DNA of 64,000 bases from an endosymbiont 'TC1' of Trimyema compressum. GTDB lineage: Bacteria; Bacillota; TC1. Made by a program: the position numbers and the translations under genes. Location: assembly GCF_001584725.1 (NCBI RefSeq), contig NZ_CP014606.1:1207501-1271500 (forward strand), given 5' to 3'. The notes below the pieces were generated by a model that saw nothing but the letters and a program-made list of their open reading frames with translations, had not been told where the DNA came from and did not search any database. Position 1 is the first letter of the stretch. The number at the start of each line of letters is the position of its first letter. This document shows positions 1 through 64,000 of this stretch, in pieces.

Positions 1-70
1 ATACCATTTTTCAAGTTTTTAGCCTTTATTATAATTTTTCTTGGAAATTTTCTTTTTATTAAGTTAAGTA

Positions 71-100
71 TTTACATCTTATAGTAGTTAAATGTATAAT
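71..100 (+). promoter_or_regulatory. Predicted sigma-A promoter of the first PBP gene
   Basis: TTTACA at 71-76 and TATAAT at 95-100 are separated by 18 bases and lie about 80 bases upstream of the penicillin-binding protein start. The first 60 bases of the window hold no gene I can support. Confidence 0.55.
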
Positions 101-180
101 TAGTATTAGACTGAATTGATAATTTTACATAACAACCATTATTAAATAAAGAAACAAAAGCAAAAGGAGCTTGTAAATAA

Positions 181-2400
181 ATGAGTAAAACTAAAAACAC
201 TAGCATTTCCAAAGAGGATATCGATATTAAAAAGAAAAAAACATCTAGGTTAAGAAAAGGGCTTTATGTGCTGTTTACAGGAGCAGCTATTCTTTTAGGA
301 GGATTTACATTAGGTGTTACTGTATATAGTGGTAACATCGCCAGAAACTTGGAAGCAGTCAGCCCCGAAACACTTACATTTGATTTGACTTCTACCTTTT
401 ATGATAATGCTGGTAATATGGTTGCTGATAGATACGGCACTGAAAACAGATCTTGGGCAACTTTTGATGAATTGCCAAAAAATTTTATTAATGCAGTAGT
501 AGCTATAGAAGATAGAAGCTTTTGGAGTCATGAGGGTGTAGATCCAATTGGCATTATTAGAGCAATATTTTCAAATTTTAAAGCAGGCGGCGTCAAAGAA
601 GGAGCCAGTACTTTGACACAACAATTAGCTAAGAATGTTCTAATAGATCAATCTGATAGAACAGCTCAAGTAATGAGTAGAAAAATCAAAGAAGGCCTTA
701 TTGCTCTTGGGCTAGAAGAAGTTATGAGCAAAGAAGACATTATTACCTATTATGTGAACGTTATTAACTATGGTGAATCCTCCTATGGTATTAAAGCAGC
801 AGCTAAAACATATTTTGGCAAAGAACTCTCCGAATTAACATTAGAAGAAGCTGCTATTCTTGCAGGAACACCTCAGTCTCCTAGTGATCAAAATCCTATT
901 GCCAATATGGACAAAGCAATAGCAAGAAGAAATGATGTATTAAACGCCATGTCCACTGCAGGCTATATCACAAAGAAAGAAGCAGAAACTGCAAAGGCTA
1001 CAGCAATTGCACTTAATCCAACAAGAACTAATGCCGGTACACAATATGGTTACTTTATTGATAGTGCTATTGGAGAAGCAGGCGACATACTAAAAGAAAA
1101 AGGACTAGCTTCATTATATACAGGTGGATACTCTATCTACACAACATTAGATACTCGAGGACAACAATTACTTGAAAAGTATTTTGCTGACCCAAACTAT
1201 TTTCCAAACGAAGTTAATGGCGAACTAGCTCAAGGTGCAATGGTTGTTTATAATCAAAAAAATGGTCAGGTTAGAGCCATTCAAGGAGGTCGACAATATG
1301 AAGCTCAGCTAGGTTTAAACAGAGCATTATCTAAAGAAAGACTGGCTGGTTCAACATTTAAACCAATTGCAGCTTATGGGCCTGGAATTGAATTAGGCCT
1401 AACGGCCAATGATACTTATGTAGATGGTCCAATTAACATTAATGGCTATCAACCAAAAAATGCTTGCGGTAACTACAGTGGAGCAGTTACAGTTAGAACA
1501 GCTATTCAAAACTCCATTAACACAGTTGCTGTTCAAGTCCTAAATGATATTAGTACTGAAAAAGGTTATGATTTTGCTACACGATTAGGCATAGATATGC
1601 CAACTGAAAGTTCTGAGTATCTAAGTATGGCTTTAGGTGGTGCAGCAGCAGTCTCTCCAATTGAAATGGCCAGAGCTTTTGGAACATTTGGCAATGAAGG
1701 TATGAGAGAAAAAGCGCACTTCATTACAAAGATTGTTAACAGTAAAGGTGCTGTTGTTTATGAATACCAACCAGAAAACAAGCAAGTTATTTCACCAACA
1801 GTGGCTTGGTACATAACAGATTTATTACAGTCAGTTGTTTCATCAGGTACAGGCGCTCAATCAAAACTGCCAATTACAATGGCTGGCAAAACAGGTACAA
1901 CAGAACTTCCAGGCGTGTCTGGTGGTAACAAAGACCTTTGGTTCATTGGTTATACACCATCAATTACTGCTTCTGTTTGGATAGGATTTGACAAACCAAA
2001 TGCCCAAAATGCATTATATGATCAATATGGTGGTGGCTACTGTGCTAGACTATGGAAAGCATTTATGTCTGAATATTTAGCGCCTCTTGAAGATCAGCCA
2101 TTTACAAAACCTAATCCATTAGAAACTATTCCTAGAAATTTCCAGAAGAAAAACATTATAGGATCGTCCGCTCCTAAGAAAGAAGATAAGAAAGAAGATA
2201 AGAAAGAAGATAAGAAAGAAGATAAGAAAGAAGATAAGAAAGAAGATAAGAAAGAAGATACTACAACTAATACAGTTGTTACAACTCCAGCGCCAGTTAC
2301 ACCAACCCCTGCCGAACCAGAAAAACCAGTTGATCCAGTAAAGCCTGTTGATCCAGTAAAGCCTGTTGATCCAAAAAAATCTATCACACCAACTCCATAA
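181..2400 (+). CDS. Class A penicillin-binding protein (bifunctional transglycosylase/transpeptidase)
   Basis: This protein polymerises lipid II into glycan strands and cross-links the stem peptides at the outer face of the membrane. A single membrane anchor (about residues 27-48) follows a basic cytoplasmic tail. The GT51 glycosyltransferase domain has the EDRSFWSHEG motif (catalytic Glu about 110) and GASTLTQQLAKN. The transpeptidase domain has STFK (Ser about 391), SIN (about 445) and KTGTT (Lys about 570). The C-terminus is a low-complexity tail with seven KKED repeats followed by a Pro/Val/Asp/Lys repeat, probably a wall-spanning or charged linker. AAAGGAGC lies 10 bases before the ATG. 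At 739 aa the length is normal for PBP1A-type enzymes. A second class A enzyme follows at 3862, so the pair is partly redundant. Orthology to ponA or pbpF cannot be settled here. Confidence 0.96.
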   Translation: MSKTKNTSISKEDIDIKKKKTSRLRKGLYVLFTGAAILLGGFTLGVTVYSGNIARNLEAVSPETLTFDLTSTFYDNAGNMVADRYGTENRSWATFDELPKNFINAVVAIEDRSFWSHEGVDPIGIIRAIFSNFKAGGVKEGASTLTQQLAKNVLIDQSDRTAQVMSRKIKEGLIALGLEEVMSKEDIITYYVNVINYGESSYGIKAAAKTYFGKELSELTLEEAAILAGTPQSPSDQNPIANMDKAIARRNDVLNAMSTAGYITKKEAETAKATAIALNPTRTNAGTQYGYFIDSAIGEAGDILKEKGLASLYTGGYSIYTTLDTRGQQLLEKYFADPNYFPNEVNGELAQGAMVVYNQKNGQVRAIQGGRQYEAQLGLNRALSKERLAGSTFKPIAAYGPGIELGLTANDTYVDGPININGYQPKNACGNYSGAVTVRTAIQNSINTVAVQVLNDISTEKGYDFATRLGIDMPTESSEYLSMALGGAAAVSPIEMARAFGTFGNEGMREKAHFITKIVNSKGAVVYEYQPENKQVISPTVAWYITDLLQSVVSSGTGAQSKLPITMAGKTGTTELPGVSGGNKDLWFIGYTPSITASVWIGFDKPNAQNALYDQYGGGYCARLWKAFMSEYLAPLEDQPFTKPNPLETIPRNFQKKNIIGSSAPKKEDKKEDKKEDKKEDKKEDKKEDKKEDTTTNTVVTTPAPVTPTPAEPEKPVDPVKPVDPVKPVDPKKSITPTP
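2176..2259 (+). repeat. Seven tandem copies of a 12-base unit (KKED repeat)
   Basis: Seven near-perfect copies of AAGAAAGAAGAT lie inside the PBP gene and encode KKED each time. The unit is a multiple of three, so copy-number change by slippage would lengthen or shorten the charged tail without breaking the frame. Confidence 0.95.
2329..2372 (+). repeat. 18-base tandem repeat in the PBP tail (VDPVKP)
   Basis: Two full copies and one partial copy of GTTGATCCAGTAAAGCCT encode VDPVKP in the extreme C-terminus of the PBP. Prolines every few residues suggest an extended wall-spanning stalk. Confidence 0.9.
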
Positions 2401-2412
2401 TATCAAAAATCT

Positions 2413-2439
2413 AAGAGCCTAATAATAGGCTCTTTTTTT
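2413..2439 (+). terminator. Intrinsic terminator of the first PBP gene
   Basis: AAGAGCCTA (2413-2421) pairs with TAGGCTCTT (2426-2434) around a 4-base loop. A T-run follows, 13 bases after the stop codon. Confidence 0.9.
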
Positions 2440-2441
2440 GC

Positions 2442-2473
2442 AAAAAATGAAACTGCTTCTAACAGTTTCATTT
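2442..2473 (-). terminator. Intrinsic terminator of tyrS
   Basis: GAAACTG (2449-2455) pairs with CAGTTTC (2463-2469). Read on the minus strand the stem is followed by ATTTTTTG, just beyond the tyrS stop. Together with the hairpin at 2413 it separates two convergent genes. Confidence 0.8.
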
Positions 2474-2488
2474 TCTTATAGCTTAATA

Positions 2489-3697
2489 TTAAAATACTAT
2501 TTTTACAAATTTCCGCTTACCAACTTGAATAACCATTTGGTCTTCTACCTTCAATTGACTATTTTCAGCCTTCGCACTATTAATACGAACAGCACCTTGT
2601 TCAAACATTCTTTTTCCTTCTGATGTAGAAGAAACTAATTTAAGAATATGCAACAGCTTGGGAATCCAGTAGATTTCTTCCTTATCTTCTGTAAACCTAT
2701 ATTCAGGAATATCCTCTGGTATCTGGTTCTTAGAAAAAACTTGAATGAAATTTTTTTCAGCTTCATCTGCTGCTTCCTTACTATGATATGTTGTAATTAT
2801 TTCTTTAGCTAAAGCAATTTTATAATTTCGAGGATTCGCTCCATTATCCATTGCTTCTCTCATTTGCTCAATTTCATCCATAGAGATCTGTGTAGCTAAT
2901 TCAAAATATCGGCAAATAAACTCATCTTTAATAGACATGAGTTTACCAAAAATTTCATTAGGCGCTTCATCAACCCCTACATAATTACCCAAAGACTTAC
3001 TCATTTTTTGAACACCATCTAGGCCTTCTAAAATTGGCATTGTTATAGCAATTTGTCCAGGTAAATCATATTCCTTTTGGATTTGCCGTCCCATTAGAAG
3101 GTTAAACTTCTGATCATTTCCTCCTAATTCAACATCAGCTTCCAAAGCAACAGAATCATAACCTTGCATTAATGGATAGAAAAATTCATGAACACCAATG
3201 GGTTGATTATTTTTATATCTAGTTTGAAAATCATCTCTTTCTAAAATTCTAGCAACTGTAGTTTTCGCTGCTAAACGAATAACATCTTCAAAAGAAAAGG
3301 TAGCCAACCATTCACTATTAAAAACCAGCTTAGTCTTATCAGGGTCCAAGACTTTGAAGATTTGAGTTTTATAAGTCTCACTATTAATCAATACCTCTTC
3401 TTGGGTCAGCTGCTTTCTGGCAGAAGATTTTCCAGAAGGATCACCTATTCTTCCAGTGAAGTCTCCAATAATAATATAGATATCATGACCTAAATCTTGA
3501 AATTGTTTCATCTTCTGCAAAACAACTGTATGACCTAAATGAATATCTGGCGCAGAAGGATCTAATCCCAGCTTCACCTTTAAAGGTTTATTATCCTTAA
3601 TAGCTTTTTTTACCTTTTTAACTAATTCTTCTTCAGGTATAATTTCAACTGCTCCTCTTTTGATTATACTCATTTGCTTTTCTAGTGATTGCTCCAC
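2489..3697 (-). CDS. tyrS: Tyrosine--tRNA ligase
   Basis: This class I aminoacyl-tRNA synthetase charges tRNA-Tyr in the cytoplasm. The HLGH form of the HIGH motif lies in [10 protein letters not shown] and KMSKS is present. The Rossmann catalytic domain is followed by an anticodon-binding helical domain and a C-terminal S4-like RNA-binding domain (about the last 65 residues). The HLGH variant and about 400 aa length fit the TyrZ-like branch. An in-frame ATG at 3712 exists, but its bases form part of the Shine-Dalgarno GGAGGT, so I place the start at the GTG at 3697, 7 bases downstream. That gives an N-terminus [15 protein letters not shown] typical of the family. No T-box is visible in the 150-base upstream gap. 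The gene is transcribed divergently from the next PBP gene. Confidence 0.95.
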
Positions 3698-3741
3698 CAA
3701 ATCTACCTCCATTAATAATTTATTAGGATATCATAAACTTC

Positions 3742-3770
3742 ATTGTAGCATAAAAAAGTGATTTTGAAAA
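3742..3770 (-). promoter_or_regulatory. Predicted tyrS promoter (overlaps the divergent promoter)
   Basis: On the minus strand, TTTTCA (3770-3765), 17 bases, then an extended TGCTACAAT with -10 TACAAT (3747-3742). The -35 box overlaps the -35 box of the opposing PBP promoter at 3764-3769. Confidence 0.5.
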
Positions 3771-3792
3771 TTAGCTCATTTTTTGATATAAT
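3764..3792 (+). promoter_or_regulatory. Predicted sigma-A promoter of the second PBP gene
   Basis: TTGAAA at 3764-3769 and TATAAT at 3787-3792 have 17-base spacing. Transcription would start near 3799, just before a perfect palindrome. Confidence 0.75.
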
Positions 3793-3805
3793 AAAGTTAA
3801 TTTTA

Positions 3806-3832
3806 TATTTGATAATTAATAATTATCAAATA
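3806..3832. promoter_or_regulatory. Perfect 27-base palindrome in the PBP leader (candidate operator)
   Basis: TATTTGATAATTA and TAATTATCAAATA flank a single central A. The palindrome starts about 14 bases after the -10 box and ends about 10 bases before the ribosome binding site. It has no T-run, so it is not a terminator. Position and symmetry suit a dimeric repressor site or a leader hairpin. The regulator is unknown. Confidence 0.6.
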
Positions 3833-3861
3833 AGCTTACAATAAAGGATGTGACTATACCT

Positions 3862-6021
3862 ATGTCAAGAATTGACAATAAACATAATAAACGCCGTAGC
3901 GAAAAAACAGGAACTACAAAAAAGAAAAGTTCTTGGAAAAATATAACCTTAAGAATACTTATCACCCTCTTAGTTTTAACTATTTTAGCAGTAACAGCAG
4001 GCACTGTTTATTTAGCTTACTTATCAAAAACTTTGCCAGAATGGAACGAAGCAGTTTTTGATAAATCAATTACTTCACAAATTCTAGATAAAAATGAGCA
4101 GGTTATTAGTAAAAAATTTGCTCAGGAAAACAAAACCCCTGTAACATACAATCAAATATCACCAATGTTTGTAAAGTCCGTTATTGCTACAGAAGACAAT
4201 GAATTTTATGAGCATAATGGTTTCAGTATTAAAGGAATCTTGAGATCTGCCGTATCAAATATTTTTTCTGGCTCCAAAGGTCAAGGAGGAAGCACTCTCA
4301 CTCAACAATTGGCAAGAGGAGTATTTTTGAGCAGTGACGAGGCACTATCAAAAGACTACTCACGTAAAATTAAAGAAATACTCTTGGCTATGCAAATTGA
4401 AGAAAGATTAACAAAAGAAGAAATCTTTACACATTATGCCAATACAGCCTATTTTGGCCATGGTGCATATGGAATTGAAGCTGCTTCAACAACCTACTTT
4501 AATAAGCACGCAAATGAATTAACAGATGCAGAAGCAACGCTATTAGCCGGCTTACCTCAAAGCCCTTCATTTTACGATCCTTACGTAAACATGAATGAAG
4601 CCTTGAAAAGAAGGGCTATGGTAGTCAAACGGTTAGTGGAAACTAATAGAATTACTGAAGCAGAAGGAGAGGCAATTAAAAATACAGAAGTTGCATTAAC
4701 AGATGGAACAGATTACTCATCAGATGATGCAACAACAAAAAACAATAAATACTTTACAGACTATATAACCATTCAAGCTGATAGAATCTTATCTGAAAAG
4801 AAACTGGAAAGTCTCTATAAAGGCGGTTATACAATTTATACTACTATGGATACTAATGTACAACAGTCTATAGAAAATGTTTATCAAAATAGCAGTTATT
4901 TCCCTAGCGGAATGAATGGTGTTAAGCCCGAAAGCGCTATGGTAGTTGTTGATCATACTACTGGAGAAATAAGAGGACTTGTAGGTGGTAGAACCTATGA
5001 ATTAGAACAAGGCTTTAACCGAGCCATAGATGCAAAACGTCAACCTGGATCAACTTTTAAACCAATTAGCGTATATGGCCCCGCATTTGAAGCAGGAATT
5101 GTAGCACCTTCTTCCGTCTATAATGACTCTCCAGAACCTCCTGTTTATGATGGTCAAGGAAGACCTTATGAATTAGTTAACTACGAAGGCACCTACAGCG
5201 GTAAAGTGAGCATACGTAACGCTATTGCTCGTTCAACCAATACCATTGCTGTTAGAGTATTAAACGATATTGGTACTAAAACAGGCTTTGACTTTGTTAA
5301 ACGTTTAGGCATTACTAGTTTAGAAGATAGTGAAAAAGATAACCTTTCTCTAGCTTTAGGCGGCTTAAAACAGGGAGTATCACCTCTAGAAATGGCTAAA
5401 GCATACAGTACATTCGCTAACAAAGGCAAATTAATAGAAAATACATCTATTCGAAAAATCGTAGATAGTTATGGTAAAGTAGTATATGAAGCTAAACCTA
5501 AAAGCCAACAAGTTATTAGTCAGGAAGTAGCCTATATGGTTACAAATACACTTGAAGATGTTGTTGATCATGGATCTGGAACAAGCGCCGCTTTAGCAAA
5601 TAGAGATGCTGCTGGTAAAACAGGTTCTACTGATATGGTTGATTCTTCTGGCAAAGTGATTCATAATGGTAATAAAGATCTTTGGTTTGTTGGCTACACA
5701 CCAGAACTTACTGCTGCTGTTTGGATAGGTTACGATCAAAGTGATGAAAACCATTACCTATCTAGAAGTTATAGCAGTAATATGTGTGCCAATATTTGGA
5801 GTAGCGTAATGAGCCAATCACTAGCCAATACGCCTAATAGCACTTTTGAAAAACCCAAAAATATTATTGAAGAAAACATTGATAGAACTAATGGTTTGCC
5901 AACAAACACAAACACTGGCTATACGGATATATTTATTAAAGGATTAGAACCCAAAAAAGCAAGTTCTTCATTAGTTGACAGTACTGCTGGCAAAGGATCT
6001 GCTACAATGAAAAATGGATAA
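3862..6021 (+). CDS. Class A penicillin-binding protein (second copy, C-terminus shortened)
   Basis: This is a bifunctional peptidoglycan synthase with a membrane anchor (about residues 30-55). The GT51 domain has EDNEFYEHNG (Glu about 111) and GSTLTQQLARG. The transpeptidase domain has STFK (Ser about 397), a central STN and KTGST (Lys about 586). The GTG at 3850 overlaps the AAAGGA box, so the ATG at 3862 is the likelier start. Both catalytic domains are complete, so activity is expected. Translation stops at 6019, but about 180 bases of further fibronectin-III-like coding sequence follow in shifted frames, so the protein seems to have lost its C-terminal module by a nonsense mutation. It has its own promoter, divergent from tyrS. 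Confidence 0.94.
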   Translation: MSRIDNKHNKRRSEKTGTTKKKSSWKNITLRILITLLVLTILAVTAGTVYLAYLSKTLPEWNEAVFDKSITSQILDKNEQVISKKFAQENKTPVTYNQISPMFVKSVIATEDNEFYEHNGFSIKGILRSAVSNIFSGSKGQGGSTLTQQLARGVFLSSDEALSKDYSRKIKEILLAMQIEERLTKEEIFTHYANTAYFGHGAYGIEAASTTYFNKHANELTDAEATLLAGLPQSPSFYDPYVNMNEALKRRAMVVKRLVETNRITEAEGEAIKNTEVALTDGTDYSSDDATTKNNKYFTDYITIQADRILSEKKLESLYKGGYTIYTTMDTNVQQSIENVYQNSSYFPSGMNGVKPESAMVVVDHTTGEIRGLVGGRTYELEQGFNRAIDAKRQPGSTFKPISVYGPAFEAGIVAPSSVYNDSPEPPVYDGQGRPYELVNYEGTYSGKVSIRNAIARSTNTIAVRVLNDIGTKTGFDFVKRLGITSLEDSEKDNLSLALGGLKQGVSPLEMAKAYSTFANKGKLIENTSIRKIVDSYGKVVYEAKPKSQQVISQEVAYMVTNTLEDVVDHGSGTSAALANRDAAGKTGSTDMVDSSGKVIHNGNKDLWFVGYTPELTAAVWIGYDQSDENHYLSRSYSSNMCANIWSSVMSQSLANTPNSTFEKPKNIIEENIDRTNGLPTNTNTGYTDIFIKGLEPKKASSSLVDSTAGKGSATMKNG

Positions 6022-6202
6022 ATCAGCCTAAAATGGCAAGGTCCAGAAACAACATATACTATTTATAGAAAAATAGCAATGGAAAAAAACAGTTAGGAGA
6101 AACAAATTCAACCAACTTTATTGATTCATATCCCCCAAGTCTCGACCTATTGAATACATTGTCAATTCATCTGAAGATGAATTGACAATAACCTATGAAT
6201 AA
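6022..6202 (+). pseudogene. Ghost of a fibronectin-III-like tail of the PBP
   Basis: Directly after the TAA at 6019-6021 the same frame reads ISLKWQGPETTYTIYRK. A frame change near 6078 then gives GKKQLGETNSTNFIDSYPP, and a second near 6136 gives RPIEYIVNSSEDELTITYE ending at 6202. Joined, these read as one beta-sandwich module of the FN3 type often found at the C-terminus of clostridial PBPs. At least one stop and two frameshifts separate it from the PBP. Confidence 0.75.
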
Positions 6203-6229
6203 TAACTAATATGTAGGAGCGTGAATTAT

Positions 6230-8185
6230 TTGAACAACTCATTTGTAAATACAGCTAAAAAAAGAAATAATAAAATTAACACAAATAGAATAAAACCAGT
6301 AAGCAGTAAATCAAATAAAACAAAAACAAGTATTGCGCTTATCCCTTTTTATATAATTTTTATGACAATAGCTGTTGAAATATTAACACGCTTAAATATT
6401 CTTGATGCATTAATATTTATAGTTAAAAATCCTTTATATTTTTTATTAAATATCATACTTATAGGATTTGTTTTCTTACTATTTGTATGTATCTTCAACA
6501 ATAAATATGTCTCATTATCAATAATGACAATTCTAATGGTCATATTGGGTATTGCTAGCAAAGTAAAATATGATTTCAGAGGAACGGGTCCCAGCCCAGC
6601 TGATTTTTTAACATTAGGAGAAGCAGGCGAAATGGCGGGAGTACTGACACCCGGCTTTATTTTAAGCATATTATTATACGTGATTTTAATTGCCATTATC
6701 GCTATGATACTTATTAAAAAAATGCGCTTGCCAAAAATTTCCTCTAAAAATAAATTAAAAGGTATTGTAGGATTTTTTCTTTTTTTCTTTTTTGTCTACT
6801 CCTTCTCGCCTGAATGGATTGTTATTAGAGGAGGTTCCGTACCAATTAAGGCTACTGTAAATGAAACAGGAGCCCCAGTTTACTTTTTTTCTCAATTTAA
6901 TAATCCGGTTAAGCTTAAGGCACCAAATGAAAATGAAATTCAAACAGCTTTTAGTCATGAGCTTAGCACTATTAAATATAATAAAAATAACTCAAAAGAA
7001 AAACCAGATATAATTGTAATCCAAAACGAATCATTTTTTGATCCAACAGAAACAATGGATATAAGTAAATTTTCTGAAGATCCATTACCTTATTTTCACA
7101 AAATACAAAAGAAAAGCGACTCATTTTCTGTTACCTCACCTGTTTTCGGTGGCGGAACAGCTAATGCTGAGTTTGAAATGATTACAGGACTTTCTACAGT
7201 TTTTTTCCCAGCAGAAATGACTGTATTCTCTGGTTATCTAAATAAACCAACCATTTCCTTGGGAAGCATTCTTAGAGAACAAGGATATTATTCCTACCTA
7301 CTACATCCTTTTTTTGGAAACTTCTATAAAAGAAATCAAGTGTATAGACTTCTTGGATTTAATGAATTTGATAGTCTAGAAACCATGGTTGATAATGACC
7401 CAACAATATACGAACGTGGACTTGCTTATCCCGGATCTCAATATATAAATGATATTGAATTAACAAATCAAATTATCAACAGATTAGAAAAAAATGAAAA
7501 TGCACCAAAATTTATTTTTGCAGTCACAATGCAAGGACATGTTCCTTACGGCGGTCCTGAAAAATACGCAATTACTTATAATGGTAATGATATTGAAAAT
7601 CCCGAATATTTAGAAGAATTTAATAGTTATTTAACTAGCTTAAGAGCTACTGATGAATCTATTAAAGAGTTAATTGAATATCTAGGAAATAGGGAAAAAC
7701 CATCAATTGTAGCATTTTATGGCGACCATCAGCCTTCATTAAAGTTTAGAAATCTTGCAAACTTTCAAATGTCCAATGCCGAAGATACTCTAAAAAAACT
7801 ATCTTCTGGAGAAAACCATAAAATGCATAAAGTGCCAGCATTTATTTGGAGTAATTCAGAATCATTAAAAACTACTGAAGAAACTATTGATATGACATCT
7901 TTAGGAGAAAAGGTTTTATCTGCAGCAAAATCTGATATGCCAAACTACTTCCATATCTTAAAAACCATGAGAGAAAAGGAGAAAATTAATTCTTTTACAG
8001 ATTATTATATAGTAAAGGATAATATATTTTATCATAAAGATACAGATGAATATAAGATGATTTATGATAAATACAGACTTATTGACAGTGATATTCTCGG
8101 AAAATTCAAATTTATTGAAACAGACCCTAATAAATGGTTTGTTAAAAACAACAATAACTATATTGTTCCAAAACTAACAAAATAA
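6230..8185 (+). CDS. LtaS-family membrane phosphoglycerol transferase (sulfatase fold)
   Basis: This probably makes or extends a polyglycerol-phosphate polymer (lipoteichoic acid type), transferring glycerol phosphate from phosphatidylglycerol outside the membrane. About five membrane helices fill residues 40-200, followed by an extracellular alkaline-phosphatase/sulfatase domain. IVIQNESFFD supplies the metal-binding Glu. GGGTANAEFEMITG carries the Thr expected to form the phospho-intermediate. FYGDHQPS supplies the late Asp/His metal ligands. About 650 aa is the normal length. A GTG at 6221 lies only 1 base after AGGAG, so the TTG at 6230 (10-base spacing) is preferred. Other members of the family (MdoB-like) use different acceptors, so the exact polymer is not shown. 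Its neighbours are PBP genes. Confidence 0.9.
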   Translation: MNNSFVNTAKKRNNKINTNRIKPVSSKSNKTKTSIALIPFYIIFMTIAVEILTRLNILDALIFIVKNPLYFLLNIILIGFVFLLFVCIFNNKYVSLSIMTILMVILGIASKVKYDFRGTGPSPADFLTLGEAGEMAGVLTPGFILSILLYVILIAIIAMILIKKMRLPKISSKNKLKGIVGFFLFFFFVYSFSPEWIVIRGGSVPIKATVNETGAPVYFFSQFNNPVKLKAPNENEIQTAFSHELSTIKYNKNNSKEKPDIIVIQNESFFDPTETMDISKFSEDPLPYFHKIQKKSDSFSVTSPVFGGGTANAEFEMITGLSTVFFPAEMTVFSGYLNKPTISLGSILREQGYYSYLLHPFFGNFYKRNQVYRLLGFNEFDSLETMVDNDPTIYERGLAYPGSQYINDIELTNQIINRLEKNENAPKFIFAVTMQGHVPYGGPEKYAITYNGNDIENPEYLEEFNSYLTSLRATDESIKELIEYLGNREKPSIVAFYGDHQPSLKFRNLANFQMSNAEDTLKKLSSGENHKMHKVPAFIWSNSESLKTTEETIDMTSLGEKVLSAAKSDMPNYFHILKTMREKEKINSFTDYYIVKDNIFYHKDTDEYKMIYDKYRLIDSDILGKFKFIETDPNKWFVKNNNNYIVPKLTK

Positions 8186-8212
8186 GAATAAAAATGTTCC
8201 TGTTAAGATAAT

Positions 8213-8241
8213 TTGACTTTCATTCGGATATGTTGTATAAT
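8213..8241 (+). promoter_or_regulatory. Strong predicted sigma-A promoter
   Basis: TTGACT at 8213-8218 and TATAAT at 8236-8241 with exact 17-base spacing, serving the small gene at 8280. One of the best consensus promoters in the window. Confidence 0.8.
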
Positions 8242-8279
8242 ACATAATATATGTATCGATACAAAGGAAAGTGAATGAT

Positions 8280-8681
8280 ATGGATAATGAAAACACTATC
8301 AAAAAAAAAATTAGCGAAATTACTCTAAGGGATATTAACGCCTTAGAGGAAGAAGAGAAAATTCTCATTGATATTTCCTATTTAGGAAGGCCTTACAACT
8401 TTGGCACAAGAAAATTGCTTCATAAAAATAAGCCTTTTAAAAACAACTATATTATTGATGATAAATATTTTAGAAGCGATGAGCAATTTAGACAAGAGTT
8501 GGCAATTCTAGGTAAAAAAATGATTGGCGAAGTTACAAACAACTTGACTAATGAATTTAAAAATCTATCATTTTTTATTTCAATTTATCAAAATGAAATA
8601 GAAGACTCTATAGTTGAACAACCTATTGTCTATGAGAATGACATGCAAAAAGTAGCGACTTATCATCTAGAATTATTTTAA
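8280..8681 (+). CDS. Conserved-looking hypothetical protein (133 aa)
   Basis: I do not recognise the family. The protein is soluble and highly charged, with no signal peptide or membrane segment. The N-terminal third is a charged helix-rich stretch (KKKISEITLRDINALEEEEK). It is followed by a more ordered region containing YLGRPYNFGTRKLL. A GTG at 8271 touches the AAAGGA box, so the ATG at 8280 with 11-base spacing is chosen. It has its own near-consensus promoter, and the original terminator was just after its stop but is now split by an insertion sequence. A strong promoter and a clean reading frame argue that it is a real gene. Confidence 0.7.
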   Translation: MDNENTIKKKISEITLRDINALEEEEKILIDISYLGRPYNFGTRKLLHKNKPFKNNYIIDDKYFRSDEQFRQELAILGKKMIGEVTNNLTNEFKNLSFFISIYQNEIEDSIVEQPIVYENDMQKVATYHLELF

Positions 8682-8695
8682 AAAAAGACTTTGAT
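8680..8695. terminator. First arm of a bidirectional terminator split by an IS
   Basis: AAAAAAAGACTTTGAT starts at the stop codon of the preceding gene. Its exact complement, ATCAAAGTCTTTTTTT, lies at 9673-9688. Brought together they form one stem with a T-run on each strand, which would terminate both the 8280 gene and gatB. Confidence 0.8.
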
Positions 8696-8708
8696 AAAAA
8701 AGACTGAA

Positions 8709-9597
8709 TTAAACCACCTGTTCAATTCTAAATCGGACAGGTGGTTTTCCATTAAGTTTCCGAACAGGCCTAATATAATTAAAATAGTGAATTGTTTTAG
8801 CGACTACAGAGCGTAAATCATCTTCTAACCAATAACGGGGCGGAATTGAAAACGCAAAACATCTTTAAACCTGCCAAAGAAACTTTCCGTAATGGCATTA
8901 TCTTTTGGGTTATCGACTCTTGACATACTTTGAACAACATTATATTCTCTAAGCAAGGCTTGATAAGCTGATGAAGTGTATTGAATACCTTGGTCACGGT
9001 GTAAAAGGATAGGGTAATCAAGTACGCTTTGTTTTTCCAGAAACCTTTTTGCGGAGTCTAGAACAAATTTCATACCAAGAGAATCACTTAATTCCCATTC
9101 TATAATTTCATTGTTGAATAAATCTAAATAACAAATTAGATAGTAACATTTTCCTTTATGTTTAATATATGTAATATCTGAAACCACTTTTCTGAGAGAA
9201 TCTAGTGTGTTAAATTTTCGATTTAAAATATTAGGATAAATACAGGTAACGGGCTTTACGTGTATATCCTCTAATATTGAGCCGCTTCATTGAACGCCAC
9301 ACAGACACATCACATACTTGCCAATCAACCTCTAATTCAAGTTTATCTCGCAGTTGTCGGTATCCCACATTGAAGGATAGTGGGTATGAATATTTTTAAT
9401 ATGAGCATCTAGCAATACTTGTGTTTTTCATACTGATTAGGTTCTCCTTCTGCTAATTATTGTTACTCCCATTTGTGGATGTTGCTTTCACTTATTCCAG
9501 TTTCTTTTGAGAGGTTTTTTCTAGATTCTCCTGACAAGTATCGCTTTACTATTGATAGCTTTTCTTCTTTACTGTGAAAGGTATATTCTTTTCTCAC
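8709..9597 (-). pseudogene. IS3-family transposase remnant (orfA + orfB, broken)
   Basis: From the GTG at 9597 the reading is an orfA-type helix-turn-helix (KEEKLSIVKRYLSG, then SKETGISESNIHKWE) ending in a stop. Further on, in other frames, comes an orfB N-terminus (SVWRSMKRLNIRGYTRKARY). From 9187 the DDE catalytic core is open: SDITYI (first Asp), LLHRDQGIQYTS (second Asp) and DNAITESFFGRFK (Glu). A frameshift near 8825 separates the C-terminus, which ends KPPVRFRIEQVV at 8709. Several frameshifts and missing central sequence mean that no active transposase can be made. Confidence 0.85.
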
Positions 9598-9619
9598 CGC
9601 CTTTTTTCATTATATAACA

Positions 9620-9656
9620 AAAGATAGGAGACACATCTTTTACGCCTCCTATCTTT
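9620..9656 (-). other. Hairpin upstream of the IS transposase (copy 1)
   Basis: AAAGATAGGAG (9620-9630) pairs with CTCCTATCTTT (9646-9656). On the minus strand it is followed by a T-rich stretch and lies 22 bases before the transposase start. The homologous hairpin in copy 2 (43177-43215) keeps pairing through compensatory changes, so the structure seems to be selected. Confidence 0.7.
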
Positions 9657-9672
9657 ATACTACTTCATAAAA

Positions 9673-9688
9673 ATCAAAGTCTTTTTTT
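9673..9688. terminator. Second arm of the terminator split by IS copy 1
   Basis: ATCAAAGTCTTTTTTT is the exact complement of 8680-8695 and lies 13 bases beyond the gatB stop. In the uninterrupted site it would have formed the gatB terminator. Confidence 0.8.
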
Positions 9689-9701
9689 TATTCAAACTGT
9701 G

Positions 9702-11147
9702 TTATTTTAATTTATCTTTTAGCAATCCATTGACAATACCTGGATTAGCTTTTCCTCTAGAAGCCTTCATAACTTGACCCACTAAAAAGCCTATTGCACT
9801 TTCTTTACCACGCTTATAATCTTCAATTGCTTGAAGATTATTATTAAGCACTTCATCAACAAATGATTCAATCTCACTTGAATCTGTAATCTGAACTAGT
9901 CCCTTTTCTTTCACAATAGCTTCTGGAACTTTACCAGATTTTATTATTTCTGGTATTATTTCTTTAGCTATTTTTCCACTAATAGTCTTATCCTTTATTA
10001 AATCTAGTAATTTTGAAAAAGATTCTATTGTAACTTTTGAAGAAGAAACAGTCTCACCTTCTTCTTTCAAAGATTTCATATAATCACCCATTAAAAAGTT
10101 TACAATAGTTTTGCCATCATGACCATTTTTTCTAACACCATCATAAAAATCAGAAATAATTCTTTCACTTATAATGAGATCAGCATCATATTCAAAAAGG
10201 CCATCATTTTCAATTAGTCGTTTTCTCCTAGCATCAGGTAACTCTGGTAAACTTTCTCTAATTTCTTCAATCCACTCATCTGTCAAAATAATTGGTGGCA
10301 AATCAGGCTCTGGAAAATAACGATAGTCTTGAGCTTCTTCTTTACTACGCATAGATAATGTTATACCTTTTTCATCATCCCATGTTCTAGTTTCTTGAAC
10401 AACAGATTCGCCTTTTTCAATAACCTTGATTTGTCTTCGAACCTCATATTCAATAGATTTTTCTAGCGCTTTTAAAGAATTTAAATTTTTTGTTTCTGTT
10501 CTTGTTCCTAGTTTTTTTTGCCCAATAGGTCTTACCGATACATTAGCATCACAACGCATAGAGCCTTCTTCCATTTTACAGTCGGACACTTCAATATAAG
10601 AAATTATTTGACGCAATTTTTCCATGAAAACTCTAGCCTCTTCACTGTTTTTTATATCTGGTTCAGAAACAATTTCTAACAGAGGAACACCTGCTCTATT
10701 ATAATCTACCTGGGAAGAGCTTGAACTTGTAATTGTTTTTCCTGAGTGTACTAGTTTTCCAGCATCTTCTTCCATATGAGCTCTCGTAATTCCAATTCTT
10801 CTCATCTCTCCATTTACTTCAATATCTAAATGGCCGTTCTCACAAATTGGCAAATCAAATTGTGATGTTTGAAAGTTTTTGGTTAAATCAGGATAGTAAT
10901 AGTTTTTTCTATCAAATTTACAAAAATTAGGTATTTTTGCATTTAATGCATGCCCTGTCATAACCCCAAACTTTACAACCTTTTCATTTAAAACAGGTAA
11001 TGTTCCAGGCATCCCTAAACAAATAGGGCAGGTATGACTATTAGGGCTCCCCCCAAACTCAGTTGAACAACTACAAAATATTTTTGTATTAGTTTTAAGT
11101 TCAACGTGAACCTCTAAACCAATAACTGTTTCATATCCTTTTGCCAT
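9702..11147 (-). CDS. gatB: Asp-tRNA(Asn)/Glu-tRNA(Gln) amidotransferase subunit B
   Basis: GatB binds mischarged Glu-tRNA(Gln) or Asp-tRNA(Asn), phosphorylates the acyl group and accepts ammonia from GatA. The N-terminus GLEVHVELKTNTKIFC and the cysteine cluster CSCSTEF / HTCPICLGMPG (zinc site) are typical. The YqeY-like tail ends with GFLVGQVMKASRGKANP. At 481 aa it is full length. Its ATG overlaps the gatA stop (TAATG at 11145-11149), indicating translational coupling. It is the last gene of the pcrA-ligA-gatCAB operon. Its terminator arm at 9673-9688 is separated from its partner by an IS relic. Confidence 0.97.
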   Translation of the reverse strand: MAKGYETVIGLEVHVELKTNTKIFCSCSTEFGGSPNSHTCPICLGMPGTLPVLNEKVVKFGVMTGHALNAKIPNFCKFDRKNYYYPDLTKNFQTSQFDLPICENGHLDIEVNGEMRRIGITRAHMEEDAGKLVHSGKTITSSSSSQVDYNRAGVPLLEIVSEPDIKNSEEARVFMEKLRQIISYIEVSDCKMEEGSMRCDANVSVRPIGQKKLGTRTETKNLNSLKALEKSIEYEVRRQIKVIEKGESVVQETRTWDDEKGITLSMRSKEEAQDYRYFPEPDLPPIILTDEWIEEIRESLPELPDARRKRLIENDGLFEYDADLIISERIISDFYDGVRKNGHDGKTIVNFLMGDYMKSLKEEGETVSSSKVTIESFSKLLDLIKDKTISGKIAKEIIPEIIKSGKVPEAIVKEKGLVQITDSSEIESFVDEVLNNNLQAIEDYKRGKESAIGFLVGQVMKASRGKANPGIVNGLLKDKLK

Positions 11148-12595
11148 TATAGCACCTCCATATTAGGACTTTGTTTATGATAATCTGTATTTTGTTCAAA
11201 CACGGCCCCTGCGTTCAATAATGCTTTCTCACTAAAAGGTTTTCCTAAAAGTTGCAAGCCAATTGGTAAGCCTTCTGAAAAACCACAAGGAATTGTTAAG
11301 CCAGGAATACCGACTAAATTAATAGAGGCTGTACATAAATCACCTAAATACATTGCAACTGGATCCTTATAACCTTCTCCAATTGTATAAGGTAAACACG
11401 GTGCAACTGGCGTTAATAAAATATCAAATTTTTCAAACGCTTTATCAAAGTCTTGTTTAAGTAAAGTTCTAACTTTCAAAGCTTTTAAATAATAAGCATC
11501 GTAATAGCCAGCACTTAATGCATAAGTTCCTATCATAATTCGTTTCTTTACTTCTTTTCCGAAGAATTGACCTCTTGTTTCTGACATCATGTCTGTAACA
11601 TCTTCAACATCCTCTACTCTAGCGCCATAACGAACACCATCAAATCTAGCTAAGTTTGAGCTAGCTTCAGCCGAAGCAATAATATAATATGCCGGCAAAG
11701 CATACTCTGCATGGGGAATACTAACGTCCTCAATTATTGCACCTAATGATTCATATACCTTTAAAGCCGCCTTTATCTTCTCCATAACTACTGAATCACC
11801 TTTAAAGTATTCTGTTGGTACACCAATTTTTAAACCTTTAATTGATTTTCCTAAGCCATTAGAATAGCTTGGATTAGGCCTATTAACAGATGTAGACTCT
11901 AACGGATCATAGCCACTAATTGTTTCCATAACAATAGCACAATCCTCAACAGTTTTTGTAAAAGAAGCAACCTGATCTAGACTAGAGGCATAGGAAACAA
12001 CCCCAAATCTAGAAACAGTACCATAGGTTGGTTTCATACCTACAATGCCACAAAAAGCTGCTGGTTGTCGAATACTGCCTCCAGTGTCTGTACCAAGGGA
12101 AAATACAACTTCATCAGCAGCAACAGTTGCTGCTGAACCACCACTTGAGCCACCAGGAACATGCTTGGTACTCCAAGGATTTTTAACAGCTCCAAAGGCT
12201 GATGTTTCACTTGTAGAACCCATAGCAAACTCATCCATATTGCATTTCCCAATTAGAATAGGAGATTCATTATTTAATTTCTTCATTACAGTCGCATCGA
12301 ATATAGGCGTATAGTTTTCAAGCATTTTAGAAGCACAGGTTGTTCTTATGCCTTTTGTTGATATATTGTCCTTTACGCCCATTGGAATACCACTCAACAC
12401 AGAAATAGGCTCACCCTTTTTTATTTTATCATCTATTGCTGCAGCGTCTTTTAGAGCTTTTTCCTCAGTAATGGTAATATAAGTCCCTAATTGGGGACTA
12501 GATTTTTTAACTTTATCCAAAGTTGTTTTAACAAGTTCAGTAACAGAATATTCTTTATTAACAAGACTCTCATGAGTCGCTTTTATTTTCCCCAT
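11147..12595 (-). CDS. gatA: Asp-tRNA(Asn)/Glu-tRNA(Gln) amidotransferase subunit A
   Basis: GatA is the glutaminase subunit. It hydrolyses glutamine and channels ammonia to GatB. It belongs to the amidase-signature family: catalytic Lys in GVKDNIST (about residue 75), the Ser-cis-Ser pair in PGGSSGGSAATVAADE (about residues 147-162) and the nucleophile in GTDTGGSIRQPA. At 482 aa it is full length and intact. The gene starts 11 bases after gatC and overlaps gatB by one base, as in other Firmicute gatCAB operons. Confidence 0.97.
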   Translation of the reverse strand: MGKIKATHESLVNKEYSVTELVKTTLDKVKKSSPQLGTYITITEEKALKDAAAIDDKIKKGEPISVLSGIPMGVKDNISTKGIRTTCASKMLENYTPIFDATVMKKLNNESPILIGKCNMDEFAMGSTSETSAFGAVKNPWSTKHVPGGSSGGSAATVAADEVVFSLGTDTGGSIRQPAAFCGIVGMKPTYGTVSRFGVVSYASSLDQVASFTKTVEDCAIVMETISGYDPLESTSVNRPNPSYSNGLGKSIKGLKIGVPTEYFKGDSVVMEKIKAALKVYESLGAIIEDVSIPHAEYALPAYYIIASAEASSNLARFDGVRYGARVEDVEDVTDMMSETRGQFFGKEVKKRIMIGTYALSAGYYDAYYLKALKVRTLLKQDFDKAFEKFDILLTPVAPCLPYTIGEGYKDPVAMYLGDLCTASINLVGIPGLTIPCGFSEGLPIGLQLLGKPFSEKALLNAGAVFEQNTDYHKQSPNMEVL

Positions 12596-12606
12596 TGCCA
12601 GTCCTC

Positions 12607-12891
12607 CTACAATATACTAGGTACTACAAAGCAGCCCTCTTCACTATCGGGTGCATTTTTTAAGACATCATCTATAGGAAGACTTTCCTGAATTTCATCT
12701 TTTCTAAAGACATTGTTCATATCAAGAACATGAATTGTAGGTTCAATACCCTCTGTATCTAATTCCTCTAACTTATCCATAAAAGTAATCACATCTCTTA
12801 ATTCTTCTTCATAGGCTTTTTTTTCATCTTCAGTTAATGCTAATCTTGCTAGTGAAGCAACATGTTCAACTTCTTTTCTTCCAATAGCCAT
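12607..12891 (-). CDS. gatC: Asp-tRNA(Asn)/Glu-tRNA(Gln) amidotransferase subunit C
   Basis: GatC is a 94-aa belt protein that holds GatA and GatB together. The N-terminus IGRKEVEHVASLARLALTEDE and the C-terminal LDMNNVFRKDEIQESLPIDDVLKNAPDS region (spread over about 30 residues) are characteristic. It starts 3 bases after the ligA stop and lies just before gatA in the same operon. Confidence 0.96.
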   Translation of the reverse strand: MAIGRKEVEHVASLARLALTEDEKKAYEEELRDVITFMDKLEELDTEGIEPTIHVLDMNNVFRKDEIQESLPIDDVLKNAPDSEEGCFVVPSIL

Positions 12892-12894
12892 TTA

Positions 12895-14892
<1,998 letters not shown>

Positions 14893-14901
14893 TTATTCCA
14901 C

Positions 14902-17043
14902 CTACTTGATTTTTTTAATGGGTGCATACTTGGCAATTAATTTCTTAACACCTAGGTTGGTAAAAGCAATTGAAAGGACACCATCGCAACCTTCTCCATC
15001 AACCTTTACAATCATACCTTCACCAAATTTACTATGGAAAACATGATCACCTAAAGTAAGGCCACCACCTTTGGCTTTTTCAAATGGATCTCTAATAAAA
15101 GTATCTCTTTTTTCTGTTGTTGTTCTATGAGGAAATTCCAATAATTCTTCTGGTATTTCGTCTAAGAACCTAGACTTATAATCGCCTCTAGTAATACCAA
15201 ATTGATTTCTCTGCCAAGCTCTAGTTAAATAAACTTTTTCCTCACCTCTCGTAATACCTACATAACACAACCGTCTTTCTTCTTCCATTTCAAGGGGATC
15301 TCCTTGGGCTCTATAATGCGGAAAGATACCTTCTTCCATACCCGTGATAAAAATAACTTTATACTCAAGGCCTTTGGCCATGTGAAGGGTAATTAAAGTT
15401 ACCTTTTCATCATCATTTAATTCATCTGTTTCGCTATATAAAGCTGTATTGGCCAGAAAAGCCTCTAAGGTTTTTTCCTCATCATATAAATCAAATTCAC
15501 GGGTTTCAGATAAAAGCTCTTGCACATTTAAAATACGATCTTTTGCTTCTTCTGTTCTCTCGACTTCAAGGGCTTTTAAATAACCAGTTTCCTTTAAAAT
15601 AACCTCAGTGAGCTCAGTTAAACTAACATTGCCTACAAGCTCCTTTAAGATCCTAATCAGGTCAATAAAGCCTTTTACTTTTGTTAGTGTTGTAGCAGAA
15701 AGATATTCATCTACACGATTTAAACTCTCTTCTAAGGTAATTTCCTGATTTCTTGCAAAAGCAAATATTTTATCTACAGTAGCTTTTCCAATTCCGCGTT
15801 TTGGAGTATTGATTATTCTTTCAAAACCAATGACATCAGCTGGATTATTTAAATATTGAAGGTAGGTAATAATATCTTTAATTTCTTTTCTTTTAAAGAA
15901 ACTAACACCACCATATAGTTTATAAGGAATTCCATAGCGAGCTAAACTTTTCTCAATAATTCTAGATTGAGCATTAGTTCTGTAAAAAACGGCAAAGTCA
16001 CTATAGGGTCTTTTTTCTTTTCTAGCAATTTTATCAATTTCTCTGACCACAAAAATTGCTTCTTCACTTTCGTCTGTTGCTTCATAACAACAAATTAATT
16101 CGCCACCTTTATTTTCAGTCCACAATGATTTAGGTTTGCGATCACTATTATTTTTAATAACTGCATTAGCAGCAGTAAGAATAGTTTCACTTGAACGATA
16201 GTTTTGTTCTAAGTAAATAGTCTTAGCATTGGGATAATCCTTTTCAAAATCTAAAATATTATTCATATCTGCACCTCTCCAACCATAAATAGATTGGTCA
16301 GGATCCCCTACTACACAAATATTATTATATTTCCCAGCTAACATTTTGACTAGTAAAAACTGAACATAGTTCGTATCTTGGTATTCATCTACAGAAATAT
16401 ACTTAAAGCGTTCTTGGTATTTTTCTAATATATCTGGATATTTTTTAAAAAGCTTAACTGTTAAATAGAGTAAATCGTCAAAATCTAGGCTATTTGCTTC
16501 TTTCAAAGCTTTTTGATAACTTTCATAGACTTGACCTACAGTCTCTTTAAAAAAGTTGCTGGCTTTCTTCTGCACATTCAAATAGTCTTCCATTCTATTT
16601 TTACAATTACTAATAGCATACAAAAGATTTCTTGGTGTAAATTTTTTATCATCTATTCTCTGTTCTTTAATTACTTTTTTTATTAAAGCTTCTTGGTCAC
16701 TACTATCATAAATATTGAAACGAACTGTATAATCTAAAGCTTCAATTTCTTGTCTTAAGATTCTATTACACATACTATGAAAAGTACTTACCCATAAAGC
16801 CTTGCTTGTAAAGCCACTAGTCAATTCCCCAATTCGCTCTTTCATTTCGCTGGCTGCTTTATTTGTAAAAGTAATAGCTAAAACCTCATAAGGGCTAACG
16901 CCTCCTGCAATTAAATAGGCAATCCTTCTAGTGAGTACTCTTGTTTTTCCAGAGCCTGCCCCTGCAATAATTAAAAGAGGACCCTCTTTATGTAAAATAG
17001 CTTCTTTTTGTCTTTCATTTAATCCCATAAGTAATTCTGTCAT
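14902..17043 (-). CDS. pcrA: ATP-dependent DNA helicase PcrA (UvrD/Rep family)
   Basis: PcrA is a superfamily 1 helicase that unwinds DNA 3'-5' in repair and rolling-circle replication and displaces RecA. Visible motifs are Walker A AGAGSGKTRVLTRR, Walker B VDEYQDTN, DPDQSIYGWRGA, QNYRSS and the C-terminal TLHMAKGLEYKVIFITGMEEG. The final ~60 residues form the Tudor-like RNA-polymerase-binding end (LTLGDHVFHSKFGEGMI). An ATG at 17055 contains the GGAGG ribosome site itself, so the ATG at 17043, 5 bases beyond it, is taken as the start (about 713 aa). It heads the pcrA-ligA-gatCAB operon, a common Firmicute arrangement. Confidence 0.96.
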   Translation of the reverse strand: MTELLMGLNERQKEAILHKEGPLLIIAGAGSGKTRVLTRRIAYLIAGGVSPYEVLAITFTNKAASEMKERIGELTSGFTSKALWVSTFHSMCNRILRQEIEALDYTVRFNIYDSSDQEALIKKVIKEQRIDDKKFTPRNLLYAISNCKNRMEDYLNVQKKASNFFKETVGQVYESYQKALKEANSLDFDDLLYLTVKLFKKYPDILEKYQERFKYISVDEYQDTNYVQFLLVKMLAGKYNNICVVGDPDQSIYGWRGADMNNILDFEKDYPNAKTIYLEQNYRSSETILTAANAVIKNNSDRKPKSLWTENKGGELICCYEATDESEEAIFVVREIDKIARKEKRPYSDFAVFYRTNAQSRIIEKSLARYGIPYKLYGGVSFFKRKEIKDIITYLQYLNNPADVIGFERIINTPKRGIGKATVDKIFAFARNQEITLEESLNRVDEYLSATTLTKVKGFIDLIRILKELVGNVSLTELTEVILKETGYLKALEVERTEEAKDRILNVQELLSETREFDLYDEEKTLEAFLANTALYSETDELNDDEKVTLITLHMAKGLEYKVIFITGMEEGIFPHYRAQGDPLEMEEERRLCYVGITRGEEKVYLTRAWQRNQFGITRGDYKSRFLDEIPEELLEFPHRTTTEKRDTFIRDPFEKAKGGGLTLGDHVFHSKFGEGMIVKVDGEGCDGVLSIAFTNLGVKKLIAKYAPIKKIK

Positions 17044-17161
17044 TGTTTCCTCCATATTCTCTTATACATCCCTTTTTATTATATCATTTTTCACTGTTTT
17101 TTACATATTTATGATAGGATATCCTTAGCAATTAAAATAAACTTAGAAAGGAGTTTTTCTT

Positions 17162-17700
17162 ATGTTAAAGGCTATAAAAATTGATTTTACTGCTGTTGAA
17201 AGTCTCCTGTTTTTTGGCAACTTATTTTAGAAAAAGAAAAAGTTAGTGAATTATATATCCTAAGAATTACAGAGCTACCTCCCTTTAAAGCTTCTTACAT
17301 AGAACAGTTCGCCCATATATCTTTAAGACGGGTACTAAGTGCTATTTCAAATAGAGAAGTTTTCATAGGAGAAAACAAAGAACAAGGTCGATTTTGGAGC
17401 AATAACTTATGGATGCTAGAAGACATTAACTACATTACTAATCTTGTAGCACCACTTAAACGTTTAAATGTTGATGAATTAATCCCACTGATTAATGAAA
17501 ATATTCCAAATGGAAAATATGATTCTCTAGAGATTTTCTTTGTCCCCCTTCATATTCAGACTACTTTTACAGAAAAAAATAAACTCTACATAAATTTCTT
17601 TTCAATTATCCCTCTAGATGATAATAGACCAACTATTAATTTAAAAGAATTAAAAAAAATAATACTAAAAGAATGTATAAAAATAGAAAAGAATGCCTAA
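17162..17700 (+). pseudogene. Unrecognised protein, frameshifted (paralogue of 36541-37043)
   Basis: The ATG at 17162 (AAAGGAG upstream) reads MLKAIKIDFTAVESLLFF and then runs into TAG. A one-base shift in the run of six T near 17213 restores WQLILEKEKVSELYILRITE, followed by RRVLSAISNREVF, GRFWSNNLWMLED, LVAPLKRLNVDEL and a C-terminal KLYINFFSI block ending at 17698. The rebuilt product is about 177 aa, soluble and without a signal peptide. The broken gene at 36541-37043 shares the blocks EKVS, RRVLSAI.NRE, GRFW.NN.WMLED and LYINFF, so the two are paralogues. I do not recognise the family. Each copy has its own independent lesion. Confidence 0.75.
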
Positions 17701-17711
17701 GGCATTCTTTT
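17687..17711. terminator. Bidirectional terminator with the stop codon in its loop
   Basis: AAAAGAATGCC and GGCATTCTTTT form a perfect 11-bp stem. The 3-base loop is the TAA stop codon of the gene at 17162. It separates that gene from the convergent regulator gene at 17715. Confidence 0.9.
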
Positions 17712-17714
17712 CTA

Positions 17715-17921
17715 TTAATCTTCAATATATGATTCGTCACCAAATAAATGCTCTAGAGTTGCATTCAGCTCATTACATATTTTTTTCATCACTTTCAAAC
17801 TTGGATTATATTTACCGACTTCTATCAAGTGAATCGTTGGCTTAGCCACACCGACTTTCTCAGCTAAGGATTGTTGTGTGTGACCTCTGTCAAGTCTCAA
17901 CTGCCGCATGTTTTTGTTCAT
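17715..17921 (-). CDS. Small XRE-family (Cro/CI-type) DNA-binding protein
   Basis: A 68-aa protein made almost entirely of one helix-turn-helix: MRQLRLDRGHTQQSLAEKVGVAKPTIHLIEVGKYNPSLKVMKKICNEL, split over five helices. It ends TLEHLFGDESYIED. It resembles YgzD/SinR-like single-domain regulators with short acidic tails. It has no effector or dimerisation domain beyond the fold. Its targets are not visible from the sequence. It lies 25 bases downstream of lgt on the same strand and may be cotranscribed with it. Confidence 0.9.
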   Translation of the reverse strand: MNKNMRQLRLDRGHTQQSLAEKVGVAKPTIHLIEVGKYNPSLKVMKKICNELNATLEHLFGDESYIED

Positions 17922-17946
17922 TCCTTATCAACCCTTTCAATAATAA

Positions 17947-18726
17947 TTAATTTTTTCTATGCTTATTCATAATCAAATATAAATATACAAGATATAACAA
18001 ACTCAAAATAATACCAGTAAAGGCAACTATTTGCGCCACTCGTAATGGACCTAACATTAAACTATCTGTTCTCAAGCCTTCAATAAATAATCTGCCTAAA
18101 GAATTACCAAAAATGGCTAATGCAAGAAAAGTGCCTTTCTTAAAATTCACTTTTCTTAAAATTAGAAAAGCCAATACAACAAACCAAATTAAATCATTAA
18201 TTGATTCATAAAGAAAAGTAGGGTGATAATAAACACCATTAATCAACATTCCATTTTGAATAAAGGTAGGAAAATGGCTAATAAATGATTCTGATACAGG
18301 ACCTCCATGGGCTTCTTGATTTAAAAAATTCCCCCAACGACCCAGTCCTTGAGCAAATAAAACACCGACGCTAATGACATCAAGATACCTCAGTATATCA
18401 ATTTTTTTCCTCCGAGCATAAAGAACAAATGCAAGGACACCAAAAATAATACCGCCATGAAAAGCAAGTCCACCATTTCTCGTATTAATAACATCCCATA
18501 AATTATGAAAATCACCTAAGTTGAAGAGAACAAACCATAGTCTAGCACCAATAAAGCCTACTATAACTGTAATAATGATTCCATTTAAAAAGTAATCCTC
18601 ATTAAAATTTTTCTCTTTTTTTAAAATAAAATAACTGAATAAAATAGCTACTAAAGCACCTGCTGCAATGAGTATACCATACCACATAATTTCTATGCCA
18701 AATAAATTAATTGCTATTGGATCCAT
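17947..18726 (-). CDS. lgt: Prolipoprotein diacylglyceryl transferase
   Basis: Lgt transfers diacylglycerol from phosphatidylglycerol to the lipobox Cys of prelipoproteins at the membrane. About seven membrane helices are visible, with the family signature GRWGNFLNQEAHGGP (about residues 136-150). YHPTFLYES follows, and the late RLFIEGLRTDS segment is also typical. At about 260 aa it is full length. Two adjacent ATGs exist (18729 and 18726), and the second has better spacing from AAGGGG. Lipoprotein substrates in this window include the BMP protein (26208) and the YnjB-like remnant (53055). Confidence 0.95.
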   Translation of the reverse strand: MDPIAINLFGIEIMWYGILIAAGALVAILFSYFILKKEKNFNEDYFLNGIIITVIVGFIGARLWFVLFNLGDFHNLWDVINTRNGGLAFHGGIIFGVLAFVLYARRKKIDILRYLDVISVGVLFAQGLGRWGNFLNQEAHGGPVSESFISHFPTFIQNGMLINGVYYHPTFLYESINDLIWFVVLAFLILRKVNFKKGTFLALAIFGNSLGRLFIEGLRTDSLMLGPLRVAQIVAFTGIILSLLYLVYLYLIMNKHRKN

Positions 18727-18781
18727 CATATCCCCTTTTCATTTTAAAAATATCCAACACAATGTGTTTTTAATTATACCA

Positions 18782-19651
18782 CTAAAATTCTCTCCAGGCA
18801 ACATTTGCCATCTGAATATATTCTGTCATTTTTAAAGTTTCTCCTCGTCTTTTTTCATCAATATTCAGAGACTTTAAAAAGGCTCTTGTCTCTTCTTTAT
18901 CACCCATAAAAAATGGTAATAAACTATTTGATAATGTTTTTCTCCTTTGATTAAAACCACAGCGCACTAACTGAAAAAAAATTTTTTCAACTTCTTTTGA
19001 AAGTAATTTCTGCTGCCTAATATTCATTTTCAAAACCATGGAATCCACCTTTGGTGCTGGATAAAAAGACTGGCTGTCAACAGAACAAATGGGAACACAT
19101 TCAGTATAATAATTTATAGCTAACGTTAAAGCGCCATATGCTTTAGTTCCTGCTTCTGCAATCATTCTTTCCCCAACTTCCTTTTGAACCATTACTGTAA
19201 TACTCTCAATAAAGTCATATTTTTCCAAAAGCAACATCAATATTGGTGTTGTAATATAGTAAGGTAAATTTGCTATAACTTTAATCTTTTTTTCAAAGTC
19301 ACCAAAATGGGATTTTATACTTTCTTCTAAATCAATTTTTAAAATGTCCCCTTCTACAATTGATAGGAATCCAAATTGCTGTACATTTTCCCGTAACAAA
19401 GGAATGGCCTTTTTATCTATTTCAACTGCTAAAACATGAGGATTCTTCTCAACTAAATATTGAGTAAGAGATCCTGCACCAGGACCAATTTCAACAACAA
19501 TATCTTCCGAAGAAATTTGGGGACTCTCAACAATTTTTCTAGCCACTTGTTCATTAATTAAAAAATTCTGACCCAGACCTTTTTTTGTATAAAAATCCTT
19601 TTTTCTTAACACTGATTTTAAAGTATTATTATCTGTCAGTTTATTCCTCAT
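18782..19651 (-). CDS. rsmA: 16S rRNA (adenine1518/1519-N6)-dimethyltransferase
   Basis: RsmA (KsgA) dimethylates two adenines in helix 45 of 16S rRNA late in 30S assembly. The SAM-binding motif VVEIGPGAGSLTQYL (about residues 51-65) and the catalytic NLPYYITTP (about residue 129) are present, with a C-terminal helical domain. At 289 aa it is full length. The start overlaps the tex stop by 11 bases, so the two are translationally coupled. Confidence 0.96.
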   Translation of the reverse strand: MRNKLTDNNTLKSVLRKKDFYTKKGLGQNFLINEQVARKIVESPQISSEDIVVEIGPGAGSLTQYLVEKNPHVLAVEIDKKAIPLLRENVQQFGFLSIVEGDILKIDLEESIKSHFGDFEKKIKVIANLPYYITTPILMLLLEKYDFIESITVMVQKEVGERMIAEAGTKAYGALTLAINYYTECVPICSVDSQSFYPAPKVDSMVLKMNIRQQKLLSKEVEKIFFQLVRCGFNQRRKTLSNSLLPFFMGDKEETRAFLKSLNIDEKRRGETLKMTEYIQMANVAWREF

Positions 19652-21722
19652 TAGGAACCTCCCTAAGGGTTAAACCAATTCTATTTCGTTCCTTATCTAA
19701 AGAAATAATTTTACTTTTAACGACTTGCCCAATCTCTAAAACATCCAAAGGATGCTTAATAAAGCGATTTGTAATTTGAGAAATATGAACAAGTGCATCC
19801 TCATGAACACCAATATCAATAAAAGCCCCAAAATCAACTATATTTCTAACAGCTCCAGATATGATCATCCCTTCATGAAGCTGTTCAATATCTAATACCT
19901 CTCTTTTAAAGATAGGCTTTGGTAAATCTTCTCTAGGCTCTCTTCCGGGCTTTTCTAATTCTTTTTTAATATCTGCAATTGTCTCTTTAAGCTCGTTACC
20001 AGATATTTCTTCGCCATTTAACAGAGCTTCACCAATCCAATAACTCTCTGGGTGAATTCCGGTATTATCAAAAAAATTATCCCCGTCTTTAATTCTTAAA
20101 AAACCTGCACACTGAGAAAAGCCTTTTGGACCCAGTCCTTTTAATTTTAAAAAAGCCTTTCTATTTTTAAAAGTACCATGTTCCTGTCTATGACTATACA
20201 TTGCCTTTGCTACCTTGGTATTGAGACCCGCCACATAACTTAATAATTCAACAGAAGCATTATTCACATCAACACCTACAAAATTAACACAGTTTTCTAC
20301 TACACCATCTAAAGCACCTTCAAGCTTCTTCTGATTAACATCATGTTGATACTGTCCAACACCAATTGCTTTAGGTGATATTTTCACCAATTCAGCCAGA
20401 GGATCTAACAAACGTCTCGCAATTGATACCGCACTTCTCAAATTAACATCCATATCTGGAAACTCATCTCTAGCAACCGAAGAAGCGGAATAGACACTTG
20501 CTCCTGCTTCATTTACGATAGTATACGCAGTTGTTACTGTCTCTTTTAAGACCTCTACTAAGAAAGCTTCACTCTCCCTTGAAGCTGTGCCATTACCAAC
20601 TGCAATTGCTGTAATGCCATACTTTTTTATTAACGCTAATAGTTTCTTCTTACTTTCTTCAAATTTCTTTTGAGGAGGCATTGGAAATATAATAGCAGTA
20701 TCTAAAACTTGTCCAAACTGATTAATAACAGCTAATTTACAACCTGTTCTAAACGCTGGATCAAATCCAAGTATTACTTGATTATTTACTGGAGAAATCA
20801 AAAGCAACTGCTTTAAATTCTTCTTAAATACATCGATAGCCCCTTCTTCACTTCTTTCCTTAAGCTCAGCAAAAAGCTCTCTTTCTAAACTAGAAAATAG
20901 TAAGCGTTTTAAACTATCTTTAAAAAAGCCCCTTAACTCATCAGCAAAAAGCTTATTGGAAACTTTATACTCTCTGTCTAAAAGTTGCAATATTTGTTCT
21001 TCATTAAATTCAATTTTAATGCTTAATGCGCCTTCTTTTTCCCCTCTCAAAAGCGCTAATACGCGATGATTTTTAATGGCATTAAAAGGCTCTTGATAAT
21101 CATGATACATATCATAAATACCATCTTTATCTTTTTTCCCAGTCTCTTTTCCCTTACTTGTTATCAAACCGTTTTTTCTTGTTAGCTGACGAATGTAGTC
21201 CCTAACAGTTTGTGAATCTGAAACCATTTCTGCAATGACATGCCCAGCTCCTTCTAAAGCCTCTTCTAAAGTCAATACTTCTTTATCCGGATTTACATAT
21301 TGACTTAAAATAGCATCCTTCTCACCCTTATCCATATTTAAGACTTCCAGTGCTAATGGTTCTAATCCTTTTTTCTTAGCAATAGACCCCTTTGTATTCT
21401 TCTTAGGTTTAAAGGGTCTGTAAATATCTTCAATTTCAGTCAGAATAGTGGCATTATCAATAGATTTATCTAATTCATCTGTTAAATTTTCCTGTTCCTT
21501 TAAAAGATTCTTAACCTCAACCTTTCGCTCTTCTAAGCGAGTATAGTAATCTGCTTTCTCAAATAAAACCCTTAATTCTTCATCTAATAATCCCCCGGTT
21601 CTTTCTTTTCTATACCGGGCTATAAAAGGAATTGTATTTCCATCTTCTTTCAATTCTAAAGCAGCCTTAATTTGAGAGGGCTTAAAAGGAAACATTTGAC
21701 CTAGTGCGTTTACAATATCCAT
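19641..21722 (-). CDS. tex: Tex-family RNA-binding transcriptional accessory protein
   Basis: Tex is a multidomain nucleic-acid-binding protein related to the core of eukaryotic Spt6. In order: N-terminal helical domain, YqgF-like RNase H fold (VILGFDPAFRTGCKLAVI, about residues 315-440), helix-hairpin-helix region (GLNTKVAKAMYSHR, LKLKGLGPKGFSQCAGFLRI) and a C-terminal S1 domain (GMIISGAVRNIVDFGAFIDI). At 693 aa it is about full length. It overlaps coaE and rsmA at its two ends. The exact role (stress tolerance, toxin gene expression in some species) varies between organisms. Confidence 0.94.
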   Translation of the reverse strand: MDIVNALGQMFPFKPSQIKAALELKEDGNTIPFIARYRKERTGGLLDEELRVLFEKADYYTRLEERKVEVKNLLKEQENLTDELDKSIDNATILTEIEDIYRPFKPKKNTKGSIAKKKGLEPLALEVLNMDKGEKDAILSQYVNPDKEVLTLEEALEGAGHVIAEMVSDSQTVRDYIRQLTRKNGLITSKGKETGKKDKDGIYDMYHDYQEPFNAIKNHRVLALLRGEKEGALSIKIEFNEEQILQLLDREYKVSNKLFADELRGFFKDSLKRLLFSSLERELFAELKERSEEGAIDVFKKNLKQLLLISPVNNQVILGFDPAFRTGCKLAVINQFGQVLDTAIIFPMPPQKKFEESKKKLLALIKKYGITAIAVGNGTASRESEAFLVEVLKETVTTAYTIVNEAGASVYSASSVARDEFPDMDVNLRSAVSIARRLLDPLAELVKISPKAIGVGQYQHDVNQKKLEGALDGVVENCVNFVGVDVNNASVELLSYVAGLNTKVAKAMYSHRQEHGTFKNRKAFLKLKGLGPKGFSQCAGFLRIKDGDNFFDNTGIHPESYWIGEALLNGEEISGNELKETIADIKKELEKPGREPREDLPKPIFKREVLDIEQLHEGMIISGAVRNIVDFGAFIDIGVHEDALVHISQITNRFIKHPLDVLEIGQVVKSKIISLDKERNRIGLTLREVPNEE

Positions 21723-22303
21723 TTATTCTTTTTCTCCAATCTATTTATAAGTTGATCAATTTCTTTATATATATTTTTTTTGCTTTCATTTGTATTAATA
21801 ATAAAATGCGCTTTCTTTTTCTTTTCCGCTAAAGGATACTGGCTTCTTATTTTTAACAAAGCCTCTTTTTGTGTAATCTCATCTCTTTTAACTATGCGAT
21901 TTATTTGAATATCTTCAGAGCAAGCTACTACCCAAATCTCATCTACCATATATTCTAAGTTAGCTTCAAATAGTAGAGGTATTTCTAAAAACACCAATTT
22001 ATGTGCAGTGCCTTGTTTTTTCAATTCTTCAATAATATTGGGGTGGGTAATTTTATTTAACAAGGCTCTGTCTTCTTTATTAGAAAATATTAATTGACCT
22101 AACTTTTTCCTATTAATTTCCCCATTTGATAAAAGAACAGCCTTCCCAAAAGCATCTACAATATTCAGATAATTTTGATTACCTTTTTTCATTAATACAC
22201 TTGAAATCTCATCAGACGAAACAATAGGGTAACCTTTTTCTTTTATATAAGAAGCAACAAATGACTTTCCCGTACCAATGCCTCCTGTAATTCCAACTAT
22301 CAT
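21710..22303 (-). CDS. coaE: Dephospho-CoA kinase
   Basis: CoaE catalyses the last step of coenzyme A synthesis, phosphorylation of the 3'-OH of dephospho-CoA. The P-loop GITGGIGTGKSFVASY is at the N-terminus, and the segments DEISSVLM and LVFLEIPLLFEANLEYMVDEIWVV are typical. At 197 aa it is full length. It starts 4 bases after mutM and overlaps tex by 13 bases. Confidence 0.96.
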   Translation of the reverse strand: MIVGITGGIGTGKSFVASYIKEKGYPIVSSDEISSVLMKKGNQNYLNIVDAFGKAVLLSNGEINRKKLGQLIFSNKEDRALLNKITHPNIIEELKKQGTAHKLVFLEIPLLFEANLEYMVDEIWVVACSEDIQINRIVKRDEITQKEALLKIRSQYPLAEKKKKAHFIINTNESKKNIYKEIDQLINRLEKKNKWIL

Positions 22304-22307
22304 AATT

Positions 22308-23114
22308 TCACCTCTTAGTCTGACACTGAGGACAATAAACAGTTGTTCGACCAGCCACTGTTATTTTTTTCAAAGGTGTTTTACAGACATAGCAACCTTT
22401 TCCCTTACGACCATAAACTTGATGCTGATCTTGAAAACCACCTTCCTTACCTTCGCTGTTAACATAATCCCGTATAGAAGAACCACCTTCCTCTATAGCT
22501 GTTTGCAGAACAACATAAATCCCTTCATAGAGCTTTTCTTTCCGTCTCTTACTAAAGTATTCTACATTCTTCTGGGGATGAATCCCAGCATAAAATAATA
22601 TTTCATCTGCATAAATATTGCCAATACCTGCAATTATTTTCTGATCTAAGAGAATCTTCTTTATTGACCCCTTAGCTTTCTTAAGAGCCCCATTAAATTC
22701 TTCATAAGTCATTTTAAGAGGTTCTAATCCTAGCCTGGATTCAAAGTAAGCATTTAGCTGTTCCTTCTCCAAGAAAAAAAAGCCTCCAAATTTTCTGATA
22801 TCTCGATAGCTAACAATCTTCCCATTGGCTAGATGAATTTTCAAATGGGTGTGCTTATCCTCTAAATCACCTTTTAATAATTGTCCTGTCATTCTTAAGT
22901 GAAGAATAACATAGCCTTTTTCCATTTCAAAAATTATATATTTCCCTTTTCTATTTAAATGTTTAATCCTTTGACCTTCAACATTGCTTCTAAATAGATC
23001 TATATCTCCACTTACAACAACTGAATCTAATATTTCTATAAATTCTATCTGCTGATTTTCAAGAAGTGTAGCCACAGACATTACAATGTTTTCAACTTCT
23101 GGTAATTCTGGCAT
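22308..23114 (-). CDS. mutM: Formamidopyrimidine-DNA glycosylase
   Basis: MutM (Fpg) removes 8-oxoguanine and formamidopyrimidines by a bifunctional glycosylase/AP-lyase reaction. The N-terminus MPELPEVENI supplies the catalytic Pro and Glu after Met removal. A central helix-two-turn-helix with AGIGNIYADEILF is present, and the C-terminal zinc finger has CYVCKTPL and CPQCQTK. At 268 aa it is full length. It lies 3 bases behind polA, fitting a repair-gene cluster. Confidence 0.96.
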   Translation of the reverse strand: MPELPEVENIVMSVATLLENQQIEFIEILDSVVVSGDIDLFRSNVEGQRIKHLNRKGKYIIFEMEKGYVILHLRMTGQLLKGDLEDKHTHLKIHLANGKIVSYRDIRKFGGFFFLEKEQLNAYFESRLGLEPLKMTYEEFNGALKKAKGSIKKILLDQKIIAGIGNIYADEILFYAGIHPQKNVEYFSKRRKEKLYEGIYVVLQTAIEEGGSSIRDYVNSEGKEGGFQDQHQVYGRKGKGCYVCKTPLKKITVAGRTTVYCPQCQTKR

Positions 23115-23117
23115 CTT

Positions 23118-25691
23118 CTATAACTCCTCCATATCATACCAATTCTTGCCTATTTTCATATCCAGTTCTAATGGTACATCTAGTGTCATAGCATGACTCA
23201 TTTTATCCGCTATTAATACTTTCATTTTATCTATTTCATTTTCTGGAACTTCAAAGATAAGTTCGTCATGTACCTGAAGGACCATCACAGATTCTAAGGC
23301 TTCAGCAATTAAGGCATCATTAATATGAATCATAGCAATCTTTATTAAATCTGCAGCTGTACCTTGAATAGGTGCATTCATAGCCATTCTCTCAGCACCA
23401 GAACGCACCATACACTTACTGCTTTTTAAATCAGATAACAAACGATACCGTCCAGTTAAAGTGCTGACCTTCAATGTTTTTTTGGCCTCCATTAAAGTCT
23501 CATCAATCCACCGTCTGACATCAGGATAACGACTAAAATATTTCTCAATATAGAGCTTTGATTCTTCCATTGGAATATTTAAATCCCTACTGAGTCCAAA
23601 ATCACTAATACCATAAACTATTCCAAAATTAACAGCCTTAGCCTTCCTTCTCATATCTTTTGTTACTTCACTCATTGGTACATCAAATACCTCACTGGCT
23701 GTTTTTGTATGGATATCCTCACCATTTAAAAAAGCTGATTGTAAATTCTTATCACCGGATATATGGGCTAATACTCTTAATTCAACCTGGGAATAATCGG
23801 CAGATAAAAAGTAGTTTCTTGCATTTACAGGTACAAAAGCTTTTCTGATTAAACGGCCTTCTTTCATGCGAATTGGAATATTTTGAAGATTAGGATTTTC
23901 ACTTGACAACCTGCCTGTTACTGCAACCGTTTGATTATAAGTTGTATGGACAACTCTATCTTTATCGGTTAAAGTAAGCAATCCTTGAATGTAAGTATTA
24001 AAAAGTTTTGTAACTTTTCGATATTCTAAAATCAATGTAATAATAGGATGCTTATCTTCTAACTTTTCTAAAACTTCTTGATTGGTTGAATAACCTGTTT
24101 TAGTTTTTTTAAGAGGTGGTAATTCTAATTTTTCAAATAAAATTTTACCTAGTTGTTGTGGCGAATTAATATTAAACTCTTCACCTGCTAAGGCAAATAT
24201 ATCATGGCTTAAACCACTAATCTTTTCTTCAATTTCACTTTCCATCTTTTTTAAAGTTTCACGATTAAGAGCAACACCATGATGTTCCATTTGGCATAGA
24301 ATTGGTAACAAAGGCTTTTCAATATTATTGTAAACAGAAAAAACATTGCCCTCTTCTAATTGTTTCTTTATAATTTCATATATATGCCAAAGATTTTGAG
24401 TGTAATAGGCTTTATCAACTTCTGCACCCATAAAAGCACTCATAAATGAATCTATATTATAAGTTTTTTCTGGATGAACAATATAAGCCATTAATCTTAA
24501 ATCATAAAACTTAAAAGAAGTTATCTTTTTCGATTCAGCTAAAAAAAGATGAAACAGTGGTTTTGAGTCAAATGAAATAAAGTTTCCACCCTTTCTAAGT
24601 AAACTACTGACTACAGCTTCAGTAACAGCTGGCATTGGAAAAGACACCTCTAAAGTTATTGGTTTTTTCCCATTATAAATACTACAAAGACTAATTTCTT
24701 GCAACTCATTTAATTTTAAATATAAAGTCCATTGAGTCCCCTCTAGTCCTTCTAAATCTTTAAGAAAAGTATTGATTTCATAATGTACTACAGGCTCAAT
24801 AATTGGAATCATAGCTTTTTCATCCTCTGCATTTTCAATTCCAAACTCACCTAATAGGGATTTAAATTCTAATTCTAAAAGCAATTTTTTTAAAGCTTCT
24901 TTATTGCCTAAAGCTAAACCAAATGGGTAAGCATCATAGGAAATGGGAACATCACAATGGATAGTAGCTAAATCTCTACAGAAAAATGCTTCATCCTTAT
25001 ATTTAATTAAATTTTCCTTTACCTTGCCTTTTAAATCATCTAAATGATTATAAACTCCTTCTAAGTCGCCATATGCTGTTATTAGTTTTAAAGCTGTTTT
25101 TTCACCAATACCAGGAACCCCTTTAATATTATCTGAAGCATCACCTTGCAAACCTTTTATATCTTTTACTTGGTCAGGATCTAAGCCAGAGGTTTCTTTT
25201 AAGGTTAGTACATCTAATTTTTCAATTTGGGATAATCCCTTTCTAGTCAAATAGACAGTCACATCATTATCAATGAGTTGTAAACTATCTTTATCTCCCG
25301 TTACTACATAAACATGGTCCCCAGTAGCTTTTCCTTTACAGGCTACCGTACCTAAAACATCGTCAGCTTCAAATCCTTTCGCTGTTAAAATAGGAATTCC
25401 CATATACTTTAAGACATCCTTTAAAATAGGAAATTGACTTACTAAATCCTCATCAGTCTTTTTTCGTTGAGCCTTATATTCTTTATAGGCTTCATGTCTA
25501 AAAGTTTTGCCAATATCAAAAGCTACAGCCATGCCATCTGGATTTTCATCTTTAATCAATCTCAAAAGCATTTTCAAAAAACCATATACCGCATGTGTTG
25601 CCTGCCCTTCTTTATTCATAAGGGATCTCATGGCATGAAAGGCTCTGTGAATTAAACTGTTGCCATCTATTATAAAAATTCTTTTTTTCAT
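23118..25691 (-). CDS. polA: DNA polymerase I
   Basis: PolA fills gaps and removes RNA primers in repair and Okazaki fragment maturation. The N-terminal 5'-3' exonuclease (FEADDVLGT, GDKDSLQL, GVPGIGEKTA) is complete. The middle domain lacks an obvious DTE-type exonuclease I motif (it reads NFISFDSKPL), so proofreading is probably absent, as in many Firmicutes. Polymerase motifs A (SADYSQVELRVLAHIS), B (RRKAKAVNFGIVYG) and C (QVHDELIFEV) are intact. At 857 aa it is full length. The ATG at 25691 lies in a tandem repeat that duplicates the ribosome site. Confidence 0.97.
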   Translation of the reverse strand: MKKRIFIIDGNSLIHRAFHAMRSLMNKEGQATHAVYGFLKMLLRLIKDENPDGMAVAFDIGKTFRHEAYKEYKAQRKKTDEDLVSQFPILKDVLKYMGIPILTAKGFEADDVLGTVACKGKATGDHVYVVTGDKDSLQLIDNDVTVYLTRKGLSQIEKLDVLTLKETSGLDPDQVKDIKGLQGDASDNIKGVPGIGEKTALKLITAYGDLEGVYNHLDDLKGKVKENLIKYKDEAFFCRDLATIHCDVPISYDAYPFGLALGNKEALKKLLLELEFKSLLGEFGIENAEDEKAMIPIIEPVVHYEINTFLKDLEGLEGTQWTLYLKLNELQEISLCSIYNGKKPITLEVSFPMPAVTEAVVSSLLRKGGNFISFDSKPLFHLFLAESKKITSFKFYDLRLMAYIVHPEKTYNIDSFMSAFMGAEVDKAYYTQNLWHIYEIIKKQLEEGNVFSVYNNIEKPLLPILCQMEHHGVALNRETLKKMESEIEEKISGLSHDIFALAGEEFNINSPQQLGKILFEKLELPPLKKTKTGYSTNQEVLEKLEDKHPIITLILEYRKVTKLFNTYIQGLLTLTDKDRVVHTTYNQTVAVTGRLSSENPNLQNIPIRMKEGRLIRKAFVPVNARNYFLSADYSQVELRVLAHISGDKNLQSAFLNGEDIHTKTASEVFDVPMSEVTKDMRRKAKAVNFGIVYGISDFGLSRDLNIPMEESKLYIEKYFSRYPDVRRWIDETLMEAKKTLKVSTLTGRYRLLSDLKSSKCMVRSGAERMAMNAPIQGTAADLIKIAMIHINDALIAEALESVMVLQVHDELIFEVPENEIDKMKVLIADKMSHAMTLDVPLELDMKIGKNWYDMEEL

Positions 25692-25747
25692 TATCTTGCC
25701 TCATCTTCTTAATCATTATCTTGCCTCATCTTCTTAATCATTATCTT
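25689..25747. repeat. 25-base tandem repeat duplicating the polA ribosome site
   Basis: Two complete copies (25689-25713 and 25714-25738) and 9 bases of a third. On the minus strand each copy carries GAGGCAAGATAATG, that is, a Shine-Dalgarno and an ATG. The inner copy gives the polA start. The outer copy opens a short out-of-frame ORF that overlaps it. Confidence 0.9.
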
Positions 25748-25786
25748 AATTATACTCTAATTTGAAAAAGACTTGAACTAAAATTG

Positions 25787-25816
25787 TTGTTTTCTTAGGT
25801 CATTTACAGGTATAAT
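25787..25816 (+). promoter_or_regulatory. Predicted promoter of the Dabb protein gene
   Basis: TTGTTT at 25787-25792 and TATAAT at 25811-25816 with 18-base spacing, 34 bases before the coding start. Confidence 0.5.
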
Positions 25817-25849
25817 GTTAATATAAAGGAATAAAAGGAGGCAATATTA

Positions 25850-26143
25850 ATGATTAAACACATCGTTCTTTTTAAATTCAAAGAAGGTGTTGATAAAGCA
25901 AAAGAAAAAGAGGTATTAAAAGAAAAATTAAAAGCTCTGCCAAGCCTGATATCTACTATCCGTTCTATTGAAATTGGAGACAACATTATGGATTCACCTA
26001 GAAGCTGGGATCTTTCCCTAATTACTTTATTTGATTCTTTTGAAGGTCTTAATTTCTATAGCCCACATCCAGAACACTTAAAGGTAATTGACTATTTAAA
26101 TGAATACTGTGAAACAGTATCTGTAGTTGACTACGAAATATAA
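25850..26143 (+). CDS. Dabb-domain (stress-responsive A/B barrel) protein
   Basis: A 97-aa single-domain protein of the dimeric alpha/beta-barrel fold. The N-terminus IKHIVLFKFKEGVDK and the motif RSIEIGDNIMDSPRSWDLSLITLFDSFEGLNFYSPHPEH match the Dabb family. Many Firmicutes carry such a protein. Its reaction is unknown, and family members in other organisms act in stress responses or as small cyclases. GGAGG precedes the ATG with good spacing. It is monocistronic, divergent from polA, with a hairpin after it. Confidence 0.9.
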   Translation: MIKHIVLFKFKEGVDKAKEKEVLKEKLKALPSLISTIRSIEIGDNIMDSPRSWDLSLITLFDSFEGLNFYSPHPEHLKVIDYLNEYCETVSVVDYEI

Positions 26144-26156
26144 AGCAAAAACGAGA

Positions 26157-26181
26157 AGCAACTAGCTTATAACTAGTTGCT
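26157..26181 (+). terminator. Hairpin after the Dabb gene
   Basis: AGCAACTAG (26157-26165) pairs with CTAGTTGCT (26173-26181). The T-tract is weak (ATTTAT), so termination strength is uncertain. It lies between convergent genes. Confidence 0.6.
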
Positions 26182-26207
26182 ATTTATAAAAAAGTGGTTA
26201 AGTAGTT

Positions 26208-27197
26208 CTAAAAAGTGATTTTTCCTTCCTTTAGTTCAACAACCTTCTCTTCTATCTTGCTTTTCTGTTCAAGGGTCAATAAATTCTCATTATAGGAGCT
26301 AACTTTATACAACCCTGTTTTATAATTATCAATGATTTTTAAATCCGGACCAAATTTGTCATCTACATAGGCTGTAATAGTATCTAAAATATTAAATTTC
26401 ATATCAGACATATCAGAAATAACTGCTTGTTCTGGCGCTATTTTCACCTGACTCTCACTGGTTACAACAATAGGAATCTTTTTTTCAGAAGCTGCTTCAA
26501 TTACTCCAATGCCGGACCCCTGAGCATATTGAAAGACACAGTCTACTCCTTTATCAAAAATAGCCAAAGCAGTTTCCTTTCCTTTAGCAGCATCATCAAA
26601 ACTCCCAGTATAGGCAACGACTATATCAGCATTTTGATTGCCATCTTTTACGCCTTTAACAAAGCCATTTTCAGTACGTTTCATAGCATAACCTTCATTG
26701 GAGGCAACATAACCCACCTTATTTACGTTAGTAATTAAACCTAAAGCATAGCCTGCAATATAACCTTGTTCTTCATTTTGAACACCTATGCCAATTAAAT
26801 TATCATCATGAACATCACTATTTGTTACTGCAAAGCCAACATCAGGAAATTCAGGTGCTACAGTTGCAATTGCATCTTCAAAATCATTACCATGACAGAT
26901 AATTAAATTGTATCCTCTGCTTGCATAGTCTCTAATCGTAGATTCTTGTTCAGCAAGAGGTACAGATTCTGTATAAGCACTTTCAATATCAAATTCTTTT
27001 TCAGCATCCATTAAGCCATTGTAGGCTGGCTGACTCCACCCAGCATCATTGATATTGCCTGGTAATAAAAGAGCTACCTTAACTTTTCCCCCACTGCTAT
27101 CGTCTTTACCCCCACTTGTATTACTACAGCCAATAACGCCAATTACAATAAGGACTAAAACTACTAACAAAGTAAATAGACATTTAATCTTTCTCAT
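26208..27197 (-). CDS. BMP-family nucleoside-binding lipoprotein
   Basis: Substrate-binding component of a basic-membrane-protein (BmpA/PnrA/NupN) ABC importer, usually for purine nucleosides. The ATG at 27197 starts a lipoprotein signal, with a hydrophobic stretch ending in the lipobox VIGC. The mature part begins KVALLLPGNINDAGWSQPAY and contains VGYVASNEG, then a C-terminal binding-fold lobe. The open frame extends upstream to 27395, but that part overlaps the permease gene and looks like chance. It is the only intact member of the cluster: both permeases, the ATPase and the adenine deaminase upstream are broken. It would therefore be an orphan receptor, if it is expressed at all. Confidence 0.88.
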   Translation of the reverse strand: MRKIKCLFTLLVVLVLIVIGVIGCSNTSGGKDDSSGGKVKVALLLPGNINDAGWSQPAYNGLMDAEKEFDIESAYTESVPLAEQESTIRDYASRGYNLIICHGNDFEDAIATVAPEFPDVGFAVTNSDVHDDNLIGIGVQNEEQGYIAGYALGLITNVNKVGYVASNEGYAMKRTENGFVKGVKDGNQNADIVVAYTGSFDDAAKGKETALAIFDKGVDCVFQYAQGSGIGVIEAASEKKIPIVVTSESQVKIAPEQAVISDMSDMKFNILDTITAYVDDKFGPDLKIIDNYKTGLYKVSSYNENLLTLEQKSKIEEKVVELKEGKITF

Positions 27198-27223
27198 ATT
27201 ATTCGCCGTATACCTTTCTTTTT

Positions 27224-28163
27224 TTATTCTTTGAAATAAGGTTTTGCCAATGCTGATGGTCGAGCTGATGCACTCCCTCTTACAATAAGCGCTACAATTA
27301 AAGCAAAAATCATTGGAAATACTAGTAATAGATTGGAAGAAATTGGTATTCCAAAAGCCTGCATACGCATCTGCAAAGCATTGCGCCTGCTCCAAATATT
27401 AAAACCCCCTCCTAAAGTTGTTCCTAGAGGTGTCCATTGACCTAAGATTACACAGGCAACAGCCATATACCCTCGTCCTCCAGACATATTATCAACAAAG
27501 CAATTCATAAAGGAAAGTGAGATAATAGCTCCTGCTACAGATGCCATCATAGAAGATAATATACACATACCATACTTCCAGCCAATAACATTAATGCCCA
27601 ATTGTATCTGCAGCTTTTGGGACTTCTCCAATAGCCCTTATTTTTAAACCCCATGAAGTTTTATATATAACAAAAACAACGCCAATCATTATAAAAGCTA
27701 TATATACTAAGGGACTATTATTAAATAAAATAGAGCCAATAAAAGGAATATCTCCTAAAATAGGTATTTTACAGGTCCAACACCGGCAATAGATAAAGGC
27801 GCCTCCATTACCCCCCCCTAAATCATCCGACTCATCAAAGCAGTTAAGCCAACTGCTAAAATATTAATTCCTGTTCCTGTTACAGCTTGGTTGGCTCTAA
27901 TAGAAACAACAGCGCCACCATAAACCAAACCAACAAAAGCACCAATAACAGCTGCAAAAACAACACCTAGCCAACCATTTCCTGTTATAAAACTTCCTAG
28001 AACAGCGAAGAAAGAGCCAAATAGCATAGTACCTTCAATACCTAGATAAAAATACCTGCTTTTCTAAAAGAACTTCTCCCAAGGCAGCTAAAATAATTGG
28101 GCTAGCCATGCGGATTACTGCATAAAAGAACTCTTCTGTGAAAATCGATAAAATAAATTCCAT
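27224..28163 (-). pseudogene. BMP-type ABC transporter permease 2 (NupQ-like), broken
   Basis: From the ATG at 28163 the protein reads MEFILSIFTEEFFYAVIRMA, PIILAALGEVLLEK, then shifts near 28060 to LYLGIEGTMLFGSFFAV and ANQAVTGTGINILAVGLTAL. It stops near 27818 at a run of eight C. Further pieces give GDIPFIGSILFNNSPLVYIA and, from 27631, ASVAGAIISLSFMNCFVDNMSGGRGYMAVACVILG. These are the helices of a nucleoside ABC permease of about 310 aa. At least three frameshifts are present. Confidence 0.85.
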
Positions 28164-28172
28164 AGTTCCCTC

Positions 28173-29298
28173 CTATTTCTGTACAGATATTTTTCGTACT
28201 GCCAAGTATCTTGGTAATTTCATTAGTATAGGGCTAATAGCAACAAAAATAATAATAACTCCACTTAGCACCATACTAAAACTTACAGGTAAATTAGCGG
28301 CATTAACCATACCTCCTCTTCCGGCTTTTAAAGCACCAAATAGGATACCTGCTAAAACAACACCGTAGGGACTTCGTTGCCCTAATAATGCAACAGCAAG
28401 TGCTTCATGGCCGTAATTAAACAAAAAGGCTTCTCTAAGGCGGGTGCTGACTGCCCATAATCTCCCCCCCACATTGGCACCACCCATTCCCGCTAAGCCA
28501 CCCGCTATTAAAACCAGTAGTATTTGGCATGGTAACTACATTCATGCCGGAGTGACGTGCTAAAATTGGATTACCTCCTAAAATCCGATTATTTAAGCCA
28601 ACGGGGGTTCTAAATAAGACAAAATGTGCAATAATAGCTAATACTAATGCAATTGCAATTCCCAAATGGAGTCTTGAGCCACTTAAAATTAAAGGTAAAT
28701 GGGCTGAAGTTACAATTTGAGCAGATTGAGGTGCAAATCCATTAGCTTCTTTAAGTGGTCCCTGGACAAGAGCTCTTAAAACACCAATGGCTATATCATT
28801 TAACAAAATAGCTGTAATAATAATGTTGGTATTATGTTTTGCATTAAAATATCCTGGAATAAAAGCCCAGAAAACGCCACCTAAAAAGCCGGGGCCAATA
28901 AACAAAGGGGAACATGAATTGCTGGGTGGTATTCCTTGAAAATTAACTGCCACTACAGTTGCAAAAATACCTCCAAAAATAATTTGACCTTCTGCTCCAA
29001 GATTCATAATATTTGCCCTTGCAGCAATTGCAATTCCCAGTCCAGTCATAATTAAAGGAATAGCTCTATTCAAACTATTACCAATGTTGTTTAGATTTCC
29101 AAAAGCACTTTCAAATAGAGAGGAATAAGCTAAAACAATAGAACCACCTTGAATTTTTATAATAATGCTAACAACGAGTAAAGAAAAAATTACAGTTATA
29201 ACTGGTACTAATATATTAAATATTTTCTGAAACTTTCTGACAAGATCATCAAGCTGATCATAATTGACTGTTGTCTTTTCCTTATTAAAAGATTCCAT
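28173..29298 (-). pseudogene. BMP-type ABC transporter permease 1 (NupP-like), broken
   Basis: The first 250 codons from 29298 are open and include several membrane helices and AIAARANIMNLGAEGQIIFGG, a hallmark of this permease family. Near 28520 the frame shifts. The other frame continues LLVLIAGGLAGMGGANVGGRL and REAFLFNYGHEALAVALLGQ to the end at 28173. A single indel therefore splits an otherwise well preserved gene of about 375 codons. A run of seven C follows at 28464 but is not itself the break. Confidence 0.85.
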
Positions 29299-29307
29299 AA
29301 CAACCTC

Positions 29308-30828
29308 CTATTCATGGATTGCTTTTGTACCAAGCATCATTGTCCCAATTTCAGGAATGCTAGCTATATTCCCTTCAACCTCGCCCATTATTTCCCCTTG
29401 ATGCATAACTAAAATCCTATCACTTAAAGAAATTAGTTCTTCTAATTCTGTTGAAACTAAAAGAATTCCTTTTTGCTTTTTTCGTTCTTCCATTATTTTG
29501 TGATGAATAAATTCAATAGCACCAATATCAAGACCATGAGTAGGATGACAGGCAATTAATAATTCATGCTGTCTTTCAACTTCTCTCGCAATTACGACTT
29601 TTTGCTGATTGCCTCCACTCATATTACCTACTTGGGTTTCTGGGCTTTTAGCCTTAATCATATAATTCTCAATAACTGTCTTTACTTTTTCCTTAATAAC
29701 TTTAAAATTCAAGACACCTCTTTTAGAATAGGGTTCTTTCCATTCCTCTTTAAGAATAAAATTATCACTAACTGAAAAATCTAAAGCCAGTCCTTCAACC
29801 TGTCTTTGAAATGGAATATTGGAGATACCTTTCTCTAATATATTTTTAGGAGTCAAATGATCGAGAGATTCTCCTGCCATAATAATAATCCCCTATCTTC
29901 TTTTTGTTAAGTCCCATAATAGCTTCAATTAACTCTAGTTGCCCATTCCCATCAACTCCTGCAATACCAAAGACTTCGCCAGCACCAACTGTAAAACTAA
30001 CATCATTTACAGCAACAATGCCCATATCATTTTCCACTGTAAGATGGCTAACACTTAAAATGTCTTTACCTATATTTTGAGGCACTTTATTCATTTCAAG
30101 GGATACTTCTCTACCTACCATTAATCTAGCTACTTCTTCTTCATCTAAATTTTCCACAGGAAAAGTTCCAATAAATGCTGCATCTCTTAAAATACTAATA
30201 CGATTACATATTTCAACTACTTCTCTCATTTTATGAGTAATAAAAATAACTGTATTATCTTTTTCAACCCACGTTTTAAGTACCATAAAAAGTTCATCTA
30301 CTTCTGTTGGTGTCAAAACAGCTGTTGGTTCATCCATGATTAATGTTGTCGCGCCTTTATACAAGGCTTTAATAATTTCAACTTTCTGTTGATCTCCAAC
30401 ACAGAGATTTTGTACTTTCTCATCTAATGGAATTATTAAACCTGTGTTTTTTGAAGAGCCTCTATTTCCTTTCTTGCAACTTTAAAATCTAGAAAAGGCT
30501 CTCTTTTAAGTTTTGTCCCTAAAATAATATTTTCAATAACTGTAAATTTGGGAATTAGCATAAAATGTTGATGAACCATGCCAATTCCAAGTTCTATAGC
30601 CTCTTGAGGAGAATTAATTTCAATAGATTGCCCATCCATTAAAATCTCTTCTTCATCCTTTTTTAAAAGACCATAAAGAATATTCATCAGAGTGCTTTTA
30701 CCAGCACCATTTTCTCCCAATAGAGCGTGGATTTCTCCTTTTGCAAAACCAATAATTGTTATATGATTACAGGCAGTTACACTAGGAAACCGCTTTACAA
30801 TATTCTGCATTTGTATAAAGTCGCCCAT
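29308..30828 (-). pseudogene. BMP-type ABC transporter ATPase (NupO-like, two ABC domains), broken
   Basis: The fragment from 30828 carries the first Walker A (LLGENGAGKSTLMNI) and a Q-loop. A break between about 30436 and 30364 removes its signature region. The second fragment holds Walker B TLIMDEPTAVL and the start of the second ABC domain (VFGIAGVDGNGQLELIEAIMG). A further frameshift near 29880 precedes the last fragment with MSGGNQQKVVIAREVE and the second Walker B. The order and length match the ~510-aa tandem ATPases of nucleoside importers such as NupO. Two or more lesions abolish function. Confidence 0.87.
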
Positions 30829-30848
30829 ATTATAGTCCTCCTTTGTTA

Positions 30849-32591
30849 CTACTCCTTCATAAAACCAAATCTATGAAGAAAAATGAACATACTCAATAAT
30901 TTATTTATAATAGGTTCGCCTTCATTTTTATAACCTAGCTTTTCAGCTACTTCATCAATGCGTATTGACTCCTTTTCAAAATCATCAGCACTTGCATTAG
31001 ACATCATACCGTAAATTTCAAGCGTAAGAACTGCCTCCTCTAGCCCTACTTTCATTACAACGCAGGCTCCTGAATAATTGTCAACGGACTTTAATGCGCC
31101 TAATATTTCTTCACAGTTTTCACCAATGCCAATCAGATATGAAACAGGTGCAGGAAATGATGTAGCAATAGCACCTTCATCAATATGAATTCCAATCATA
31201 TAACCATTAACAATATGGCGTTTCTTATTATGCTTATAACGTTGCACAATAGAAATACGGTTAAGTGACTTTCCTTCATATTCCTCTAAAATGACACCAT
31301 CTTTTATAGGTAATCAGATTTCTTGATAAAATTTCAAGTGACCTCTGCCAAAAATATCAAATAAGTAAACTTTCACCTTAGTGCCATCTGCTGATATTTC
31401 TAAAATATTATCTGAGAGGTCCTCAGCCTTCAAGTCATCTAAACCCATTACACTTTTTTCCACCATATTAGAATAGTCTATCTGAACCTGCCTAAGAATT
31501 TTCCGGTTTTTAACCACTAATTCTCCCTTTTGAAAGACGTACTTTGGTTTAATTTTACTGAGACTATCTGTCAAAACAATATCAACATAGTGACCTGGTG
31601 CAATTACACCCAATTTATCTTCCGTTCTAAAATGTCTTGCTGTATAGTACGTAGATATTTTAATTGCCTTAATAGGTGCAATTCCCATAGTAACTGCTTT
31701 TGTAATAAAAAAGTCCATATGCCCCTTTGTTTTCATATGATTAAAAGATAAATTATCTGAGCAAAACATAAAATTATCCAACGGATATTTTTTATTTACA
31801 ATTGCAGTTAAAAGATTTTAAACTTTACCTACTCCAAATTTAATTTGAGTAGCAAAACCATAACGTAAACTTTTAGCTATATCATCACTGTTCCAAACAT
31901 CATGATTATTATTAGCACCAATAGCTGGTATTATGTTTAAATCATTGTCAGACAATGTAGTCAAACCCCAGTGTCCATTGACAAGACCTCCAGCTACTTT
32001 AGCGCAAGCCATAGCTTCCATGCTTTCGGCATTTTCAGAACTATACGTAAAGTGGTCAAACTCTCCAAGGCCTATAACAGGTTCTTCATTCAGCAGTGCC
32101 TTTGTAGTCTCTAACTCAACTTTCTTGGCTGGAGCAAAAGCAAAAATTCGATAGGGAAGATTCTGGTAATTTTTAAAAAGTCCTTTTGCAGCTTCAACGC
32201 CTTTATCTTTAGCTGAGCCAATAAAATCTAGAAATTCCACAAAACATGTAGTTGTTCCGCAAGGAACCATAACCTCACCTAAGGCAACGGGATTAACTAA
32301 CTGAGATTCAAAATGAAAATGCGCATCAATTAAACCAGGAATGGCATAAAGATTTTCACCATCAAATTAATCTTTTACTTTAACAATTGCCTTATCAGGG
32401 TTAATGGCTACAATTTCGCCATCATTAATTAAAATTGAACCTTCATAAACAGTTTCACCTAAAATATCTAAAATTCTTAGATTATTAATTAATAAGTCTG
32501 CTTCTTTTCTACCTCGAATAACCTTAAATTGATTCTTGATTTTTTCCAATTGTTTATCTTCCGGACTTGTCATAACATCCTCCTTTTTCAT
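30849..32591 (-). pseudogene. ade: Adenine deaminase, broken
   Basis: Ade converts adenine to hypoxanthine and ammonia. The N-terminus (from 32591) reads ADLLINNLRILDILGETVYEG. After a stop at 32367 the next parts give IPGLIDAHFHFESQLVNP (metal-binding HxH) and VPCGTTTCFVEFLDF. Then, from 31781, come SDNLSFNHMKTKGHMDFF, AIKISTYYTARHF and GVIAPGHYVDIVL, and from 31247 the C-terminal RHIVNGYMIGIHIDEGAIATSF and LEIYGMMSNASADD. At least three interruptions lie within about 580 codons. Together with the adjacent importer it formed a purine uptake and salvage operon. Confidence 0.87.
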
Positions 32592-32637
32592 AAAAACATT
32601 TTCGTTTAAATTACTACTGATACCCTCAATAGAAGGT

Positions 32638-32663
32638 CTGTTAGTTTTTAACGAGTTTGACAG
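32638..32663. promoter_or_regulatory. Imperfect palindromic repeat, site 1 (CTGT...ACAG)
   Basis: CTGTTAGTTTTTAACGAGTT followed by TGACAG. It matches the site at 32708-32732 in sequence and orientation, 70 bases away. The region 32592-32957 (366 bases) is the divergent control region between ade and the HEAT-like gene and holds no other gene that I see. Confidence 0.5.
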
Positions 32664-32707
32664 TTCAGATTCTCGGCTTTATTTGATTATAAAATTGTTT
32701 AGAATTA

Positions 32708-32732
32708 CTGTAGATTTTTACGAGTTTTACAG
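32708..32732. promoter_or_regulatory. Imperfect palindromic repeat, site 2 (CTGT...ACAG)
   Basis: CTGTAGATTTTTACGAGTTT followed by TACAG. Both sites share CTGT-N-AG-N-TTTTTA-ACGAGTTT-ACAG and have CTGTA/TACAG-like inverted ends. The spacing suits two dimers of one regulator upstream of the decayed purine operon. No known box was recognised. Confidence 0.5.
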
Positions 32733-32891
32733 AAAAGATTTTCGTTATTTAGATTTGGATTTTGAATTGAAGGAATTAAGAAAGTATCCCTGTATTTAAC
32801 TGCATTAAAACATATTACTTTATGATTGTCAACACAATTTCTGAAACTTTGTTTCTTTTAATTATTTTTAAGGAAACAAATGCCAACTTAA

Positions 32892-32920
32892 CTGCCAAAA
32901 CATCTACACTATGCTATAAT
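32892..32920 (+). promoter_or_regulatory. Predicted promoter of the HEAT-like gene
   Basis: An extended -10 TGCTATAAT (TATAAT at 32915-32920) with a weak CTGCCA at 32892-32897, 17 bases upstream. Confidence 0.5.
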
Positions 32921-32957
32921 AAAGCAAATTAACAATAATATTAATGAAGGAGCAACT

Positions 32958-33476
32958 ATGGATAAATTAGAAAAAAGAGGTTATTTAGACAAAGATTATC
33001 TCCCTCATTCCTTATCGACAACTGCGTTACTAAAGTCATTAGAATCAGCAAAACCTCAAGCACGAACAGCTGCAGCTTATTTGCTAAGTGAAAGACAAGA
33101 TATTGATGAAGCTTCGTTAGCAAAACCCTTACTTAAAACCTTGCAATTTGAAAAAGCCCTTTATACGAAAATCGAGCTTTGCAGAACTCTAGAAAAAGGC
33201 TCCTCAGCAACCATAAATGAAATATTACCTTATTTAGGCATCATAGGAAACAATCAACATCACAGCCTTCCAGCAAGAGTATCAAAAAAGCAAAGTTATC
33301 CCTTGCCTCGAGATATTATTGCTAGAACAATAGGACATATGAAACCAGAAAATATTTCAACACTATTTAAAGGCTTAAAAAACCTGCCACTTGAACAAAC
33401 ACGTGAACTAATTGATGCTATTGGCTTTCTCTGTTTTTATAACCAAATAATTAATGAAGAAAATTGTGTTAAGTAA
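32958..33476 (+). CDS. HEAT-repeat-like alpha-helical protein, C-terminally truncated
   Basis: A 172-aa soluble, nearly all-helical protein. Paired helices such as LLKSLESAKPQARTAAAYLLSE (residues about 26-47) resemble HEAT repeats of the bacterial lyase/phycobilisome-linker-like class, which act in protein-protein contacts. I cannot name a function. AAGGAG lies 5 bases before the ATG. Beyond the TAA at 33474 the same frame runs on with further plausible helix sequence. A frameshift then leads to a stop at 33669, so the present ORF seems to be the N-terminal three quarters of an older gene. Confidence 0.65.
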   Translation: MDKLEKRGYLDKDYLPHSLSTTALLKSLESAKPQARTAAAYLLSERQDIDEASLAKPLLKTLQFEKALYTKIELCRTLEKGSSATINEILPYLGIIGNNQHHSLPARVSKKQSYPLPRDIIARTIGHMKPENISTLFKGLKNLPLEQTRELIDAIGFLCFYNQIINEENCVK

Positions 33477-33669
33477 TTAATTAATCACTACTATATCCAT
33501 ATTAATGATGCCATAACACGTTGGAAAATTACCCTTGCTCTATCTAGTTTTTACACTGCCACAGCAAAAACAACTAGAAATAATTATTGAGACTGATAAT
33601 GAACCTCTCATTATTAATGAGGCAAGACGTTCCATAACCATACAGAATACACGAAGAGAAAAAGAGTAA
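33477..33669 (+). pseudogene. Ghost C-terminus of the HEAT-like gene
   Basis: After the stop at 33474-33476 the same frame gives NDAITRWKITLALSSF. A shift near 33555 then gives LPQQKQLEIIIETDNEPLII and NEARRSITIQNTRREKE, ending with TAA at 33667-33669 immediately inside the terminator stem. The composition matches the preceding helical protein. Confidence 0.6.
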
Positions 33670-33688
33670 CTCGATGGGTTACTCTTTT
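33660..33688. terminator. Bidirectional terminator holding both stop codons
   Basis: AAAAGAGTAAC (33660-33670) pairs with GTTACTCTTTT (33678-33688). The original stop codons of both convergent genes (TAA at 33667-33669 on plus, and 33679-33681 on minus) lie in the two arms of the stem. Confidence 0.85.
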
Positions 33689-34160
33689 ATATAGACTACA
33701 ACCTTTGTTAATAGCTCAGACGAGGACACTTCCAGTGCTGAATTCAAATAATACTCATACGTAATATCAGCTGAAGTTAATCCTTTTTTAGCCATGCATT
33801 CAGCTATTTTATTATAAGTATTCATCAGCTTTCCATAAGGCCCCTTATGAATAGCTACAACAGCTTTTCCTTCAATTATTCCCCCATTTTAATCAGCTTA
33901 TCTTCTACTATATCGTAAGATATTAACCACCCTAGATGCACATTTAAAGCATTTTTATCAAAGCCAAAATAGGCAGCAAAAGGTCCGCCAATAGGTTTAA
34001 TATCTTGCTCTTGGAGATAATTAGAAATTTCTATAAATGTTTTGTCCAAAAGCTTAGGTAATGCTTTCATTGTAGTAATAGTCTTAATATAAGCGGTTCT
34101 CTTAGGAATTTGTTCCTCTAATTTGATATCCGCAAATAACCCCCCCTCATATTTATTCAC
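33679..34160 (-). pseudogene. GyrI-like effector-binding protein 1, single frameshift
   Basis: The GTG at 34160 opens NKYEGGLFADIKLEEQIPK, continuing to DNALNVHLGWLIS and stopping after LIKMGE at 33891. With one extra G in the GGGGG run at 33891-33895 the frame continues GIIEGKAVVAIHKGPYGKLM and LTSADITYEYYLNS to TAA at 33679. The rebuilt protein is about 160 aa with the fold of AraC-effector/GyrI small-molecule-binding domains, including the typical HKGPY. It overlaps the next GyrI-like gene by 8 bases. Confidence 0.8.
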
Positions 34161-34778
34161 TATCTTTAACTTGATAGCGTAATGCTGTTCTTAATTTTTC
34201 TGGAGCTATTCTTCTAGAATCTGAAAGATAAATTTCCTTATGAACATTATTCACTCTCTCAAGACCATTAGCTTCACAATAACTATCCATAATATCAAAG
34301 GTTTCATATTCTTTATTATATGGCCCAATATGCATCATTTGAACACAATGTCCTTCCGTAATTGTTTCAATTTTTAAGCGTTTAATCATTTCTGAATCAA
34401 CCTTTTTAGTAATCATTTTAAGAATTTTTTGAAACAACTCAGCACTGAGGAAATCAGGCTGTCTAATCATCATTCTATAAACAAACTTATCTTTATTCAG
34501 TCCTTCTCTTATATTGCCACCATCCTCAGAATGCCAAAATCCTTCTAAAGGAAATATACTATAATCAAAGTATCCCTCTGGAACAATACCTTTTTTAGGT
34601 AGCATTTTCAAAGTATAAGAAAAAGCATGCAATGTTCCTATTACATCTGTGTAAGCAGGATTGCTGGGACTCCCTTGACCATCAATAACTGCGTATTTCA
34701 TCTCATCTAAATGAATTTCCTCTGGTTTTTCTTTGGTAAATAAATAGCTTTATCATTTTTCTTCCATTCATATTTCAT
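34153..34778 (-). pseudogene. GyrI-like small-molecule-binding protein 2, frameshift near the start
   Basis: The ATG at 34778 (GGAGG 8 bases upstream) reads MKYEWKKNDKAIYLPK, then the frame is lost in an A-rich run. One base restores KPEEIHLDEMKYAVIDGQG, and the rest (182 codons) is open: SIFPLEGFWHSEDGG, HIGPYNKEYETFDIMD and RTALRYQV. This is the COG4832-type GyrI-like family seen alone or beside transcription regulators. An internal start at 34701 could yield a slightly shortened protein. The motif HIGPY in both genes marks them as a tandem pair. Confidence 0.8.
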
Positions 34779-34993
34779 AACTTTACCTCCTCAAATTCCT
34801 CTATATTACTATAGTAAAGTATACCGCACTGTTAGAGTCAATGTAATTTTAAAGTTATAATAGATTTATAAAAAAGGCAATTATAATTTCTCATTACAAT
34901 AAAATAAAAAACAGTCTCTAAGCGAATACTTTTAGGTTGTTTTATAATTTATTGCTTCAAATACTCTTCTAATATTAACTGATTTTTTGTTAT

Positions 34994-35682
34994 TTAAGTT
35001 GCATCATCCACACCCACATATCTAAAATGCCAAGGCTCAAAAATCACACCTGTAATATCTTCTTTGCCTTTAGGATAGCGCAATATAAAACCATATTTAT
35101 AGCTATTATCTTTTAACCATTTAGCTGCATCAGTATCTGCAAGACCATCATCTAAAACCTGATAACTTGGTGTCACAATATCCAGTGCCAATCCCATATT
35201 ATGTTCACTGGTGCCAGGGTAAGCCACCGCTTTCTTGGCTTCCTAAATAGCTTCTTCTTTCGAAAGTCCTTCTTCTTTATGGCCACTTACTTGATCATTA
35301 AATAACGCAGTCTGTTTTTCAATAGATCGGCAAGCTGAACAAATAAGTAATGATACACCATCTTTTATTCCATCGTTTAGCATTTTATCTAATTCAGAAA
35401 CAATCCGTTCATCTACTAAATAGCCACTGCTATGAGTTGCAAGTGTCGGTGCATAATTATTTGGTAAGGGATTATCCTGATTAACCAGCATTAAATTCCA
35501 CTCAGATTTTCTAGTGACTTGAGCCTCCTGCTGAAGAGCTTAAGTAAATTCTTGCTTTTCAGCAGAATTGCCTTTAACTAAATTAAATACTAAAAACCCA
35601 ATGCCTGCGATTAATACGATAAGCAATATAATAAAAAAGGGTTTTTACTCTTCCTTCTTTTACTAGTTACATATATAGCCAT
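34994..35682 (-). pseudogene. VanY-like D-alanyl-D-alanine carboxypeptidase, broken
   Basis: VanY-type peptidases trim the terminal D-Ala of peptidoglycan stems. The ATG at 35682 starts a signal anchor (residues ~16-35) whose frame is lost at a run of six T near 35635. An in-frame TAA interrupts at about 35540 and a TAG at 35243-35245. The rest keeps the catalytic core intact: LICSACRSIEKQTALFN, TSEHNMGLALDI (His/Asp zinc ligands) and EPWHFRYVG (last His ligand). The gene therefore carries one frameshift and two stops. Confidence 0.85.
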
Positions 35683-35695
35683 AATAGTCTTCCTT

Positions 35696-36482
35696 TCATT
35701 TAAAATAAACGTCTAAAGTCTTTTTCAATGCCTCATTAAAAAAGTGCAGATTATGTTCACCAGCCCACTCTTCATAAGTAAAATCAAAGTCAAACTTCTC
35801 TATCTGGTCTTTAAAGCGACTATTATCTTTATAGTATACAACATCCTCTGTTCCACAGCTCATATATATTCTAGGCTTACACTTAGCTTCATTTATCTTC
35901 TTTGCTAGCTCTAAAATTTCATATTCAGGTTTCCATTCTAATCGCGGCCCAAAAATACTTTTAAAGTCATTATTGATTTGTTCTCCAAACCCCTCAATAA
36001 CCTGACTTTCGTTTTCTCTCTGAAATATCAATCCCTCTTTTAAAAATAATCCAGCTGCAGAAATAGCACCACAAAAACCATAATTTTCCGGTTTTGTCAG
36101 AGCTATTTTCAAGGCCCCATACGCTCCCCATAGAAGCGCCAATAATCCCTGTATCTTCTCTTTTTGAAGATATATTAAATACCTGTGTTTACAGACTTCA
36201 GGTAACTCATCAGCCACATAAGAAAAGAATTTTTGTCCATAAACCATATCGGTATAAAAACTTCTACTTACGGCAGGCATAACAAATATAGACTGGTAAT
36301 CTAAAGCATATAGTGGTAATAATGTATAATCTGCCCAATTATTGTGATTGCCTTTTAAACCATGTAGCAGATATGTAATTTGATAAGGTTTATCTCGATG
36401 GAGTCCGTCTGGAATAAAAACTGCAATACTCGTATCCATTTCTAAGAACTCAGAAAAAATTGCCTTTTAAAATCATCTTCAT
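35696..36482 (-). pseudogene. Esterase-D-like alpha/beta hydrolase with compensating frameshifts
   Basis: From 36439 a 247-codon frame is open (ITYLLHGLKGNHNNWADYT, WGAYGALKIALTKPENYG, SCGTEDVVYYKDNSRFKDQ, late WAGEHNLHFF). It looks like an intact putative esterase. However, about 28 codons (roughly 36110-36200) are read in the wrong frame: RYLIYLQKEKIQGLLALLW replaces the hidden FNISSKREDTGIIGASMG. The nucleophile serine motif GASMG (36140-36126) is therefore out of frame. Upstream, MKMILK at 36482 and AIFSEFLEMDTSIA are also separated by an indel. Three lesions in all, so the product would be catalytically dead. Confidence 0.82.
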
Positions 36483-36503
36483 TCTCTCCTTTACACGTTG
36501 CAC

Positions 36504-36538
36504 ATAAAAATATAGAGCTGGAATACACCAGCTCTATA
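36504..36538 (-). terminator. Intrinsic terminator of the broken gene at 36541
   Basis: TATAGAGCTGG and CCAGCTCTATA form a perfect 11-bp stem with a 6-base loop (36511-36538). On the minus strand a T-run follows. Confidence 0.85.
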
Positions 36539-36540
36539 AA

Positions 36541-37043
36541 TTAGCTTTTTAATTGCTCAATAATAAATGCCTCAATTGACAAACCATCAATTTTTGGCGT
36601 TGCATCATCTCCATAAGGGTTTACTTGTAACTTAAAAAAATTAATATACAATTGCCATTTTTCCTTATAAATTGTTTCGAAAATACCAGGAATAAAAATA
36701 ATCTCTAAATTCTCTTTTACATAAGGTAAAAATTGATCAGGATTAAGTTGCTTAATTGGCGCCAACATCATGTTAGTCAATGAAAGGTCTTCTAACATCC
36801 ACATGTTATTATTCCAAAATCGACCTTCATCCTTTGTTTTTTAGAAAGAATTTCTCTGTTTGTAATGGCACTCAATACCTTGCGAATAGATTCCTCATTA
36901 AAGAACTCTGAAAAAAGCACCTTCATTTCTTTTCGGGCGCCAATTTCAGTCAAATATGTATCACTGACTTTTTCTTTCTATGACGTGCTTTGCCATAAAA
37001 ATAGCATCATCTCTAAAACTTCAGCATTAATTTTAATGTTCAT
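36541..37043 (-). pseudogene. Unrecognised protein, broken (paralogue of 17162-17700)
   Basis: From the ATG at 37043: NIKINAEVLEMMLFLWQSTS, an in-frame TAG, then KEKVSDTYLTEIGARKEMK and ESIRKVLSAITNREIL. A frameshift near 36845 follows. The last part is open: DEGRFWNNNMWMLED, LAPIKQLNPDQF, EIIFIPGIFE and KWQLYINFFKL. It parallels the gene at 17162 block by block, but lacks about seven residues in the middle. The lesions differ from those of the other copy, so each decayed independently. No known family recognised. Confidence 0.75.
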
Positions 37044-37053
37044 GATTTTCTCC

Positions 37054-38886
37054 TTACTTTTCTCTTACAAAAAAAACATCATACCAAACTAAGAAAATAT
37101 ATATTGTCCAAATTTTTCTGCTGTAATCTTCTTTGCCATTATAGTGATCATCTAAAAGCTGGCTAAGTTTTTCTTCCTTAAATAAAGTTTTTGCAATAGG
37201 GCTATTAAATGCTTCCTTTACTTTATTATAGTAAGTATCCTGAGTTAACCAAACTCGAGTCGGAACGGGAAAGCCAAGTTTTTTTTTATCAGCAACTACT
37301 TTAGGCAGAGAACGTCTCGCCGCCAAACGTAAAGCATATTTGGTATTTTTAGAATTAACTTTATATTGTAATGGCAAAGTTCTAGCAACTTTATAAATCT
37401 CTTTATCGAGAAAAGGTACTCTAACCTCTAGAGAATGAGCCATGCTCATCTTATCCGCTTTTAAAAGAATATCTCCAATTAACCAGGTATTAATATCAAC
37501 AAATTGCATTTTAGTTGTATAATTATAGTTTTTGGCAAAATCATAAAAAGGCTTGGTTACTTCTTTTGTCGATGGTGCATTGGTTTTAACTTTTAAAATA
37601 TTTTTTCGATCTTCATTTGAGAAAATATTAGCATTTCCAATAAAACGATCTTCAACTTCCATACTCCCTCTAATTAAAAATGAACGGCCTTTCATTTTAG
37701 GCAATCTCCGAGCAAGCTTGCCAAATCCAGATCTCAAGCTTTTAGGAAGCTTTTGGTAGGCACTTAAACTAATAGGCTCCTTATAAATTGTGTAACCGCC
37801 AAAAAGTTCATCAGCTCCTTCTCCAGAAAGAGCAACTTTAACATCTTCACTAGCAATTTGACTCACAAAATAGAGCGCAATTGCTGAAGGGTCTGCCAAA
37901 GGTTCATCCATATGATACTGAACTTTAGGCAATACATTCCAGTATTCTTCATCAGAAATCAACTTATTCTTATTCCGAATACCCACTTGCGCTGATAATT
38001 CCTTTGCATATTCAATTTCGCTATAGTTATCATAGTTAAAACCAACTGTAAATGTTTTGTCCCCTTTAAAAGTAGCTGCAATATAACTTGAATCTATACC
38101 ACTAGATAAAAATGAACCTACTTCTACATCACTTACTTTATGGGCTTCAACTGAACCTTTAAAAGTCTCTTCAATTGTATCTACAAAAGACCCTAATGAC
38201 TCCCCTAGATTTTCGTCAAAGGAAGGTTGAAAATAACGCTTTACCTCAAGATTTCCATTTTCATAATAACCATAATGACCTGGCGTTAATTTATAAATAC
38301 CCTTAAAAAAAGTTTCAGGTAAACTTGAGTATTGAAAACTCAAATAACTCTCAAGAGCATCTAGATTAAGCTCTTTTTCAAAATCAGGATGATCTAGGAA
38401 ACTCTTAATTTCTGAGCCAAAAAAGAATGTATCTTTAATTTTTCCATAGTATAATGGTTTAATACCAAAATAATCCCTAACCATAAACAAAGTCTTTTTT
38501 TCTGTATCCCAAATTGAAAAAGAAAACATGCCCCTTAATTGACTAATCATTTCTTTTCCATATTCTTCATACATATGTACTACAACTTCAGAATCAGCGT
38601 GGGTGTAAAAAACATGTCCCTTTTTAAGCAATTCTTCTTTTAGCACTTGATAATTGTATATTTCGCCATTAAAAACAAGTATTAATTTTTTATCCTCATT
38701 ATAAATAGGTTGCATCCCATCTTCTAAGCCAATAATACTTAAACGACGAAAGCCCATAGCAATTGAGCTATCTGCATAAGCACCTTTACTGTCAGGTCCT
38801 CTATGTATAATTCTATCCATCATTTTTTTTATAATGGGTTCTTTATGTTCAATTGTATCATTAATAAATCCAACGTAACCGCACAA
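37054..38886 (-). CDS. asnB: Asparagine synthase (glutamine-hydrolysing)
   Basis: AsnB makes asparagine from aspartate, glutamine and ATP. The N-terminal class II glutaminase needs Cys at position 2. The TTG at 38886 followed directly by TGC gives MCGYVGFIND and lies 9 bases after GGAGG, so it is the start rather than the longer open frame. RGPDSKG and FNGEIYNY are glutaminase motifs. SGIDSSY (PP-loop) and GEGADELFGGY belong to the synthetase domain. At about 610 aa it is full length and intact. It is transcribed divergently from the SCIFF gene. Confidence 0.95.
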   Translation of the reverse strand: MCGYVGFINDTIEHKEPIIKKMMDRIIHRGPDSKGAYADSSIAMGFRRLSIIGLEDGMQPIYNEDKKLILVFNGEIYNYQVLKEELLKKGHVFYTHADSEVVVHMYEEYGKEMISQLRGMFSFSIWDTEKKTLFMVRDYFGIKPLYYGKIKDTFFFGSEIKSFLDHPDFEKELNLDALESYLSFQYSSLPETFFKGIYKLTPGHYGYYENGNLEVKRYFQPSFDENLGESLGSFVDTIEETFKGSVEAHKVSDVEVGSFLSSGIDSSYIAATFKGDKTFTVGFNYDNYSEIEYAKELSAQVGIRNKNKLISDEEYWNVLPKVQYHMDEPLADPSAIALYFVSQIASEDVKVALSGEGADELFGGYTIYKEPISLSAYQKLPKSLRSGFGKLARRLPKMKGRSFLIRGSMEVEDRFIGNANIFSNEDRKNILKVKTNAPSTKEVTKPFYDFAKNYNYTTKMQFVDINTWLIGDILLKADKMSMAHSLEVRVPFLDKEIYKVARTLPLQYKVNSKNTKYALRLAARRSLPKVVADKKKLGFPVPTRVWLTQDTYYNKVKEAFNSPIAKTLFKEEKLSQLLDDHYNGKEDYSRKIWTIYIFLVWYDVFFVREK

Positions 38887-38967
38887 AATGCATTTCCTCC
38901 TTTTTTCAACCAATTTTATTATATCAAAACAACAGAGTAAATACACATAAAATCACTATAAATATGG

Positions 38968-38994
38968 TTTTTCTTTCAACTTTTATGCTATAAT
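38968..38994 (+). promoter_or_regulatory. Predicted extended -10 promoter of the SCIFF operon
   Basis: TGCTATAAT (TATAAT at 38989-38994) with a weak -35 region near 38968, 36 bases before the SCIFF start. Confidence 0.6.
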
Positions 38995-39030
38995 TTAATA
39001 TATGAAAAAAAGTTACTGGAGGGACTAAAA

Positions 39031-39177
39031 GTGAGAAAAAAACACATTATCGCCTTAGCAACACCTGGCTTACAGGAAACAAAAGAAACTGGTGGTTGTG
39101 GCAACTGTCAATCAGCATGCCAATCTGCTTGTAAAACTTCTTGTACTGTTGCAAACCAACTATGTATTCATGAATAA
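39031..39177 (+). CDS. scfA: SCIFF ranthipeptide precursor (six cysteines in forty-five)
   Basis: A 48-aa peptide starting at GTG after GGAGGG. The leader MRKKHIIALATPGLQETKET precedes the core GGCGNCQSACQSACKTSC, followed by TVANQLCIHE. The six Cys at positions 23, 26, 30, 34, 38 and 45 have the spacing of the SCIFF family, found almost only in Clostridia. Its partner maturase (39228) forms thioether links from Cys to acceptor residues. The mature product's function is unresolved; quorum or redox roles have been proposed for the family. Expressed from its own promoter, with a terminator just after it, so precursor should exceed maturase. Confidence 0.95.
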   Translation: MRKKHIIALATPGLQETKETGGCGNCQSACQSACKTSCTVANQLCIHE

Positions 39178-39185
39178 GAATAACC

Positions 39186-39213
39186 AAAAAGGTCCTTATT
39201 AAAGGACCTTTTT
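39186..39213 (+). terminator. Terminator/attenuator between SCIFF precursor and maturase
   Basis: AAAAAGGTCC (39186-39195) and GGACCTTTTT (39204-39213) form a 10-bp stem with an 8-base loop ending in a T-run. Read-through would be needed to express the maturase, trxB and htrA. Confidence 0.88.
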
Positions 39214-39227
39214 CCATGGAGGCACTC

Positions 39228-40637
39228 GTGATTAATAAAGATATAAAAATAATTGAATTTGAAAAAAATAAACAATACATTATACTCGACGTAAACAGTG
39301 GTAGCATTCACTTATTTGATGCTGTTGCTAAAAATGCTCTAGAAAAATATATTGGGGGCAAAGCCTCTTCTATTATAGAAGATGATGAAAAAGAAGCCCT
39401 TTCAACCATTTTAGAATTGGAGAAAAAAGGGCTTCTTTTTACTACAGACACTAAAAAACTACCAAAAAAAGTTAATCAAAGCTTAAAATCTATTTGTCTA
39501 AATGTTGCTCATACTTGCAATCTAGCCTGTCCTTACTGTTTTGCAGCTGGTGGTAATTATAAAGGAAATGAAGGTCTCATGTCTGCTGACATTGGCAAAA
39601 AAGCTATTGACTACCTATTAGAAAACAGTTCAAATAGACCAATTGTGGAAGTTGATTTTTTTGGCGGAGAACCCTTACTCAACTTTTCCTTAATTAAATA
39701 CCTTATGCCCTATGGCAATAAAAAAGCAAAAGAATTAGGTAAAACTATTAAATGGTCTATGACAACTAATGGTGTTCTCTTAAATAATCAAATTCAAGAT
39801 TTCCTAATTGAAAATAATGTGGGTACTGTTTTAAGTATTGATGGTCGTAAAGAAGTTCATAATAGACATCGCTATTTTAAAAATAAAAAGGGCAGTTATG
39901 ATATTGTGCTTAAAAACTATCTTTCTTTTAAGAATAAAACAGAAGACTATGTTGTTAGAGGAACTTATACAGGCTATAATAAGGATTTTTACAATGATGT
40001 TAAAACCCTTAAAGAATTAGGCTTCAAACATATTTCAATGGAACCTGTTATTACTGATGGTGAAACACCATGGGATTTAAAAGAAAGTGACTTGTCCCTT
40101 TTAGAAGATAGTTATGAAAGACTTAAAACACTATTCCTAGAATGGTATAATAAAGAAAACCCAGTTGATTTCTTCCATTTTAACATTGACTTAAAGGGAG
40201 GCCCTTGCCTCTACAAAAGAATAACAGCTTGCGGTGCTGGCTTTGAATATATTGCTATTACACCAGAAGGTGATATTTTTCCTTGTCATCAACTCATAAA
40301 AGATAACAAATATAAAATGGGAAGTCTTGTAGATAATACCTTTAATCAAAACATTAAAGATACTTTTCAAAAAAGTACTATTTATAGTAAAGAATCCTGC
40401 TCCTCATGTTGGGCTAGATTCTACTGTAGTGGTGGTTGCCATGCTAATAACTTCCACTTTTCAAATAATCTTCAAATACCCTACCAATTAGGATGTGATT
40501 TAGAAAAAATTCGTTTGGAAAAAGCCTTATGGGCTCAAGTTTATATGCTACTTAATCCAAAGGAGAAAATAAAAGGTAATGACAAAATTACCCAAGAAAA
40601 AATAAAAGAATATGTAAAGGAGCAAACACATGCGTGA
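39228..40637 (+). CDS. scfB: SCIFF radical SAM maturase
   Basis: This SPASM-domain radical SAM enzyme installs thioether bridges in the SCIFF peptide. An N-terminal peptide-recognition (RRE/PqqD-like) region comes first (IILDVNSGSIHLFDAVA, about residues 18-34). The radical SAM cluster CNLACPYCFAAGG (about residues 98-110) and DFFGGEPLLN follow. The C-terminal SPASM cysteines are CGAGFEYIAITPEGDIFPC and CSSCWARFYCSGGCHANN. The ATG at 39216 contains the GGAGG ribosome site, so the GTG at 39228 is taken as the start (about 469 aa). It lies behind a terminator hairpin and overlaps trxB by 8 bases. Confidence 0.95.
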   Translation: MINKDIKIIEFEKNKQYIILDVNSGSIHLFDAVAKNALEKYIGGKASSIIEDDEKEALSTILELEKKGLLFTTDTKKLPKKVNQSLKSICLNVAHTCNLACPYCFAAGGNYKGNEGLMSADIGKKAIDYLLENSSNRPIVEVDFFGGEPLLNFSLIKYLMPYGNKKAKELGKTIKWSMTTNGVLLNNQIQDFLIENNVGTVLSIDGRKEVHNRHRYFKNKKGSYDIVLKNYLSFKNKTEDYVVRGTYTGYNKDFYNDVKTLKELGFKHISMEPVITDGETPWDLKESDLSLLEDSYERLKTLFLEWYNKENPVDFFHFNIDLKGGPCLYKRITACGAGFEYIAITPEGDIFPCHQLIKDNKYKMGSLVDNTFNQNIKDTFQKSTIYSKESCSSCWARFYCSGGCHANNFHFSNNLQIPYQLGCDLEKIRLEKALWAQVYMLLNPKEKIKGNDKITQEKIKEYVKEQTHA

Positions 40638-41547
40638 TTTAATTATTGTTGGTGCTGGGCCATCAGGTTTAACAGCAGCCCTCTATGCCCTTAGAAGTGG
40701 AAATAAAGTTACACTAATAGAACAAGGCGCTCCAGGTGGACAACTGTTAAAAACTGAAAAAATTGACAACTACCCTGGTTTCGCAAATGGCATATTGGGT
40801 ATGGAATTGGCTACCAATATGTTTCAACAAATCAGTAGCTATAGCAACTTAGAACTAGAAACACAAACCGTTATTTCCATAAAAAAAGAAACTGATAAAG
40901 TGGTAGTTGCAACAGGCAATGGCAACGCTATTGAAGGCCACTCCTTAGTATTAGCCATGGGCGGGAATCCTAGACTTCTCGATATTCCAGGAGAAGTAGA
41001 ATATACAGGAAAAGGCGTTTCATATTGCGCAATTTGCGATGGTTTCTTTTTTAAAGATAAAATAACAACAGTAATTGGTGGTGGTGATACTGCTTTTGAA
41101 GATGCCCTCTATCTGGCTAAAATTTCAAAAGAAGTTCACTTAATTCACAGACGAGATACATTTAGAGCTTCTAAAATATTAACTGAACAACTTAAAAATC
41201 ATAACAATATTCAACTTCATTTAAACTATACGCCAAAAGCAATACTAGGTGATACAAAAGTAGAAAAAATTGAAATTGAAAGCACATCCGGAGAAAGTAA
41301 CAAAACAATAGAAACCAACGGTGTTTTTGTCGCAATTGGTCAAAAAATGAATACTGATTTTTTAAATAATCAAATTCCTTTAAATAAAGATGGCAGAATA
41401 ATTGTTAATCACAAGATGGCTACAGAAATCCAAGGCATATTCGCTTGTGGTGATATTATTGCAAAGTCTCTATATCAAGTATCAACAGCTGTAGGAGATG
41501 GCGCTGTCGCAGGACAAGAAGCCGTCTATTATATAGAAAACAAATAA
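40630..41547 (+). CDS. trxB: Thioredoxin reductase (NADPH or NADH dependent)
   Basis: This FAD-containing pyridine nucleotide-disulfide oxidoreductase is 305 aa long. The FAD motif GAGPSGLTAALYALRSG is at the N-terminus. The redox-active CAIC lies in SYCAICDGFFF (about residues 135-145). The NAD(P)H motif GGGDTAFEDALYLAK follows, with GIFACGDI at the end of the FAD domain. It overlaps the SCIFF maturase by 8 bases, so translation is coupled. A ferredoxin-dependent relative cannot be excluded. Coupling suggests a role in keeping the Cys-rich peptide, or the maturase, reduced (inference). Confidence 0.94.
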   Translation: MRDLIIVGAGPSGLTAALYALRSGNKVTLIEQGAPGGQLLKTEKIDNYPGFANGILGMELATNMFQQISSYSNLELETQTVISIKKETDKVVVATGNGNAIEGHSLVLAMGGNPRLLDIPGEVEYTGKGVSYCAICDGFFFKDKITTVIGGGDTAFEDALYLAKISKEVHLIHRRDTFRASKILTEQLKNHNNIQLHLNYTPKAILGDTKVEKIEIESTSGESNKTIETNGVFVAIGQKMNTDFLNNQIPLNKDGRIIVNHKMATEIQGIFACGDIIAKSLYQVSTAVGDGAVAGQEAVYYIENK

Positions 41548-41566
41548 AATACAAGGAAGTTTTTAA

Positions 41567-42634
41567 ATGAAAAATGCACTAAAGTTGCTTTTAGCAGGTA
41601 TTATTGGTGGTTTGATTTCATTGCTTGCCTACCAAGGTATCTTAACAATAATGAATCAAGAAACATCTACACAAAACAAAAATACAGAAACAGTTCATGA
41701 GGTAAAAGTAGGAGAGAATGTTTCTATTCCAGATGTAGTTGCAAACACATCCTCTACTGTTGTACAAATTGTTAATACCAGTCAATCAGGTGGCAATTTA
41801 AGTTCAGCTTCAATTGGTTCCGGCGTTATTATCGACAACACAAATGGTTATGTAGTTACAAACTATCATGTTATTGAAGGCAATGGGGATTTAGTCGTCA
41901 ATTTATCTGATGGTAGAACCACAAAGGCAACAAGGTTAGGTGGCGACCCTGACTCAGATATTGCCGTTATTCAACTAGAAGACAAAAGCAATTTGAAAGC
42001 AATAAAACTTGGAGATTCCCCGAAACTTAAAGTTGGACAAACTGCCATTGCAATTGGTTCTCCGTTAGGCATAGAGCTCGCCAATACCGTTACAGTTGGT
42101 GTTGTTAGTGCTTTAGATAGAGAAATCTCTGTTGATACAAGTAATGGAAAAACTATTTTAACTGTATTACAAACTGATGCAGCTATTAATCCAGGTAATA
42201 GTGGTGGTGCCCTTATAAATTCCTCTGGTGAATTAATTGCCATCAACAGCGTTAAAATTGCTGCCTCTGGCGTTGAAGGCATAGGCTTCGCAATTCCTGT
42301 CAATACTGTAAAAGTTATTGCTGACGAAATCATTAAAACAGGCAATGTTTCTCGTCCTCAACTAGGCATTGCGCAAATGGTGGAAATCGGCGACGCAATG
42401 GCAAAATACTATAATACTTCAAAAGGTATCCTTGTTGGAGAAGTACTAAATAATTCAGCAGCTGCTAAAGCTGGTATTCAAAAAGGAGATATTATTACTA
42501 AAATAGGTGATAAAGAAATTACTACTTTTGAGCAGCTAAAACAAGCAATTTATTCTCATAAAAGTGGCGATAAAGTTAAAATTACACTCTATAGAAATGG
42601 TCAAACTACTGAAGTAGAAGTAACACTTAGTTAA
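41567..42634 (+). CDS. htrA: HtrA/DegP-like membrane-anchored serine protease
   Basis: This quality-control protease acts at the outer face of the membrane. An N-terminal anchor (residues 5-25) precedes a trypsin-like domain with the triad His in VVTNYHVIEGNG, Asp in DPDSDIAVIQL and Ser in NPGNSGGALIN. One C-terminal PDZ domain (GILVGEVLNNSAAAKAGIQKGD, split across two strands) recognises unfolded C-termini. At 355 aa the length is normal for Firmicute HtrA. It is 19 bases after trxB and thus the last gene of the SCIFF operon. Processing or secretion of the mature peptide is a possible role, but not shown. Confidence 0.93.
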   Translation: MKNALKLLLAGIIGGLISLLAYQGILTIMNQETSTQNKNTETVHEVKVGENVSIPDVVANTSSTVVQIVNTSQSGGNLSSASIGSGVIIDNTNGYVVTNYHVIEGNGDLVVNLSDGRTTKATRLGGDPDSDIAVIQLEDKSNLKAIKLGDSPKLKVGQTAIAIGSPLGIELANTVTVGVVSALDREISVDTSNGKTILTVLQTDAAINPGNSGGALINSSGELIAINSVKIAASGVEGIGFAIPVNTVKVIADEIIKTGNVSRPQLGIAQMVEIGDAMAKYYNTSKGILVGEVLNNSAAAKAGIQKGDIITKIGDKEITTFEQLKQAIYSHKSGDKVKITLYRNGQTTEVEVTLS

Positions 42635-42668
42635 TAATTAAAAAGGTATCGCATTATCAAATTGAAGT
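42631..42668. terminator. First arm of a terminator split by IS copy 2
   Basis: A 38-base arm beginning at the htrA stop (TTAATAATTAAAAAGGTAT, then GCATT and AATTGAAGT) that matches the complement of 43221-43258 except at about five positions. Rejoined, it forms a long stem with a T-run on each strand between two convergent genes. Confidence 0.8.
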
Positions 42669-42699
42669 AGTTAATAGTTAGTAAACACAAAAAGTCAAA

Positions 42700-43140
42700 T
42701 TAAACCACCTGTTCAATTCTAAATTGAACAGGTGGTTTTCCATTTAGTTTTCGAATAGGTCGTAAGTAATTAAAATAGTTAATGACGTCAGCAACTGTTT
42801 CCTCTAGCTTATCTTTCTCCCACTATCTAAATTGAAATCTAAGCACATCTTTAAAGCGTCCAAAAAACTTTCAATAAGAGCATTATCTCTAGGTGTTCCA
42901 GCTCTTGACATACTTTGAATGACATTGTATTCTCTAAGTAAAGCACAATAGCCTAATGAAGTGTACTGAATTCCTTAATCGCTATGGAAAAGAATGGGAT
43001 TTTTAGTACGCTTCTTTGTTTTTTCTAAAAGCCTTTTGGCGATTTCTTCCGAAATCTTTTTTACTGACTCTCCTGATAAGTACCGTTTAACTAACAACAG
43101 TTTTTCTTCTTTACTATGAAATGTATAAGCTTTTCTCGCA
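42700..43140 (-). pseudogene. IS3-family transposase remnant, copy 2
   Basis: Reads ARKAYTFHSKEEKLLLVKRY, then SGESVKKISEE fused to IAKRLLEKTKKRTKNPILFH. After a stop come GIQYTSLGYCALLREYNVIQ, GTPRDNALIESF and the end KPPVQFRIEQVV at 42700. The first catalytic Asp region is deleted. The coding end itself forms a perfect 14-bp palindrome (42705-42735). Confidence 0.8.
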
Positions 43141-43176
43141 CTTTCTCACTCCTTTTTCTAGTATACATTAAAAGTA

Positions 43177-43215
43177 AAAGCTGGTAGACACAATCTTTTT
43201 GTGTCTACCAGCTTT
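43177..43215 (-). other. Hairpin upstream of the IS transposase (copy 2)
   Basis: AAAGCTGGTAGACACAA (43177-43193) and TTGTGTCTACCAGCTTT (43199-43215), a perfect 17-bp stem with a 5-base loop. On the minus strand it is followed by a T-rich stretch. Compared with copy 1, three stem positions differ and each has the matching change in the other arm. Confidence 0.75.
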
Positions 43216-43220
43216 ATATA

Positions 43221-43258
43221 ACTTCAATTATCAAATGCTATACCTTTTTAATTATTAA
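43221..43258. terminator. Second arm of the terminator split by IS copy 2
   Basis: Complement of 42631-42668 (ACTTCAATT, AATGC, TACCTTTTTAATTATTAA). It lies 18 bases beyond the stop of the minus-strand gene at 43277. Confidence 0.8.
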
Positions 43259-43276
43259 TATATTTACTTATATTAA

Positions 43277-43990
43277 TTACAAATCTGTTTTCTCTAAAAT
43301 ATGAATAATCTTCTCGTCTTGAAGCAATAGTTTTTTAGAAACTTCAAGAAATTCATTTATTGCTCTTACTTGTTTATTTTGAATAATCATTTTTTCCTTA
43401 AGGGCTTTAATATAGGCAGGCATATTAATACCTTCAGCATCTTCTAACATAGACATTTCTTTAGCAACATCTACTTCCGGAACCCCTTCTTCAACAATAG
43501 CCTCAATTGGTGATAAAGGGGCATCTTCATCAACAGTCTCACCGAAGAAATCTTCTTCTCTATCTAAAGAAGTGTGAGTAAAAAACTCTTCTTCTAGGGA
43601 AACTGCTGGTACTTCCTTAACATCTTCTTCTTTCTTAGCTTCCACAACTGGTTCTGCCTCTACCACTGCCTCTGGAATAGTACTTTCTTCTTTTTCAGAT
43701 GCTACAACTTTTTCTAAAAGATTTTCTCTCTTCTTATCCATTGCAGCAAATGGCTCTTCAGTAACAATATTTTTATTAGCTACAACCTCTTTATTATCAA
43801 TAGGTTTATTATTATTTTCATCTTTTTCAACATGTTTTAATAATAATTCAATACCTTCATCATTAATTTGTAAAACTCCTTCTAAAGCTTTAATATATTG
43901 TCTTAATTCAGGTTCTTGTGTAATCAAAGCGTAAATAGAAAACTTGGATATATTATATTTATCTTCTATATCTTCTATTTTATACCACAT
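43277..43990 (-). CDS. Acidic protein with N-terminal winged-HTH-like segment
   Basis: A 237-aa soluble protein that I do not recognise. The first ~55 residues (MWYKIEDIEDKYNISKFSIY, ALITQEPELRQYIKALEGVL) resemble a MerR- or phage-regulator-like helix-turn-helix. A long acidic, low-complexity linker rich in Glu, Val and Pro follows (about residues 60-180). The last ~50 residues (EMSMLEDAEGINMPAYIKAL, then KQVRAINEFLEVSKKLLLQDE) are likely helical and coiled-coil. This domain plan suggests a DNA-binding or scaffold protein. It has a good GGAGG site and an uninterrupted frame. An IS relic lies just downstream in its former terminator. Confidence 0.7.
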   Translation of the reverse strand: MWYKIEDIEDKYNISKFSIYALITQEPELRQYIKALEGVLQINDEGIELLLKHVEKDENNNKPIDNKEVVANKNIVTEEPFAAMDKKRENLLEKVVASEKEESTIPEAVVEAEPVVEAKKEEDVKEVPAVSLEEEFFTHTSLDREEDFFGETVDEDAPLSPIEAIVEEGVPEVDVAKEMSMLEDAEGINMPAYIKALKEKMIIQNKQVRAINEFLEVSKKLLLQDEKIIHILEKTDL

Positions 43991-44137
43991 ATTATTTCCT
44001 CCTTAAATGATTAATCCTCTTTACATTATATAACATCATCTGTACAATTAAAAGGTTTTTTCTATTTTATTGAGATGTGTTTTCAGTTGTGTTAAAGTAT
44101 TACATAAGAGAAAATAAGGCAATTTGAAAGGGACAAT

Positions 44138-44725
44138 ATGAAACAAAAGAAGAAAATAATAACCGCCTTAATTACAGTAATCCTAATAAGCGTTATTTTT
44201 ATAGCTGAACAACCGAGCTTTTCAATAAATCAACTATGGCCAAATGGAAAAGAAATTGTAACATTGATTCGACCAGTTGATAGTGATACTGCCAACTTTA
44301 ATGCTGCTATCTATGGCAATATTAAAGTTCGTTTTTCAGGTATTGACACACCAGAGACAAAACACCCTACAAAAGGTATTGAGCCCTATGGTAAAGAAGC
44401 TAGCGATTTTACACAATCCAAATTAGAAATTGCTCAGGTAATTGAAATAGAATGGGATAAAACCCAAGGTACAACCCATAATAGACCTGTTGGTGTTATT
44501 TTTGTTGACGGTATTAATCTAAATCTATTATTAGTTGAGGAAGGTTACGCTAATCTAAAATATTTAAAAGATACTATGCCTTATGCCAAAGAATACAGAC
44601 TAGCCGAGAAAAAAGCCAAAGAAAAAAATAGGTATTTGGCAATAAAAAAGGCACTTGAAAAACTGAATAAAATTGATTTCAGTTACACACTGGTGAAAAT
44701 TGGTTTAATAATCTCCTTTATGTAA
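44138..44725 (+). CDS. Secreted thermonuclease (SNase family) with frameshifted end
   Basis: Staphylococcal-nuclease-like calcium-dependent nuclease, exported by the N-terminal hydrophobic segment (residues 6-24). The conserved active-site residues are present: Asp in RPVDSDTA, Arg in VRFSGIDTPE, Glu in TPETKHP and the later Arg in NRPVGVIFVDG, followed by EEGYANLKYL. Family members normally end shortly after GIW. Here the run of seven A at 44622-44628 puts the GGT ATT TGG CAA TAA ending out of frame. Translation instead runs on for about 26 codons to 44725, adding a basic and hydrophobic tail. The nuclease core should still fold. Confidence 0.85.
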   Translation: MKQKKKIITALITVILISVIFIAEQPSFSINQLWPNGKEIVTLIRPVDSDTANFNAAIYGNIKVRFSGIDTPETKHPTKGIEPYGKEASDFTQSKLEIAQVIEIEWDKTQGTTHNRPVGVIFVDGINLNLLLVEEGYANLKYLKDTMPYAKEYRLAEKKAKEKNRYLAIKKALEKLNKIDFSYTLVKIGLIISFM

Positions 44726-44748
44726 CAAAGCAAGTTGTTACATAAAGG
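44715..44748. repeat. Perfect 14-bp inverted repeat after the nuclease gene
   Basis: CCTTTATGTAACAA (44715-44728) and TTGTTACATAAAGG (44735-44748) around AGCAAG. No T-run follows on either strand, so it is not a normal terminator. It separates the nuclease gene from a hydrolase remnant and may be an element end or a binding site. Confidence 0.75.
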
Positions 44749-44772
44749 TTCCTCTAAATTACGTCCTTTCAG

Positions 44773-44914
44773 ATGCCTCTTATTTTTATTAAAGGACTTT
44801 ATGATTATCACGCCTCATCTCGATTGGTTTACGATTACTATAAAACCATAAAAACTGAAAATTTTTTGCTGGTTTGAAAAAGCTGCTCACTTTCCTCAAT
44901 GGTGTGTTCCTTAA
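44773..44914 (+). pseudogene. 3' remnant of an alpha/beta hydrolase gene
   Basis: The frame from 44773 reads MPLIFIKGLYDYHASSRLVY and DYYKTIKTENF. After a one-base shift at the run of six T (44862-44867) it gives WFEKAAHFPQWCVP and a stop at 44912. The GxYDYHxSS...WFEKSAHFPQW pattern is the end of proline-iminopeptidase-like alpha/beta hydrolases, carrying the last acid (Asp) and the catalytic His. The 5' two thirds are absent. The surrounding 44749-45000 holds nothing else. Confidence 0.72.
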
Positions 44915-44947
44915 AAGCTTTTATCTGTACTAAAAAACCTACTGTAA

Positions 44948-44988
44948 AATAAATAACCAAGTACATATAAAGCACTTGGTTATTTATT
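44948..44988 (-). terminator. Intrinsic terminator of the small membrane protein gene
   Basis: AATAAATAACCAAGT (44948-44962) pairs with ACTTGGTTATTTATT (44974-44988). A T-rich run follows on the minus strand. Confidence 0.75.
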
Positions 44989-45007
44989 CCACCGGAAAAT
45001 CCAATAA

Positions 45008-45274
45008 TTAATTCAGGTTAATAATAAAAACACAATTAATGATAATAAAAACTATGGCAAAAACAATACAGAATAACCATATTTTTTGCTTGCTTTTAAT
45101 TAGAAATAAGATACCTGTAATAAGCAATACAATACAAAAGAGCAACCCTATTATAGTTGGGACTAAAGCATAAGGCGAATTCAAATAGGATTGGTAAAAT
45201 CCAGCTAGAAAACCAACCATTCGATTATAGGCATCTGCTATTAGTTCAAAAATATTATGTAGTATTCTAACCAT
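45008..45274 (-). CDS. Small membrane protein of unknown function (88 aa)
   Basis: Two strongly hydrophobic helices (about residues 35-60 and 66-87) follow an amphipathic N-terminus (ELIADAYNRMVGFLAGFYQS). A Lys/Gln-rich turn joins the helices. The ATG has a GGGGG-type ribosome site, and a terminator follows the gene. No family recognised. Confidence 0.65.
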   Translation of the reverse strand: MVRILHNIFELIADAYNRMVGFLAGFYQSYLNSPYALVPTIIGLLFCIVLLITGILFLIKSKQKIWLFCIVFAIVFIIINCVFIINLN

Positions 45275-45334
45275 TCTTTATATCCCCCCAATTCTCTATA
45301 GTTAAATAATACGATTTTTTATAATAATTGTCAA

Positions 45335-45372
45335 AAAATAAAACCATGACCTTAATAAATAAGGTCATGGTT
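45335..45372 (-). terminator. Intrinsic terminator of thrS
   Basis: AACCATGACCTTA (45342-45354) and TAAGGTCATGGTT (45360-45372) form a perfect 13-bp stem with a long T-run on the minus strand. Confidence 0.92.
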
Positions 45373-45386
45373 ACTTTTAAAATATC

Positions 45387-47294
45387 TTATTGATTGCCTT
45401 TATCTCTAATTTCATCAGCAATTAAAGTTTCAATAACATCTACATCAAAAGCGCCTTGATCTCCTTGACCGTACTTTCTTGCAGCTACTTTGTTTTCACT
45501 CATTTCTTTATCACCAATTACAAATAAATAAGGTATTTTTTTCATTTGACCTTCTCTAATTTTATAACCTAATTTCTCATTACGATCATCAACAGAACAA
45601 CGGATACCTGATCTTCTAAGCTTTTCAGCTACAGAATAAGCAAAGTTATAATGAGGTTCTGCAATGGGTACTAATTTTACTTGAATTGGCGCTAACCAAG
45701 TTGGAAAAGCTCCTGCATAATGTTCGATTAAAATACCAATGAAGCGCTCAATAGAACCAAAAATAGCTCTATGAATCATAGCTGGTCTATGTTTGCTACC
45801 ATCCTCACCAATATAATGGATATCAAATTTTTCAGGCATTTGGAAGTCTAATTGAATAGTGCCACACTGCCAAGTTCTGCCAATAGAATCTTTTAAATGA
45901 AAATCAATTTTCGGACCATAAAATGCGCCGTCTCCTTCATTTAACTCATAAGGCATTTCTAAATCTTCTAATGCATCTTTCAAAGCATCTGTTGCTTGAT
46001 TCCATAACTCTACTGAACCCATGGCTTTTTCAGGACGGGTAGATAACTCAACACTATATTCAAAATTAAAGGTACGGTAAACTTCATCTACCATTTCAAT
46101 TACCTTTTTAATCTCTTCTTTAATTTGACTATATAACATAAAAATATGAGCATCATCTTGAGTAAATGCCCGTACACGCATTAGTCCATGAAGAACGCCT
46201 GATTTCTCATGGCGATGAACTAAGCCCATTTCAGCATAGCGAATAGGCAACTCTCTATAACTGTGTTGACCATGCTTGTAAACAAGCATGCATCCTGGAC
46301 AGTTCATTGGTTTTATGGCAAATGGTACATCATCAATTTCTGTAAAATACATATTTTCATGATAGTGATCCCAATGTCCAGATTGTTCCCATAGCTTTCT
46401 ATTTAAAATAATAGGTGTATTAATTTCATCATACCCCCATTTTCCATAAAGACCTTTCATGTAGTTTTCCAATTCATTTCTCAGAATCATACCTTTAGGT
46501 AAGAAAATTGGAAAGCCTGGTCCCTCTTCTTCAATTGTAAATAAATCAAGTTCTGCACCGAGTTTTCTATGATCTCTTTTTTTAGCTTCTTCAAGTAATA
46601 TTAAGTAAGCAGACAATTCTTTTTTATTAGCAAAAGAAGTACCATAAATTCTTTGAAGCATTTTATTTTTTTCATTTCCTCTCCAATATGCTCCTGCTAA
46701 ACTCATTAACTTAAATGACTTAAGATACCCTGTTGAAGGCATTTGTGGTCCACGACATAAATCCATAAAACCACCTTGTTCATAAGCGCTAATAACTTCT
46801 CCTTCAGGCAAATCATTAATAAGCTCCACTTTATAAATTTCACCTTCAGAAGCAAAATATTCAAGCGCTTCTTCTCTTGATAATTCTCTTCTCACAAAAG
46901 GACTGTTTCTTTTAACAATTTCACTAATTTTCTTTTCAATTTTCTCAAGATCCTCTGGCGTAAAAATATGAGAAGTATCAAAATCATAATAGAAGCCATT
47001 TTCAATTACTGGACCAATTCCAAATTTTGCATCTGGAAATAATTCTCCAACTGCTTCTGCCATAATATGCGCACTACTGTGTCTATAGGTATCCAATCCC
47101 TCTTTTGAGTCTAAAGTAAATAACTCTACCTTGTCTCCTTCATTTACAACGGTAAACATATCTACCAATACATCATTTACTTTGCCTACAATAGCTTCTT
47201 TTTTCAAACGCGGACTTATAGCACCGGCTACTTCAAATAAATTAGCGCCTTTTTCAACTTGAAAACCACTGCCATCTTTTAAAAATACTTTCAT
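45387..47294 (-). CDS. thrS: Threonine--tRNA ligase
   Basis: This class II synthetase charges tRNA-Thr and edits Ser-tRNA(Thr). In order: N-terminal TGS domain (about residues 1-62), editing domain with the HSSAHIMAEAV motif (His near 73), the class II catalytic core (GPGFPIFLPKGMILRNEL, MNCPGC with zinc Cys, LPIRYAEMGLVHRHEKSG) and the C-terminal anticodon-binding domain (VKLVPIAEPHYNFAYSVAE). At 635 aa it is full length and intact. Expression is controlled by the T-box leader at 47341-47580. Confidence 0.97.
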   Translation of the reverse strand: MKVFLKDGSGFQVEKGANLFEVAGAISPRLKKEAIVGKVNDVLVDMFTVVNEGDKVELFTLDSKEGLDTYRHSSAHIMAEAVGELFPDAKFGIGPVIENGFYYDFDTSHIFTPEDLEKIEKKISEIVKRNSPFVRRELSREEALEYFASEGEIYKVELINDLPEGEVISAYEQGGFMDLCRGPQMPSTGYLKSFKLMSLAGAYWRGNEKNKMLQRIYGTSFANKKELSAYLILLEEAKKRDHRKLGAELDLFTIEEEGPGFPIFLPKGMILRNELENYMKGLYGKWGYDEINTPIILNRKLWEQSGHWDHYHENMYFTEIDDVPFAIKPMNCPGCMLVYKHGQHSYRELPIRYAEMGLVHRHEKSGVLHGLMRVRAFTQDDAHIFMLYSQIKEEIKKVIEMVDEVYRTFNFEYSVELSTRPEKAMGSVELWNQATDALKDALEDLEMPYELNEGDGAFYGPKIDFHLKDSIGRTWQCGTIQLDFQMPEKFDIHYIGEDGSKHRPAMIHRAIFGSIERFIGILIEHYAGAFPTWLAPIQVKLVPIAEPHYNFAYSVAEKLRRSGIRCSVDDRNEKLGYKIREGQMKKIPYLFVIGDKEMSENKVAARKYGQGDQGAFDVDVIETLIADEIRDKGNQ

Positions 47295-47340
47295 TTATTC
47301 ATGCCTCCTAGTTTTCTACATAAAATATTTAATATAAAAT

Positions 47341-47580
47341 AAAAAAAGCTATCCTCTCATAAGAGACGATAGCATCGTGGTTCCACTCTAATTTAAGAAA
47401 TCATTATTACAACTTCTCCTCAGAAGCTTTTAACACAAGCATTACGTGTTCCCTTTTTTCTTCAGGTTCCTCTCCTAGGTGGTTTTCTTTTTAATGCCTT
47501 TAAGAATTTTCAGCACCATTCTCTCTGTAAAGGCTTTTAAAAATACTCATCCTAATCATCAATTTATACTATTAATTTAC
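47341..47580 (-). promoter_or_regulatory. T-box leader of thrS
   Basis: On the minus strand the T-box sequence TGGAACCACG (47385-47376) is followed by a terminator. That terminator is GCTATCGTCTCT paired with AGAGGATAGC plus seven T (47373-47341). The upstream part begins with the stem I region (AGAGAGAATGGTGCTG near 47525) and ends before thrS. Uncharged tRNA-Thr would stabilise the antiterminator. The specifier codon was not assigned with confidence. Confidence 0.88.
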
Positions 47581-47594
47581 CCTACTATAATATC

Positions 47595-47949
47595 ACACTT
47601 TAATAGAATATAGCAATAGACTTTCTCTTATCAGCCATTCTATCTTGTTAATATACAATAGATGTGAGACAAAATAAAATAAAAAATGAGGCGCAACACT
47701 TTTTGTTAGAATGTAGATACATAACAACATCAAACAAAAGAAAGGAGCGATTCACTTGTCTATTAACTAATCATTAAATATAAAATATATATCCCTAATT
47801 GTAAACATAGAATAAACTCTAGTTAAAATCTTCTAAAATACACTAATGGCAAAGTTGAACAAGCTCAATACAGTAATCACAATAGATTCTATCTCAATTA
47901 TGAAAGTATTTGTTATATTTACTACCTCAATAGTATTTATTTATTGATT
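47595..47949. other. Gene-poor stretch with an orphan ribosome site
   Basis: No supported gene. GAAAGGAGCG at about 47740 precedes a TTG and only four codons before a stop. Between about 47840 and 47925 one frame reads NGKVEQAQYSNHNRFYLNYE, which may be a decayed coding remnant. Nothing else is visible. Confidence 0.35.
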
Positions 47950-50642
47950 TTATTTTTTATTAACTCCTTTTAGTTTTTTGATTAATATAGCACTTCCTAT
48001 ACTTACGCCTAGAGACATTAAAGCTAATCCAAGAAATTGAAACCAATTTCTACCTGTTTTCGGTAACTGTAATCCTGTAACTTTTCCACTACTTTTGTCT
48101 TCAGACACTGTAGAATCTTTCACAAAATTAAATTGGAGTTGTCCATTTGTTAATACATGATTACTTTCCAGAGGAAATAAACCTGAACCAGTTGGCATTA
48201 TTTGAATTCGCGCAAAAATTGCCTGCTTTAATTACTAAACCATTGTAAGTATAATCATCAATAGAGACTGAACCATTAGTGCTATCAACATAATCAGTTA
48301 AAATTAACTTTTGGTTTGCAAATAAAGGAACAATTTTCCCTGCTTGTTTAACTTCAACTAATGAATTTAATGCTATTGCGGATATATCAGAAATACTTTT
48401 AATAGTATATGGAGAAATTCCTTCTTTTAGCACAAGTTCTGCTTGTGCTTCATAGTTAAAAACAATATTAGATAGTCCAAGCGAATTTAATTTGTCTTGA
48501 TAATTATTTGGTAATAAATTATCAGCTAATCCTAAGAAGGTTAAATTAGTCAATTGATTCGCAGCAAGATTAATATGGACTAAATTAGTTAAGTTTCCTA
48601 TTACATCTGGAAAACTAATTAATTGATTAGAATCTAAATCCAATTCAGTTAATTTAGTTAAATTAGCTATTTCAGATGGAACAACACTTATTAAATTGTT
48701 ACTAAGATTTAAATATTGCAAATCACTTAAAGTGCCTATTTTAGTTGGAATATTGGTTATATTGTTATTATGTAAATCCAAAATCTGCAATTTATTTAAT
48801 TCTTCTATTCCAGTAATATCAGTAATCCCGCTGTTTGATGCAGTTATATTAGTGCAATTATTAACCATAACGCTAGTTAACTGAGCATTAACATCTCCCC
48901 CCCCACTTAACATATTAGCAACTATTTGTGCTAATTTTGCATCTGGGAAAATTTCATTAATTTTACCATATAATCTTTCCCGCTGAGCATATAATATCAC
49001 ATCGTTATTTGGCATTGGGGTTGTTCCAAGTTGCCAATTTATGCCACTGCCATCAGCTGCTGTATTCCAACCGGTAAAAAGGTATAGCCAAACCATGTTG
49101 AATCCGTTACGGTTGTTTCTACTCCTCCTGTATTCACTGTTTGATTTCCTGGAGCTGTTCCTGATCCTCCATTTAAATTAAAGCTTAAGGTATGGGGATT
49201 ACCCTGCCACTGAACATATAATGTTACATTATTGCCTGGCATTGTAGTTGAATTTAATTGCCAATTTATTCCACTTCCATTAGCAGCAATATTTCAGCCT
49301 AAAAAGTATATACTGTCCATACTGGTACTGATAAGAAGTTGTTGTAAAGTCAAGTTCAATTGTTCCAGTAGTAATTGCATGATCACTATTATTAGGAAAT
49401 AAGCCTGTGCCAGTAGCACGTATATTCCCTTTTACTGCCCCCTGCTTTTATCACAAAATTACCACTAAAATAGCTATCAATATTAACTGGATTATTACCA
49501 TTATCAACACAATTGGTTATAATATAATTTTAACTTGAAGACAAAGATTTTCCTGATTGTAATGTCACTTTATTGCCAAAATTTAAATTATTATAATCCG
49601 TTTTAGATGCTATACTATTTGGCGTAAGACCAGTTTTTAATAACAATTGATCTTGTGTTTCATAATTTAAAGCGCCTCCAACTATTCCTAGTCCATTAAG
49701 TACAGTAGGGTAGTTGGTTGGCGGTAAACATTGTGAAACAGAAAAGCCATGCAAATTCGTCAGATTTTGTAAACTAGATGGCAAACTTGTTAGTTGATTT
49801 CCAGCTAAATTTAAAGTTGTTAATTTAGACAAGTTGCCTAAATTATCTGGTAAGCTTGCTAATTGATTATTATTTATAGACAATTCAGTTAAATTTGTAA
49901 GATTGTAAATTGTGGCTGGTATTTGTGTAAGTTTATTTGAATCTAACAATAACCTCGTTAAATTTGATAATTGACCAATATTATCCGGAATACTTGTTAT
50001 CTGATTTCCAGCTGCAAAGTCTCCTAGCCATAAGGATTGTAATTTGGAAAGGTTTAATATGCTTGGAGGGAAAGTAGTTAATGCATTGTCATCTAAACTT
50101 AAAGATGCTAAATTTGTAAGATTACTTAGATCTGGTACACTTGTTAAATTATTACCCGTCACATATAATTCGGTTAAATTTGTAAGATTGCTAATATCAC
50201 TAGGTAAAATCGTAATATTATTATAGTCTAAAGTTAATTACTTTAAATTTGTAAAATTAGTTATACAACTAGGTACAGTTGCTAATCGATTTAAATTTAG
50301 AGCAATCGTATTTAATTTTGTAAGGCTACTCATACTGCTAGGTAAATCTGTCAAACTGTTATTACTAAGATTAATATTTGTTAAATTAGTAAATATTCCT
50401 ATTCCAGTAACATCTGTTAATACACAATCAGACAGTTCAAGAGAAGTAGCATTTAAAGTAGTTGCATCCATTACATCAGTTGGATGCTTACCAAAATAAC
50501 CAGAAATCACTTGCGCTGTATGGGAATTAGGAAATTGAGAATTAAATGTAACAGCTGCTGTTACAGGCTTATTAATAGTAATAGTAGTAGTAATAGCAAT
50601 AAATAGAATAGAAAAAAATAAACAAATAAGTTTTTTTAACAT
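47950..50642 (-). pseudogene. LPXTG-anchored leucine-rich-repeat surface protein (internalin-like), broken
   Basis: In order on the minus strand: ribosome site and ATG at 50642, signal peptide (LICLFFSILFIAITTTI), first LRR array (NLTNINLSNNSLTDLPSSM and similar, 23-residue units) interrupted by TAA at 50238, then a spacer. Listeria-Bacteroides (InlB B) repeats follow (SFNLNGGSGTAPGNQTV, TGWNTAADGSGINWQLGTT), then a second LRR array (48161-49000), a spacer and an LPKTG sorting signal with a hydrophobic tail and KKLKGVNKK. At least two stops (50238, 49530) and several frameshifts (near 49440, 49300, 49060, 48190) break the roughly 890-codon gene. A run of eight C at 48897 is currently in frame. 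It would have been an adhesin-like protein fixed by sortase. Confidence 0.87.
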
Positions 50643-50979
50643 CAAAAATCCCCCGATTTATCAATTATTATACACATTGTCTCATATTAAATTAGGAATT
50701 GTCAATGTTTTTTATACTTTATTTTACATCAGGGGATTGTAAATTTTTTTAGTCACTATTAAAAATACAATAAGACATAAATTACTGAAAACTACTTTCA
50801 TGGGTATAACTGACATTATATTTGTTGATGATTGCCAAAAAAGAGTACTGAAAAAATTATTATTCTGACTAAACCAAACGTCCAGTTTGACCTTATTTTA
50901 CAATTAAAGACTTGTTTTTTGCAACATCTTACATCAAACCATTTAACTTATAAACGCTAAAAGGCTTTACGCATATTAA
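50643..50979. other. Intergenic stretch without recognisable gene
   Basis: AT-rich sequence between the surface protein gene and the phosphatidyltransferase remnant. No open frame, riboswitch or strong promoter was recognised on either strand. Confidence 0.5.
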
Positions 50980-51586
50980 TCATGTTTTCTTTTTTAACAG
51001 TTTATATCCTTCTATAAATCTCTGAATTACTGTAATAGCAACACCAATAGCAACACCAATGCAAATATATACGCAATAATAGTAATCCGGCTAGGAACAG
51101 CAAGCATTAGTGTAATAAAAATAAAACCTTCTGTTCTCTCAATAAGTCCAGGTTGATAATAAAAACTTTTCTCACCTTTTTGAGGTGTTAAAGCACCAAC
51201 TGTTAAGAAAACGGTCATACTTAAAACAAACATACTGACTGTAATTAGTATAGGAAAAACTGATTCTTGATGAACATAAGCTACAGCAATCAAAACAAAT
51301 AATTCAACAAGTCTATCACATGTAATATCAATTAATGTCCCCACTTTAGATGTTTTACCCATTAAACGACTCATAGTTCCATCTACAGCATCTAAATAAC
51401 CTGATATCCACAATAATATAATAGCAATGATACTTAAACCTAAAAAACATAAACAAAGGCACTTGCTAAGCCTATACATAAACCAATAATAGTTATTAAA
51501 TTAGGAGAAATGCCTTTTATAGAAAGAGGTTTAGCTACAATATTAATACAAAATTGAAATAAGCTACGTCCTTTACTATCTAACAT
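50980..51586 (-). pseudogene. CDP-alcohol phosphatidyltransferase (YnjF-like), frameshifted
   Basis: From the ATG at 51586: MLDSKGRSLFQFCINIVAKP, then GISPNLITIIGLCIGLASAF. A frameshift at a run of six T (near 51450) leads to LGLSIIAIILLWISGYLDAV. The catalytic stretch follows: DGTMSRLMGKTSKVGTLID and then ITCD. A second shift near 51065 gives the end ITVIQRFIEGYKLLKKKT. The family motif is DG..AR........G...D...D; here Ser replaces Ala. It sits directly behind the ynjD-like ATPase, as ynjF does in the E. coli ynj cluster. Confidence 0.82.
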
Positions 51587-51587
51587 A

Positions 51588-52523
51588 CTAACAACTCTTT
51601 CCTTTCTTAATAAAACATTGCATTGAAAAATCAATACTTAAATATATGGTTTTGCCAATAGTATAAGGTAATAGATTGTAGCTGTAATATACTATATTTT
51701 CCCCAAAATCCTTAATGATATATTTATAGCCCCTATTACCACAATAGAGTATTTCTACAATTTCACCTGAAATACCTTCATTAGAAATAATAATATCTTT
51801 TTGATTAAGCATAATATGGCCAAATCCCTCCCTAATACTTCCACATGGAAAAACACCTTCAGTAAGGTAATAATTACCCTCTTTGATAATTACAGGAAAA
51901 ATATTCTCTTTGCCTAAAAACTCAGCAACTGAAAGTGTTTTCGGCTGGGTAACTAAAATTGTAGTAATTTTAAATTCCTCCTGTACACATTTAACAAACT
52001 TCCCCATATCTTTCCTTAAATTAGTATCCAATTTAGAAAAAGCTTCATCTAACAATAAAACTGAAGGTTCAATAGCCAATGCTCTCCCTAATGCCACCCT
52101 TTGTTTTTGACCTCCTGAAAGCGTATAAGGATACTTAAATGCTTCTGATTGCAAACCCATTCTCCTCAAAATTAAGAAATCTGTTTTCCTTCTTATATCT
52201 GCAGATTTCATTTTAGCCATTCTTAAGCCAAAACTTATATTGTCTTGCACATTCATATGCGGAAAAAGCAAAAGATCTTGGTGAACCATAGGCGCCTTCC
52301 TTTTATTCATAAGGACTTTATTAACTTCTTGATTGTTAAAACAAATAAATCCAACATCAGGCTCTAAAAAACCAGTAATGCAATTTAGCAGAGTAGTTTT
52401 CCCACAGCCAGATGGTCCTAGTATTGATGTTAATTTTCCTTTAGGAAAAGAACAACTTATATTATATAAAACAGTCTTTTTATTAAAATGCTTTGAAATA
52501 GCATTAACTTTAATATCTACCAT
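51588..52523 (-). CDS. ABC transporter ATP-binding protein (YnjD/PotA-like)
   Basis: 311-aa ATPase with Walker A GPSGCGKTTLLN, Q-loop VHQDLLLFPHM, signature LSGGQKQRVALGRALA and Walker B VLLLDEAFSKLD. A C-terminal domain of about 100 residues (from about residue 210) resembles a regulatory TOBE-like fold. The ATG at 52523 is chosen because upstream codons overlap the permease remnant. It is intact, but both its permease and its binding protein are damaged, so it cannot form the original importer. The order of binding protein, permease, ATPase and phosphatidyltransferase parallels ynjB-C-D-(E)-F. The substrate is unknown. Confidence 0.85.
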   Translation of the reverse strand: MVDIKVNAISKHFNKKTVLYNISCSFPKGKLTSILGPSGCGKTTLLNCITGFLEPDVGFICFNNQEVNKVLMNKRKAPMVHQDLLLFPHMNVQDNISFGLRMAKMKSADIRRKTDFLILRRMGLQSEAFKYPYTLSGGQKQRVALGRALAIEPSVLLLDEAFSKLDTNLRKDMGKFVKCVQEEFKITTILVTQPKTLSVAEFLGKENIFPVIIKEGNYYLTEGVFPCGSIREGFGHIMLNQKDIIISNEGISGEIVEILYCGNRGYKYIIKDFGENIVYYSYNLLPYTIGKTIYLSIDFSMQCFIKKGKSC

Positions 52524-52533
52524 TATTACTTCT

Positions 52534-53054
52534 CTAAAATTCTTTCTTTTTTTGATATTTTTTAATAAGTTGCTTTCCAATGAGGAGGGAAATAATTAGT
52601 ATCACTAAAAATAAAATGCTATATACACTCCCTATCGCTCGTTGGCCACTGGCAATATAAGGAAACATGTCCATAGTAAGGGTACGAATTTGGCCACCAC
52701 CCAAAAACATAGTTACAAAATATTGACTAAATGAAAATATAAATACAAAGCCTCCAGCTATTATTAATGTAGGTAATAGATCAGGCAATGTAATATGAAT
52801 AAAAACTTGCCACCTATTTGCACCTAGCTGAATTTCTTGGGATTCCCGTCCTAAACCAATTAACTGAAAACTATCCATAATAAACCAGACTGCGTAGGGA
52901 ATAGCTAAAACAATATGAATTATTAAAAAAGCTAAAAAACTATTTACTATGCCTAAAGGTACAAAATTAATTTGTATTCCCATTGACACACTAACAATAG
53001 GTACGATTAAGGGCGTCATTAATAGCAACCTTAATAAATGTCTTCCTCTATTTA
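52534..53054 (-). pseudogene. Permease remnant (second half of YnjC-like protein)
   Basis: Codes for the last ~170 residues of an ABC permease (LIVPIVSVSMGIQINFVPLG, then EIQLGANRWQVFIHITLPDL, the EAA-like loop that contacts the ATPase). YnjC has two such membrane domains; here only the second half remains. It is fused in frame to the end of the binding-protein gene (to 53397), so a deletion removed the stop of the latter and the first half of the permease. The junction near 53054 is inferred from where the similarity changes. Confidence 0.75.
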
Positions 53055-54131
53055 CCACCCAATACTTCCTCTCTCCAAATTTTTCTACAAGCGGTACTAC
53101 CTCACTAGAAAATTCAGGCAAACGCTTGCTTTCTAGTGTTTCAATAGAAATAGTTCCTTCATTATTCAATACAAACAACGCTTTCTCTTCAGTATTTAAA
53201 AAAGCTTCTTCAATAACTGTAATGTCGCCTTTCCCTAAAGGATTGGCTTTACTACTTTGCATTTCAGGACTTAATATAGTATTAATCACTAGTGCTGCCC
53301 CTGCTTTATTAATGCTATTAAAAGGAATCGCTAAATAATTCGTATTGCCTACTGTTCCTTTATCCATTACAAATGTTTCTGAAAAGTTTTCTTCCACTCA
53401 CCTTTAGCTATTTTTTGAGTAGCTGTAAAAGGAGCATAATTCATAGTGAAATTTACTTCTCCATCCGCATACATATTATCTAATTGTGGTAAATTCGTTG
53501 GATAAGTTTTACCTTCCCTCCATAAATTTGGCGCAATTTCTTTTAAATAGTCCATTGCTGGTGCAATATCCTTTTTAACTTCTGATTCATCAGCTGGTAA
53601 ATTTTTAATCGTTTCTAAATCACATGTATTATAAATAATAGTTCTCACAAAAGCACTTCCTGTAAAATCTGTAACTTCTGGATAAGTAAAAACCCCTTTA
53701 TTTTTTTATATTCTTTAAGTTTTTCAGGTGAACTAGGCATATCACCTACTTTAGCACCATCTCCAATAAGAACAAGCTGTAAAAAAATTTCCCCCATTAA
53801 TCCAAATAATATCCATAGTTCCATTATCATTATTGCCTTGTTTATCTGTAATTAATTTATTAAGTATTTTCATCAATATCCATAGGGACTCTGCTTAAGG
53901 TAATATTATACAATTCTTTTACAGTAGGTGATAATACATTATCAATCCAATCATTTGTTTCTTGACTACCACCCCATCCATAAAATGCAACTGTTGAATT
54001 AGAACCTTCATCTACAATTTGATTCCATGATAAATTATCAAGTGTTGATACACCTTTAGTATTAGAACAGCCCATCCCTATAAATGAAACCATTAACAAT
54101 AACCCCAACACTATCATTACTATTTTTTCAT
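53055..54131 (-). pseudogene. YnjB-like substrate-binding lipoprotein, broken
   Basis: The ATG at 54131 is followed by six A, and one more A would restore KKIVMIVLGLLLMVSFIGM with lipobox GMGC. After it come VAFYGWGGSQETNDWIDNVL and ITLSRVPMDIDEN, closely like YnjB. Further frames give YPTNLPQLDNMYADGEVNFT and NYLAIPFNSINKAGAALVIN. At least four indels lie between 53400 and 54130. The final part is fused to a permease piece by a deletion. Confidence 0.8.
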
Positions 54132-54929
54132 TTTAACACACCTTTCTATTACCTTTAAATATAAGGGTTATTGCCTTAAAAATAAAATAAATTTCCTTTA
54201 TAATAAAAAGATTAGAATAAAATACATAAAAATAACTATTTAGTAAAATTTTCATAAAAAAATTCATATCAGAACATATTAAAAGCTACATATAGCAAAA
54301 AATATTAATTCAGGGGTTGTATAATTAAGTATAGTATGCTATATTTTTTATGTAACATTTTTTCATATCACTTATCCTTTTAGAGCAAAAAGCCAGTCCA
54401 TTACGGATTGGCTTTTTTGTTAATCTAAATTTATCAAACAAAAAAGACATATCTTTTCAAAATATGCCTTATATAGTAAAATTCCCCAACCTTATTATTT
54501 AGGGTATCATACTTTATCATATAATTTCAAATAAAGGTGGTTTGTGTAGTATCATTTTAATTACTACCAATTAATAATAACACAACTTTTTATTTTTGTA
54601 AATAACTTTTTATCCTACAATATTAGCTACTAAAAACAATACTACAAAGAATAAGTCAATCCACTTCACTAGTTTTAAAATTGTAATTAAACCATGACGT
54701 AGATTTTTTAATAGCTCTCTACTCTTAAAATAAGAAAACTCCCCAAGCCTATTCACTTAAGGAGTTTAATATTAAATTATAGTCTTCAATGATATGTTAG
54801 TATTACAATAATAGTAATATTAATTGTTCTTTTTGTAAATAACTTTATTTCTCAATCAGTACCCCTCTTAATCAAAGTACACTTTTATGAACTTATCTTT
54901 TTAATATTCGCCAATTATAAAAATAATTT
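54132..54929. other. Long non-coding gap with two hairpins and a weak direct repeat
   Basis: No gene was supported. It contains a terminator-like hairpin (54387-54418). Two similar stretches of about 125-135 bases start near 54478 and 54736. Both begin with a TCCCCAA.CC.TATT-like block and both end in GTAAATAACTTT. The second has an AAACTCC/GGAGTTT stem at 54738-54768. These may be remnants of a duplicated small element. Confidence 0.4.
54387..54418 (+). terminator. Orphan intrinsic terminator
   Basis: AAAAAGCCAGTCC pairs with GGATTGGCTTTTTT (one G-T pair), with a T-run on the plus strand. No plus-strand gene precedes it, so it may end an unannotated small transcript. On the minus strand it also has a T-run. 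Confidence 0.7.
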
Positions 54930-55679
54930 TTAAGCATAAATATTCATTCTTTTGCCTCGAGCAAAACCAATAATTTGAACCCCTGAGGCTCGTCCCATTT
55001 CGACAGCTAACGTTGTGGGAGCCGTGTGAGAGATAACTAAAGGAATCCTAGCTTTAATTGCTTTAGCTAATAAATCTGAGGATATTCTCCCTGTTGAAAA
55101 TAAAATTTTATCATCAAAAGAAATATCATGAGTTAATGCATAGCCAATATTTTTATCAACTGCATTATGACGACCAATGTCATCAAACCCACAAATAATA
55201 CCATTAACATCTCCTAAAGCAACTCTATGAACACCACCAGTTTCTAGAAAAACTTGTCCTTCATCTTTAAAATCTTTCATTAGTTCTGAAATTCTTTCAG
55301 ATTCTATAGGAATTCTATGAGTGATTTTTTCTTCTGTTACATAGTCTTCAATTAATGATGTATGTAAGCTTCCTTTACCACAACCTGATAAAATAGCTCT
55401 TTCACTAACTTCTTTTTTTGGCACAAAAGACTTTGTTAACTGAAAACAAAAAGTATGTCCCATATCAATAATGTCTCTGACGTCTTCCTTCTTTTTTATA
55501 ACACCATCAAAAAAAAGAAAACCATAACCTAATTCAACTAGATTTTCTGGTGAACACATTAATGTAATATAATGATTTTTTTCTATGTATATATGAAAAG
55601 GAACTTCTTCTGCTACTTTATCCATTACAGTTTCTCTGCTACTTCCTCTTATTTTAATAACTTCTAGTTCCTTAATCAT
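54930..55679 (-). CDS. fdhD: Formate dehydrogenase accessory sulfurtransferase FdhD
   Basis: FdhD passes sulfur from a cysteine desulfurase to the molybdenum/tungsten cofactor of formate dehydrogenase. AEEVPFHIYIEKNHYITLMC (residues ~23-42) and ENLVELGYGFLF lie in the N-terminal half. AILSGCGKGS holds the conserved Cys in the loop region; only one Cys of the CxxC pair is seen. FDDIGRHNAVDKNIGYAL and STGRISSDLLAKAIKARIPL are family hallmarks. At 249 aa it is full length. Its ATG overlaps the sigH stop by 4 bases. Its presence implies a formate dehydrogenase elsewhere in the genome. Confidence 0.95.
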   Translation of the reverse strand: MIKELEVIKIRGSSRETVMDKVAEEVPFHIYIEKNHYITLMCSPENLVELGYGFLFFDGVIKKKEDVRDIIDMGHTFCFQLTKSFVPKKEVSERAILSGCGKGSLHTSLIEDYVTEEKITHRIPIESERISELMKDFKDEGQVFLETGGVHRVALGDVNGIICGFDDIGRHNAVDKNIGYALTHDISFDDKILFSTGRISSDLLAKAIKARIPLVISHTAPTTLAVEMGRASGVQIIGFARGKRMNIYA

Positions 55680-56293
55680 GTTTTTTCTCCTTTAAGGGAC
55701 TTCATTATTTTTTTCCTACTTCTATCTATAGCATTGTAGACAGACTTAATTGGCAGATCTAGTTTTCTGGCCATTTTACTAAATTTTTCACCATTCATAT
55801 ACCCTAAAAATACAGTCCATTCTAAAAGGCTCAGCTCATTTTTAATTGTTTTTTCAATTAAGTTTGCTTGCTCTTTTCCTAGGATAATATCCTCTGGATT
55901 CATACTATTGTCTACACCTAACATCTCCTCAAAAGTCATTTCTGATTCATCAGATACTTTTTGACTAAAAGAAAGACTGGTATTTAATAGTTGATTTTTT
56001 TGACAATTGGCTGAACGAATTGCCGTAATAATCTGTCTTTTTATACATAGTGATGCAAAGTTTCTGAAAGAGGTTTTTTCTTTTTCCTTAAAGCTATGAA
56101 TCCCCTTGTAAAGCCCTATGAGACCCTCTTGTAACAAATCATCACTGTCACCACCTATAATAAAATAGGAATAGGATTTACTGCGTACAAAATTTCTATA
56201 TTTTTCTAAAAGGAAATGTTCTGCACCCCTATCGCCATCTTGAGCTAATAAAGCAATTTTTTCATCTGTAAAATCTTTAAATTGTTCCTTCAT
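55676..56293 (-). CDS. sigH: RNA polymerase sigma factor SigH (Spo0H)
   Basis: Sigma-70-family factor of the SigH type, which in Firmicutes directs early sporulation, competence or transition-state genes. Region 2 is clear (AEHFLLEKYRNFVRSKSYSY, DDLLQEGLIGLYKGIHSF, FASLCIKRQIITAIRSA). Region 4 has LLEWTVFLGYMNGEKFSKMA and the HTH KSVYNAIDRSRKKI. At 205 aa it is about normal. It follows yacP in the conserved cluster. The usual rpmG-secE-nusG genes do not follow; fdhD does. Confidence 0.92.
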   Translation of the reverse strand: MKEQFKDFTDEKIALLAQDGDRGAEHFLLEKYRNFVRSKSYSYFIIGGDSDDLLQEGLIGLYKGIHSFKEKEKTSFRNFASLCIKRQIITAIRSANCQKNQLLNTSLSFSQKVSDESEMTFEEMLGVDNSMNPEDIILGKEQANLIEKTIKNELSLLEWTVFLGYMNGEKFSKMARKLDLPIKSVYNAIDRSRKKIMKSLKGEKT

Positions 56294-56307
56294 TAACTTT
56301 CTCCTCG

Positions 56308-56832
56308 CTACTTTCTTCTTCTAATAGCTTCTAATAAGCACCAAGTATCTTCAGAAACTACTGTATTTAATGTATTTCGGCAGTAATCATTATTTTCCCT
56401 TTTATTTTCCCTATCTGCTATTGATTTAAAACAGTATGCTAGCTCATTGCACGTTAAGCGACTAGCACCGTAGGAAAACACCATTTTTTGCAATAGATTA
56501 TCATCTGTTACTACAGCTAAACTCTCTCTTTGCTCTTTAGGGGTTTGACTAATAATAAATTCAATTCTTTCATCAGCAGTTTCTCCTGTTTTTGTATACA
56601 AAACAAGTAATGAAGGTGACTCTTCAATAGCCTCGCCCTCATTACCTGCTAATAAATATGCATCAAAAACAATAATGCCTTTTTGATCTGAATAACCTAA
56701 ATAATTTGCAACTTCTCTAACTAGTTTTGTTCTTGCAAAATCAACTGAATCATCTTCATTTTCCATTAAATACTTAGTTTCTTCCCATTGGTACAGCATA
56801 TTATAACCATCTATTATCAGCGTTTTGTTCAC
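56308..56832 (-). CDS. rae1: NYN-domain ribonuclease (YacP/Rae1 family)
   Basis: The PIN-like NYN fold starts with TLIIDGYNMLYQWEE (first metal Asp) and continues with IIVFDAYLLAGNEGE, ERIEFIISQ and LAVVTDDNLLQKM (later acidic ligands). In B. subtilis this family cleaves mRNA in the ribosomal A site. At 174 aa it is full length. It is placed between rlmB and sigH, as in Bacillus and Clostridia. Confidence 0.9.
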   Translation of the reverse strand: MNKTLIIDGYNMLYQWEETKYLMENEDDSVDFARTKLVREVANYLGYSDQKGIIVFDAYLLAGNEGEAIEESPSLLVLYTKTGETADERIEFIISQTPKEQRESLAVVTDDNLLQKMVFSYGASRLTCNELAYCFKSIADRENKRENNDYCRNTLNTVVSEDTWCLLEAIRRRK

Positions 56833-56836
56833 AATC

Positions 56837-57574
56837 TTACTCCTGGGAATCTCGATAAACGCTATAGATTAAAATACCTGTAGCTACACTTACATTTAAA
56901 GAACCTACAGTTTTCTTTTGAGGAATGGAAACTAGTCTATCACAGTTTTTCTTAACAATAGAACTTAAGCCTTTGCCTTCATTGCCAACAACCAAAGCAA
57001 GAGGCCCTTCTAATTTAGTCTTGAAAATATTTGATTTTCCATCTTGATGGCTACCAAAAACCCAATAATCCTCTTTTTTTAGAGTATCTATTGTCTGAAC
57101 TAAATTCTTAACCTGAATAATAGGCAAATGAAATACAGCGCCAACTGAAACTTTCATAACAGTACTTGTAACCCGAACACTTCTGTTCTCTGGAATAATA
57201 ATGCCATGAACTCCACCACATAAGGCAGTTCTCACAATGGCTCCAAAATTATGGGTATCCTCTAGATGGTCCAGAATAATAAAGAATCCTTTTTCTCTGT
57301 TTTCCTTAACAGATGCAATGGTTTCATCAAAATTAGCATATTTAAAGGGTGGCATAACAGCCACAATACCTTGATGGCTTGTACCTTCTATTAAATCATC
57401 TAACTCAAAGGAATCTTTAGGAATAAAAGGAATATTTTGAGTCCTAGCAAAGCCTCTAATATCTTCACTAACTCTATCTTCTTTTCTTTTTTCTACAAAT
57501 ATTTCTTTTATAGGTATCCCTGCTTTTAAAGCTTCAAGAATACTATTTTTACCAGGGATATATTCTACTCTCAT
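56837..57574 (-). CDS. rlmB: 23S rRNA (guanosine2251-2'-O)-methyltransferase
   Basis: SpoU/TrmH family knot methyltransferase. The N-terminal substrate-binding domain reads EYIPGKNSILEALKAGIPIK. The SPOUT domain has LDHLEDTHNFGAIVRTA (motif 1), LVVGNEGKGLS (motif 2) and VSIPQKKTVGSLNVSVATGI (motif 3, which forms the knot). At 245 aa it is full length. It overlaps thyX by 4 bases. Confidence 0.95.
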   Translation of the reverse strand: MRVEYIPGKNSILEALKAGIPIKEIFVEKRKEDRVSEDIRGFARTQNIPFIPKDSFELDDLIEGTSHQGIVAVMPPFKYANFDETIASVKENREKGFFIILDHLEDTHNFGAIVRTALCGGVHGIIIPENRSVRVTSTVMKVSVGAVFHLPIIQVKNLVQTIDTLKKEDYWVFGSHQDGKSNIFKTKLEGPLALVVGNEGKGLSSIVKKNCDRLVSIPQKKTVGSLNVSVATGILIYSVYRDSQE

Positions 57575-58257
57575 TCTACCTCCTGGAAAAACTCATCTGT
57601 TGTTACAATATGAGCATAATTATTTTCTGAAAAATTAGTATCGTACGTTATATCCATAAATAAAGGAGGTAATTCCTTCTGTAAGTGACGCAGAAGTGGA
57701 ATGGCAACTTCCTTAATTTGTGGATGTGCAGCCACCTGACATCTTAACTGGAAAAAATTCCTTAAGGAGCGGTAGTTCATAGTCACAACAATTTCAGTTT
57801 TTAAACTGTTAGGTAATATTGAACGTGCTTCCTCTGGTTTTGCACCTGCATCTAATAAACTAAAATAACTGTTCTCAATATAACTCATTGCTTCTTCCCA
57901 AATAGTCTGTTTATCTTCTTTAAAAAACGCTGGCTTAATTACAGTTATTTCTCTGCCAAACTTTTCTTTACTATAATTGCAATAACGAGTAGATTCTTGA
58001 CTATAACTGGCCATTCTATGTCGGACCAATTCATGACTTACCCCTCTGTCAATTACAAATAAAATAGATAATTTTTCATGTTCTAACACTGATTCATGGT
58101 TCTTGGCAATAATGGTTTTAAGTAAACCATGGCCACCCTCTTCCAGTGAAAATTTATCCTCTGATTTATAACACACTCTGCCATAGCGTTCAAGTCTTTT
58201 TAATGCATTTTTCCCATCGATAACTGGTACTTTTAAATGGGCTTTTTCAACTCTCAT
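57571..58257 (-). CDS. thyX: FAD-dependent thymidylate synthase
   Basis: ThyX makes dTMP from dUMP with methylenetetrahydrofolate and reduced FAD. The signature RHRMASYSQESTRY (RHRxxSxxxxSxR) is at about residues 81-94. The C-terminal NYRSLRNFFQLRCQVAAHPQ carries the nucleotide-binding Arg/His. At 228 aa it is full length. It is inserted between mrnC and rlmB, a placement common in Clostridia. Confidence 0.96.
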   Translation of the reverse strand: MRVEKAHLKVPVIDGKNALKRLERYGRVCYKSEDKFSLEEGGHGLLKTIIAKNHESVLEHEKLSILFVIDRGVSHELVRHRMASYSQESTRYCNYSKEKFGREITVIKPAFFKEDKQTIWEEAMSYIENSYFSLLDAGAKPEEARSILPNSLKTEIVVTMNYRSLRNFFQLRCQVAAHPQIKEVAIPLLRHLQKELPPLFMDITYDTNFSENNYAHIVTTDEFFQEVE

Positions 58258-58259
58258 AT

Positions 58260-58649
58260 CTAACTCCCTTCAACCATTCTAAAAAAATCACTGAGCAATT
58301 CTTTCAAGCGTTCTTCTCTTTTCATTAAATAAAGGTATCCAAAAAGAGCTTCAACACCTGTGCTTTTTCTATAAGCATTCATATCAGCATTTCTTGGTAT
58401 TTTTTTCTTTTGGTTTCTACCTCTTTTTAAGACATCGACTTCTTCTTCAGTTAATCGGTCTTCAATTCTATTATAAAATTGGCCTTGAGTATAGGCATTT
58501 ACATAAGCAACAGCCTTCTTATGAAGAACATCTATTCTATAAGGTCCACTCATTACCACTCTTTCTCTTACATAAATCTCCAGTAACGCATCTCCTAAGT
58601 AGGCTAAAGATAATGGAGACATTAATGCAACATCTACTTCTTTTTCCAT
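58260..58649 (-). CDS. mrnC: Mini-ribonuclease III
   Basis: Single RNase III catalytic domain without a dsRNA-binding domain; it matures 23S rRNA ends. The N-terminus SPLSLAYLGDALLEIYVRE carries the catalytic Asp/Glu set. RNADMNAYRKSTGVEALFGY is the second acidic motif. At 129 aa the length is typical. Its start lies inside the end of cysS (16 bases overlap). Confidence 0.95.
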   Translation of the reverse strand: MEKEVDVALMSPLSLAYLGDALLEIYVRERVVMSGPYRIDVLHKKAVAYVNAYTQGQFYNRIEDRLTEEEVDVLKRGRNQKKKIPRNADMNAYRKSTGVEALFGYLYLMKREERLKELLSDFFRMVEGS

Positions 58650-60058
58650 TGAGTGCCCTCTTTAGTATCTAAAATTTCGATACCTAATTCAGCTAATGCA
58701 TCTCTAATTTTATCAGCATAGGCAAAGTTCTTCTCATCTCTTGCCATTTTTCTAATATCAATTACGATTGACATTAAATCATCCGATAAATTATGGGCTT
58801 CACTAACTTCTAAAAGTTCTGCTTCTTTTTCATAAGGTAGAATACCAAAAACAGTTTCCAAATATTCTTTGAAAATTTCATACCCTTTAAGCAATGCTTT
58901 TTTACCAGCAGTATTTTCCTTTAAAGCTTTTCCTACTGCTTTTCCTGCTTCAAAAAAATAACTGAAAGCTAAAGCAGTATTAAGATCATCTTGTAAAGCC
59001 TTCTCTATTTTTTCTTCTAATCTATTAAAGAAATTTTCCAATGTATCTTTATCGCTGTCAATACCTTCTGCAACAGCGTTACCCAGTATTTCATATGTTC
59101 TATTTAGGCGAATTAAAGCTTTTTCACTTCCTTTTAGAGCATTATCGTTAAAATCAATTGGACTTCTATAGTGAGTAGATAATAAAAAGTAGCGAATAAC
59201 TTCTCCTGAAAAATCTTTTAAAACATCTCTTACTAAAAAAAAGTTTCCTAATGATTTACTCATCTTGTCTTTATTAACAGTAATAAAACCATTGTGAACC
59301 CAATAATTAACAAACTGTTTTCCAGAGAAACCTTCAGATTGAGCTATCTCATTCTCATGATGAGGAAAAATTAAATCTTGACCACCACCATGAATATCCA
59401 AAGTATCACCTTTAATATATTTTAAGCTCATTGCTGAACATTCAATATGCCAGCCTGGTCTCCCTTTGCCCCATGGACTTTCCCAAGAGACTTCTCCCTC
59501 TTTCGCACTTTTCCATAAAGCAAAATCGAGAGGATCTCTTTTAATGGACCCTACTTCAACACGGGCCCCTGATTGTAGATCATCAATATTTCTGCCAGAT
59601 AATTTACCATACTGAGGATATTTTCGTACTTCAAAATACACATCATCCTGAGCCTCATAGGCTAAACCTTTTTTTACTAATCCTTCAACTAAATGAATAA
59701 TATCATTCATATGCTCACTGACTTTAGGATAAACCGTTGCAGGCATTACACCTAGACTAGCTGAATCTTTTTCGTATTCTTTAATATAAGTAGCTGCAAT
59801 TTCAAGAGCTGGAATGCCTTCTTCTTTTCCTTTGTTAATAATTTTATCATCTACATCCGTATAATTTTGAATGAAAGTAACATCATAACCTAAATGAATA
59901 AAATACTTTCTCATTGCATCAAAAACAATCATAGGACGAGCATTTCCTATATGGATGTAGTTATAGGTTGTTGGTCCACACACATACATATTAATCTCTT
60001 TTTCATGTATTGGAACAAAATTCTCTTTTTTTCTTGTTAATGTGTTATATAGTTTCAT
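58634..60058 (-). CDS. cysS: Cysteine--tRNA ligase
   Basis: Class I synthetase with CGPTTYNYIHIGNARP (HIGN motif, first zinc Cys), [18 protein letters not shown] (second zinc Cys) and GGGQDLIFPHHENE (His ligands). At about 474 aa it is full length. The open frame extends to a TTG at 60085, but the ATG at 60058, 12 bases after AAAGGA, gives the expected MKLYNTLTRKKE. It starts 1 base after the ispF stop. Confidence 0.96.
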   Translation of the reverse strand: MKLYNTLTRKKENFVPIHEKEINMYVCGPTTYNYIHIGNARPMIVFDAMRKYFIHLGYDVTFIQNYTDVDDKIINKGKEEGIPALEIAATYIKEYEKDSASLGVMPATVYPKVSEHMNDIIHLVEGLVKKGLAYEAQDDVYFEVRKYPQYGKLSGRNIDDLQSGARVEVGSIKRDPLDFALWKSAKEGEVSWESPWGKGRPGWHIECSAMSLKYIKGDTLDIHGGGQDLIFPHHENEIAQSEGFSGKQFVNYWVHNGFITVNKDKMSKSLGNFFLVRDVLKDFSGEVIRYFLLSTHYRSPIDFNDNALKGSEKALIRLNRTYEILGNAVAEGIDSDKDTLENFFNRLEEKIEKALQDDLNTALAFSYFFEAGKAVGKALKENTAGKKALLKGYEIFKEYLETVFGILPYEKEAELLEVSEAHNLSDDLMSIVIDIRKMARDEKNFAYADKIRDALAELGIEILDTKEGTQWKKK

Positions 60059-60059
60059 T

Positions 60060-60545
60060 TTATTTTGATATCCTTTCTTTTTCAATTAAACAAATGGCTT
60101 TACAAGCAATACCTTCTCCTTTACCTGTAAATCCCAATCCTTCTTCTGTTGTTGCTTTTATATTAATTTTTGAATTCTCAATTTGCAGAACATCAGCTAT
60201 TTTTTCTTTCATAGTTTCAATATAAGGAGCCATCTTAGGCTTTTCAGCAATAATAATTGCATCAATATTGCCAATTACGTATTTTTCTTCAACTAACATT
60301 TTAAATACAAGCCCTAAAAGATCCAAACTATCCGCCCCTTTATATGTCTGGTCAGTATCAGGAAAATGAGTGCCAATATCACCTATTCCTAAGGCTCCTA
60401 ACAAAGCATCCATAATAGTATGGATTAATACATCGGCATCAGAATGACCAGCTAAACCTTTACAATAAGGTATGGTAACACCACCTAATATTAATGGTCT
60501 ATCCTCTACTAAAGCATGAACATCATATCCAATTCCAACTTTCAT
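60060..60545 (-). CDS. ispF: 2-C-methyl-D-erythritol 2,4-cyclodiphosphate synthase
   Basis: Enzyme of the MEP isoprenoid pathway. GIGYDVHAL has the zinc Asp/His. [20 protein letters not shown] and [11 protein letters not shown] are the family signatures. At 161 aa it is full length. It overlaps ispD by one base (TAATG). Confidence 0.97.
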
Positions 60546-61213
60546 TATTTCCTCCTTAATATTGCCTCAGCAATTATTAAATCGAAAGGCGTAGTAATCT
60601 TAATATTCTCCTCGTCATTTAACACAGTAACTACTTTTCCGCCAACTGCTTCAATTAATGAAGCATCATCAGTCATCTGATAGTTGTTCATTTTCTGTAA
60701 TGCCTTTTTATAAAAGTCTAAATCAACGATTTGGGGAGTTCCAGCTCCATAGAGAAAATCCCTATCTAACGTTTTCACTACTCTGTTATTTTCAACTTTC
60801 TTAATAGTATTCTTTATAGGTATAACTGGAATCACACATTGTCCTTTTTCAATTTCAATGAGTAGCTGTTCCACTAGTTTTCTAGAAATAAACGGACGAA
60901 CACCATCATGAATCGCCACCCACTTAGTGCCTTTAGGCAATAGGTCTAAACCATTCTTAACAGAATCTTGTCTAGTCTTTCCATTTTCTGCATATTCTAT
61001 TTCTATACTAGGCCTTAATGGTTCTAAAAAGCCTCTTGCCTTTTCTTCATAAATTGGATCTAAAACTAAAATACATTCTTTCACGCCAGCCTTTACTAAT
61101 GTTTCTACAGTATGATACAAAATGGGTTTTCCGTCAATTAAAAGATATTGCTTTGGCTCAGTTGAACCTAATCTTTTTCCCGGACCTCCTGCAACTACAA
61201 TAAAAGGAATCAT
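60545..61213 (-). CDS. ispD: 2-C-methyl-D-erythritol 4-phosphate cytidylyltransferase
   Basis: Third enzyme of the MEP pathway, forming CDP-ME from CTP. The N-terminal nucleotide loop [18 protein letters not shown] and the signature [12 protein letters not shown] are present, with [10 protein letters not shown] near the end. At 222 aa it is full length. It overlaps yacL by 4 bases. Confidence 0.96.
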
Positions 61214-62283
61214 TCGTCATTTTCTCCTTTTAGCTTAGCAAATATTAAACGACCGGCTGAGGTCTGCATAATGCTCGTTACAGTAAGCTGGACATCTTGA
61301 CCAACAAGATTTTCCCCATCCTCAATAATAATCATTGTGCCATCACCTAAATAAGCGACACCCTGATTGTTTTCTTTTCCTTTTTTAATTACTCTTGAGA
61401 AAAAATCTTCTCCTGGCAATAAAACAGGTTTTAAAGCATTTGCTAATTCATTAATATTCAAAACATGAACCCCTTGAACAACAGCAACTTTATTAAGATT
61501 AAAATCATTTGTTAGTAGTAGCCCTCGTTCCATAGTTGCTAAACGGACAAGCTTAGAATCCACCTCAACTATATCACCAAAATCTTTTTCCCCTGTTTCC
61601 ATAATTTCTAAAGGCATATTTTTCTCAGTTTGGATTTTTTTTATTGCATCTAGTCCTCGTCGGCCTCTGTTCCTTTTTAAACTATCTTCGGAATCAGCAA
61701 TTTTTTGAAGTTCATCTAACACAAAATCAGGTATAATAAGGTGTCCTTCTATAAAGCCAGTTTTCACAAGATCTACAATTCTACCATCAATTAAAACACT
61801 TGTATCCACAAATTTATCGTTACTCTTACTGTCCTTTTTCTTTTTTTGACTAAAAATAGACAGTATTTCATCCTTTCTCTTAATAGCCATAAACCCACCT
61901 AAATAAGCAAATAAAATACTAACTGCTACATTTAGGTAAGGCCCAATTAAAGGAAGGCCTTGAATAGAAATACCCAGTAATAGGGCTAAAACTAAACCAA
62001 GGATTGCCCCTCCTCCTGTTATCAATAAATCTGCAATTGAACGATTGCTACTAGTAGCTACAATAGCCCTTACAATACCTCGTAATAGCTTGGCTAAAAA
62101 ATAGGCGATTAAGACAGAAACTAAAATTTCAATAATAATAATAAAAAAAAATAATGCCGGATGTATCACAATATTAAAAACATATTGCAATAGATAAAAT
62201 GATGAGAAAAACAAAGCACTACCAATAACCAATACTGTTAATGCAAAGATAAAAGTTTTTAAAAAATTCGGTTTTCTTTCCAT
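61210..62283 (-). CDS. PIN/TRAM-domain membrane protein (YacL family)
   Basis: Four membrane helices (about residues 10-125) are followed by a cytoplasmic PIN nuclease-like domain (FVDTSVLIDGRIVDLVKTGF with metal Asp, LVLTNDFNL-like LLLTNDFNLNKVAVVQ) and a C-terminal TRAM RNA-binding domain (GVAYLGDGTMIIIEDGEN). The ATG at 62283 is preferred to a GTG at 62292 that touches the ribosome site. At about 357 aa the length is as in YacL, whose role in RNA metabolism is not settled. Gene order radA-yacL-ispD is conserved. Confidence 0.92.
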   Translation of the reverse strand: MERKPNFLKTFIFALTVLVIGSALFFSSFYLLQYVFNIVIHPALFFFIIIIEILVSVLIAYFLAKLLRGIVRAIVATSSNRSIADLLITGGGAILGLVLALLLGISIQGLPLIGPYLNVAVSILFAYLGGFMAIKRKDEILSIFSQKKKKDSKSNDKFVDTSVLIDGRIVDLVKTGFIEGHLIIPDFVLDELQKIADSEDSLKRNRGRRGLDAIKKIQTEKNMPLEIMETGEKDFGDIVEVDSKLVRLATMERGLLLTNDFNLNKVAVVQGVHVLNINELANALKPVLLPGEDFFSRVIKKGKENNQGVAYLGDGTMIIIEDGENLVGQDVQLTVTSIMQTSAGRLIFAKLKGENDE

Positions 62284-62346
62284 TACAAACACTCTCCTTT
62301 CTTATTTCTAAATTCTTTTAATTATATCATATTATAACCTATTAGC

Positions 62347-63711
62347 CTATTTTTCTCTCTTAAAAAATAGGCTAACCGCTTCTTGAATTGTCTCTACTGG
62401 AATTACATCAATGCCATAGGTATTTTTCTTTATTTTATTATTTTTAGGTACTATAATCTTTTCGAAACCTAGTTTCTCACCTTCCTGGATCCTTTTTTCA
62501 AGTTGGTAAACCCCTCTTACTTCTCCTGTAAGTCCAACCTCCCCTACTAACAATGTATCCTTATGAATAGGCACATTATAAAGACTGGAAATTAAAGCAA
62601 TACAAATTCCTAAATCCAAACCTCTATCATCAACTTTTAATCCGCCAACGACATTGAAATAAATATCATTTTTCCCCATAGCGAAACGTATTTTCTTTTC
62701 TAGAACAGCTGTGAGGAGTAATACTCTATTGGTATCTAAGCCTGTAGCTAAACGCCTTGGTACTGCAAAAGAAGTTTCTGTAGTTAAGGCCTGCAATTCA
62801 ACTAACAATGCCCTAGTCCCCTCTAAAATGGGCACAATGACTGAACCTGGAACTGGTGCAGTTCCATCGGATAAAAAATATTGAGAGGGATTGGCTATTT
62901 CTCGGAGTCCCTCTTTACTCATTTCAAAAACACCTATTTCATCGGTACTCCCAAAACGGTTTTTACCACTTCGAATTAAGCGATAAAAATAGTCTTTATC
63001 CCCTTCTAAATAAAGAACCGTATCCACCATATGCTCTAACACTTTAGGTCCTGCAATATTCCCTGACTTAGTCACATGGCCTACTACAAAAACAGTTCTA
63101 CCTTGCCCTTTGGCCACTTTCATTAAAGCTAATGTGCTTTCTCTCACCTGACCAACACTGCCAGGAGCGCCACTCATATCTTCCATATAAACAGTTTGAA
63201 TAGAATCCACAATAATATAATTGGGGTCAATGGTTTTAATACTTTCTAAAATACCCATCATATTGTTTTCAGCTAACAAATACAGCTGCTTTCCTTCTAA
63301 ACCCAAACGCTCTGCTCGCATCTTAATTTGTCTTAACGATTCCTCTCCAGAAATATATAACACTTTTTCATTTGTACCTAAAGTAGAAGCAACTTGAATA
63401 AGAAGAGTTGATTTACCAATACCTGGGTCTCCACTAATTAATGACAGTGAACCTTTTACAATACCGCCACCTAATACCCGATCTAATTCTTTTATACCTG
63501 TCTCTTTCCTCTTATAGTCTTCAATGCTAACCTCTTTTAAAAGAGTAGATTTTCTAAATTCTTTTTCTCCAATAGGTACTTGACCTTTACCTTCTTCAAA
63601 AATAGTTTCTTTAACAAAGCTATTCCAGCTTTGACAGCCGGGGCATTTTCCAAGCCATTTTTGAGAAATACTACCGCATTCTTGACAAAAATAATGAGTT
63701 TTATGTTTCAT
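62347..63711 (-). CDS. radA: DNA repair protein RadA
   Basis: RadA (Sms) is a RecA-like branch-migration helicase in recombination. The N-terminal zinc finger is CQECGSISQKWLGKCPGC. Walker A is GDPGIGKSTLL (about residue 95). The RadA-specific motif is KNRFG (SGKNRFGSTDE). The C-terminal Lon-protease-like domain carries ALTTETSFAVPRRLATGLD. At 454 aa it is full length. Its start overlaps the phosphoesterase gene by 11 bases. Confidence 0.97.
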   Translation of the reverse strand: MKHKTHYFCQECGSISQKWLGKCPGCQSWNSFVKETIFEEGKGQVPIGEKEFRKSTLLKEVSIEDYKRKETGIKELDRVLGGGIVKGSLSLISGDPGIGKSTLLIQVASTLGTNEKVLYISGEESLRQIKMRAERLGLEGKQLYLLAENNMMGILESIKTIDPNYIIVDSIQTVYMEDMSGAPGSVGQVRESTLALMKVAKGQGRTVFVVGHVTKSGNIAGPKVLEHMVDTVLYLEGDKDYFYRLIRSGKNRFGSTDEIGVFEMSKEGLREIANPSQYFLSDGTAPVPGSVIVPILEGTRALLVELQALTTETSFAVPRRLATGLDTNRVLLLTAVLEKKIRFAMGKNDIYFNVVGGLKVDDRGLDLGICIALISSLYNVPIHKDTLLVGEVGLTGEVRGVYQLEKRIQEGEKLGFEKIIVPKNNKIKKNTYGIDVIPVETIQEAVSLFFKREK

Positions 63712-64000
63712 TATTCATTCCTTCCTCTTTATTAAGTGTAACAACAATAACTTCAGCATTATCATTTATTCTAAAAGCTAATTTACCACTGCCAAGTCCT
63801 CTGCTAACAATCATTTTAGTTCCATTTTCTTCATATACACCACTTTGATATTTAGGAAATAATCCTTGTCCTGATGATAAAACACCGCCAACAAACGGAA
63901 GCCTAATTTGACCACCATGGGCATGTCCACTAAATACTAAATCAATAGGATAATCCTTATATAATGGCATCTGTTCTGGCCGGTGGATAAAAGTATTGTA
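63701..64000 (-). CDS. Metallophosphoesterase (YkuE-like), 3' part only
   Basis: Only the C-terminal ~99 residues are in the window; the gene continues beyond 64000. The frame reads NTFIHRPEQMPLYKDYPIDL and VFSGHAHGGQIRLPF, where GHAHGGQ is the last metal-binding motif of calcineurin-like phosphoesterases. The end SRGLGSGKLAFRINDNAEVI is typical of YkuE/YaeI-type enzymes. The N-terminal metal motifs cannot be checked. Confidence 0.88.
   Translation of the reverse strand, partial: YNTFIHRPEQMPLYKDYPIDLVFSGHAHGGQIRLPFVGGVLSSGQGLFPKYQSGVYEENGTKMIVSRGLGSGKLAFRINDNAEVIVVTLNKEEGMNNET

Follow-up and report, generated by a model that had tools for sequence, protein, structure and literature searches.

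The window, a 64,000-nucleotide stretch of the genome of TC1, an endosymbiont of Trimyema compressum, very probably carries the relic of a B-C1-C2-D-F operon, which encoded a YnjBCD-type ABC importer together with a YnjF-type CDP-alcohol phosphatidyltransferase. The operon appears to be decaying neutrally, and a deletion of about 1.15 kb has left an in-frame chimera without expected function. This assessment concerns the relic and does not extend to the substrate of the ancestral system. Frame changes, gaps or lost motifs occur in every ynj gene of the window (Table 1), so there is no support for the operon as a working feature. The window copy thus represents ordinary genome decay in a symbiont, and the value of the wider suggestion, a link between the importer and the phosphatidyltransferase, comes from intact relatives.

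Table 1. Remnants of ynj- and ydj-type genes in TC1. Positions are those of the window except in the last three rows, which list genes outside it.
Feature	Position	Strand	Evidence or state
ynjB N-terminal piece, signal peptide and residues ~1-87	53860..54131	-	tblastn 40-43% to intact YnjB (54129-53872); NF008633 12-79
ynjB second piece, residues ~89-119, WINGGNF motif, other frame	53645..53870	-	tblastn 61% at 53867-53775
ynjB third piece, residues ~193-303	53367..53705	-	tblastn 47% at 53702-53370; NF008633 202-291
ynjB fourth piece, C-terminal, match 53382-53083	within open frame 52534..53397	-	NF008633 289-391
Deletion-made open frame, YnjB C-terminal part (~53397-53060) and C2 residues ~94-268 (~53049-52537)	52534..53397	-	NF008633 and BPD_transp_1 in one frame; junction alignment
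ynjD-like ABC ATPase, open, in-frame loss of ~32 residues	51588..52523	-	tblastn 36% over full length with gap (homology 52523-51597); ABC_tran E 2.4e-30
ynjF-like CDP-alcohol phosphatidyltransferase, split	50980..51634	-	PF01066 E 6e-10; 41-50% to intact YnjF-type proteins
VTT gene and FeS gene	C1:175523-177230		broken (stops or frame changes)
Rhodanese gene	289449-290302		broken (stops or frame changes)
ydjZ-like and ydjY-like genes	1467245-1469004		broken (stops or frame changes)

Decay of the individual genes

The Ynj-type identity of the genes, proposed earlier, is borne out by matches to NF008633, BPD_transp_1, ABC_tran and PF01066, and no profile places them in another transporter family. 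With E-values between 1e-17 and 1e-60, chance is ruled out as the source of the matches of the window genes. On the minus strand of the PacBio-assembled window, YnjB matches the NCBIfam family NF008633 (PRK11622) in four pieces. About 73 residues are missing between the second and the third piece, and several frame changes come in addition. The pieces score 62, 69.7 and 79.6 bits and stay below the curated cut-off of 203 bits for family membership, while full-length intact YnjB relatives reach 446-514 bits. Judged by its sequence, the TC1 ynjB is a pseudogene with clear homology to the family but not a working member of it.

The open frame downstream spans 864 bases (287 aa). Its residues 6-107 match positions 289-391 of the YnjB profile and residues 117-277 match BPD_transp_1, which confirms the earlier view of an in-frame fusion made by deletion. 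The YnjB homology stops near 53083-53060 and the homology to the C2 permease (RGRHLLRLLLMTPLIVP) begins near 53049; both edges agree with the previously suggested junction at 53054. In intact Bacillota operons, B and D are separated by two permease genes, C1 of approx. 290 aa and C2 of approx. 270 aa. For this reason, the fused part is not one half of a single permease gene as had been assumed: part of a permease is indeed fused, but C1 has been lost entirely, together with the start of C2. Measured on the geometry of locus L032, the deletion comprises about 1.15 kb: the end of ynjB, the whole of C1 and approx. 93 C2 codons. Of the two permease domains of a functional importer, C1 is therefore absent and C2 lacks approx. 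93 N-terminal residues. The simple reading of the sequence is that the fusion is a deletion scar which stayed in frame by accident and from which no function is to be expected.

The ynjD-like ATPase frame of 311 aa is still open. Walker A (GPSGCGKTT), LSGGQ and LLLDE are kept, and of these four ATPase motifs only the H-loop is missing: approx. 32 residues including its histidine are lost after VTQ (VTQ for VTH), at a place where homologues have VTHDKEEALMVSDRI. ABC ATPases that lose the H-loop histidine should no longer hydrolyse ATP. Since this residue is missing, the TC1 ATPase is presumably inactive. The ynjF-like gene is interrupted by a frameshift near 51440-51480, and its last codons (IQRFIEGYKLLKKKT) are apparently in yet another frame. 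The PF01066 motif D..DG..AR...G...D...D is still readable as DAVDGTMSR...GTLIDITCD, with AR changed to SR. The intact F proteins that share 41-50% identity with the TC1 copy are those of loci L030, L033 and L034.

It is very improbable that the frame changes arose as sequencing errors in an assembly made from long reads only and that the cell itself carries an intact operon. PacBio-only assemblies can miscount homopolymers, and several of the frame changes lie near A/T runs. However, the TC1 assembly, based on PacBio reads only, was built at 839x coverage with repeated Quiver polishing (PMC5034148), which makes a low-coverage artefact an unlikely cause of the damage. Moreover, homopolymer errors do not account for the approx. 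73 residues missing from B, the 1.15 kb missing at the junction or the 32 residues missing from D, and housekeeping genes nearby, thrS among them, are intact. We find it hardly credible, in turn, that selection maintains the fusion as a new membrane-anchored protein composed of a binding lobe and half a permease. The frame is open across the junction and retains 16 of the 21 near-invariant C2 sites, but its YnjB part is no more than the last quarter, devoid of a signal peptide and of a complete ligand site, and its permease part covers about two thirds of one of the two permeases. Its ATPase partner has no H-loop, and the TC1 genome shows decay everywhere. A recent onset of the decay follows from the open fusion and ATPase frames and from the retained near-invariant sites, which in YnjD amount to 33 of 40. 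On sequence grounds, some residual role of the ynj remnants may persist.

Genome context of the relic

The TC1 assembly comprises 1,622,248 bases in two contigs of 1,586,453 and 35,795 bases. The genome has been described as undergoing reduction, with 147 partial IS copies (PMC5034148). ABC-ATPase domains were matched 65 times in TC1, but only 23 of these matches are near full length and free of stops, although a few of the others are natural partial domains such as those of UvrA. Open frames of at least 100 aa account for 73% of the sampled TC1 sequence, compared to 87% in a sister genus. None of the genomes sampled from the same family (five) or the same order (four) has YnjB.

Relatives of further E. 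coli ydj/ynj genes were found outside the window (Table 1). The B-C-D-F order is thus accompanied by VTT, YdjY, FeS and rhodanese genes in the same genome, all of them broken, so most of the E. coli ydj/ynj set was present in the ancestor of TC1. The joint decay of these genes was rejected as proof that they are functionally linked: intact ABC-ATPase matches make up well under half of the total in TC1, and with roughly half or more of comparable TC1 genes broken, broken partners are to be expected.

Several other features of the window were annotated in passing. The region 28173-32270 (minus strand) contains a nucleoside-type ABC transporter, whose permeases and ATPase occupy three frames, and an adenine deaminase in two frames, both of which appear to be fragmented. 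Beside the ynj relic, the gene of a leucine-rich-repeat secreted protein (48161-50645, minus strand) is distributed over four open frames and is an apparent pseudogene. The thrS gene (45387-47294) is intact and has a T-box leader directly upstream (47359-47568, minus strand; Rfam RF00230, 99.6 bits). On its other side, the relic adjoins an intact fdhD-like gene (54930-55679, minus strand); this gene was not found in the five genomes of the same family, which ruled out dating the loss by synteny.

Conserved partners of ynjB in intact loci

We compared 81 distinct ynjB loci from named genomes and contigs, whole-genome relatives and three plasmid records after removal of duplicates. The sample is made up of the best 80 matches to a Bacillota-based query and is biased towards Bacillota. 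Of the 81 loci, 36 have a YnjF-type gene no more than 8 kb from ynjB, in each case even within 5 kb, compared to none among 520 genes located 5-10.5 kb from ynjB. The proposed cross-phylum association between the importer and a CDP-alcohol phosphatidyltransferase is therefore upheld; the findings that might have overturned it, assignment to another transporter family or lack of co-occurrence with ynjF-like genes, were not obtained. Other partners within 8 kb are VTT proteins (49 loci), nucleoside hydrolases (26), FeS proteins (25), rhodaneses (at least 24), APH kinases and TIGR04283 glycosyltransferases (18 each) and DUF2064 proteins (15). The best matches of E. coli YdjX, YdjY, YdjZ and YnjE among the Bacillota neighbours share 42-56% identity with them. 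The survey thus gives the E. coli ydj/ynj genes a conserved context consisting of the importer, VTT membrane proteins of the YdjX/YdjZ type, YdjY or FeS proteins and a rhodanese.

Intact counterparts of the TC1 arrangement, which the preliminary description had recommended searching for, exist: the order B-C-C-D-F of the window recurs in L033, L085, L086, L103 and L118. Locus L033 (B-C1-C2-D-F-ydjY-VTT) and L118 from Acetoanaerobium noterae (B-C1-C2-D-F-ydjY-VTT-VTT) follow the same order as TC1 with intact genes and two permeases. L030 (rhodanese-VTT-F-B-C1-C2-D) is likewise intact with two permeases, in contrast to the broken TC1 copy. The enterobacterial plasmid pVPS18EC01101 resembles the window in that ynjBCDF lie in one order on one strand, but it differs from TC1 by a single permease of 538 aa and by FAD oxidoreductases upstream, one of which has a VTT-like domain. 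Conjugative enterobacterial plasmids (L119, pVPS18EC01101, 4683-11991) carry ynjBCDF behind two such FAD oxidoreductases, the first being the one with the VTT-like domain.

The E. coli K-12 cluster ydjXYZ-ynjABCD-ynjE/ynjF has the YnjB family, a permease, an ATPase and a CDP-alcohol phosphatidyltransferase in common with TC1. The gene order had been described as that of this cluster, and the B-C-D-F order is indeed present. Yet the parallel is not exact, since ynjF lies on the opposite strand in K-12, where YnjC is a single protein of 511 aa, whereas Bacillota have two permease genes. Moreover, the K-12 ATPase has 217 aa and those of Bacillota approx. 340 aa. Relatives of ydjX, ydjY, ydjZ and ynjE are located near ynjB in Bacillota but elsewhere and broken in TC1, which, unlike the K-12 cluster, is left with a non-functional copy and scattered partners. 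Nor does the former statement that ynjE is lacking hold for the ancestral set, given the rhodanese genes near ynjB and the broken one in TC1.

The 38 F proteins linked to ynj genes, two of them from duplicate loci, all have the catalytic motif if A or S is allowed, and all are matched by E. coli YnjF. Their nearest relatives are phosphatidylinositol-phosphate and archaetidylinositol-phosphate synthases; the solved structures are those of phosphatidylinositol-phosphate synthases.

Two mutually exclusive modules

Whereas the importer and its redox and sulfur partners are constant, there are two alternative partner modules. The module found in place of ynjF consists of nucleoside hydrolase, APH kinase, DUF2064 and GT2 (TIGR04283). 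None of 63 loci with enough flanking sequence combines ynjF (present in 32) with any gene of this module (hydrolase in 20). The corresponding Fisher p value of 6e-9, or 4e-7 with Planococcaceae collapsed, does not fully correct for kinship in either form. On a quick YnjB tree the module state changed nine times, at least six of them on well-supported branches. An independent-pairs test with few pairs, namely five independent and supported ones, gave opposite or unchanged states throughout; it points in the same direction but, with so few pairs, does not reach significance by itself (p 0.06-0.25). In six whole genomes, TIGR04283 scored above cut-off only in the three of the hydrolase type, and a YnjF-type gene was present only in the three of the F type. 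This exclusion provides a rule that narrows the possible substrate, and the intact operons named above are available for its study.

As F is one of two mutually exclusive modules, a lipid would be at most one fate of the cargo. In intact relatives, YnjB would capture a small solute, which C1C2D would import and YnjF would join to a CDP-activated lipid; in ynjF-less genomes, the nucleoside hydrolase/kinase/DUF2064/GT2 module would handle the cargo instead. We tentatively suggest that these mutually exclusive routes, to a CDP-activated lipid via YnjF or into a hydrolase/APH kinase/DUF2064/GT2 pathway, could define an unrecognised redox- and sulfur-linked head-group or glycolipid system in Bacillota, Spirochaetota and enterobacteria. 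Because the nearest solved relatives of F are phosphatidylinositol-phosphate synthases, a polyol or sugar type of acceptor is our best, albeit tentative, guess.

It is unlikely that ynjF adjoins the transporter merely by shared ancestry of the neighbourhood. More than half of the loci lack ynjF, and in E. coli K-12 it lies on the other strand, but the sharp distance limit around ynjB and the strict exclusion of the other module speak for a functional link. Furthermore, its position varies (before B, after D or on the opposite strand) and nevertheless stays close in Bacillota, Spirochaetota and enterobacterial plasmids. Quite unlikely, too, is a system serving a sugar or nucleoside that contains sulfur, selenium or arsenic, in which the importer would take up a 5'-substituted nucleoside or sugar and either F or the nucleoside hydrolase/kinase/DUF2064/GT2 module would attach or salvage it. 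Rhodanese, YedE-TusA and FeS/disulfide oxidoreductases near ynjB are in line with such a cargo, as are the nucleoside hydrolase, the APH-type kinase and DUF2064, which resembles nucleotide-sugar transferases, and the naming of TIGR04282 and TIGR04283 after arsenosugar clusters. However, ArsS did not score above cut-off in any of the six intact genomes, F-type operons manage without the module, and the YnjB fold does not single out nucleosides. An arsenosugar function as such was rejected since TIGR04167, which we take to be the model of the radical SAM protein ArsS, gave no match above cut-off in genomes G026, G045, G051, G055, G093, G097 or G000. YedE halves and a TusA-like protein adjoin ynjB in L031, L038, L057 and L116, suggesting a sulfur or selenium context of these loci.

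The AlphaFold model of an intact YnjB (pLDDT 92) has the general fold of a type II binding protein; the ligands of its best matches are phosphonates, polyamines, iron, sugars and sugar phosphates. A substrate assignment from this structure was dropped, as a great number of type II binding proteins fit the model to much the same degree. Sequence searches of solved structures returned only remote polyamine-binding matches for YnjB and no match for the APH kinase. A literature search found no functional study of ynjBCD or ynjF. In E. coli, FNR activates ydjXYZ-ynjABCD and ynjE (PMC3688515), which fits an anaerobic or redox role of the system, and BaeR weakly induces ynjAB (PMC2731931).
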